Source: Tubiluchus corallicola (taxonomy: Eukaryota; Priapulida; Priapulimorpha; Priapulimorphida; Tubiluchidae). Taken from it: a stretch of 64,000 nucleotides of DNA. The notes below the pieces were generated by a model, which did no database searches, was not told where the DNA came from, and was given only the letters and a program-made list of their open reading frames with translations. The stretch lies in contig JAQGDQ010001084.1 of NCBI GenBank assembly GCA_030141605.1, positions 1 to 64,000 of the forward strand, given 5' to 3'. The translations under genes and the position numbers were made by a program. This document shows positions 1 to 64,000 of the stretch, one piece after another (within the stretch, counting starts at the first letter, position 1; every line of letters starts with the position of its first letter).

Positions 1-614
1 AGTATAATTGTAAATTACCGTATCTTGTCAATAAGATTAAAAATACGTTTTTGGTTAGTGAGTGGTGCACTCTGAGGCTTTATGAACGAGCACAACATTT
101 TAAATAATAGTCTAATTGCATAAGTCTTTCCAGCAGTTAAGTAACACAGATTTGCACGGAAAGTATTTTGAGACAGTCCTATAATATTGTCTTTTCTTCC
201 CTTGATTTACGTTTGGTACATGATGTCATGTAATAGCGACTTCGAAACTGTATTGCAGGAGATTTAAAATGAAAACAAACTAAAATTCCTTTCAGTGCGA
301 GTACTATATGTTCATAAAATTGCTGTAAAGTAATATAATTTTTTCGGCGATTTTTCTGAAACCTACTTCAGGTGACCCTTTTCTTGTCCTTCAAATGTCG
401 TACATCTCCATCCATTGAATCGATATCACGTACAGGGACTGTTCACTCCTATGCCAGGACTCCCTACACACTGCAATGCCCCAAGTGGATTTGTTTCTAA
501 GGATCAGTGCTGAAGTGTTTAAATCTTTCTGTGCAAAATCCAAGTATGTAACATTTGTCCTCCTGCAGGTTTTTTAGTTGGTTCTATGGCTTGTTGAAGA
601 GCTATCTTCACTGG

Positions 615-1190
615 ATTATCATCAGGTAGTCTAAGCATATGCCCAATCCATCTTAAACGGCGTCTTTTTATTTTTCCAAGGTTTTTCTTTCATTTTTTCA
701 TATAGATCTTTGTTTGAAATTTTCTTTGGCCATCTAATACCCAAAACGTTTCTGTAATTTCGCCTTTGAAATGCATCGATTTCAGCTTTAGCATTTGCTT
801 TTAATGTCCAGAGCTCAGAGTTGTACAGAAATACAGTTTCAACTAAGGCTGAGAATATTCTAATTTTTGTTTCCAAAGAAATCTTCCTATTTTCAAAAAC
901 TTTTGTGAGTTTTGAGTAAGCTGATAATGCCAATATCTTCCGTCTTAATATGTCGTCTTCTGTTGCCAGCAGACTACCGAGATACTTGCATCTTTGCCAT
1001 GATTCATCACCATGGCGTGTTATGTGAAACCTTTCGGTTTTATTTTTGTTTACTACGAGATCCATTCTGTTCAGTTTCTCCTATGGAGTTTTTTATTTAT
1101 CTATTTCGCCTTTGTTTCTTGTGTAACTATGCCACATCATCTGCACACTGCATATGTATTGTAGTAGTCGACTTTCTTTGTGGAGACCTT
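615..1190 (-). pseudogene. LINE reverse transcriptase C-terminal fragment (left arm)
   Basis: Read on the minus strand, this stretch encodes the end of a non-LTR retrotransposon reverse transcriptase. It has the CADD catalytic box (normally YADD), then NKNKTE, a GSLLATEDD segment, ELWTL, FQRRNYRNVLGIRWP and, after a frame change near 640, RWIGHMLRLPDD. These C-terminal motifs are typical of LINE endonuclease/reverse-transcriptase proteins. Only 144 residues are continuously open (631-1065). The endonuclease and most of the polymerase are missing, so this is an inactive remnant captured inside the foldback arm. The Y to C change in the active-site box is also in the other arm. Confidence 0.7.
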
Positions 1191-1710
1191 CTTTGTGAAC
1201 GACTCTACCGCCGCGACATCTGTTTGAGATTTTTTTTCATTATTCAAGGCAAAGGCCAAGCGAAAGCATGTTACTATTATATTGTTATATTATTAATAAC
1301 TACAAGTGCTTTATAAATGTTTATACCCTTGTCCACCTTTTCCAGAAATGATATTTTGGTCCATTTACTGTGAAATTTAAACACCGGATCAGAAAAGTTT
1401 ATGGTGCTATAAAATACGCAACCTTAAATTATGGAATGGTGGTGTTTATAATATTGTAACTTAGAGATAATGGTGCTGATATGCATGTCACGGCGTACTT
1501 GTGAAAAAAAACGTAAAAAGAAGCAGCAGTAAGAAGTGAAATTATAGAATTAAGTAAGTATGTATCTAGTCCAATGTGCGTGTATGTATAGTGATTGAAG
1601 CCAATGCGAAATGTTATTATTATTTTTGCATAACGTTACTTTTTTGTGCTCGTATCTGTAATTATGCGCATCTGTAATGTGTTTCTGTAATTTAGTTCTG
1701 TTTTGCAAAC

Positions 1711-1965
1711 AAGGTAAGTTACCACATTACTTAGTAAAACATGCCAACCCCAAACAAGGTAATAACATTACTTAGTAAAACATGCCAACCCCAAATGAGG
1801 TAAGTACACATTATAACATAACCCCAAACAAGGTAGTTACCACATTATTAGTAAAACATGCCAACCCCAAATGAGGTAAGTTACCACATTATTTAGTAAA
1901 CATGCCAACCCCAAATGAGGTAAGTTACCACATTATTTAGTAAACATGCCAACCCCAAACAAGGT
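1711..1965 (-). repeat. 45-bp tandem repeat, minus-oriented block (about 5-6 copies)
   Basis: The unit contains CATGCCAACCCCAAA followed by the complement of GTAACTTACC. It is the reverse complement of the array that begins at 1966. Copies here are less regular than in the plus-oriented block, with several 1-10 base losses. Confidence 0.8.
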
Positions 1966-3967
1966 AACTTACCTCATTTGGGGTTGGCATGTTTTACTAA
2001 ATAATGTGGTAACTTACCTCATTTGGGGTTGGCATGTTTTACTAAGTAATGTGGTAACTTACCTCATTTGGGGTTGGCATGTTTTACTAAGTAATGTGGT
2101 AACTTACCTCATTTGGGGTTGGCATGTTTTACTAAGTAATGTGGTAACTTACCTTGTTTGGGGTTGGCATGTTTTACTAAGTAATGTGGTAACTTACCTC
2201 ATTTGGGGTTGGCATGTTTTACTAAGTAATGTGGTAACTTACCTTGTTTGGGGTTGGCATGTTTTACTAAGTAATGTGGTAACTTACCTCATTTGGGGTT
2301 GGCATGTTTTATTAAATAATGTGGTAACTTACCTTGTTTGGGGTTGGCATATTTTATTAAGTAATGTGGTAACTTACCTCGTTTGGGGTTGGCATGTTTT
2401 ACTAAGTAATGTGGTAACTTACCTCATTTGGGGTTGGCATGTTTTACTAAATAATGTGGTAACTTACCTTGTGTTGGGGTTGGCATGTTTTACTAAGTAA
2501 TGTGGTAACTTACCTCGTTTGGGGTTGGCGTGTTTTACTAAATAATGTGGTAACTTACCTTGTGTTGGGGTTGGCATGTTTTATTAAGTAGTGTGGTAAC
2601 TTACCTCGTTTGGGGTTGGCATGTTTTACTAAGTAATGTGGTACTTACCTTGTTTGGGGTTGGCATGTTTTACTAAGTAATGTGGTAACTTACCTCGTTA
2701 GGGGTTGGCATGTTTTACTAAATAATGTGGTAACTTACCTTGTTTGGGGTTGGCATGTTTTATTAAGTAGTGTGGTAACTTACCTCATTTGGGGTTGGCA
2801 TGTTTTACTAAATAATGTGGTAACTTACCTCATTTGGGGTTGGCATGTTTTACTAAATAATGTGGTAACTTACCTTGTGTTGGGGTTGGCATGTTTTACT
2901 AAGTAATGTGGTAACTTACCTCATTTGGGGTTGGCATGTTTTACTAAATAATGTGGTAACTTACCTTGTTTGGGGTTGGCATGTTTTACTAAGTAATGTG
3001 GTAACTTACCTCATTTGGGGTTGGCATGTTTTACTAAATAATGTGGTAACTTACCTCATTTGGGGTTGGCATGTTTTACTAAGTAATGTGGTAACTTACC
3101 TCATTTGGGGTTGGCATGTTTTACTAAATAATGTGGTAACTTACCTCATTTGGGGTTGGCATGTTTTACTAAATAATGTGGTAACTTACCTTGTTTGGGG
3201 TCGCCATGTTTTACTAAGTAATGTGGTAACTTACCTCATTTTGGGTTGGCATGTTTTACTAAGTAATGTGGTAACTTACCTTGTGTTGGGGTTGGCATGT
3301 TTTACTAAGTAATGTGGCAACTTACCTCATTTGGGGTTGGCATGTTTTACTAAATAATGTGGTAACTTACCTTGTTTGGGGTTGGCATGTTTTACTAAAT
3401 AATGTGGCAACTTACCTCATTTTGGGTTGGCATGTTTTACTAAATAATGTGGTAACTTACCTTGTTTGGGGTTGGCATGTTTTACTAAATAATGTGGCAA
3501 CTTACCTCATTTGGGGTTGGCATGTTTTACTAAATAATGTGGTAACTTACCTTGTGTTGGGGTTGGCATGTTTTACTAAGTAATGTGGCAACTTACCTCA
3601 TTTGGGGTTGGCATGTTTTACTAAGTAATGTGGTAACTTACCTTGTGTTGGGGTTGGCATGTTTTACTAAGTATTGTGGTAACTTACCCCGTTTGGGGTT
3701 GGCATGTTTTACTAAGTAATGTGGTAACTTACCTCGTTTGGGGTTGGCATGTTTTACTAAGTAATGTGGTAACTTACCTTGTGTTGGGGTTGGCATGTTT
3801 TACTAAGTAATGTGGTAACTTACCTTGTGTTGGGGTTGGCATGTTTTACTAAGTAATGTGGTAACTTACCTTGTGTTGGGGTTGGCATGTTTTACTAAGT
3901 AATGTGGTAACTTACCTTGTTTAGGGTTGGCATGTTTTACTAAGTAATGTGGTAACTTACCTTGTTT
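1966..3967 (+). repeat. 45-bp tandem repeat, plus-oriented block (about 44 copies)
   Basis: The unit reads GTAACTTACC, then TCATTTGGGG or TTGTTTGGGG, then TTGGCATGTTTTACTAA, then GTAATGTG. Most units are 45 bp, and those with TTGTGTTGGGG are 46 bp. Because 45 is a multiple of three, the array reads open in some frames as a 15-residue repeat. The 46-bp units break the frame repeatedly and there is no start context or splice support, so I read it as non-coding. Two alternating unit types (TCATTTG and TTGTTTG) suggest expansion of longer blocks. Confidence 0.9.
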
Positions 3968-4499
3968 AACGCAAATAGAACTAAATTACGGAAACTCATT
4001 ACAGATGCGCATAAATTACAGATACGAGCACAAAAAAGTAACGTTATGCAAAAATAATAATAACACTTCGCATTGGCTTCAATCACTATACATACACGCA
4101 CATTGGACTAGATACATACTTACTTAATTCTATAATTTCACTTCTTTCTGCTGCTTCTTTTTACGTTTTTTTCACAAGTACGCCGTGACATGCGTATCAG
4201 CACCATCCTCTCTAAGTTACAATAGTATAAACACCAAATGGCCATAATTTCATAATTTAAGATTGCGTTTTTATAGCACCATAAACTTTACTCATCCGGT
4301 GCTTAAATTTCACAGTAAATGGATCAAAATATCATTTCTGGAAAAGGTGGACAAGGGTATAAACATTTATAAGGCACTTGTAGTTATTAATAATATAACA
4401 ATATAATAGTAACATGCTTTCGCTTGGCCGTTGCCTTGAATAATGAAAAAAATCTCATACAGATGTCGCGGCGGTAGAGTCGTTCACAAAGAAGGTCTC

Positions 4500-5075
4500 C
4501 ACAAAGAAAGTCGACTACTACAATACATATGCAGTGTGCAGATGATGTGGCATGGATTACAAGAAACAAAGGCGAAATAGATAAAATAAAAAACTCCATA
4601 GAGGAGAAACTGAACAGAATGGATCTCGTAGTAAACAAAAATAAAACCGAAGAGTTTCACATAACACGCCATGGTGATGAATCATGGCAAAGATGCAAGT
4701 ATCTCGGTAGTCTGCTGGCAACAGAAGACGACATATCAAGACGAAGATAATGGCATTATCAGCTTATTCAAAACTCACAAAAGTTTTTGAAAATAGGAAG
4801 ATTTCTTTGGAGACAAAAATTAAAATATTCTCAGCCTTAGTTGAAACTGTATTTCTGTATAGCTCTGGACATTAAAAGCAAATCATAAAGCTGAAATCGA
4901 TGCGTTTCAAAGGCGAAATTACAGAAACATTTTGAGCTTCAGATAGAGAAACAAAATCTCAAATAAAGATCTAAATGAAAAAATAAAAGAGGAACTTTGA
5001 ACAACAAAAATAAAAAGACGCCATTTAAGATGGATTGCATATGCTTAGATTACCTGAAGATAGTCCAGTAAAGAT
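4500..5075 (+). pseudogene. LINE reverse transcriptase C-terminal fragment (right arm)
   Basis: This is the mirror copy of the left-arm fragment. MQCADDVAWI begins at 4529, and the frame runs through NKNKTEEFHI to a stop at 4748, where bases are missing relative to the left arm. After that, matching segments continue in shifted frames (the RWIAYA.. equivalent is near 5030). It has more lesions than the left copy. The shared Y to C change shows the fragment was already mutated before, or was homogenised after, the inverted duplication. Confidence 0.65.
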
Positions 5076-5282
5076 AACTCTTCCACAAGTCACAAAACTA
5101 ACTAAAAACCAGTAGGAGGACAAATGTTAACGTATTTAGTTTTTGCACAGAAAGATTTAAACACTTCAGCACTGATCCTTGGAGATAAATGCATTTGGGG
5201 TGTTGCGGCGAGCAGGGAGTCCTGACAGAGGGAGGTGAACAGTCCCTGTACGTATGATTCAATGGATGGAGATGTACGACAT

Positions 5283-5735
5283 TTGAAGGACAAGAAAAGG
5301 GTCACCTGAAGTAGGTTTCAGAAAAATCGCCGAAGAAAATTATATTACTTTACAGCAGTATTGTGCACGTATCGTAGTCGTGTTGAAAGGAATTTTCGTT
5401 TGTTTTCATTTTAATTCTCCTGCAATACAGTTACGTGACGTCACTAAAATACGTAAATCAGGGCAAGAAAGGGAAATGTTAAATTATGACCCATTAAACT
5501 TTCCGTGCAAATCTATTTCACTTAACTGCTGGAAAGACTTATGCAATTAGACTAATTATTTAAAATGTTTGTGCTCGTTCATAAAATGTTGCTCCCTCCA
5601 GGGTGCGCCACTCACTAGCCAAAAATGTATTTTTAATCTTATTGACAAGATACGGTAATTTACAATTTTACTTTAATTTAAAATTAGCAACATGTATGCT
5701 ACGAATGCTCTGATTATTTACTCAATGTTATCCCT
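5283..5735 (+). repeat. Dispersed repeat A, right-arm terminal copy
   Basis: This is the outermost part of the foldback right arm and includes AAGGACAAGAAAAGG, a TGACGTCA-like motif, CTCCAGGGTGCGCCACTCACTA, CTTATTGACAAGATAC and TAGCAACATGTATGCTACGAA. The same order of blocks recurs at 11344-11830, 23124-23440 and, diverged, at 8328-8570. The left arm starts with its reverse complement. No coding potential is seen. Confidence 0.8.
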
Positions 5736-6280
5736 AGCCCTTAGCATGCAAAAGGCCACCAATTGGGGTGCCTAAATTTTGCATTTTGTCCCCTCCTTCG
5801 GGCGTTCAAAGCTTGTCAGCTTTTTAAAACCCCAGGTGCACATCTACCACACTGTTAGGGCTGCCAAGCCTGTGAGTTTAGTCACCCTAGCTTGCATGCC
5901 TTACGAATTACTAAAAGTTGAAGTGTCGGAGAATAAATAAGATTAAAATCAACAACTCAATAAAAACAGTAGAATTTTATAGCAAAATCTCAATTATTAC
6001 ACCTACTGAATAGCACGAGCAAATCAGGACTTCAACAGCCGTCTGTGGCCATGACCCTGGGACCTTGGTCATTTTACATTCAACCCACGATACTTCCATA
6101 AACATTCTTAAAAAATCAATACCGCTCAGCCTGGCCTTCGTAAAATAATCAAATCATAATTCATTATAAAACGTATGTACATTTATTGCTGGAGAGATTT
6201 TTACAGCTAGCCCATGTTAGGATTTTAGCCTAAGAATGTGACCAAGCCACTTGTTGTCAAGGTCTTTTAGCGGCGGTTAG
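5736..6280. other. Intergenic sequence, no gene seen
   Basis: AT-rich sequence between the foldback element and the TATA box at 6286. No open frame of note, RNA gene or repeat is recognised. The last 200 bases are presumably the proximal promoter of the secreted-protein gene. Confidence 0.5.
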
Positions 6281-6285
6281 AAAGG

Positions 6286-6366
6286 GATATAAAAGAGGGA
6301 CCGTTATGAAAAACTATCAGACCACAAGACCCGGAGCCTGTAGAAGCACAGTAAAAACTGCAGTAG
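6286..6366 (+). promoter_or_regulatory. TATA box, predicted transcription start and 5' untranslated exon of the secreted-protein gene
   Basis: GATATAAAAG at 6286-6295 is a strong TATA box. An initiator-like TATCAGACC lies about 30 bases downstream (around 6319). The short leader ends in an ideal splice donor, CAGTAG|GTAAGT, with the exon end at 6366. Joining it to the acceptor at 7917 gives a leader with the first ATG at 7926. The transcription start is inferred from spacing only. Confidence 0.6.
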
Positions 6367-7177
6367 GTAAGTTCACGAAACTTTTTTGTTATTAGGAAAA
6401 CGGGGTACTTAGAAATGAAAATAAGGAAAGAAATGTCGGGACTGAGCCTGATTTATCCCTGGAACCAACCATTCCTTTAGGACAGAAAACACGGAAAATT
6501 CGGGATTGAGTCTGGATATAATCCCGGTACAAATTCATACTCACTTGTTCACTTTTCCTTTCTTTCGATTAAACTTTAGATAGAAAATTTCAGTAATTGT
6601 CAGTTTACTTCATTATTAATAAAATAGATAGTATTGAATTTAGGACGTTGAATAGTTGACTCACTTTAACGCTTATGATAGATAATTTCGCAATTAACAG
6701 AGACGAAATTCTAACCGTGGATGCGTCTCTTGATTCCATGACGCTGAGTTCCCTTTTTTCGTTTGTAAATCAATGAAGAACAAGGTGCTACGTATTTTTA
6801 TGTAATTTCTAAATAAAAGTGGCAAAGGTGATGATCCTTGAGGCATGCTTAAATGTGAGTCCTTTGCATTCTAACAAATTTATCCTTCAGGTGAAACTTT
6901 ATGTTGCGTTAAACTATAGCATACACTTACTGTACATCTCATAAGAAAAGCCTAACGTTAAAAGCTAAAGCTTTTGTTAGAAGTAGAAACTTTTTTTGAA
7001 TGGAAATTGGAAATGTCGTATATTGTGGCGTCGAATTTGCGATATTTATCTGTACATTGTAGTGGGAATTTGTGGTAGATTATCGAAAAGTGATTTATTG
7101 ATTTATTGACCAAATTTTTGTTAGTTTTGAGTTTTGTTAAAAAAATTTCTGTGGTTTCTCATTCGCGTATTTCTTTC

Positions 7178-7480
7178 TTTTCCTTTCTTCTCTTCTCTTC
7201 TCTTCTGTCCTCTTCTCTTGTCTTGTCTTGTCTTGATTTTTTTGTCTTGTCTTGTCTTCTTTTCTCTTCTCTTCTCTTCTCTTTTCTTCACTTCTCTTCA
7301 CTCCTCTTCCCTTCACATCTCTTTCTTCTGTTCTTTTTTCTTCTCTTCTCCTCTGTTCTATTCTCTTCTCTCTCATCTCTTATCTTCTCTTTTCTATTCT
7401 CTTGTCTCTTCTCATTTCTTCACCCCTCTTCTCTTCTTTTCTCCTCTCTTCTCCCTTTATTTTCTTCTCTTCTCTTTTCT
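7178..7480. repeat. Polypyrimidine (TTCTC)n low-complexity tract
   Basis: Imperfect TCTTC/TTCTC repeats fill about 300 bases in intron 1 of the secreted-protein gene. Open frames across it (Ser/Leu/Phe-only or Arg/Glu/Lys-only) are composition artefacts. Confidence 0.9.
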
Positions 7481-7925
7481 CTTGTCTGTATGCTTGCCTA
7501 CTTCGATAATTTTTGATCTCAAGTAATTTGAGAATAATCAAAGATTTGATACGTTTTATTTCTCAGTTCACAGAAATCGTAAATCAAAAGTAAATAAAAA
7601 ATACTCATAACTTAACCCGCTTAAATCTGCAGCTGTGATCTCGATTTCCTCATAGTTTCAGCAGCTTTAGAGTTTATAATGATTACAAGTAATAAAGCTA
7701 AATTAAATTGCCGTTAATTTATAATCAATGGTCTTTTCAATGTTCTTTTGCAAACCTGCTCTTTTGTAAGATATATTTTCTCTCTTCATAATAGCTTTGT
7801 GTGTTCCTGCTTTTCATTCCAACTCCCTTCTTTCTTCCTGGTTTGTTATCAAAGCGCATTTTGCAAATCGACAGATCACATAAGATACATTTGTTCAAAA
7901 GAAAACACATTTTCAGACTGACGTC

Positions 7926-9822
7926 ATGAATCTCCTGGTTGTGATCCTGTTTACCCTGGTAGCTGGCATCTCTGCGGGCGGTTACGGCCACGGTTACCAA
8001 CACGGACGTTTGAAACAGTTCGTTGCAAAGCCAAAGGAAGTCATCAAGGAGGAAGTTCCGGTAGTCGTCGTCACAGAAAGTCCTGAATATTTCACTACCA
8101 CCAGATATGGACCGATCAGCAGTGGATTCCTGAGAGGTTCCGGGGACAGATCCAGTCGGGTGGAGTACACAAGAAGTGGATCAGCCAGCGGAAGTCTGTT
8201 CTCCAGGGACAATGCAGAAGCCACTGAAACTGCTTCAAAGACACGAGGATATGAATACAAATACAGGTAGGCTGCCCCTTTTCTGAAAATTAAAGGAGAA
8301 GAATAGGCAATTTTAATGCATGTCTCAAAAAACTTTCCATACAAACTTATATTACTTACCTATTTGAAAGGCTAGAAAAGAAAATTCTTAGTAATTTAAT
8401 ATGTTCGCGCCAACTGGTAAAGAGTGGCTGACTCACCTTCCCATTGTGCACCACCGGCTCACCAAAAACGTATTTTTAATCTTATTGACAAGATACAGTA
8501 CTTTATAGTTTTGTTCAGTTAGTGCGCTACGAATGCGCTGACCAATGTCTCAAACTTGCAGTGTTAAGTAAACTTGTTTTAATCGACTATAAGCCATAAT
8601 GGGCTGCGCCTAACGGTCATCGCGGGAGTTTAAATTTCAAGGGTTTTATAAAGGTAATACAAGCATTGTGCGCTATAAGGCAAAATGAAAGTAACACAAA
8701 ATCGCGAGTCGAATTTTTCTAAGCTAGCTTTATGTAAGTACAAGGTTTCCTTGTACATTAACAACGCCCATAAACTGACTTAAAGCAAAACCGGACTCAA
8801 TCTTAAACTGTAGGTCAAAACAATCTGTTCTTTAAAATATTGAAAAGGAAACAAACAATTTTTTCAAAAATGACTCACGTAAAAGAATTATTACCACGCA
8901 AACACAATTTCGACTTCGCGCAACTAGTTCTTCGCTGTTACGTGCATTTTACAATTCTGTAGTTAGACAGGCTAGCGCCTGGATGTCGAAAACGCATTGC
9001 TCGAAAAACAGGTGCTTTACCTCTCACTTTAGATGTGTTAGTTTGTGACGAAACTACACACGTTTGACAGCTTATGCGTGAGCACAGCGGTAAATTTAAA
9101 ATTTATTGTTAAATCTGCAAAAGTTAGTGTGGCCCCGTTAAAAAGCAATTGCGTAGTGAAAGGGTTAAATCTTGCCTAGTTTTAGTACAACACACTGAAT
9201 ATCTTACGGTAGCAGTGTACATGAATTTTCGCTTTCGCAAACACGTGCAACACGCTCGCGGAATATTTTTGCTGTTGAATATTATGTTAGTTTATGATGT
9301 CATCAATAGTTGGGCTCGTCCTCCGTTAATTAAGTTTTTAATCTATTATTTAACTATCAGAACCGCTTTTGCAGTATTAATTGTGCTAAAATGTATACTT
9401 TTTACCATACTTAAAAATGGGGCAGTGTATGAAAAATCATCCTGTCTTCCTTTAAATATTGATCCATAGAATTATATGGCTTGTGCAGATCACTGATCGA
9501 TATTTTGGTCAACCCTGTACAATAAATGTTTTCAACTAGACGTCGTAGAGTAAATGTTAAGAGAGTAAGCAATTAAAACAATCCAGAAAATTAATAGACA
9601 AACAGAAATAACGTAAAAAAAGTTAAAAAATATAACAGTCAACATCGACTGTCATATCAATGTCGACGTTGAAATTTGTTGCTTGCAGCCGTTTTAATTC
9701 ACATTTTCACCACCAGGCAGGGCCACAGTTACGAGCAACCAAGGACGCTGTACCACTATGACATTGAGGAACCAATCTGGGGCTTCGCTGACGTGGATTA
9801 TGTCTACACAGGAGAAGAATAA
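7926..9822 (+). CDS. Small secreted protein, 148 aa, unknown function (coding exons 7926-8266 and 9717-9822)
   Basis: Exon 2 starts at 7917 after TTTTCAG, and ATG 7926 is the first start codon. The donor is ACAG|GTAGGC at 8267. The intron ends in CACCAG, and exon 3 runs from 9717 to the TAA at 9820-9822. The split Arg codon (AG+G) keeps the frame. Residues 1-17 (MNLLVVILFTLVAGISA) are a clear signal peptide, followed by a Gly/His/Tyr-rich stretch (GGYGHGYQHG). Next come a Lys/Val-rich segment ending in VVVVTESPEYFTTTRYGP, a Ser/Arg/Gly-rich middle and an acidic, aromatic C terminus (YHYDIEEPIWGFADVDYVYTGEE). There are no cysteines, so it is not a disulphide-rich peptide. The TATA promoter and poly(A) signal suggest a highly transcribed gene. 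I do not recognise the family. A structural, cuticular or mucus protein is possible but unproven. Confidence 0.8.
8328..8570 (+). repeat. Dispersed repeat A, diverged partial copy in intron 2
   Basis: It shares the blocks AAAACTTTCC, GTGCACCACCGGCTCACCAAAAACGTATT, ATCTTATTGACAAGATACAGTA and GCTACGAATGCGCTGA with the foldback right arm. It is the most diverged of the copies in this window. Confidence 0.65.
8780..9455 (+). mobile_element. TTAA-type MITE, copy 1 (676 bp)
   Basis: A 676-bp block that recurs inverted at 22004-22631. Both copies are bounded by TTAA, and their ends are short imperfect inverted repeats (TTAAAGCAAAA at one end, complement of TTAAAGGAAC at the other). This fits a non-autonomous piggyBac-like element with TTAA target sites. 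The 106-residue open frame inside is not conserved in the second copy. It sits in intron 2 of the secreted-protein gene. Confidence 0.6.
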
Positions 9823-9991
9823 ATTCCACACCTGAACAACAAGACCCGGGACTGCACAATCTGGCTAGACTTTTCTAAATTTCATCGTTAATAGACGGAA
9901 ACATAAGCAAGATTTTCATAAAGTATTATTGTAATAATCGATGTGGAGATTTGTGGCTTCTTCCACACGATGCCGCCACTTGTATAGTAAC

Positions 9992-9997
9992 AATAAA
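9992..9997 (+). terminator. Poly(A) signal of the secreted-protein gene
   Basis: AATAAA lies 170 bases after the TAA at 9822. Further AATAAATAA motifs near 10244-10266 could be alternative signals. Confidence 0.6.
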
Positions 9998-10435
9998 TAC
10001 TCGAAGAATTATGACAAGTTACTTTAAAAAAAGCCGTGACCGATTTCGACTGCCATCTAGTGTGCTTTCAGAAGACTAAGCGCACATGCATTTTACTTAT
10101 TTTAAGATCTTGTGAGTTTTTATATAATTGTATTTTTGTATGATATTTAACAATGGCCCTGGATTGTCACAACTACTTTGTATAGTTGATACTAGTTGTA
10201 ATGATTTTTAGACTTCATTTTTGATGTAGTTGAAATCAAATAAGTAATAAATAATTAAATAAATAAAAAATCACCTTGCTATGTTTTCAAACGTTTTTGA
10301 CCCAGTGATTCAACTTTTATGTTAAATGTCCGATCAGATTTTAGCAAAAAACTTTTTCCTATGATTGTGGACGTACTTCCAGCAGCAGCTTCTATTTGGG
10401 CTTCTTTTATTTCTAGTATAATAGCTTAACAAATG

Positions 10436-11266
10436 TGCATGAAGACCCATAGTGTGACGACCCACAGTGTGAAGACTCATAGTGTGACAACCCACAGTAT
10501 GATGACCGACAATGTGGTAACCCATAGTGTGACGACCCACAGTGTGATGACCCACAGTGTGACGACCCACAGTGTGAAGATCCACAGTGTGACGACCCAC
10601 AGTGTGACGACCCACAGTGTGAAGACCCACAGTGTGACGACCCACAGTGTGACGATCCACAGTGTGACGACCCACAGTGTGACGATCCACAGTGTGACAA
10701 CCCACAGTGTGACCACCCACAGTGCGACGACCCACAGTGTGACGACCCACAGTGTGACGATCCACAGTGTGACAACCCACAGTGTGACGACCCACAGTGC
10801 GACGATCCGCAGTGTGACGACCAACCCACAGTGTGACAATGGGTCGTGTGACGACCTACAGTGTAACAATCCACAGTGTGACGACCCACAGTGTGACGAT
10901 CCACAGTCTGATGATCCACAGTGTGACGATCCACAGTCTGATGATCCACAGTGTGATGACCCACAGTGTGATGATCCACAGTCTGATGATCCACAGTGTG
11001 ACGATCCACAGTGTGACGACCCACAGTGTGACGATCCACAGTGTGATGACCCACAGTGTGACGACCCACAGTGTGACGATGGATCGTGTGACGACCTACA
11101 GTGTGACGATCCACAGTGTGACGATCCACAGTGTGACGATCCACAGTGTGACGACCCACAGTGTGACGATCCACAGTGTGACAACCCACAGTGTGACGAT
11201 CCACAATGTGATGATCCACAATGTGACGACCCACAATGTGACGATCCACAGTGTGACGATCCATCT
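10436..11266. repeat. 15-bp satellite, GACGACCCACAGTGT unit (about 55 copies)
   Basis: The unit alternates between GACGACCCACAGTGT and GACGATCCACAGTGT with a few interruptions, such as GGGTCGTGTGACGACCTACA near 10840. A 15-bp period keeps several frames open on both strands (Thr-His-Ser-Val or Asp-Asp-Pro-Gln-Cys repeats). These frames have no start context or splice sites and start and stop where the repeat does. Confidence 0.92.
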
Positions 11267-11343
11267 TGTGCAGTTGCTTTTGTGAAACGGCAATTAATTA
11301 CCCAAGAAATGAAATCTTATGAAATTTCCTACCAAATATTGTC

Positions 11344-11830
11344 TTAAAGGACAAGAAAAGGGGCACCTGAAGTAGGTTTCAGAAAAATTGCATTAAAAAA
11401 TCGATATTACTTTACAGTAATTTTATGCGTATATCGTATTCACGTTAAAATGAATTTTTGTTCGTTTTCGTTTTAAATCTCCCGCGATACTATTTGGACC
11501 GCACCATTACGTGACGTCATATGCGCACACCGTAAATCATGGAAAGAAAACGAAATGTTAAATTACGTCCTAAAAACTTTCCACGCAAATCTATATTACT
11601 TAGCATTTCACTTACCTGCTGGAAAGACTTATGTAATTAGACTAATAATTTAAAATGTTAGTGCCAATTGGTAAAATGTCATTGAATCACCCTCCAGGGT
11701 GCGCCACTCACTAACTAGAAACGTTTTTTTCGTCTTATTGACAAGATACAGTAATTTAAAATTTCACTTAATTAGCAACATGTATGCTACGAATGCTCTG
11801 ATTATTTTTTCAAACTCTACTCAATGTTGT
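11344..11830 (+). repeat. Dispersed repeat A, full-length-like copy
   Basis: Starts at AAAGGACAAGAAAAGG directly after the 15-bp satellite and continues through TTACGTGACGTCATATGCGC, CTCCAGGGTGCGCCACTCACTA, CTTATTGACAAGATACAG and TAGCAACATGTATGCTACGAA. It is nearly collinear with the foldback right-arm end and with 23124-23440. Confidence 0.8.
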
Positions 11831-12096
11831 CTAAACTTGTTTCAAACGACCTGCCATTAAAATGCCTGCGCCTAAGTTTTATACAGCGTTACTGCCGACG
11901 CAAACCATGCATGTAAAAAGGTAGTAAGTAAGTGGTATAAAACTTCAAGATGATTTTTTAAGCTTTATATAAGTGGAGCGTTTTCTTATGATGAATCGTT
12001 TAGGAAATAATTACATTATATTTCTCGCAGCATGTCATCTGGCACACACAAAATAGAACACTAGAATAACACTGTAACAAGTTTTACTATCAACAC

Positions 12097-12285
12097 TTTA
12101 TTATAACAAAAAAGGGGGAAGAAAATAGCCAAATCTAACTAGGTAACAGCACTTATACTAGACAGAGAAGCACCTGTGTAAGAAATCAAAGCTGCAGTGA
12201 CCGCTACACACTTTTGTACTGGGATTTTCCCGGTCAGCTGGCTTCTCATACCACGTGTAGGCCCAAACAAGACGTCTGCATCTAC
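12097..12285 (-). CDS. Possible terminal exon of an unrecognised minus-strand gene
   Basis: On the minus strand a good acceptor (TTCATTCCTTCTTTGTAG, just above about 12285) opens a stretch free of stops in two frames. One runs to a stop near 12170 and the other to a stop near 12145. An AATAAA (minus) follows at 12102-12097. One frame contains VWAYTWYEKPADREN, the other ADVLFGPTRGMRSQL. No upstream exon that fits either frame could be found, so the frame and the gene itself are unproven. Confidence 0.2.
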
Positions 12286-12289
12286 AAAG

Positions 12290-13289
12290 AAGGAATGAAT
12301 CCGTGCTAACCTAGAATATTAGGAAGCCAAATCTCTTGAAGAGAGTCAGTCGAAATCACGCGACTGACACTCGAGATAGAGACGTTCTTTTCTTAGTAGG
12401 CCCAGAGGTTTTTATTACCTCGAAGTCATAATTTTTTCTGGACCATCACCAAAATTAAACTCATGTTACTTAGGATAAATATCGCGATCTGGCAGCATGG
12501 GGCCACATGGCGGTCTACACTGCTGCCATCTGTAAACGGTTTTGTCACTAAGGCCGTTTTACTAGATCCATGTTGCCACCATGGCGTGCTAACATTTTAG
12601 TAATGGAAACCGAAAAAGCTTGAGACGTATTTTTATGTAGATCACTGTACGTACTTGTGTTTAATAACTGTCAAAAGAGAGAAATGATTAATTGTGATGC
12701 TAACTTATATATTTTACGTATTTACATACACAAAACAAACACTGAAAACAAACAAACATTACTAAAAAGTGCAATTTGTCTATGTAAACTAATCAAGATA
12801 ATAATTTATAATTAAGCCATCTAAGCGGTATTCATGTGAATGTTCTCTACGATACCGTATCTACACATTACCAATGAGTTAGATTGACTGAAGGCTTTTA
12901 TAACATTCGATATTCCTTATATCCAAAAATAGGTTAGGTACAAGTTTAACATCACGTGTGCCATGTTACCTTTACAAGGTGAAAACTACCTATGAATGCG
13001 GTTTCAACAAGTGTTTAAAATCGCGACTGTTTTACACTTTCAACAGTCCGCCACATTAGCAATAGTAGTTAATTATTAGACACATTTACAAGTGCTTTTA
13101 ACATCGTAATTATTATTTTTTGATTGGAAGCCATGCAGTACATTCATTGCATGCAAGGAGTGCACACCATTGAACGTATTATAAAAATCATTCTGTTGTA
13201 CTTTTAATCCTATCACGTATACGATACGGGCAATTTGTGAGCGCTGTGATAAGTGAACTTGTCAATGTTTATATTCGAGCTCTATAGCG
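12290..13289. other. Intergenic sequence, no gene seen
   Basis: AT-rich sequence without a convincing open frame or RNA gene. If the exon candidate at 12.1-12.3 kb is real, its upstream exons should lie here, but none stood out. Confidence 0.4.
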
Positions 13290-13348
13290 ATGACGATAAT
13301 CACGATGATACAGACGACGACGACGACGATGATGATGATGATGATGAT
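13290..13348. repeat. (GAC/GAT)n trinucleotide microsatellite
   Basis: Runs of GAC then GAT units (GACGACGACGACGATGATGATGAT). Non-coding context. Confidence 0.85.
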
Positions 13349-13440
13349 TTGTCTTTTATTCTAACCGTTTGCTCATCCATTCGTCGACATTCAGTTCTTT
13401 GATAATCGTTAACTGAACATCAATAGAAGGAGCAGCAGTA

Positions 13441-13658
13441 AGGATGAAACAGTACAGCATGTAAGCATGGAACAGTACAGCATGTAAGCATGAAACAGTA
13501 CAGCATGTAAGCATGAAACAGTACAGCATGTAAGCATGAAACAGTACAGCATGTAAGCATGAAACAGTACAGCATGTAAGCATGAAACAGTACAGCATGT
13601 AAGCATGAAACAGTGCAGCATATAAGCATGAAACAGTACAGCATGTAAGCATGTAAAA
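13441..13658. repeat. 23-bp minisatellite 1 (about 9 copies)
   Basis: The unit is AAGCATGAAACAGTACAGCATGT, with successive copies exactly 23 bases apart (for example ACAGTA at 13449 and 13472). Overlapping minus-strand open frames in all three phases are products of the repeat. Confidence 0.92.
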
Positions 13659-13917
13659 TTAGATCTCTATAACTTTAGCACAAAAGTAAACTAATGATTA
13701 AAAATGCAGTAATTATACTTTTGTCCGATTTTAAAAATATCACATCTGTTGTTTGATCAGCAAGCTCCAACATAAAATGCCTCCTCTTCATTTAGTTGAC
13801 CAATGGACAACAAAATAATAAATGATCTGGTGTTTGAGGGGACAGGGCCACAGTAACATAGCTCATTGAGCCGGGTTTATTTGATGCAGGTGATTTTGGG
13901 CCTTTTTTCAAGACTAA

Positions 13918-14265
13918 TGGTTGGTTGGCATCCTTCTGTCTCGGAAGACTATGGAGTGTGCGCCAAGAGAGTCAGTTATTGATCACATTGATGGAGCTGC
14001 AGCGTCCGCCTTCGGAGCTCCACTCCTGATTTGGAAGGTTTACTCCTCTACACATGGCCGTTGGGTCATTTGACCTCCTCCGCCCTCTAGCCGTTGGCAG
14101 CTTGTGCAACTCCTCTGCCTAATACAGTGTGGACATCCCGCAAGCCTACAGCACCTGGTATTCCTAGGCGGTCACCCATCAAGTACTAACTAGACTCTAC
14201 GTTACTTAAGTTCGATGATCAGACGAAAACCGGTGTTTTCAACGTGATTTGGCCGTAGTCTAAAG
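13918..14265 (-). mobile_element. 5S rRNA-headed SINE with perfect 13-bp target duplication
   Basis: On the minus strand the element begins with a 5S rRNA-like head (14260-14142), continues with about 220 bp of unrelated tail sequence and ends in a CCAACCAACCA tail. The 13-mer TTTTCAAGACTAA occurs on both sides (13905-13917 and 14266-14278), a perfect target-site duplication. This is the structure of SINE3-class elements, which are transcribed by RNA polymerase III from a 5S internal promoter and moved by LINE machinery. The tail does not match anything I can name. Confidence 0.75.
14142..14260 (-). pseudogene. 5S rRNA-like sequence (SINE head)
   Basis: 119 bases on the minus strand align along the whole of animal 5S rRNA: TACGGCC start, GTTGAAAACACCGG, GTCTGATCATCGAA, GTTAGTACTTGATGGGTGACC, AATACCAGGTGCTGTAGGCTT end. 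There are substitutions in the internal promoter A box (AACTTAAGTAACG where 5S has AAGTTAAGCAACG) and one G is missing from TTGGATGGG. The attached tail and target duplication mark it as part of a SINE rather than a functional 5S gene. Confidence 0.75.
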
Positions 14266-14454
14266 TTTTCAAGACTAAAGTCAGGGCATCATACTAATGG
14301 ACAACTTCATAAAACGACATTTACAGAACTGAACCGGTAAAGGTGTCCTAGCCTCGTTTCGAGGTGTGCTCATATCCTCAACAATGACACGACCAGCGGC
14401 GAGAGGAAAGCAGATGTCTGGTAGTCAATCATCTAATTACTAACCCAGCCTAAC

Positions 14455-16073
14455 ATGGTTAACTTCATTTGCTAGGTAAGATGTAAAATAGCTCGCCAAA
14501 AATATATCAAAAAACTGTTGTTGTGATACACTACACGACAGGCCTGCTTACTGCTGTTTAGTCAAGGAAAAGTAAAGGAAAAGTATCTGACTTCAGACAA
14601 ATTACGTTGATTAAAGACCAATATCTTCTATAACTAATAATACTGTTAGTTTTAGGCGCGAAGCATTCATGTTTCTAACAAGTATCCTGTGTTAGTTCAA
14701 CTCAAAACTTTCAAAAGCCTTAATAATACCTTCCGTCTAGTTTCGTCAATGTTATATAACACCAATGTTGTGAAATTCTTTTCAGATCTTATTCTTTCTC
14801 GTCTTTACCATGATTGGTCACCGTGGAAGTCACGTGAATGGTCAAGTAGGCGAATTAGGCAAGCGTTTCGCTGACCTGGTGAGAGGTCAAAGAACCGGGG
14901 ATGGCATTTTAAAGAAATTTGCAGAAACCGATGAAAAAACTCCAGGTCAAAGTGTTACTCATGGTTCTGCCGGTTTCGATAACACGGCTACTGATGCTTC
15001 TGGTAACTTAAACATAGATGGTTCTTCTGGTTCCACTAGCTTGGATGATGCAAATGCACTTCCTGGTACCTCAGAGCCAACAGAAAATGCTGGCTCTGCC
15101 AACTCTGATGAAACCTCCGAGGGATTGCTGAGCGCAGCGAAAAACTTCCTGGATAAACAAGTTGATCAAGTTGTTGAAAGTTTTTCCAATCTAAATTTTG
15201 CCAAAAGATATGGAGATTTTTTATCTTCGGAGAAACAGGTCAGGGAAGGAAGAGAGATGAAGATGTTGATATAGCTCACGTACCGCAGCAAGACATTGAT
15301 CCTGTTGATGCTGTGCTAATAGATGACGATAACCTGCCCGATACGCATGCAAACATTGAGCTCGGAAAAAACTCTCACATTGTGGCACTTGTTACTAATG
15401 TCTCAGGTATGTAAGTAATTTATTTATGAACACAAACTTCGCTAGACAGTTTATATGTATAACTTGTAATGTTAAATCGCTAGCTAACGAGAATTTTGAG
15501 GAAATTATTAATAATAATTAATCAAATGGTTACTTTGTTACAGTGGAAAACGTAGAGAAATAACGATGAAAGTTAACGTCCTTAATTGCCACTTACGGGT
15601 CAAAGGTCACAAACCTTAACGTAAATGCTGTTCAACTCGATGTGCTTTTGTAAACTTATATTTCTTTTATTTTTATGCATGTCAGTTAATACGATTTCTT
15701 ACTCATTTTAAATGTGTAGATTCACTTGGAGGCAGCTATGAGACAGAGATAGACTTCAAAGCACGTTTGGAAAGATACAAGGCGTACACAGACCTTGGTC
15801 TGGAAGCGTTAGCTGATGGTATGTAAAATTTAGTGTAGGGAAGAACGAATGCAGTGGTTGCTTTGATGGAATATTTGCCTAAAAGGGCATTTAGAACATC
15901 CTAAGGGGTCATTGACCCATGTCTAGAAAAGATTGTTTGGTATGAAACTAAGTTAGTGCTCTTCTGAGATCTGCCATAATCGTAAATGAAATCAAATGTC
16001 AATAAATCTCAAAAATTATTTTCCTTCAGAAGCTTCCGTTGTCTCGGACTTCATCAGCTTCACAGAAAGATAG
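14455..16073 (+). pseudogene. Unrecognised secreted-protein gene with a splice-junction stop and a 1-base frameshift
   Basis: Proposed exons are 14455-14475, 14786-15406, 15720-15818 and 16030-16073. All junctions are GT-AG and phases agree. Exon 1 (ATG GTT AAC TTC ATT TGC TAG|GTAAG) joins ILFFLVFT of exon 2 to form a signal-peptide-like N terminus, but its last codon is TAG. Exon 2 encodes GQVGELGKRFADLV, a Thr/Ser/Gly-rich middle, and FLDKQVDQVVESFSNLNFA. At 15256/15257 the frame slips: adding one base lets it continue as DEDVDIAHVPQQD to the donor at 15407. Exons 3-4 add FKARLERYKAYTDLGLEALAD and end VVSDFISFTER. From ATG 14810, ignoring the slip, the product would be about 246 aa. Codon 3 structure outside the lesions looks intact, so decay is recent, or one lesion is a sequencing error and the real start differs. 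No family is recognised. Confidence 0.55.
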
Positions 16074-16076
16074 AAT

Positions 16077-16082
16077 AATAAA
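16077..16082 (+). terminator. Poly(A) signal after the 14.5-16.1 kb gene
   Basis: AATAAA begins four bases after the TAG at 16071-16073. Another AATAAA-like motif lies near 16108. The second is more likely functional given the spacing. Confidence 0.4.
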
Positions 16083-16112
16083 AAAACTACAGATGAAACT
16101 ACACATAAAATA

Positions 16113-17760
16113 AATGTGTACAATCTCAGTAAATTAAAGGGTATTATTCATGTACCCAACAGTAAACAGTAATGCCTACGTCACAAGTAGGATGCAAGCA
16201 ATGTGACAGAGGGGAGTGTTGGCACAGTTGAAATCATGGAGCTTTTGCGCATGCTCATCCTTGTGAAAGAAAGTATGAAGTACTTTTATCACTGTCAACT
16301 CTCATTGGTCCGAGCCACAGAAGGTGACAGCACTACAAAACATGTTCTTAATGTTTCATTTAGATGCCTACAGATGGTGCTGCTATATATATATGATCAG
16401 TAGTTTAACTGAAGTCCTACAAAACGATGGCGCCAGTATCAAACGAAGTTTACTAGATTATACTAGAACTTTACTAGTACTAGAAATTTTTAGAAATGAA
16501 GCCATATTTTACGTGGCCAAGCCTAAATAGATAAATACATTTGGGTAGCTCTTCATGAAGCCAGCAATTAGAATGAACACAACATTCCGGACAAATTATA
16601 TCCGTCAAAATATTATACTTAAGGTATCGTTTTAAGCAAAATATTATATAATCGTTATCAAACTCATTATCAACAAGATTATTAGCAAAATATCAATGCA
16701 TCAACAAACAAGTTTTTTTGTTTCCAATTTTTTAACGAGGTTTCGGTTTCCTCGATTTTTTTTTATTTTACATTTTTTTAATTTTTTTTGTTTTACATTT
16801 TTTTAATTTTTTTTGTTTTACATTTTTTTATTTTTTTTTTGTTTTTTAATTTTTCGTCCAATTTTTTAACGAGCTTAGGTATGCTCTTTGCTCTTCTTCT
16901 ACTCCTGCAAAACACAGAAAAATCCAAAACTTAGACAAAACTGATAATTATATGAATTAGAAGTACACATTAACTTCACATTAAAAATTATAATACCTTA
17001 AGTAACACACATACAAAAGATGACAGTAGTCATAAATTACAATACTGTGTTTGTTCTGTTAAACAGAAACGAGCAACCGATACTAGTTACTACTAACGTA
17101 TGATTAATTATGCACAGAGACCCGCTCGCAGTGAAGCCAAACTATTGAAGTTTAGTGAAGCCGTGGACTCAAGAAGCCACTGTAGCGTAAGCAATAAAAA
17201 TTCGAAGTTAGTTGTTTACCAAATGTCTAAAAAAGGGAAGAGAGTTTTTTTGTAACAGGTTGGTCTTTCCGTCAACTAAGCCAACCAAAGCTGACAATCA
17301 ATTGAGTGTCTTCCATTCATTCTTAAACTTGCAAATGATCATGGGACATCATCATTATATTCGGAATCCTTTACGTACAATAGCTGGACGCCATCTTTAA
17401 TTCTCCTCTCTAGATTCTATATATGAAGGTGACAGCATGAACCAATGGTGTAATCGCTTGCAGGAAACTATCCTTCTGGTACATGCTGGTATATCTGATT
17501 TGACAGAACTGATCAAATAAACTATCCTATTTCCAATTTCCTAATTCCATAATTTTTAATCATTTTCTGTAGAAATTTTTAGGAGTTTAGCGAAAGCAAC
17601 GCCATGAAGCAACTAGTGTCATATTTGCGTCCTCTCCCCTGAATGTTTGTGTCTCGTCATGTGGAAATTCTTCGAGAAATTTTAGTACATACACTACACT
17701 GAAACTACCATGTACAATAAAGAAGAGATTTGAAACCAAGTCTTACCAATTTTCTGCTAT
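16113..17760. other. Non-coding stretch including a T-rich low-complexity tract
   Basis: No convincing gene. Bases about 16713-16860 are a T-rich tract with a repeated TTTTTTTTGTTTTACA motif. Short open frames near 16203-16530 and 17212-17400 lack splice or composition support. Confidence 0.5.
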
Positions 17761-17768
17761 TCATTCAC

Positions 17769-17864
17769 CTGGCCTGGCAGCGACCACCCAAAAATGGTCG
17801 CCGCCAGGTCTTCATTAAGTTGTCTTTCCCTTTCCAGGTTCTTTCTGTCCTTTTCTTTCCTATC
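17769..17864 (-). CDS. Isolated exon-like sequence, 32 codons
   Basis: On the minus strand a pyrimidine-rich acceptor (TTTTTTTTCTGTAG) is followed by 96 open bases ending in CAG|GTGAAT, a good donor. The phase is 0 at both ends. The peptide begins DRKEKDRKNLERERQLNEDL, a charged probable helix, and ends GWSLPGQ. No partner exon is evident on either side. The next acceptor downstream (near 16908) would add only Glu and a stop. Chance cannot be excluded. Confidence 0.2.
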
Positions 17865-17913
17865 CTACAGAAAAAAAACGTCTTAGTAAATTCTCAGGTC
17901 TAAAAAGCATCGT

Positions 17914-17990
17914 GCCGTTGTAGTGTAGGGTTAAGCGTGGCGTTCGGGAGAGAAGCAGACGGAGGTGCGAGTCCCAGTGCAGATGTGAAA
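17914..17990 (+). other. tRNA-like pol III promoter sequence (SINE or tRNA relic)
   Basis: TAGTGTAGGGTTAAGCG resembles a tRNA A box. GGTGCGAGTCC, about 45 bases on, resembles a B box with one mismatch. No acceptor stem closes, so it is a tRNA-derived relic rather than a tRNA gene. Confidence 0.4.
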
Positions 17991-18125
17991 CTGCTTGAGA
18001 CTTACTAATTAACATTTTGCTTACAGCAGAATCTTCTTGATATACACCAGGTCTTTATTTTTATTTATTTATTATTAGTTTTCCGTTTTGTTTCTTTAAA
18101 AACTCGTACACGCACGGGGGTGGAG

Positions 18126-18572
18126 GGTCACGAAGCACAGGGTCAGAGGGTCACGAAGCACAGGGCTAGATGGTCACGAAGCACAGGGCTAGAGGGTCAC
18201 GAAGCACAGGGCTAGAGAGCCACGAAGCACAGGGCCAGAGCGTCACGAAGCACAGGGCCAGAGGATCACGGTGCAAAGGGTCAAAGGTTCACGAAGCACA
18301 GGGCTAGATGGTCACGAAGCACAGGGCCAGAGGGTCACGAAGCACAGGGCTAGATGGTCACGAAGCAAAGGGCCAGAGGGTCAGGAAGCACAGGGCCAGA
18401 GGGTCACGAAGCACAGGGCTAGATGGTCACGAAGCACAGGGCCAGAGGGTCACGAAGCACAGGGCTAGATGGTCACGAAGCACAGGGCCAGATGGTCACG
18501 AAGCACAGGGCCAGAGGGTCACGCAGCAAAGGGCCAGAGGGTCACGAAACAAAGGGCCAGAGGGTCACGAAT
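18126..18572. repeat. 23-bp minisatellite 2 (about 19 copies)
   Basis: The unit is GGTCACGAAGCACAGGGCCAGAG, spaced 23 bases apart (TCACG at 18128 and 18151). Variants carry GGGCTAGAT. It is followed by TTTGGGTCAAAGGTC, which contains two half-sites like those bound by nuclear receptors. Confidence 0.92.
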
Positions 18573-18579
18573 TAATATG

Positions 18580-19100
18580 TGACCCATCACCTTTGGGTCA
18601 AAGGTCGTGTAGCGGGCAGGGATTGTTGTGTTTTTTTCATTAGACTGGATCTCCTCCTACAGTTTTTGAGCTAGGGCCACAATTTTTGGTATGTGGCTAG
18701 GTTGTGTCCAGTTGTCTTGCATGGCTGAATATGAGCCAATTGCGTTTGAGATAATTTCTCGGTAGGGAGCAAAAACCAACAGCATGAGGCTACAGGTGAC
18801 TGGTCAAAGAGTGACAAGCTCTGATTTCATTGAACCTGTTAATCGAGTCAAACACAGTAAAGAATGTGCAGTGTTGTTAATTATTTTGAAAACAATTTTA
18901 TTTGTAAATACAAAACAAAAGCTGTCATTAAAGCATCTCCTGTCACAGAAGCAGAATCTCACCACAGTTTTTGACACAGTCAAAGACGTCCACTAGTTTA
19001 GTATTGGTTTCGTGCATTCATAAGATCATCAGATTACTTGCAGTTTAATCTTAATTATTGTAGCATTACCTAGGGCACCGTATTGAGAAATTCCGTTTTA
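18580..19100. other. Non-coding stretch
   Basis: No gene, RNA or repeat of note is recognised. The 70-residue open frame at 18784-18996 has no recognisable features. Confidence 0.4.
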
Positions 19101-19101
19101 G

Positions 19102-19378
19102 CATCGTTTAATTCTAGCTAAAAGACACCTATCCATCTTGCAGCGAAAGCTATACAATTTTGCATTTCAGTGAGAACATCTCTATCAGACATGTTACTAG
19201 ATCGACGAATGGCTAAATACGTGTGTTTCTTTACCTAACCACCATCGTTTAATTCTAGCTGAAAGACACCTAACCATCTTCCAACGAAAGCTATACAATT
19301 TTGCATTTCAGTGAGAACTTCTCTATCAGACAGGTTGCTAGATAGACGAATGGCTAAATACGTATGTTTGTTTACTGA
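19102..19378. repeat. 141-bp tandem duplication (2 copies)
   Basis: The copy starting CATCGTTTAATTCTAGCT at 19102 is repeated at 19243 with about 10 percent difference. Both read open on the minus strand for about 35 codons (TEMQNCIAF core). Most differences between the copies change the amino acid and one creates a stop, so there is no sign of protein-level constraint. Confidence 0.8.
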
Positions 19379-19616
19379 AAAACCATTATTTACATTACAA
19401 TACAAACAAATAAATCTGAGAGATTTAATCAACAGTGAAAGAAACGTTTACTAGAGAGAAATTCCCCATAAAAGGAATATTGTGACTCGAGCGTAAAAAA
19501 TATATGTAACCCCAGCAGATAGTGAAGTTTTCTATCGTATTATTATGATCGTAAATGTACTATGTCTTAAATTAACAGATTATCAGATAAATTAAATAAT
19601 TTTTCCTGGCGAATTT

Positions 19617-19846
19617 CGTATGCGTACATTACCATGTTTCGTTTGCGCACATTACCTTGTTCCGTATGCGTACATTACCTTGTTTCGTATGCGCACATTA
19701 CCTTGTTTCGTATGCGTACATTACCATGTTTCGTATGCGTACATTACCATGTTTCGTATGCGTACATTACCTTGTTCCGTATGCGTACATCACCATGTTT
19801 CGTATGTACACATTACAGTGTTTTGTATGCGTACATTACCTTGTTG
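19617..19846. repeat. 23-bp minisatellite 3 (10 copies)
   Basis: The unit is CGTATGCGTACATTACCTTGTTT, with successive CGTATGCG/CGTTTGCG at 23-base spacing (19617, 19640). Three overlapping plus-strand open frames across it are artefacts of the repeat. Confidence 0.92.
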
Positions 19847-19859
19847 TACTTTAATTCAT

Positions 19860-21390
19860 ACGAGTATTAAAAATAAAAATTTTCACAACAGTGTTACGTA
19901 AACTAGTATTAATAACTTTTTACGGAATTGTATCTCGATTTTATATGAACAATGAATTGATTCTTAGTATGAAAAGCCGTTTCTAGAAAAGCTACAATAA
20001 TCTTGCATAATTCGACATGCTGGCTATGATTAAATATATCCAAGGTCCTTGATAAAACTGACAATCATCTGCAAAGACGTCACGGGAATTACTTGATTTG
20101 CCGAGGACCCAGCTATGGATAACAAAGACAGCAACAAAATGAACAAATGTCTGAACAGTTTGGTGTTTTTTATTTATAAAATTTATCTGAAAAAACTACT
20201 CACTGCCTTGCATTCATTCCTTTCCATGTCATCTTCCGTCCTTCCGTCCTTCCATCCATACTCTTCCAACAAATTACAACTCGAACACACATCCTGATCA
20301 AAATATACGAATGAAAGTTTGTAAATGACTTAACCCGTAACCGACCAAGGTGGAGTAAAAATTACCCCAGGAGCATTTGCTCACATGTTTTTATATTGAT
20401 GCCTCAACGAAAATTTTCAAACTAATAGCGATTAAATATTCTTCGATTTGTTATGCAACCCTACCTTGGTTTTGTTGAAAAGTATCATTCATGATTTTTT
20501 ACAAAGCACAAGTACCAGATACTACCTGTCCTGGGGTAACTTATTACTCCGTTTGGTCTTTAGTGTAATATAAAACCGCTTGGTCGGCTAAGAATTAATA
20601 ATAATGACAAGAAAATCGACAATAAATTATTATTAATCCAATGATAAAGATAACAATGCTGAATTGTGAGGTTTAATTGCCATTGCTAGGGTAATATTAA
20701 TTAATTTAAGGTAGAAGATAAGCTAGACCAGGATAGGACAAGATCAAGCACGAACTTGTTATATCCTCTGCTGATAAGTTTGTTTAGCTGGTAAGAAGAG
20801 ACAGATAGGACGAAAGCAAAACTTACTACTCTATTTCGCCTTCTGGTCATCCTCCTTCTTAGCCATCTCAAAATTCTCCCACAACAACACCCTCGCCTTC
20901 CGTACACTCTCTCCTCCGTCCACGCCAATTTTACTTCTTTATTCATGCTTTTCCTATCTTGTCAATCTCAAATGTTTATGGTGAATGCTGTGACTTAGTA
21001 ACGGCATTCATACGTCACAAATTGACGTCACGTGGCTGCTGACGCGTCATTGCCCAATACGTATTATTTGGCGTTAAACGTATCAGACTTACATACATCC
21101 CAGGGAGAACACTTTTCTCAGATTCTTTATTTAACAAAGTTGGGTTTCCTACTTCTGGATAGGTGGTGAGGGAATTTCTAACTCGTGTGCGTAATACGTT
21201 GAGGAATCAATTCATTACATTTATTACATTTCAGTAAAATTACAAGAACATAATATAAATTATTACTCGGATTTATGTTAATTAGTTTAATTAAACGAGT
21301 TTTGATAAGATAATGGAAGATCATAGGATCGTCAATTAGCATCTGAGAGAAAAACATGAAAACGCAGCGCCACATCAGACAAAACGGTCC
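19860..21390. other. Intergenic sequence, no gene seen
   Basis: AT-rich sequence. The open frames here (for example 20701-20946 on the minus strand) are short, have no start or splice support and show low-complexity composition. Confidence 0.5.
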
Positions 21391-21395
21391 TGTAG

Positions 21396-21845
21396 CAGGG
21401 TTCCCATGGCCAGAAAAAATCCTGGAAAATACAGGCTATCCTGTAAAGTCAGGGAAAATGATGAAAATGCTGCAAAAAGTCAGGGAAATTGGAAAGGGTT
21501 ACAAAAATAATCAGCAAGAATCGATATTTTTTCAAACATATCTTTCAGCAATTCGTGTTCAAACAAAATTTGGCTATGGCAGGTTCCCAGTTTCAATTTC
21601 TGTTCCAAAATTAATGATTGGATTAAGAAAGTTTGTTTAATGTGATTAGTGTAAATTCGTTAGCACTACTGCAACTGTGTCAACACGTATCAGTATATGT
21701 ATGAATATCCATACACAAAAATGTTTGAATGTGTATACTGGTAATGCAATTTCCGCTTATCTTGGTCATGGAAAATCAATATTTGGTCACGGAAAAGTCG
21801 TGGAAAAGTCAGGGAAATTTATTTTTAAATTCTGTGGGAACGCTG
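21396..21845. mobile_element. MITE with hAT-like ends CAG(G/C)GTTCCCA (450 bp)
   Basis: It starts CAGGGTTCCCATGG and ends CTGTGGGAACGCTG, an imperfect terminal inverted repeat of about 12 bp. The interior has repeated GTCAGGGAAA/GGAAAAGTC motifs. No transposase is encoded. The flanking 8-mers do not match, so the exact ends or the target duplication have decayed. Confidence 0.55.
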
Positions 21846-22003
21846 TTTTAGGATCAAATCCTTCTATAAAAGCCAGAGCATTGAGTAACATTTCTCATTC
21901 TGCTTTTGACTGTGCATAATCTCTGGGTCAGATAATCTGTTAATGCATAGTTACATATTGTTACTTACTCATTATAAATACATTGTGCCGTTGTTTACGA
22001 TTC

Positions 22004-22631
22004 TTAAAGGAACACAGTACGATTTTTCATACACTAACCCATTTTCAAATCCGATAAAAAGTATACATTTTAACACAATTAATATTGCAAAAGTTTTTCT
22101 GATAATTAAATAATATATTAAAAACTTAATTAACGGCGAGTGAGCCCAACTATTGATGACATCACAAACTAACATAATTTTCAACAGCAAAAATATTCCA
22201 CGAGTGTGTTGCCCGTCTTTGTGAAAGCGAAAATTGAAGTACAGTGCTACTGTAAGATATTCAGTGTGTTGTACTAAAACTCAGTAAGTTTTAAGATAAA
22301 AATTCAAATTTCAAATTTACCGCTGTGCTCACGCATGAGCTGTCGAATGTGTGTAGTTCGTAACAAACTAACACATCTAAACTGAGACATACAGCACCTG
22401 TTTAAGTGCAATGCGTTTCCAAAATACAAGCGCTAGTGCCCGTCTAACTGGCGAATGGCGGAATGCATGTAACAGCGGCGCGTAAGAACTAGTGGCGCGA
22501 AAGTGAAATTGTGTTTGTGTGGTAATAATTCTTTCTCGCAAGTCATTTTTGAATAGTATGTTTCCTTTCAACATTTTAAAGAGTAGATTGTTTTGACCTA
22601 CAGTTCAACATTGGGTCCGCTTTTGCTTTAA
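22004..22631 (-). mobile_element. TTAA-type MITE, copy 2 (628 bp)
   Basis: This is the reverse complement of 8780-9455 over nearly all its length, for example GATGACATCACAAACTAACA and CGCATGAGCTGTCGAA. It is flanked by TTAA at both ends. Both copies lack a transposase. Confidence 0.6.
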
Positions 22632-22639
22632 AGTTAATC

Positions 22640-23120
22640 ACAAGAAGATATAAACGTATCTTGTACAGTATCAAGATGGCGCCCAGTGGATCGACTGAAC
22701 GATCGAACGACTCTATCCAATGATATGCCACACAGCCACCACAACCACAGGGCTGCTATGCTACGCCCGTTTTCCTGGATCCATGTTGGTATACCATACG
22801 TATATATAGCTGGTACCGTTGCTCTCTGAACGGATGCCATAAGCCATACAGACACGTTCCATATATCGTCGGATTTGCAATGAAACGTAGAATCTGATGT
22901 ACTGTGTCAAAGTCACGAGCCGAGTTTCATTTAGCCACAATGCTGCATAATATCTGCTGTAGATACAAACGTATTTTAATCATTACAATATTGAGTCCAT
23001 CCATCTTGTACAGTTTTCCTTTCGATAATGTAACTGATTATTTAACTAATGAAATTCTCTTAACTACAAATGTTATTTTAATTAATAATGAATTGTTTAT
23101 GAAATAATTGCAATGGAATA
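22640..23120. other. Intergenic sequence, no gene seen
   Basis: Nothing recognisable on either strand. The short open frames are unsupported. Confidence 0.4.
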
Positions 23121-23123
23121 AAC

Positions 23124-23440
23124 GTAATGCACCATTACATGACGTCATATACGCGCAACGTAAATCAGGGAAAGAAAACGAAATGTTAAATTACGTCCTA
23201 AAAACTTTCCACGCAAATCTATATTACTTAGCATTTCACTTACCTGCTGGAAAGACTTATGTAATTAGATTAATAATTTAAAATGTTTGTGCCAATTGGC
23301 AAAATGTCGCCGATTCGCCCTCCAGGGTGCACCACTCACTAACCAGAAACGTATTTTTCGTCTTATTGACAAGATTCAGTGATTTAAAATTTTACTTAAT
23401 TAGCAACATGTATGCTACGAATGCTCTGATTATTTTACTA
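23124..23440 (+). repeat. Dispersed repeat A, partial copy
   Basis: Closely matches 11512-11830 (TACATGACGTCATATACGCG, CTCCAGGGTGCACCACTCACTA, CTTATTGACAAGATTCAG, TAGCAACATGTATGCTACGAA) and lacks the first part of the repeat. An AGT/AGC microsatellite follows at about 23443-23475. Confidence 0.8.
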
Positions 23441-23775
23441 ACTAGTAGTAGTAGTAACAGCAGCAGCAGTAGTAAAATCTTTTATTTGCAATTAAAAATA
23501 CTAATGTGAAATTAATGACATTAGATAGAGAATACTAATATTCCCTCTTGCAGTTGCAATTCATCTATGAAAATGAAACCACTCAGTGGACACTTGTAGA
23601 AATGCTGCAACACTGACGCAAAGTTCAAAATTGGTTCTGTCACAAAGTTAGAGTCTTTGTTAAAATGGAATGGTGAACGTTAGTAAAAAAAGCATAATGT
23701 GCAATCATTGTGCCTTAGATGTTTGCAATTGCTCAAGAAACAACACTGAACTTTATTTAAAACTGTGTAATAAAA

Positions 23776-23781
23776 TTTATT
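23776..23781 (-). terminator. Poly(A) signal of amidase paralogue 1
   Basis: AATAAA on the minus strand, 31 bases downstream of the TAA. Confidence 0.65.
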
Positions 23782-23811
23782 AAGTGCAAACTAACAAATA
23801 TTTTCAACAAA

Positions 23812-26800
23812 TTATTGTTTCACGCTTGCTCCCTTATCTCTGATTTTCTCAAAACCATGTGCAAATTTAAACACGGTGGCTTCGTCAAAGTGTTTTCCGA
23901 TTACCATCATCCCGATGGGAAGATGAGCTTCTTTAGAGAAACCAGCATTGACCGAGAGAGCTGGATGTCCAGTAAAGTTGAATGGCGCTGTGTTTTTAAG
24001 CCCTCCTACCGAAATATTTAGAAAATCTGTAAAAGAAAGTGAGCCATACTCTGTAAAGTTTGTTATCATTTGAGTTATGAGCATCACGCTACAAGCTTGC
24101 AGCACATTTGTATGTAAATCTCTATAATGCAGAATAACAGCAGGTCTATCAAAACTACAAGACTAAACTTAAGAGTTTCATTGTGCGCATGAGCAGTTGC
24201 TGTATTCGAACGTAGAGTGTACCACAGCAATGCGTCTTAACTACAACCGTCAGATGTCGTTTGTAAAGCAAAGCAATATGCCACAGCAGTTCAGTAACTT
24301 CAGTTGTTTACGAGGACTTTACTTAATTATGCATTATTCTGCACATAGAGTGATTTACTAGCAGGATCCTGCAGGTAGAGTGTACCACAACAATACGTCT
24401 TAACTACAACCATCAGATGACGTTTGTAAAGCAAAGCGATATGCCACATCAGTTCAGTAACTTCAGTTGTTTACGAGGACTTTACTTAATTATGCATTAT
24501 TCTGCACATAGAGTGATTTACTAGAAGGATCCTGCTTGGCAACAAGAAAAAATGAACTAGGTAAGGTTGTAGCTAGCTGTTAAAATTGTTACTATTACAA
24601 CAGCATGGGCTGCGAGACACTGTCAAATGTGAACAAATGTGTTGTCTTGTACACTTAACCCCTGACCTTTCACGATCATCACAAATCGCTGGAACTGTGA
24701 AAAGGCTTATTACTGGTAATTTTCAAATACATGTCAGTACTCTGCACATCAAGATCCAGTAATATGCAATTACTAAAAACAACCCAAACTGTAAGACACT
24801 ATGAACAAATGTGCTTTATTATAGCCACGTATGAGAGCAGAGATGTACTCAGTCAAATAAATAGTACAGGGACAAGTTGCAAATGAAACCACTTAGTAAC
24901 AGTTCTTTCAACAAATGCCCATCTGTTGTGTTTCGTTTCGTATTTTACAGTCAGCAATGCATATTTTTATAAGTGATCTAAGGCAAAAGGTTTCGGGCAT
25001 TGCGTGCTTTTTTGTCGGAGTTTCAGTTGACCTTTTTCGTTGGCAAAACTTGAATAAAGTTGTATTTTTCTATTAAGTTAAAGCAATCTACTCGTTAGCT
25101 TAATTATACCCTAGAACTCGTCACAAACCCAGTCAGCATTAAAGCGAGGCACGTAACAACTTTTTAAGTTAACCCCTTAACATTGTTCATATTTCCATGA
25201 ATAACAAGGGCAGCGTCGCAGCTTTTTTGACTTTTCCTTCACGCTCTTGATGCCACTTAATGACCGTTGACTATACTTGATACTAATTAGTACTCGTTAG
25301 CTTAATTATACCCTAGTACTCGTCACCATCCCATTTACTAATCAGGCTTAATCTGAGCATGGTTTAACATTGTTTGCTTAATCACACGTACACCGTGACC
25401 ACTCGACTAGCGCTCGCCCCAATGAAGTAAAGCGTAATTTTAATTGCTACAGCAGAGTATATTGCTTTGTTTTGCTTTTCTTAATAATGTGAAAAGAACA
25501 GTGTAGTTGTGATCAGTGATTTTTGTATACTTTTTAGGCTTTTTCTTTTATTTACTGTGGATTTTGTACTTAATCAATGATTCAGTTCTTCGGCTTGTGG
25601 TGTATTTCGACTTATGATATATTATGACTTCATTATACAATTCGCTTGCTTATGTCTAAGAATTATGCTTGTGTTATAAAGTATATTTGCCATTGTTATT
25701 AAGTTTCTGTTGTCAGATTTTTATATCAGTTCTTATTTCAGTTCAGTTTTATTTCAGTTATTTTCAGTTTGATTATTTTATTATGCACTTATTATTACTG
25801 TGTATGAATTGTACTAACACGTTATAAGCATTTCAATTTAATGTCATTCGTAACAATTAATTTTTATTATAAGCAGTACTAACACTAATACACTGTAGCA
25901 TAGCGCCTATAAAAAATGTTCATCACTAACCAAAGGGCAGCTGACTAGATGACCAATTGGTCTCTCACTGCCCTTTCTTCACATTTTTGTTTCCAAATTA
26001 ATTGTACTATGACTGTGCGTGTGTTACAAGATAAATAAAAAGATTATTATTATTATTATAGTAGTTATTAGTACATGCATTAACATAGCAAACTTACAAA
26101 GTTACTCTTCAGTGAAAGCATGTGCTTTTGTTTTTTTCACCTGAAGACAACCCGCCGCGGGTATCATATCTTTTCTTTTTCTATAGTGGGATATTTTTTA
26201 ATAAAAGTACACACAATTTTTCTGTGGCATTTCTGCAATTGTTTTCATGTTAATCTCATTCATACTATAAGAATCAAAGGAAAATTCAGCAATGAAGCCA
26301 TTCATTACTACCTAGTGAAATAAAACAAATAGAATCTCTCCACCACTTTAAAAAAGAAATTAAAAGAATATCAATATAACAGGTTTCAACTTCCACATTG
26401 TGCATCTGATACTAATAACACAGACTAAACTTTCATCTACCCCCGCCCCTGACTCCACAAAACGATTAAAAATGAAAATTTTTAAAAAATTATGTAATGT
26501 AATACGTGTTATGTTAGTTTTGTAATGTCAAATGTATAAATAGTGTAAATGTAATGAGTTAAATTTATGTAATGTAAAGCATGTTTCTGTTAATTGTGTC
26601 ATGTCAAATGTATATATTGTGTAAAATATGTCATGTAAAATTTAATGTACTTTTGTAATATTGTTTTGTAAAAATATTTTAATATGGTGTTTGTAAATAT
26701 GTTCATTTATTGTATATAATTAGACCTTAGTTTTGCACTTTAGTTTTTTTAATATGCACTGGACGCATTTGTCTTGAACAGTGTTGTTATTTTAACATTA

Positions 26801-29800
26801 TGCTGAGGCTTACTCAATTTTATTATAATGAGTGAACCCAAATAAAGAATTAATATATAATATATAAAAAAATTAGTTTACATTGTTTTAAACAGACCAT
26901 TATAAACAGACTCAATAACCAGTACCTGTGATAGAAACATCTTCGGTTGGTATCTTTGGCGGTAAGTGATTAATCGTTGGCATGACGATGACATCATACT
27001 TCTCCAGTACTTCATCGTACCTCTTTGTTATTTCGTTCATAATGTTCTTTGCCTTGCAGTAGAAGTCCAGTCCAAACTCTTCACGTATGTACTGGGGTAG
27101 TAAAAAACATAGCTTGCCAGTGTATGATAAGTACGCAGCATCGTTATTGAGTCCTTTTCGAAAAGCAGCTCCCAGAGAAAACGAGTTGTACGCTTGATGT
27201 CCAATTCCTGTCCCTGAAACACAAATTCAGCAATGAAAACATGATTAAATTCACAAACTCCTGTTCACAGGAATTAACACATTGTCAGCAGGGGCGGAAC
27301 TAGATGTGGCAAGCAGGGGGGGGAGGGCGCAAAAATTTTCTGGGGGGTCGAGGTATCCGAAGTGGTTAAATAATGGTTAAGCCAATTTTTAACCCCTTTT
27401 ATACTGCATGCAAGCCTATAATTAGCGTGTGTAGGACGGCGTAGCGGACAGAGTAATAATGAGAAAATTAACTCTCAGTTAACTTAACGTTATTAATGTG
27501 CCTCTAACTAAATTGTTATTTACAGAAATTTATCACACAAAAGTTTTAAGAAAATAATATACTGAAGCTACCAAACATTTTTTACCTAATTCTAATTCAT
27601 ATTGAAAATGATTACATGCGAACTGTAATTTTCACTGCAAAAAAAATTATTTGTCCGATTTTGCAGGGGGGCCCCCCCTCGCTCCCCCCTAATTCTGCCC
27701 CTGATTGTCAGCTTACAAGACAGATGCATGCAGATTAAAAGTGCTATTAATAGAATACCATAAAATTTATTTTATGAAAATTTACCTTGTAATCTGAACA
27801 TTCCTTCGTATCCACCCTGGTAAAGTAATGGTACACAAGCTTCAACAGCTGAAAAATAAAGTGATTAAATAATGAATCAAGGTAGACTAGACTACAACGA
27901 TGAACATACTTCTAATTTGGTGACCACAAAGACTCCTAACATTAAATTTAACAGATTAAGGTACTGTAACCAGAGGAGAAAAAGGTGTAATAAAATTTAA
28001 TGTGGGATCTCATTTGGTGCAGCATAAGGCAGTGCAGAATGAAATCCCTTATAAATACACATAGTAATAAAAAGAAATTTTCTACCGAATCAAAATGCGA
28101 CCTGAATAGTAATACATACTGCTCATGTCACATTAATGACTTGCTTTCATTCATAGCTTTTACACATTGCTTCCACATGTCCTGTAAAATGTGTCTGGGC
28201 ATCTGCCAATGCCCTAAACCAGCAGACACATCAAGCTGACATACAAAAAGTAAATATTGCATAGTTTCACTGAAAAATATTCACTGAATTTCATGTAATT
28301 TGTGAGTGCCATCTATTGGCAGCAGTATGGTTAGAATATCCCTTCCTCAACTTTGATAATTTGCAATCGGTTTGTAACCACAACAATGTAGTTCCGGTAT
28401 TGATGCAGTAGCTAAAATTCTCCGCATATATCTGCAACTGTGATATATTATGATGTACTGGTTGTAAATTACCAAAAGATAAATTAATAATGATCGCACG
28501 TACACTATCTTAATTGGACTCATGTAATTGTATCGAGTATAATGTGCAACTCCGAGACGTATGAATTCTGTAATTGTTAACTAAAACTATATTGGTCAAT
28601 AAATGCAATTCAATTCAAGTCACAGTAACAGTTAGTCAATTCATGCCTTTTAGTTTGGGAATAGAAATGGCACTAACCCTCAGCATGCTCTGAGATAGAG
28701 ATTATATCGACGATTGCACCGCTCTCTCTGGTTGCCATGACAGCATCAATCACCACTTGTTTCACTTCCTCGTCTGCACCCATGAATCCTTCCTCTACAA
28801 TACCGACCTTCATGTTGTTAATGTCACCAGTCAGCTGCAAAACATAAGCCAGTACAATTTACAGATGCCAAGAAATAGGTCAAAATTCACAATGTTATTG
28901 GATATATATATTTTTGCAACTGTTTCGAGAACTCCAGATTTTTTTATATAATATTAACTTATCAATTTCCAGTTATCAATCCCAAAACTTCACCAATAAC
29001 AAATAATTATATTTTTCTAAATACAAGTCACATTTTCTAAAATGACCTTATATATGTAGGCCAGTTTGGTAACATTACTCAGCCTAGTATGGAGCATAGA
29101 AATCTAGGTTGCAGGTAGAAAACAAATGCGCAGCAATATTTTTGTCCAGTAACTTAATATTTAACCAGTAAAAAACAGAAAAACGAAAAGTTAAGACAAG
29201 AAAATTCTTTTGCTGTTCTAGGAATAAGCATGATGAAATAAAAAACACCAACTAATAATCATGTTCTTTCAAGAATGGTTTCTCAGTTTATCAATACATG
29301 TGCGTTATTATTAATATCAAGCTACTTGAAGAAGAAAAATAAAAACAATAAATATGAATTACCGATTCTGTGTAGTTCGGAACACGGACATTCTTATGTA
29401 TTCTGTCATCTAGCAAATCTGGCCCAGCTATTACTTCTAACAGCAATGCACAGTCATACACTGTGCGAGTCATTGGTCCTAAAGTATCGGTATCATACTG
29501 TATGCTGGCCGCTCCCGTATACGGTACGAGTCCAAATGTAGGCTTCAAGCCAACGCAACCACTGCAACACGCTGGACAGCGAATTGAGCCAGCCTGGTCA
29601 CCCCCAATTGCTAAATCTACATGACCACCAGCTACCTACAAACAAAAAAAAATTATTATGTAAAAAAAGAAAAAGTAAAGCCAAAAAATGGTCGGCCAAA
29701 ATTCAATCCAATTAAGGAGCTCGATTAATTAACTTAACTTACGAGAGCAGCAGATCCGGAACTTGAGCCTCCAGCGATGTATTTTTCATTGTAAGGGTTC

Positions 29801-31818
29801 CTCACAGGTCCTGAAGCAGGGGTTAAACTGCCTACATCTAGACAAAGATTCCCACACGATGATTTTCCAATAATACGTCCTCCTGAACAAAGTACACTCG
29901 CATTATTAATGGCTAACTAGTCTAGAATAAGTATAAGAATTTCGGAAAACATAGAATTGCTCATGCGCATAATAACATGAATGGTAAAATTCACCAGCAT
30001 CCAAAATCCGACTCACAACCGTAGCGTCAAAATCTGGAACATAACCCTCCAAAATTTGGGACCCATTACTCATTGGGACTCCTGCTATCATGACGCTGTC
30101 CTTGATGGCAACTGTCTTTCCTGCAAGCTTACCAGTCAGAGCTCCTGAAATGTCAATCTTCCAAGCCCTGACAATAAACAAAAAATGCTGCAGTAAGCTA
30201 ATAAGATAACAATAATATATATAAAACACAAAATGATTTGAAATAAGTACTTTTGTAGTTGTTTCGTTGGCCTACAATAACACAGAACTCAAATTTCTAC
30301 AATTACTGAAGTGCATAATGTAGAAAGTACAGTATACAATTCATTTACCAGGCATTGTAGGGGTTATCTTCGGGTGTTGGTCTATAACCTGGTGTCCGGG
30401 GATACTTTACTTGTGGAATAGGCTCTACCAATTGTGCGATGAGTTTGAATCCTCCTAGGAGATCGGTAACACAGTCTAAAACAAGATTTTAAAAGTGATA
30501 TTGTTTGATGGAAACTTCCCATTAATATTAATATGTTAATTATGATAAAAATATTGCCAAAAATGTGTATGCTGCGCATGCAGTAATGGTAGTACAGTAA
30601 ATACGATCACAACTCTAATTACCCGTTTTATTAACATAAAAATTTATGCTAGAATTAAAGGAAATTGTTAACACATTTTATAAAGTGAGTATTGTACAGT
30701 ACATAAGTTTTACTTTTGTAATCCTCCAGTTCTTCATTACTGCAGCCCAATCCATATTTCTTCGATATAGCTGAAAGGCGATCCAAACTAGGAGCGTTAA
30801 TTCCCCTGGCCCCTAGCGGCCCTAAAAAATTGACAAGATTAATTAGTAAAGATATAAACCCTTCACAGCGTATAATTACGCAACAAAAACCACAAGCAAA
30901 TATTTGCTCAATCTAAATTTCGGCAGTTTATTGCACAAAAACAAGCCTCTTCGAAGATACACAAATGGTAAAATATAAACTTATGAACGTCTAATTTCAT
31001 AATATATTGGGTACGACGGCATCAGAACCAATCACCTTATCAAGGACAACTTTTTGAAATACGGAACTGGCAATGACGTCTTAGTCATGCTCAGATAAAA
31101 CGCAGCCACCATGTGCAAACGAAACAGTCAAGTGATCACAAATCAAATCATTGAGCAGGTTTAGCATTACTTAACTTTCATCACCAAGCACATAGTTGTC
31201 ATCCAGCCATTTACCCGACCACATACTACTCCCACCATCCGGGCTTAATATTGAAGAACAAAACAAACCTACCTATGCTAATCAATAGAAAATCACTGGG
31301 AAGCTATTGAGCATTTATAGGCAACAATCAAGGTACCATTGTATCACACTATACACCTATCACATTTAGCATTGATCTAAATACATTAGTTAATAATAAT
31401 GCGCGAACATCCTACATATTCCTAATTTATAACGCAAAGCCAGCAGCAGCGGCTTTTAGTGAATTAAAGTTATAAGGTTAAAGGCAGAGTATAATGGATG
31501 ATGTCACAACAATGGCTTTGCATCAGCTGTTTTCCAAGCGAAAATTGCCGAAAATAGAACATCTAATTAACTCGTCGGCACTCCTCTTGGTGGACGTATC
31601 CTAAAATATAGCCCACATCATCGTGTAACCCTGTTCTTCCTCTTTCTAAAGAGCCATATATCTCCTTATGAGAGTCCCACCATAATAATAATAGTAATAA
31701 TAATAATAATAATGTACATTACAAAACTTGAAACCAGTGCAAATTTTCAAACATGAGATAGTTAAAAATGTGTACACTTACTTTCATTCAACGCACCCTT
31801 GGTTTCCAACTGTGACAT
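23812..31818 (-). CDS. Amidase-signature hydrolase, paralogue 1 (10 coding exons, 526 aa)
   Basis: Coding exons in transcript order: 31818-31782, 30821-30714, 30475-30349, 30167-29995, 29882-29743, 29635-29363, 28834-28678, 27848-27786, 27213-26926, 24026-23812 (TAA 23814-23812). All introns are GT-AG, phases agree and the sum is 1581 nt. The protein starts [20 protein letters not shown]. The amidase-signature triad is visible: Lys113 in [10 protein letters not shown], Ser188 in [10 protein letters not shown] and nucleophile Ser212 in GGDQAGSIR, spaced 24 residues as in the family. Such enzymes hydrolyse amides to acid and ammonia. The length of about 520 aa and the DNPYNAW and GLVPYTG segments resemble bacterial nitrile-pathway amidases more than FAAH or GatA. 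There is no signal peptide or membrane segment, so it is probably cytosolic. The substrate is unknown. An AATAAA lies 31 bases after the stop. Confidence 0.9.
24190..24714 (+). mobile_element. MITE family C copy with internal tandem duplication
   Basis: It matches the reverse complement of the element at 48022-48424 and ends with the same GAACTGTGAAAAGGCTTATTA terminus. A 163-bp internal segment (starting GTAGAGTGTACCACA) is present twice in tandem, at about 24210-24372 and 24375-24536. The left terminus is degraded. It lies in the last intron of amidase paralogue 1. Confidence 0.6.
25085..25330. repeat. Two copies of a 35-bp motif in the last intron of paralogue 1
   Basis: ACTCGTTAGCTTAATTATAC followed by CCTAG occurs at about 25089 and again at about 25293. 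It is probably part of an older dispersed repeat. Confidence 0.5.
25900..26062 (+). mobile_element. Retroelement 3' tail with stem-loop and ATT repeat
   Basis: AAAGGGCAG ... CTGCCCTTT (25932-25976) forms a stem enclosing GACTAGATGACC and TGGTC. It is followed by AATAAA and an (ATT)n tail at about 26041-26062. The same stem-loop, with partly different stem bases, is at 35092-35134. A stem-loop followed by a simple-repeat tail is typical of LINE or SINE 3' ends. The body is not identified. Confidence 0.45.
27289..27703. mobile_element. hAT-like MITE family D, copy 1 (415 bp)
   Basis: Termini are CAGGGGCGGAACTAG and the complement of CAGGGGCAGAATTAG. Both flanks carry the 8-mer ATTGTCAG (27281-27288 and 27704-27711), a perfect hAT-type target duplication. 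The interior is G-rich at the ends and non-coding. It is inserted in intron 8 of amidase paralogue 1. A longer relative is at 40516-41068. Confidence 0.88.
29743..29882 (-). other. Amidase paralogue 1 exon 5: cis-serine motif
   Basis: Encodes the [11 protein letters not shown] segment and ends [10 protein letters not shown], the first half of the amidase signature. Ser188 is the proton-relay serine. The exon ends in phase 0 immediately before the loop to the nucleophile in the next exon. Confidence 0.85.
31683..31713. repeat. (ATA/ATAA)n microsatellite
   Basis: A run of AAT/ATA units just downstream of coding exon 1 of amidase paralogue 1, inside its first intron. Confidence 0.7.
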
Positions 31819-32410
31819 TTCCAAGCGAGACCTTACATGCTGTTTAAGCATAAGTAGCAAGTTTTGGCCGCCAGTAGAGCATATTTACACAATACTCTAT
31901 ATAGTTTACATTGCACGTAAACCAGTCCCTTGATCACCCAACGTGACCCTGACACATATTAGTATAGCTTTCTGCCAAAAATTCAAACTAAATTTTGCAT
32001 AACACGCGTTGTATTTACGTGCAAACGTAATTTATTATGGTACCAATATTAAGTTATAATAACAGCTACTGCAAGATAACATATAATCAGATGAAAAATA
32101 AGCATAAATTATGCACACTGTACAGACCGTTCTCTACGAAATCTACGAAATGTGCCTCTAAGAAATTACTTTTTCAACTTCTTATTATAATGTGTATGAC
32201 GCTAAGACTTATTGTAAGCTTAGTTTCGATTCTAAGAAACAAGTCACAAGTTTAATGGTAAGGTAAACAAAATTAAAAAATGTGCATGATAAACCTGAAC
32301 CAACTTGTCAGTAACAAAAATACAGTAAGAATCAGTTATATCCTGTTCAACAGTTGTATATTTTTTAAACTTTACACATTTAACAGGTAGATAAAAAAGA
32401 CCGAAGCTTT
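31819..32410. other. Gap between the two amidase genes (promoter region of paralogue 1)
   Basis: About 590 bases separate the paralogue 2 stop from the paralogue 1 start. The gap must hold the 3' end of one transcript and the promoter of the next. No TATA box in a clear position and no trans-splice-like acceptor before the ATG is seen. Confidence 0.4.
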
Positions 32411-32411
32411 T

Positions 32412-35400
32412 TTATTTTCCATCTCTTAATTTTTCGACAGCATGTGCAAATTTCAACACATTCACTTCATCAAAGTGTCTGCCCACTATCATTAATCCAA
32501 TAGGCAGCTTGTCTGGCTTAGAAAATCCAGCATTTATAGAGATGGCAGGATGTCCAGAACTATTGAAAATTGCGGTATTGTATAGCATTCCGAATGCAGT
32601 ATGGATGTACTCTGAAAAACAAGCAGCTAATGTACAAAACAGAATTCAAATGATTACAAAACAACAAAGTAACAGTAACTACATGACCATGTGAAGTGAT
32701 ATATCTCATAACAAAAAATCTGCTAAAATTCGCTAACAATTTCAAATACATATACAGTGTTCCCTCGCTACTTCGCGGTTCGTTTATCGCGGACTCGCTG
32801 TTTCGCTGGTTTTCAGAAATATTAATGTAAAATATTTCCCGAGGTATTTTCGCTGTTTCGCGGGTTATTGCAGTACTCTGTCTAAAGTATTTTTGCACAT
32901 GCGTAGTACGTATTGTACAGAATTTTGCATAAAAAATCACAAAATGTGTAAAAATATATTAAAAATATTAATTCTAACATTAAAAGAATATTATAAATCA
33001 TAAAAATTACCATTTACAGTAAATAGTGTATTTATTTAGCAGATGAATACACACCAAAAACGAAATGTAGCACTTGCATGAGATGCTACTGACCGACGTG
33101 AGATTGTACACAACACACGATTGGTATGTATAAGAGTGTGGGGAGGGGTTATAAAAACTTAAAAATAATGTATAACTACTAATGTGGGCCTGGAACGGAA
33201 CACATGCGATAGGTGAGGGAACACTGCATTATAATAGTTGAAAAAATCAGATATCTTACATTTTACAAATAAAAAAAATTGAATCCTACTTCACTACTCT
33301 AAGCTTGTAATTGTACTGAGTTTTATCATATGTAATACTTATGATTTTGTAACGATGATGATGCTTACAGTGTCAGTGGCAGCAGCAGCAACACTGCACC
33401 AAAGTCACTGATAATGATTACAATTAGGTACCGTAAAACTATGATTTACAAAATGTAAGTAGCATTGCAAAAACTACTTTCTATGAACTACAGAAAACAA
33501 TAAAATTAGTGAACTAAAATTATTACACTAATACCAAGTACAATTTAAGACCAGATGGTTTAGTCTAGTGGTAATGCGTCTGCTTTCCGTCTGGGAGGTC
33601 GTGAGTTCGAACCAGCGGCCGGGTCATACCAAAGACCTTAAAAATGGTATCTGCTGTTGGCCTGCCTGACGCGTGGTATTTAGGGTAAAAGTGGGGTAAT
33701 AATAGTCTCTGTTATGCAGTTGTAGGTTGTTATTTACAGTCGGCGATAATAGCTCTTTGAGCTAATGTTAATTGTTCACCCAAAAGCCGACTTTAAAATA
33801 AAGATTATTATTATTATTACAGTAATTTAGCTCACAGAATTGAATCACTTATTAAATATGCTAGTTATTTTAATAAAACTGAAAAAATCATGAACGTAAA
33901 TTGCACAGGCTTACGCAGGGATCAAAACTGTTTTACAAAAATTTTTAAAAAAAGTTCTTAACAAGGGAAAGCTGTAAAAAGAATAAGTTGATGTTAATGT
34001 TAAACTTACCAGGTATGCTGCAATCATCATTCGGTATTTTAGGTGGCAAGTATGTTATAGTAGGCATCACAATGACGTCATACTTTTCTAGTGCTTTGTC
34101 ATACTCATTGGCTATTTCACGCAGGATGTTCTGTGCCTTACTATAGTACTGAAAACCAAATTCCTCCCGAGCATACTCAGCGACCAGAATCATCAGTTTA
34201 GCTGTGTGTGACAGATATGGGGCCATGTTGCTATAGCCCTTGCGCATAGCAGCTCCGAGAGCTGTTGGGTAATAACCTCTGTAGCCAACCCCGGTTCCTG
34301 TGAAATGCAAAATATTAAACAAATCTGTCTAATGAAAAACAAAAATGCACTTATTTCACAAAAAAATTTACACAAGCATTAAACTATAAGCCGATTGCAG
34401 TGCATTAAGGTCTAGCTCAAACAGAAGTAATCTTGAGCTCCCATGTACCAGGATAGGTGACAAATCATTCAGTTCTGATTCCCCGAATTGTAGAATTCTT
34501 TGCCCCTCTAATTACGCCTGATCAAGTCGCTTGATAATTTTAAAGTCTGAAAACTTACTAATTTAACGAAGTCTTCTGTGGTTGAGCTAATCTTGCATTT
34601 TCTACGATTATGTATGTTTTATGGCATTGCTTTTATTATTTTACTAAATTTTCAGTGTTTTTATTATTTTCCCTTTTTTGTCATATTCAATGTACTTTTA
34701 ATCAATCAATGTGTCACGGTCTTATATATCGTACGATTATAATTTTTTAGTAATTTTGACAATCTTTCATTTGTAACATGCTTTTGATTATCATGTAAAA
34801 TGTATTAAAAATGTTCAATAAGTTATTAATTATTAAGCAAGGTTATGCTTAATCTCTCTCTCTCTCTATACATATATATATATATATAACTACTATATAT
34901 AATAATCCTAATTACTGAATAACTGTATTGTTTTGTTTAGATTTTGGTATCTAACTTTATTATGTTTTTTTTTCAGTTCTTTTTAGATAATTTGCATCAT
35001 TTATACTGTTTTTATTTTTTTTCTTATTTTTTTGTTTTTGTTTTTGTTATCTGCAGCATCACCGTTAATTTTTCATATACTAATCTATTTATAAGGGCAG
35101 GAGACTAGATGACCCTATGGTCCTTCCCTGCCCTGCTCCATGATTATAATTACTTAATATTTAAAAAAACTTTTGATGTTAAACTAATTGGAGAAAATAA
35201 ATGTTCTATGTCTATGTCTATGTGTACAAATAATGGCAGTCACATTTTGCATAAGAAATAAAAACAAATAAAAATACATGTACCTTGCATTTTCACAAAC
35301 CATTCTGTGCAGCCCTGCAGAAGCATTGGTGTATACACTTTTGCAGCTAGAATTAAAAAAACAATATGCAAATTTAATATTCAAAAAATCACACAAGCCT

Positions 35401-38400
35401 AAATGAATGCAACACACAACGAAACACGGAGAGTAATAACTTAGCCATTAAGATGACCAGTGTTTGTGTTTTATTAGACAATGGTGATCTTGAAAAAAGG
35501 ACAAATACAGGATGGTCGACAAAAAACATTCTTCCAAGTTAACTCCGTTCACTCTAGTAGAGACATTTTTAAGTGAGACCCCATCACCGCTTTCTCTTTA
35601 CAAACAACCGTAAATTTCCGTTTAAGACACGCAACAAGTACAGTTAAGCTGCTGGAGGTTTTAGCTGTTATTTTCCTAGAGTACTACTGCGCAGAAAAAA
35701 TGTCTTAGCGGTACACGGCATCTTTAGAAAGCAAACAAACCGAGCTACACTGTGGTGTGAGTCTCTTCTACAAATGCCTCTACCAGGATAAAGGGTACGA
35801 GTTAGCTTGGGGAACATTTTTTCTGGACGACCTGTATTTCATTATCAGTAAAAAATTAAAACTTAGTTCCTACCATAACTATGCTCAGGAATTGAAAACT
35901 CTTCAATAACAGCACCTCGCTGGTTTGTCGCATAAATCATGCCACGTACCACCTCGACAACTTGTTCATCAGCGCTTGCAAATCCTTCCCTTAAGATACC
36001 GACCTTCATTCCTTTGATATCACCTGTAAGCTACATTTCGACAAATTACAATTCGCCATCGCCACATAAGTTATCGTGTGGGATGCATGAATTATTAAAA
36101 TTAAATTTTAGCAAACAAACATAATAAATTACTGATTTCATTGTTTACCCTAACACAGGGGTGTGCAAATTATCTGACTAGCCGGGCCACATTAAACTTT
36201 CCCACAATTCCTGTGGGCTGCATGCAGTTTCGTCAAGGAGCCAAGTACAGTAGAACCTAATAACGATTTTTCTGCATCTGATCTGTCACATCATTACTAC
36301 TGCACTACTTACTACACTCAAGAAACTATTTCAGAAGTTATTAAAATTTATATTAAAAACCATATATTTCGTCATGTCCGACAGTGACATTAAGTGACAA
36401 CGGTCTTGTAAGGGTTAATGCCATCCGATCTAGGGGAAAAAACTACCCGCACTATCTTTTCAACATTGGTGCAGACTTCAGCTGGATCGCGTGGGTCGCA
36501 CGTTCATTAGGTTGACAAACCTCTTCGCAGGCCGAACAAGATCTCTCGGCGGGTCGCAGTTTGCACACCCCTGCCCTAACAGTTGTATTAGTCGAATTTT
36601 TATAATTCAAGAAAGAAGTCTATGCATTTCCTTATTGTTGTAAGAAGATATGTAAGCCTACAACTATTATAGGTAACTAGTTTTACTTATTGTCCTGAGC
36701 ATGTGCAATTGCACTCAGTTGCTGTAATTTCCTTTAATTTAAACCTTTAATTTTTCAAACGAGAGTTTCTACAACAAATAGACACTGTAAAACGAACTGC
36801 TTTAAAAAACCCAAACAAGCACGTACCAACAGCCAAGCTGCATATATAAATAATTGTTCAAACCTGCTCCTCGACATTAATGCAACATTTTTATAATTCA
36901 AGAAAGACGTCTTGCATAAGATTGCATTTTATGATTTCCTTATTGTTGTAGGAAGATATGTAAGCCTACAACTATTATGGGTAACTAGTTTTACTTATTG
37001 TCCTGAGCAAGTGCAATTGCACTCAGTTGCTGTAATTTCACACTGAGGTTTTATAACGCAGTGGCAAGTTGGAAGGTTTTCAAGACTAGTCTGAACAACA
37101 AAACACACAGGTGACAATGAATGTAACGAATATGAAAGAAAAACAAACCCACTGCATGCTTTATCATTTTAACTATTGCCTAGCAGTTGTTCTTCAAGCC
37201 ACACGTCAATAACGACGGTGTGTGAGATTGCATATCGGGGCAAAACAAATAAGAAACGTAACAGTTATTGAGTACTATTAGAACTGCTCCATTTGTAATA
37301 CTACTGATCAATGCAAATGGCAAAGAAGGCAAACAACGGCTTCACCTGCGTGTTATAGTAAGCAGTTCATTTGATCACACAACTATACAGCTGCAGGTCA
37401 ATGCAAAATGATACAGTTTCAAACAGAAGGCTGGGGCGTTTTTCCTTTGAGGTGACAATAGATGAGGCGCCAATGGTGATTAATATAAGTTATTCAATGT
37501 AAAGTAGTTCATTATGTTTTTGTCTTTCTTAGATAATTGCATTATGTTTTTGTCTTTCTTAGATAATTGCACAAAAATTCAATTATTAATAATTAAATTA
37601 TTCTAAAAGAGGTAAAACTTGTAAATTAACAACACTCAAACAATTTGTTAAAAACTCTTTTACTGCTAAAGAGTATTGAATGACGGTCTCTCATCAATTC
37701 ACTGCCAAGGTCAATGATACTTAACTTCAATTCCTCAATATTCACCCTACCCACTTGTTTATCCATTCACTTCGCCTCAAGAACACTTTTACTAAACACA
37801 CTAAATTTGCACAATGGACGCCTTCAGACATATACATTAAGTTCTTAGTAAAATAGCAAAATTAATCATAATTACCATCTCCGTGTAATTTGGAATTTTC
37901 ACATCCTTTTGGGTTCTGTCATCGAGTGGATCATACCCAGCCAACACTTCTAACAACAGCGCACAATCATAAACAGTACGGGCCATTGGACCCAGATGAT
38001 CTAAATGATATTCCATACTAGCTCCTCCTGTATACGGCACCAAACCAAAAGTAGGTTTGAGACCAACAACACCACCCCAAGCACATGGGAGACGAATGGA
38101 CCCGCCCTGATCTCCGCCGATGGCCATATCGACTTTCTCACCGGCTAACTGAAAAATGCAAACAGCCACCAAATTATGCAGTGCAATCATTTGTACGTGA
38201 ACAATTTAGATTTTCATACTATATAATGTTGAGGCATTACATAAACTAACTTTTAACACTTTCAACAAAACTATCAACAAAGAAATTAGCAAACCACAAG
38301 TTGCACATGCGCATATATAACACACAGACATGTAACTTTGTACGTATATTGTAAGATTTATGAACTGAATTGCTAAAATGCAAGTAAAAATAAGACAATT

Positions 38401-41400
38401 GAATTAAGACAGGTGAGGCAGCGAAAATTTTCATTAAAGCAAAAAAATTGCTGATACCAGTGCTGCGCATCCGGTGCTGGAGCCTCCGATGCAGAATTTC
38501 TCATTATGTGGATTTCTCACTGGACCAGTAGCAGACGTGTGACTGCATCCACTTATGCACAGATCTTCACAGGTAGCTTTGCCAACGATACGGCCACCTA
38601 GTGAAAAGACTAGCATTATAATTTGACTGTCATTTAACGGAAATGAAGAGTTTTTCCTCGGTGGCAATTCGCGGTATTTTTCAAAAGCAATTAAAGTTTA
38701 TGGACAAACATCTGATTAAGCGAACAGTATATAACACATACGAAGCATTAAAGTCAAAAGTAAATCCTCACTATTCAATTAATTTTATCACAAACTTACT
38801 GTAAAACTTTTTTTTGATTTTTTATCACTTCGTTGTTTGCGGTATTAAATTTGAACCGCCATTTTTCGTTGTGTGAGACGAATGATGTAATGAGGACAGC
38901 CACGAGTGAAAAAAGATCGGTAAACAAACCTCAGTAACCAAAGATGCTTTCTGCAATAAGTACGTGATTCTCGCTCTCTCGTGCACAAGATGCGGTCTTT
39001 ACGGCAATGCACGCATTCGATATGCGACAAAAAAGGTAAGTTATTTCATTTGTAAGTTACTTTTATCAAAAAGTAATTATAAATTCTTTGTGTGACCATA
39101 ATAATACAATAAAAACACCTCAATGTTTGTTGCGCTTATATAAACCTTTAATTTTTCAAATGAGAGTTTCTACAACAAATAGACACTGTAAAACAAACTG
39201 CTTTAAAAAAAACCCAAAGAAGCACGTACCAACAGCCAAGCTGCATATATAAAAAATTGTTCAAAATTGCTCCTTGACATTAATGCAAGTTAAGCAACAC
39301 ATATAAATATGGCAGAAATTATAGGGTTTCCAACAGGGATTATCTTTTCTTTAAAGTACCAACAGCCAAGCTGCATATATAAAAAATTGTTCAAAATTGC
39401 TCCTGAACATTAATGCAAGTTAAGCAACACATATAAATATGGCAGAAATTATAGGTTTTCCAACAGGGATCATCTTTTCTTTAAAGTACCAACAGCCAAG
39501 CTGCATATATAAAAAATTGTTCAAAATTGCTCCTGAACATTAATGCAAGTTAAGCAACACATATAAATATGGCAGAAATTATAGGTTTTCCAACAGGGAT
39601 CATCTTTTCTTTAAAGTGACAAAGATATCAATCTCCAATTCCATTTAATTGGAAATCACTATTAACATCCCACTCACATCATCCACTCTCTCAATGACAT
39701 TAGTAAAAAAATTTTAAAAGATTTAATTATTCGCTCAAAAAATTCCCGAAAGCAGCAACAGCGAGGCAAATTTTTCTACATTTTTTGCAAATTTTCAACA
39801 CGAAAAAGTAACAGAACTACAACTACATGGTAAAATGTTTCTTCTTGAATTATTAACATCAATGTATCACTAGCAGATATCATACATTTTGTGATTAAGT
39901 TATCACTTTTGCTGATGCTTTGTTCACTTTTCAGATAGAGTTATTTCTCACAAGCGCCATCTAGTGTCTATTTTTATAAACTTTCATCCTGACCACTTGA
40001 CACACAATTTACCTGCGTCTAGTACTCTAGTAACTACAGTTGCATCCATATCTGGAACAAATCCTTCTAGAATCAAAGAACCATTCATCATTGGTACTCC
40101 AGCCACCATAATACTATCCTTTATGGCCACGGTCTTTCCCGAGAGCTTTCCGGATGGCGCTCCCTGGATGTCACATCTCCAGTACCTGAAATTTTGAAAT
40201 GTGAAGCTGATGAGCTGTGTAACTCACCTAACTCATAATCCTAGGAGTAATGTAGTTTAGCACTGAAATGATTTCACAAATTTAAAAACATCATCGGCCT
40301 TGATCAACGATCAGTTCATATTCAGGTGAATGCAAAATTGAGTTTTACCAATTTTCATACTTTTTAAGCACAAGTGAAAAGTCCCAATTGATGAGCATGA
40401 AAAGACCAAAGTCAAATCTTTGAAAATCATGATCCGTGAAAATCTATTTGTACAAAAAAACTGCCAACAATGGTGGAACTCTTTACTTAGGTACTCTTAC
40501 CATTTACCATTAATTCAGGGGCGGAACTACATGTGGCAAGCAGAGGGGGGGGGCGCAAAAATTTTCTGGGGGGGGCAAGGTATCCGAAGTGGTTAAATAA
40601 TGGTTAAGCCAATTTTTAGCCCCTTTTATACTGCATGCAGGCCTATAATTAGCATGTGTGTAGGACGGCGTAGCGGACAGAGTAATAATGAGAAAATTAA
40701 CTGCATTGTTTTTGCTCTATTATTTCACTGCTGAACGAAGCTCGAGTGCTTACTGAGCCGTTTTGTTAACTAACAGTCTTTTGTGCAAAGACGCTAATGC
40801 TACTCAACGAGCTGCTTTGTTAACTGTTCCTGCCTGCCTCCTGAATAGATTACATACAAACAAATTAACTACATCCTGACTTTCAGGTAAACACATCTGG
40901 TCAGGCACGTATTAACAGTCAGAATAATTTAACTCGGTGACAAACTTTAATGATAAAAAATATTATTGTGCTACTGCAAAAAAAATTGTTTGTCCGATTT
41001 GGCAGGGGGGGCGCAAATTTTGACAGGGGGGCACGCGCCCCCTTAGCCACCTCCTAGTTCCGCCCCTGCATTAATTAACAAACATACAATATGACATGTT
41101 TGTACTCACAACCATGCTAATTCCATTTTTAAAAACCATGCATCTTAGAAACTACTTCACAGAAAAATCAAAAATTTTTGCAAAAAAAATCCTCCACAAA
41201 AAACAGAAGTCCGCCGACTTGAGCTTTAGTAACCCAAATGCAAAAAAACTTGCCAAGCATTATAAGGATTGTCTTCAGGTTTTGGTCGGTAACCGGGTGT
41301 CCGTGGATACTTCACTTCCGGCATCGGTTCCGTCAGCTCCGCTATTTTCCGAAATGATTGCATCACATCGCCCAGACATTCTGAAAAGTTACCTTCAATA

Positions 41401-44068
41401 CTAGCAGCAGTCACACATTTTAGATGTTATTTATTGAGAACTAGTCACATTTCTTGTGTGAAGCCTGGAGAGACTATTTATACAAGATGATTTTATGTAA
41501 TAATAATAATAATCATCTTTATTTAAAGTCGGCTTTTGGGTCAACAATTAACACTAGCTCAATGAGCTTTTATCGCCGACTGTAAATAACAACCTACAAC
41601 TACATAAGAGAGAACTATTATTACCCCACTTTTACCCTAAATACCACGCGTCAGGCAGGGCAAAGCAGGTACCATTTTTAAAGTCTTTGGTATGACCCGG
41701 CCGCTGGTTCGAACTCACGACCTCCCAGACGGAAAGCCGACGCATTACCACTAGACTAAACCGTCTGGTCAAGGTGCAACAGTAACTAACAGATCACCTC
41801 TGTATTCTTCCAGTTCTTCGTCGCAGCATCCTAAACCATAGTTTTCTGATATAGCTTGCAGTCGTGGTAATGTTGGAGGATTGACACCTCTAGCTCTGAG
41901 AGGTCCTGCAAAGTAAAAGTAAAGTGCGTGATTACGTTACAAGCTACAAAGATCACAAAAAATTGAAAATACAAAAAAGTCACATTTTAAATATTAAAAC
42001 ATTAATTGCATAGCAAGCAAACTTTATGCTTTATAGATAAAATGAAAACAGGCATTAACAGTATTTTTAATGAATAGCTGAATATTAAATCATACTGTTT
42101 GTGTTCTTTCTTTGCCTTAAAGAAGAAGAGAAGCTATTAGATGCTCAAAAAATCCATAGTGAAAATGTCTGTAAACAATGGCTTTTCAACAATTTCTGCA
42201 AGAAGGTTGAATTAAGCGAGCACTTTTGGCAAGCCCCAAATTTTTTCTTAATTTGCCGCATCAAAAAACTAAAGCAAATGTAGAGATGCTTGATGGTGCA
42301 TTGTTTGCTCAGCGATGCATCACTTTGAAATAAGAGAGTACCTGTGTGAGACCTCAGCTACTAATAAGAGACCGACCAGTTTATACATTGTTTACACAAC
42401 CAGCAAAACATAACTACCTTTCAAGTTAAGACTGAACTTTGTTTTGATTCCTAAAACTTTAAGAGAAGTGTTGGTTTTCTAGCCTAATTAATCCAACAAG
42501 TTATACTAAATTACTGCATCACATCGATCTGTGCATCCTAACTTGGCTAGAAAAGGCTAAGGCAAAAAATATGAAAAGTTGTTGCCAAAAAAATAAAAGC
42601 AAGTAGACATGCAAATAAGTTTAGGAATGACTGGTCCAGTCTAAGTCTTGTATTTCTATTAAATGTGACATGCAGAAGCGGCTCATGTATAGGCACTGTG
42701 GAACTGCAACACCCCCTATTTTCACTCGATATTATTGATAGCATTCAGTATAATGAATCTTTTTTTATTCTCAATTAAATACTTGTACATACTTTGACGG
42801 AACTGTGTGTTTCACAGTTCCCGCGACGAGATCTTTGGCTGTTGTGTAAGTAGTGTTTGGTTCTGACTCAGCGTGCATCGGGCTTAAAAACCATATATTC
42901 TTGAATGTGATAAAGTGTAGAATTGGATTCGTAATTATCATGCTTCCACAGCCATTCTATTCAATTATGTTTTTTCGGTTCTTTAATTTTACAGAAAATT
43001 CAAATAATTTAATCATGGCAATCTTGCATCCCCAAGAAATAAGTTCTGTGACAATAAGTGAACTTCAACATTGTTTTACACATATTACAACGGCAAAAAA
43101 ATTTTGAAGCAACACCCCACTAATTTTAACTATACGAACCACCACTGGTGACATGTATACAATTTATATTGATAATTTACCCAAAAGGTCGACCTTTTCC
43201 GATCGTCTGGCCGACCTTGGGCGACTGGAGGCGCTAAAACAATAGACAACCAAAAAAACTTAGTTCAGTTGGTTGTTGTATCTCTGTGTATTCCTTTTAG
43301 TTTCTGTCACAGGTTCATATCCTTCTCTAGTCTTTCTCTTTTAAAGTGCTACGTGCATGGTTTCAAATCATCACAGTAAAATCACATTCATTGTTTCGCA
43401 CTCATTTCCTCAAAAAATATCGTCTGCTCCGACCGGGAAAAACATCACATGAAAACGAGCAGGGTCAGTCGAGAACTGTACGACTTCCAGAGAAGAAAGG
43501 CGCTCTAGCGCATTTTTAACGGCAACGCCCTAGAGAAAAAAGCCAAAGGACCTAATACCAACTTCTCCCCTCAATTTGACGTCAGTTTGCTTTAAACTAA
43601 CTGACTAACGAAAAACAAAAATCAGTAATAATCCGATAAAATGCAAGCAAACGCAAAGATAATTACGTGTATGTTAATTTATAATGTTCCAACAAAGTTG
43701 AAATCGAAGTAACCTTGAAAAATTCTAGCTCATTCCGTACTCATCAAAAATATCAGTTAACTCTTTCAGCTAGCAAGCAAAATAAAGGACATGCCAGTAA
43801 CAAAAATTCAACCAGGTAGTACACAACTTGTTATTAGCAAAATAATTTTAATATTTAAAACATTAACGTGAAATTTGCAGTTATTTACCTGCTGCAGTAC
43901 TAACCAATTCTAGCTCAGTAATTCATAAAGTGATTGGATAAAACGACAAATTGATGGCAAGCTTGCAATTAGCAATCATCATCATACACTCCCTCGCCAA
44001 GGCACGTAGCGTGGTGTTATTAGTTTAACAGACTTACCGCTTTCAGAAGGCTGCGTAGATTCTGCCAT
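32412..44068 (-). CDS. Amidase-signature hydrolase, paralogue 2 (10 coding exons, 519 aa)
   Basis: Coding exons in transcript order: 44068-44038, 41905-41798, 41380-41254, 40185-40013, 38597-38458, 38148-37876, 36030-35874, 35346-35284, 34297-34010, 32611-32412 (TAA 32414-32412), totalling 1560 nt. Exons 2-9 have exactly the same lengths and phases as in paralogue 1. The protein starts [18 protein letters not shown]. The catalytic residues are Lys111 ([10 protein letters not shown]), Ser186 ([10 protein letters not shown]) and Ser210 (GGDQGGSIR). The [16 protein letters not shown] segment and the length of about 520 aa fit bacterial nitrile-pathway-type amidases. Protein identity to paralogue 1 is roughly half by eye. 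It is probably cytosolic and the substrate is unknown. The intron after exon 3 uses a GC donor (CTTG|GCAAGT). An AATAAA overlaps the stop. The gene lies head to tail between Par-3 and paralogue 1. Confidence 0.92.
32755..33226. mobile_element. pogo/Tigger-like MITE, copy 1 (472 bp)
   Basis: It starts CAGTGTTCCCTCGCTACTTC, preceded by TA, and ends GTGAGGGAACACTG. The inverted relative is at 55147-55579. CAGTG..CCCTC termini with TA targets are typical of pogo/Tigger-type mariner-like elements. Non-coding. It lies in intron 9 of amidase paralogue 2. Confidence 0.7.
33549..33820 (+). mobile_element. tRNA-derived SINE, copy 1 (plus)
   Basis: The head has a tRNA-like A box (TAGTCTAGTGGTAATGCG) and B box (GAGTTCGAACC) at the expected spacing. 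It is followed by about 180 bp of tail ending ACTTTAAAATAAAGATT and an (ATT)n run. The reverse-oriented relative is at 41499-41770. Both copies are in introns of amidase paralogue 2. Sequence is too short on stems to be a functional tRNA. Confidence 0.8.
34850..34890. repeat. (CT)n-(AT)n microsatellite
   Basis: CTCTCTCTCT followed by ATATATATAT in intron 8 of amidase paralogue 2, just before the retroelement tail at 35.1 kb. Confidence 0.8.
35080..35225 (+). mobile_element. Retroelement 3' tail with stem-loop
   Basis: AGGGCAGG ... CCCTGCCCT (35093-35134) encloses AGACTAGATGACC and TGGTC, as at 25932. It is followed by AAATAAATG and a CTATGT repeat tail at about 35202-35224. It is probably the 3' end of the same LINE/SINE group as at 25.9 kb. 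Confidence 0.45.
36156..36573. mobile_element. hAT-like MITE family E, copy 1 (418 bp)
   Basis: Ends CAGGGGTGTGCAAA and the complement CAGGGGTGTGCAAACT. Flanks carry CCCTAACA at 36148-36155 and 36574-36581, a perfect 8-bp duplication. The second copy is at 52221-52680. Non-coding. It lies in intron 6 of amidase paralogue 2. Confidence 0.88.
36600..37040. repeat. 145-bp direct repeat (2 copies) around a fragment shared with 39.1 kb
   Basis: TTTTTATAATTCAAGAAAGA ... CACTCAGTTGCTGTAATTTC occurs at about 36598-36740 and 36888-37037. Between them, about 36740-36885, is a stretch (AACCTTTAATTTTTCAAACG ... CCAACAGCCAAGCTGCATAT) nearly identical to 39143-39290. Confidence 0.75.
37876..38148 (-). other. 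Amidase paralogue 2 exon 6: nucleophile-serine exon
   Basis: Encodes [20 protein letters not shown], with the acylating Ser210, followed by [16 protein letters not shown] and [15 protein letters not shown], the core of the amidase-signature fold. The 273-nt exon equals its counterpart at 29363-29635. Confidence 0.88.
38458..38597 (-). other. Amidase paralogue 2 exon 5: cis-serine motif with Cys variant
   Basis: Encodes [13 protein letters not shown] and ends [10 protein letters not shown]. In most family members and in paralogue 1 the residue after the second Gly is small and uncharged (Ser, Ala or Gly). Cys190 here is an unusual choice next to the active site. Confidence 0.8.
39143..39616. 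repeat. 130-bp tandem repeat (3 copies) plus leader
   Basis: Units start TACCAACAGCCAAGCTGCAT at 39227, 39357 and 39487 and end ATCTTTTCTTTAAAG. They are almost identical, so the expansion is recent. The 85-bp leader plus part of a unit is also present at about 36740-36885. It lies in intron 4 of amidase paralogue 2. Confidence 0.85.
40516..41068. mobile_element. hAT-like MITE family D, copy 2 (553 bp)
   Basis: Ends CAGGGGCGGAACTAC and the complement of CAGGGGCGGAACTAG. The target duplication CATTAATT is perfect on both sides (40508-40515 and 41069-41076). It shares outer parts with 27289-27703 but has a longer interior. It lies in intron 3 of amidase paralogue 2. Confidence 0.88.
41499..41770 (-). 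mobile_element. tRNA-derived SINE, copy 2 (minus)
   Basis: This is the reverse complement of the SINE at 33549-33820, with the same tRNA-like head (GTTCGAAC B box near 41706) and (ATT)n tail. It lies in intron 2 of amidase paralogue 2, immediately downstream of exon 2. Confidence 0.8.
41906..44037. other. Intron 1 of amidase paralogue 2, no further feature
   Basis: About 2.1 kb of AT-rich intron. No exon, RNA gene or clear repeat is recognised. Confidence 0.5.
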
Positions 44069-44830
44069 ATTTTCTTTCACGGGCAATAATAAAAATAAAT
44101 GAGCAACCGAGACTATCGAAATGAAACTTCACAGCACTCGCAGCACCGGCTTTTTTGCAAACTGCAAATTCAGCTTGAGTTTATGCATACAACAGCAGCA
44201 GCTACTAGGTAGTACTGTGTAAACTCAGCGAACACGTGGACCTCCGCGTGCAAACCAACGTACGTCAAGGTCGAAATGCGGATTACAAGAAAAGAAATAC
44301 TACACAGGCTTGCTTTCTATCTACAGAGAAAAACTAGTTGTATAGGAATGTTCTGGCTATAGCACGCCCGACTTTGTCTTTCGGTATTCATCTTTTGCCC
44401 TACCGACAAATTAATTTTGGCTATGATGATGATAAAACGTGTTATGGAATGCGAATTATATACGTGTGGGCGACGTTTACACCATCTATCGATGGAAAAC
44501 TGTAGTGGCAGCCATGTAGTTTATTAATTCACATTTTCTTTGCTTTTGGCTATCTATTCTAATAACATCTTATTTCACTTTAAACGAAGCGGTCAATGTT
44601 GTTACAGCCACTGTATAAATTTCACGATTGAGAATACTTGTTGCAACGAAAACATTTGCCATAGAGCCAATGAAACTTTGCACGCCACAATCACTTAGAG
44701 CCAGCTTCGATATAACAACTATTTCAAGAAGAACGATTTAATAACCGCGTCAATTATTAATAAATTAGTAAAGCTAAATAAAATATCTGAAAAGGTACCG
44801 CCCTTAAAAAAAGAAAAAATAAGCATAAAT
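44069..44830. other. Gap between Par-3 and amidase paralogue 2 (promoter region of paralogue 2)
   Basis: About 0.78 kb lie between the Par-3 distal poly(A) signal and the paralogue 2 ATG, with no coding signal. The leader and promoter of paralogue 2 must be here. No TATA box in a definable position is seen. Confidence 0.4.
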
Positions 44831-44847
44831 TTGGTGTATTCAATGTG

Positions 44848-47291
44848 TTTATTCTCCAACATTTAACACAAGTCCTTGTAAATAATTTGGAATGACTTAA
44901 ATATACAAAATATCTATAATAATACGGGGACGCTCACAAAAATTCATTACTATAGTTACAATACTAAAGCTACAGACAACTAAAGTTCAAAAAATCAGTG
45001 ACATACATAATTACAAGATTGAAAACTTAAGTGTTATCAATGAATTAGATAATCCTGTCAGAGTAACTAAAATGGACATTCACATAATATCTGCCATGTT
45101 ACTTTTGATTAAGGAAAATAATTATTGTAAACGAAAAAAAATTAAATTCCGATACTATAGTCTTTTTTGAAACAAAAATCTTAAGCTTTTAAAATTACTA
45201 GTTTGATAAGTAAGTAAAAATAATCAAAGTGATCCAAAATTGACAAATTTATAATAGAAAATTAGATATTTGCAGTACGTTAGGTCACAAATGTATGTAT
45301 ATTACGTATAATAGTATAAGAATAAAAATGGCAGAGGCAAAATTACTGCGAACATTAAAGATTTGCTATTGTGCACAAAAAATGATAGGAGCAATTTACA
45401 ATAGTAACACATTCGTATAGAAAGCTGATTGAAAATCAGAAATATTTCAATTTGGATATGATCGTGCTATACGGTGGTCTTACAAAATTATTAACAATGA
45501 CTTGACACCAACCAAATGCATTTAAGACAACCATTGGATATATCACACACGTACACAAAAGACAATGCATCTCTAAAACTAAATTAATATTAAAGCTATA
45601 ATGTTTCACAACACATTATTAAAAATAGCTGCCAGTTAGATACAACAAATTTAGGACAACACATGATGCATCTTTGTGATGAGGATTCAGAGTGGTGTGA
45701 GAAAGTTCTAGGTCATCAAGTTACAACTTTTACTTCACAAGGTTCTGCACCGCCCTTTAGCATAGAGCTCTGGCATGAGCAGTAACTATGGCAATCAATA
45801 CAACTTTCAGTTCACAAAGTTGTGCACCACCCTTTAGCATAGAGCTCTGGCATGAGCAGTAACCATGGCAATCAATACAACTTTCAGTTCACAAGGTTCT
45901 GCACCACCCTTTAGCATAGAGCTCTGGCAGGAGCAGTAACCATGGCAATCAATACAACTTTGTGCAATCAAGTCAAGTCTAATGAGCCACTTAAATGGAT
46001 GACTTTATAACAAGACCATAAAACTCTCAATGTTTTTACCAAAATACTAAATTGCCAAATGCCTTTATCGAAAACTTTTCAACACTGAGCAGAAATGTAA
46101 GCAACTATCTAATCAGCAACAGTTACATTGCAAATTAAAACCTATCTTTTCCGATCACACAAACATTTCCTAAACACATTACTTACATCATATAATAAAA
46201 TATATTTGGCCGGAATGTACTGAGCAAGTCAGTTTAGGATAACTTACAGAAACACTGCTCGTAAGGTGAATCATGAAACTCTGTATAAATGTAAGGCAAT
46301 TTTAAAGGACGGGTTGACTGCAACGACGTGGTTTTTAGACGGATAATCAATGAGCAAATTCGATTTTTGAGAAGTACAACATCGTAACCATGAAATTTCT
46401 GTTCACAAGGTCTTCCTGAGCATTTATTGTTCATACGAAACTCTCTCAGTCTCATGTTTGGACGGGTGTATACCAGTAGCAATATTAGGATGCTAAAACA
46501 GATACAAAACTACACATTTACTTTCTAAAGTTAATGCACAATTAACCCTATCAATCCCTCAAAATGTTAAGAATGTATGAAGCCAATAATCCTGTGCAGA
46601 AGATTTTCAACACTAAAGACTAAACTCTTTGAAGAAAATTCATTGTGGCACATGTATGGTAGCTGCCAGTGCATCAAATGAGCCTTACAACACTTCACAC
46701 TCACTAAAAAGTTCATGAAAATTTGCCCGAACAGAATCATTAATTCTTATCTAAGCAAATGTATGATACACTTTTCACATATTTACATTATTACAACAAT
46801 AAAACCTAAATAAGACAATTAAAAGCAAATAGTGTAAGAATCAAGATGGAACACGATTAGAATGATACACAGGAAAAACATGTATAAAATTAGCTGCTTA
46901 TTATTACTATGCAAAACTGCAAAGTGAAATGGTCAACTGTATTTAAAACCTTCGCAGGTAAAACTGCATTCAAAAACGGTATTTTACTATTAACAAACAA
47001 GCAACAAGCCGTGTAAGAAAAGCATAAAATATAATAAGATCATAACAAATGTTGAAAATTTTTACAAAACTTAAGGTAAGTCACATGAAATCTGGAAAAA
47101 ATATTATTCCAGTCACTTTATTTAGCAAAATATTGCAACAATATCAGTGTTTTGGTCGAGAATATGCCCACAGTGACCTTCGTTCAGCTTCAAGTGCTGT
47201 GAATCATGCACAAATTACACTTAAATTGCACAACAACAATACTACATTAACAAAAACAACAAATGGTTTAAACATTGAAACGTAAACAGTT
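44848..47291 (-). other. Par-3 3' untranslated region (inferred) with distal poly(A) signal
   Basis: About 2.4 kb of non-coding sequence follows the Par-3 stop. A minus-strand AATAAA lies at 44848-44853, and a proximal one at 47117-47122, about 170 bases after the stop. Alternative 3' ends are therefore possible. The extent of the UTR is inferred from these signals only. Confidence 0.45.
45736..45966. repeat. 77-bp tandem repeat (3 copies) in the Par-3 3' UTR region
   Basis: Units start CACAAGGTTCTGCACC or a close variant at 45736, 45813 and 45890. They share CCCTTTAGCATAGAGCTCTG and CATGGCAATCAATACAACTT. Confidence 0.85.
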
Positions 47292-62751
<15,460 letters not shown>

Positions 62752-64000
62752 CTAGACCAAACAACGCACAAAAATGAAAATCTTACTTCAACATGTTTTA
62801 ACATTTTTCGCCAAAATTTTCGCATATTTAATACACATTTCAGTAATTAATTTGAACTAAAAACAATGCAGAACAAATTAGTTTGATTTTGAACTTATTT
62901 CAATACTTTTCCCCCATCCCCAGAGCATGCAACAAACTTATGATGTATAGAAAATATGGCTCACATTAGCAGTTCCTCACACACACGAAATTAGTGTGTG
63001 AAGCGGATGAGTGTTAAGGATTAAGATTATGGTTAGGGTTAGGGTTGGGGTTGGGATTAATGCTTGCATATTAGGGTTGGGGGTGGGATTAATGCTTGTA
63101 TATTAGGGTTGGGGGTGAGGCTAGGATATTTAGATTGTGTGGGTAAATGTAAACTTCTACCGAAAATATAGAAAAACTTATTCTCCAGATCATGCTGTTT
63201 CATTACCAGTTTCAACATTTGTACACCTAACATGCAACCATAGATTTGATTTGCACAGAGAGATTGTGAGCCTCGATCTCGAACAATACTTCAAAACTGA
63301 GTCGCTCAAGGGCTGTTTTTGTCATACAATCACGAAAAGCAGTTTTTGTATTGCACAACACGGTTTATCTCCCATATAACACACCACCGCATATATGTAT
63401 TACAACATGGCACCCACTGTTGCCTCAGTTTTGGGGTGAGTCTAACAATCTCTCTCGGCACACATGACTATTTAGATCTATGTACGCAACCCACCAAAAA
63501 ACTCTAAAAGCGACACATCATTTGTACATTCTTGAGGTACGATGCTTAACTGTTTTTCTTTCCGAATTCATGCCATCTTATGTTTTATATTCTCTAACAT
63601 TACCAAACTAAGCTTGAATATTTAGTAAAACATGTAAGCAAATGTATTGTAAATGTTAACACAGTTTTTGCTGAAACATTTTGTAGCTGAAATGTATAAG
63701 GCAGTTTCTGAGGAACCATGAGAACTGGAACATCATAAGCTTGGCGTGTCGCAAAATAACAGCCCAGGCTTACGGTACATACTACTTTTCCTGATTACAA
63801 CTTCATGAATATTGGTAGATCAATCAGCTCAGATGATAACCATAACACAAATATTAACAACACAGAAAACTAGAAACTAGCACAGCTGCTAGGAAAGAAT
63901 GCGCAAAGTCTGGGGTTCAAATCTTAAAGCAGGTGGCAAAGATTTTTATGCCTTCCTAATTTAGTAATTTAATGCAGCATAAAATAATGCATTTATATAT
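62752..64000. other. 5' part of the window on the Par-3 strand: intron with telomere-like repeats
   Basis: No exon of Par-3 is found here, so PDZ1 and the N terminus must lie beyond 64000. About 63028-63120 holds GGTTAGGGTTAGGGTTGGGG and degenerate copies, including a duplicated TGGGATTAATGCTTG(C/T)ATATTAGGG unit. Confidence 0.5.

Follow-up and report, generated by a model that had tools for sequence, protein, structure and literature searches.

Two tandem, intron-rich animal genes encode amidases of a bacterial nitrile-pathway subfamily

We report that two adjacent genes on an animal contig, probably from a sponge and here called A and B, are encoded by the host, are rich in introns and belong to the amidase subfamily PRK07235 (NCBIfam NF005565), and that their products are of the structural type of the Rhodococcus sp. 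N-771 amidase. With them, an amidase subfamily known from bacteria gains a real and new branch in animals. The probable origin of this branch is the horizontal acquisition of a gene from a bacterium long ago, a reading to which we give a probability of about 0.6.

The window, by which we mean the whole 64,000-nucleotide stretch of DNA analysed, holds two complete amidase genes arranged head-to-tail on the minus strand, with B upstream and A downstream. Both could be rebuilt from the DNA, and the description in the earlier note of two tandem genes for amidases of about 520 residues stands. The gene models are as follows.

44068-32412, minus strand: gene B, 10 exons, 519-residue amidase; stop-free spliced open reading frame with splice sites
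44068-44038, 41905-41798, 41380-41254, 40185-40013, 38597-38458, 38148-37876, 36030-35874, 35346-35284, 34297-34010, 32611-32412, minus strand: exons of gene B
31818-23812, minus strand: gene A, 10 exons, 526-residue amidase; spliced open reading frame
31818-31782 (start provisional), 30821-30714, 30475-30349, 30167-29995, 29882-29743, 29635-29363, 28834-28678, 27848-27786, 27213-26926, 24026-23812, minus strand: exons of gene A

Position 23812 is the last base of the A stop codon and 44068 is the A of the B ATG, so that the outer limits agree exactly with those in the earlier note. Exon 1 of gene A, including the start codon, is a provisional prediction, and 593 bases separate the B stop from this provisional ATG. 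The exon lengths are 37, 108, 127, 173, 140, 273, 157, 63, 288 and 215 nt in A and 31, 108, 127, 173, 140, 273, 157, 63, 288 and 200 nt in B. Our recomputed lists thus agree with the earlier count of eight identical lengths out of ten, with only the first and last exons differing. All nine intron phases are also equal between the genes (1, 1, 2, 1, 0, 0, 1, 1, 1), and the proteins are 61% identical (317/519). The 63-nt exon 8, which is hard to spot by eye, was located between exons 7 and 9 as a same-length, same-phase, splice-bounded open pair in A and B. This pair had the top score of 32, followed by sub-stretches of itself at 27 and 20, and the next unrelated pair scored 10. The introns of both genes have GT-AG ends except for intron 3 of B, which is GC-AG; its donor, gcaagt, lies at 41253 on the minus strand, and the corresponding donor in A is GT.

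The genome contains a further pair, B2 and A2, arranged in the same order on contig C2091. C1943 and C2341 also carry A2 and the end of B2; their search scores are identical, and they look like two haplotypes. In addition, there is an isolated exon 6 on C1690 and isolated last exons on C1510 and C1289. Across exons 2-10, the range compared, the paralogues have the same exon boundaries except that exon 7 of A2 is longer by 12 nt. The proposal that the intron set predates the duplication is upheld, and the set is likewise older than the second duplication, which copied the whole pair. Between A and B, synonymous sites have reached saturation; dN/dS is ~0.17 for A/A2 and ~0.12 for B/B2, and the copies are under purifying selection. 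The A2 frame on C2091 (L031, C2091:184500-194499) breaks in exons 6 and 9 and the C1943 copy reads through, which points to either an assembly error or a broken allele that is segregating. Exon 4 of B (40013-40185, minus strand) shares 96% protein and 89% DNA identity with that of B2 on C2091, compared with about 51-89% protein identity for the remaining B/B2 exons, which reflects either stronger constraint or gene conversion.

On the NF005565 profile, whose curated cut-off is 545 bits, B reaches 643 bits and A 588 bits; the matches span positions 2-502 of the 506 in the profile and take in the N-terminal region that carries the DNPYNAW motif. The gatA model (TIGR00132) gives 281 (B) and 258 (A) bits, below its cut-off of 481.1, and Pfam assigns only the general Amidase family PF01425 (B, E 4.9e-87). 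A search of the PDB places the Rhodococcus sp. N-771 amidase first (3a1k, E 6.4e-119), ahead of GatA (9.1e-58) and FAAH (5.4e-34) and about 60 orders of magnitude in front of the next match. Together with the tree placement described below, the passed cut-off and the PDB ranking bear out the view in the earlier note that the proteins resemble nitrile-pathway amidases more closely than they do FAAH or GatA. The host copies have in common with the Rhodococcus enzyme (3a1i, 3a1k) their subfamily, the Lys-Ser-Ser triad, the essential Asp and the GGDQGGSIR core. They differ from it in that the Rhodococcus gene is bacterial and intronless and has Trp at position 328, a residue that the host copies replace.

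Bacterial relatives were collected by a scan of prokaryotic genomes in which loci were chosen by the motifs DNPYNAW and GC(C/S)(D/N)EELE. The resulting sample comprises 69 loci, the best of which matches residues 18-514 at 50% identity. At 14 of these loci the fetched 4 kb flank contains a gene for nitrile hydratase alpha, and nitrile hydratase is present in 22 of the 25 genomes of these relatives that were tested. Plasmids contribute 87 records with a relative. The best of these, WP_248295928.1 from Parageobacillus thermoglucosidasius (PRK07235/NF005565), is a full-length subfamily match with 51% identity over 97% of B. It sits in a nitrile hydratase operon in the order nthB, nthA, accessory protein gene, amidase, cobalt transporter genes, whereas the host genes stand apart from any nitrile hydratase gene. 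The second-best plasmid relative, from Bradyrhizobium, does not adjoin nitrile hydratase. From the flanks, genomes and plasmids we therefore conclude that the subfamily often, though not always, catalyses the second step of the nitrile pathway, and that it is carried on plasmids. Its distribution is patchy, with the cut-off passed by 20 of 398 genomes sampled in one bacterial phylum and 3 of 297 in another, and there was no viral relative among 600 pattern matches.

Three trees, sampling bacterial members of the subfamily and genes of this one host genome, all unite the four host proteins as one clade inside the bacterial subfamily, with support of 100/100 in the two careful trees. The split of the subfamily from the outgroup has support of 100/99, and three bacterial rows (L116 as well as L044/L050) split off outside the host clade at nodes with support of 98/88 and 94/91. 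This nesting favours the horizontal acquisition that the earlier note had raised as a possibility. Transfer is nevertheless not proved, because a constrained tree in which the bacteria form a single clade excluding the host genes, although 11.4 log units worse, survives the AU test (p-AU 0.108). The host branch, at about 1 change per column, is too long to point to a donor. In the history that we propose, a host ancestor would have acquired one gene from a bacterium, and this gene would have gained nine introns; a tandem duplication would then have produced A and B, and the pair would later have been copied to give A2 and B2. We infer the direction and age of the transfer.

The alternative that survives best is vertical descent, with the gene ancestrally present in eukaryotes and subsequently lost from many of them. 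Nitrile hydratase genes occur in several eukaryotic supergroups and have been explained by an ancestral origin followed by numerous losses, particularly in animals (PMC3323583), and on account of these genes we regard ancestral presence as a real alternative, albeit one clearly less probable than transfer. It is compatible with the AU test, which retains the host genes as sister to all bacterial members, and nine introns fit an old eukaryotic gene. It is harder to square with the bacterial rows that fall outside the host clade in the free trees, and with the failure to find the nitrile hydratase partner in this genome.

Two sets of published genes from other animals are comparable in part. Penicillin amidase is the same as penicillin acylase, an enzyme family unrelated to the A and B amidases. 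Its genes in Mnemiopsis and corals share the name amidase with A and B, and transfers to these non-bilaterian animals have been reported (PMC6005172, PMC4878875). The prokaryote-derived candidates of the sponge Amphimedon queenslandica are, like A and B, genes for enzymes of bacterial type that have introns and have been duplicated in tandem; the main text of that study does not mention amidases (PMC4784904). Our literature search found no paper on PRK07235 and no report of transfer of this amidase subfamily in sponges.

Alignment to 3a1k and residue mapping place the active site and associated elements in the following exons.

41254-41380, minus strand: exon 3 of B, DNPYNAW segment, within the N-terminal domain that is specific to the subfamily; the GC-AG intron comes after it
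40013-40185, minus strand: exon 4 of B, catalytic Lys111 (Rhodococcus Lys96), from alignment to 3a1k
38458-38597, minus strand: exon 5 of B, GGSSTG with cis-Ser186 (Rhodococcus Ser171), from alignment to 3a1k
37876-38148, minus strand: exon 6 of B, GGDQGGSIR core with nucleophile Ser210 (Rhodococcus Ser195) and the essential Asp (191), from alignment to 3a1k and residue mapping
29363-29635, minus strand: exon 6 of A, GGDQAGSIR core with the nucleophile Ser, from residue mapping
35284-35346, minus strand: exon 8 of B, 63 nt, Tyr at the position of Rhodococcus Trp328
27786-27848, minus strand: exon 8 of A, 63 nt, Cys at the position of Trp328

Lys96, Ser171, Ser195 and Asp191 (3a1k numbering) are retained without exception, in the four host proteins as in the 97 bacterial rows, and the host copies change between 1 and 4 of the 79 positions that are at least 95% conserved among the bacteria. 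Position 328 is Trp in 80 of the 97 bacteria and is Tyr in B, Cys in A and A2, and His in B2. In the Rhodococcus enzyme, Trp328 is probably part of the lining of the substrate pocket, together with Phe146 and Ile227. Because every host copy replaces this Trp, the natural substrates have probably diverged from the aromatic amides on which the Rhodococcus enzyme acts, and we read the host copies as conserved, putatively active enzymes with a changed substrate. Asp191 and Ser195 are essential (quoted in PMC11205548). By homology, the enzymes would convert small primary amides to acid and ammonia, with catalysis by the Lys/cis-Ser/Ser triad proceeding through an acyl-enzyme; this predicted activity, and any substrate or role, is deduced from sequence.

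The earlier note had suggested looking for a nitrile hydratase in the same genome. None was found with the alpha and beta models in searches that proceeded exon by exon and may miss split genes, and on this basis we set a host nitrile hydratase aside. The alpha model is the one that detects the gene in 22 of the 25 bacterial genomes above, and the beta search was run without a positive control. Generic carbon-nitrogen hydrolases are present in the host genome. As nitrile hydratase was not found, the analysis gives no support to a complete nitrile pathway encoded by the host. The enzymes may serve to detoxify dietary or microbial amides.

A pathway split between host and symbiont is thinkable because the sponge Aplysina cavernicola has a measured nitrile hydratase activity on aeroplysinin-1, for which symbionts were considered the likelier source (PMC3766881). 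Symbionts would then supply the nitrile hydratase step and the host amidases would complete a nitrile detoxification or defence pathway, in keeping with the action of the bacterial homologues beside nitrile hydratase and with the failure to find this enzyme in the host. We consider this unlikely, and the altered pocket position 328 of the host copies speaks against it. A little less likely again is the fuller scenario of an acquired nitrile-operon amidase, expanded with altered pockets, that is used on amides released by symbiont nitrile hydratases. If true, one nitrile pathway would be divided between host and symbiont.

It is very improbable that A and B are divergent host FAAH or GatA paralogues that have converged on the bacterial motif. 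The host does possess FAAH-like and GatA-like genes (on C379, C1387, C2042 and C2185), and these share the amidase signature superfamily PF01425 with A and B. They nevertheless belong to other subfamilies. In the first tree, which included both types, they lie far from the four-protein clade and outside PRK07235, and a phylogenetic check of the kind proposed in the earlier note, run with bacterial and host genes, accordingly places neither protein inside FAAH or GatA. The profile scores and the full-length N-terminal domain also give PRK07235, and exon boundaries differ where compared, those of A and B being unlike those of the FAAH-like gene on C379. Scores, tree and exon boundaries together lead us to reject a FAAH or GatA origin.

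Bacterial contamination, least credible of all, is rejected in spite of the apparently bacterial contigs in the 343 Mb assembly that carry single-frame amidases (L001, L002 and L003 on C863, C2335 and C1761, up to 874 kb, which are probable symbiont contigs), given ten exons with spliceosomal sites, a GC content of 0.33 in introns versus 0.45 in exons, same-intron paralogues on other contigs and a Par-3 gene on the same contig. The last is represented by a Par-3-type PDZ domain exon at 57685-58410 on the minus strand (best matches Partitioning defective 3, 7e-24), and since Par-3 is an animal polarity protein the contig is animal. A search of the host assembly for innexin, run without a positive control, found none. 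On contig C529, three neighbouring frames match a silicatein-like query at 52-57%. With these results, and with an assembly of this size that also holds apparently bacterial contigs, a demosponge is our best estimate of the host, although it falls short of proof.

The window also contains several repeats. Two tRNA-derived SINE-like copies, 94% identical, lie in B introns 2 (41501-41790, minus strand) and 9 (33549-33819, plus strand), with A-box-like and B-box-like elements and a TTA-repeat tail, and B intron 4 holds three tandem copies of a ~130-nt unit (39230-39650, minus strand). Long open frames of short tandem repeats, for example VTYLIWGWHVLLSN and THSVT, are found at 1919-3312, 10334-11347 and 18308-18643, and the frame at 631-1080 on the minus strand resembles, by eye, a reverse transcriptase of non-LTR retrotransposons (C-terminal part).

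With the A and B genes, a bacterial amidase subfamily that is used industrially acquires an animal branch that is duplicated, selected and rich in introns, in what is probably a sponge and hence in a phylum for which nitrile hydratase activity has been measured. They raise the testable question of which amides these host-encoded nitrile-pathway amidases cut, and of where the gene came from.
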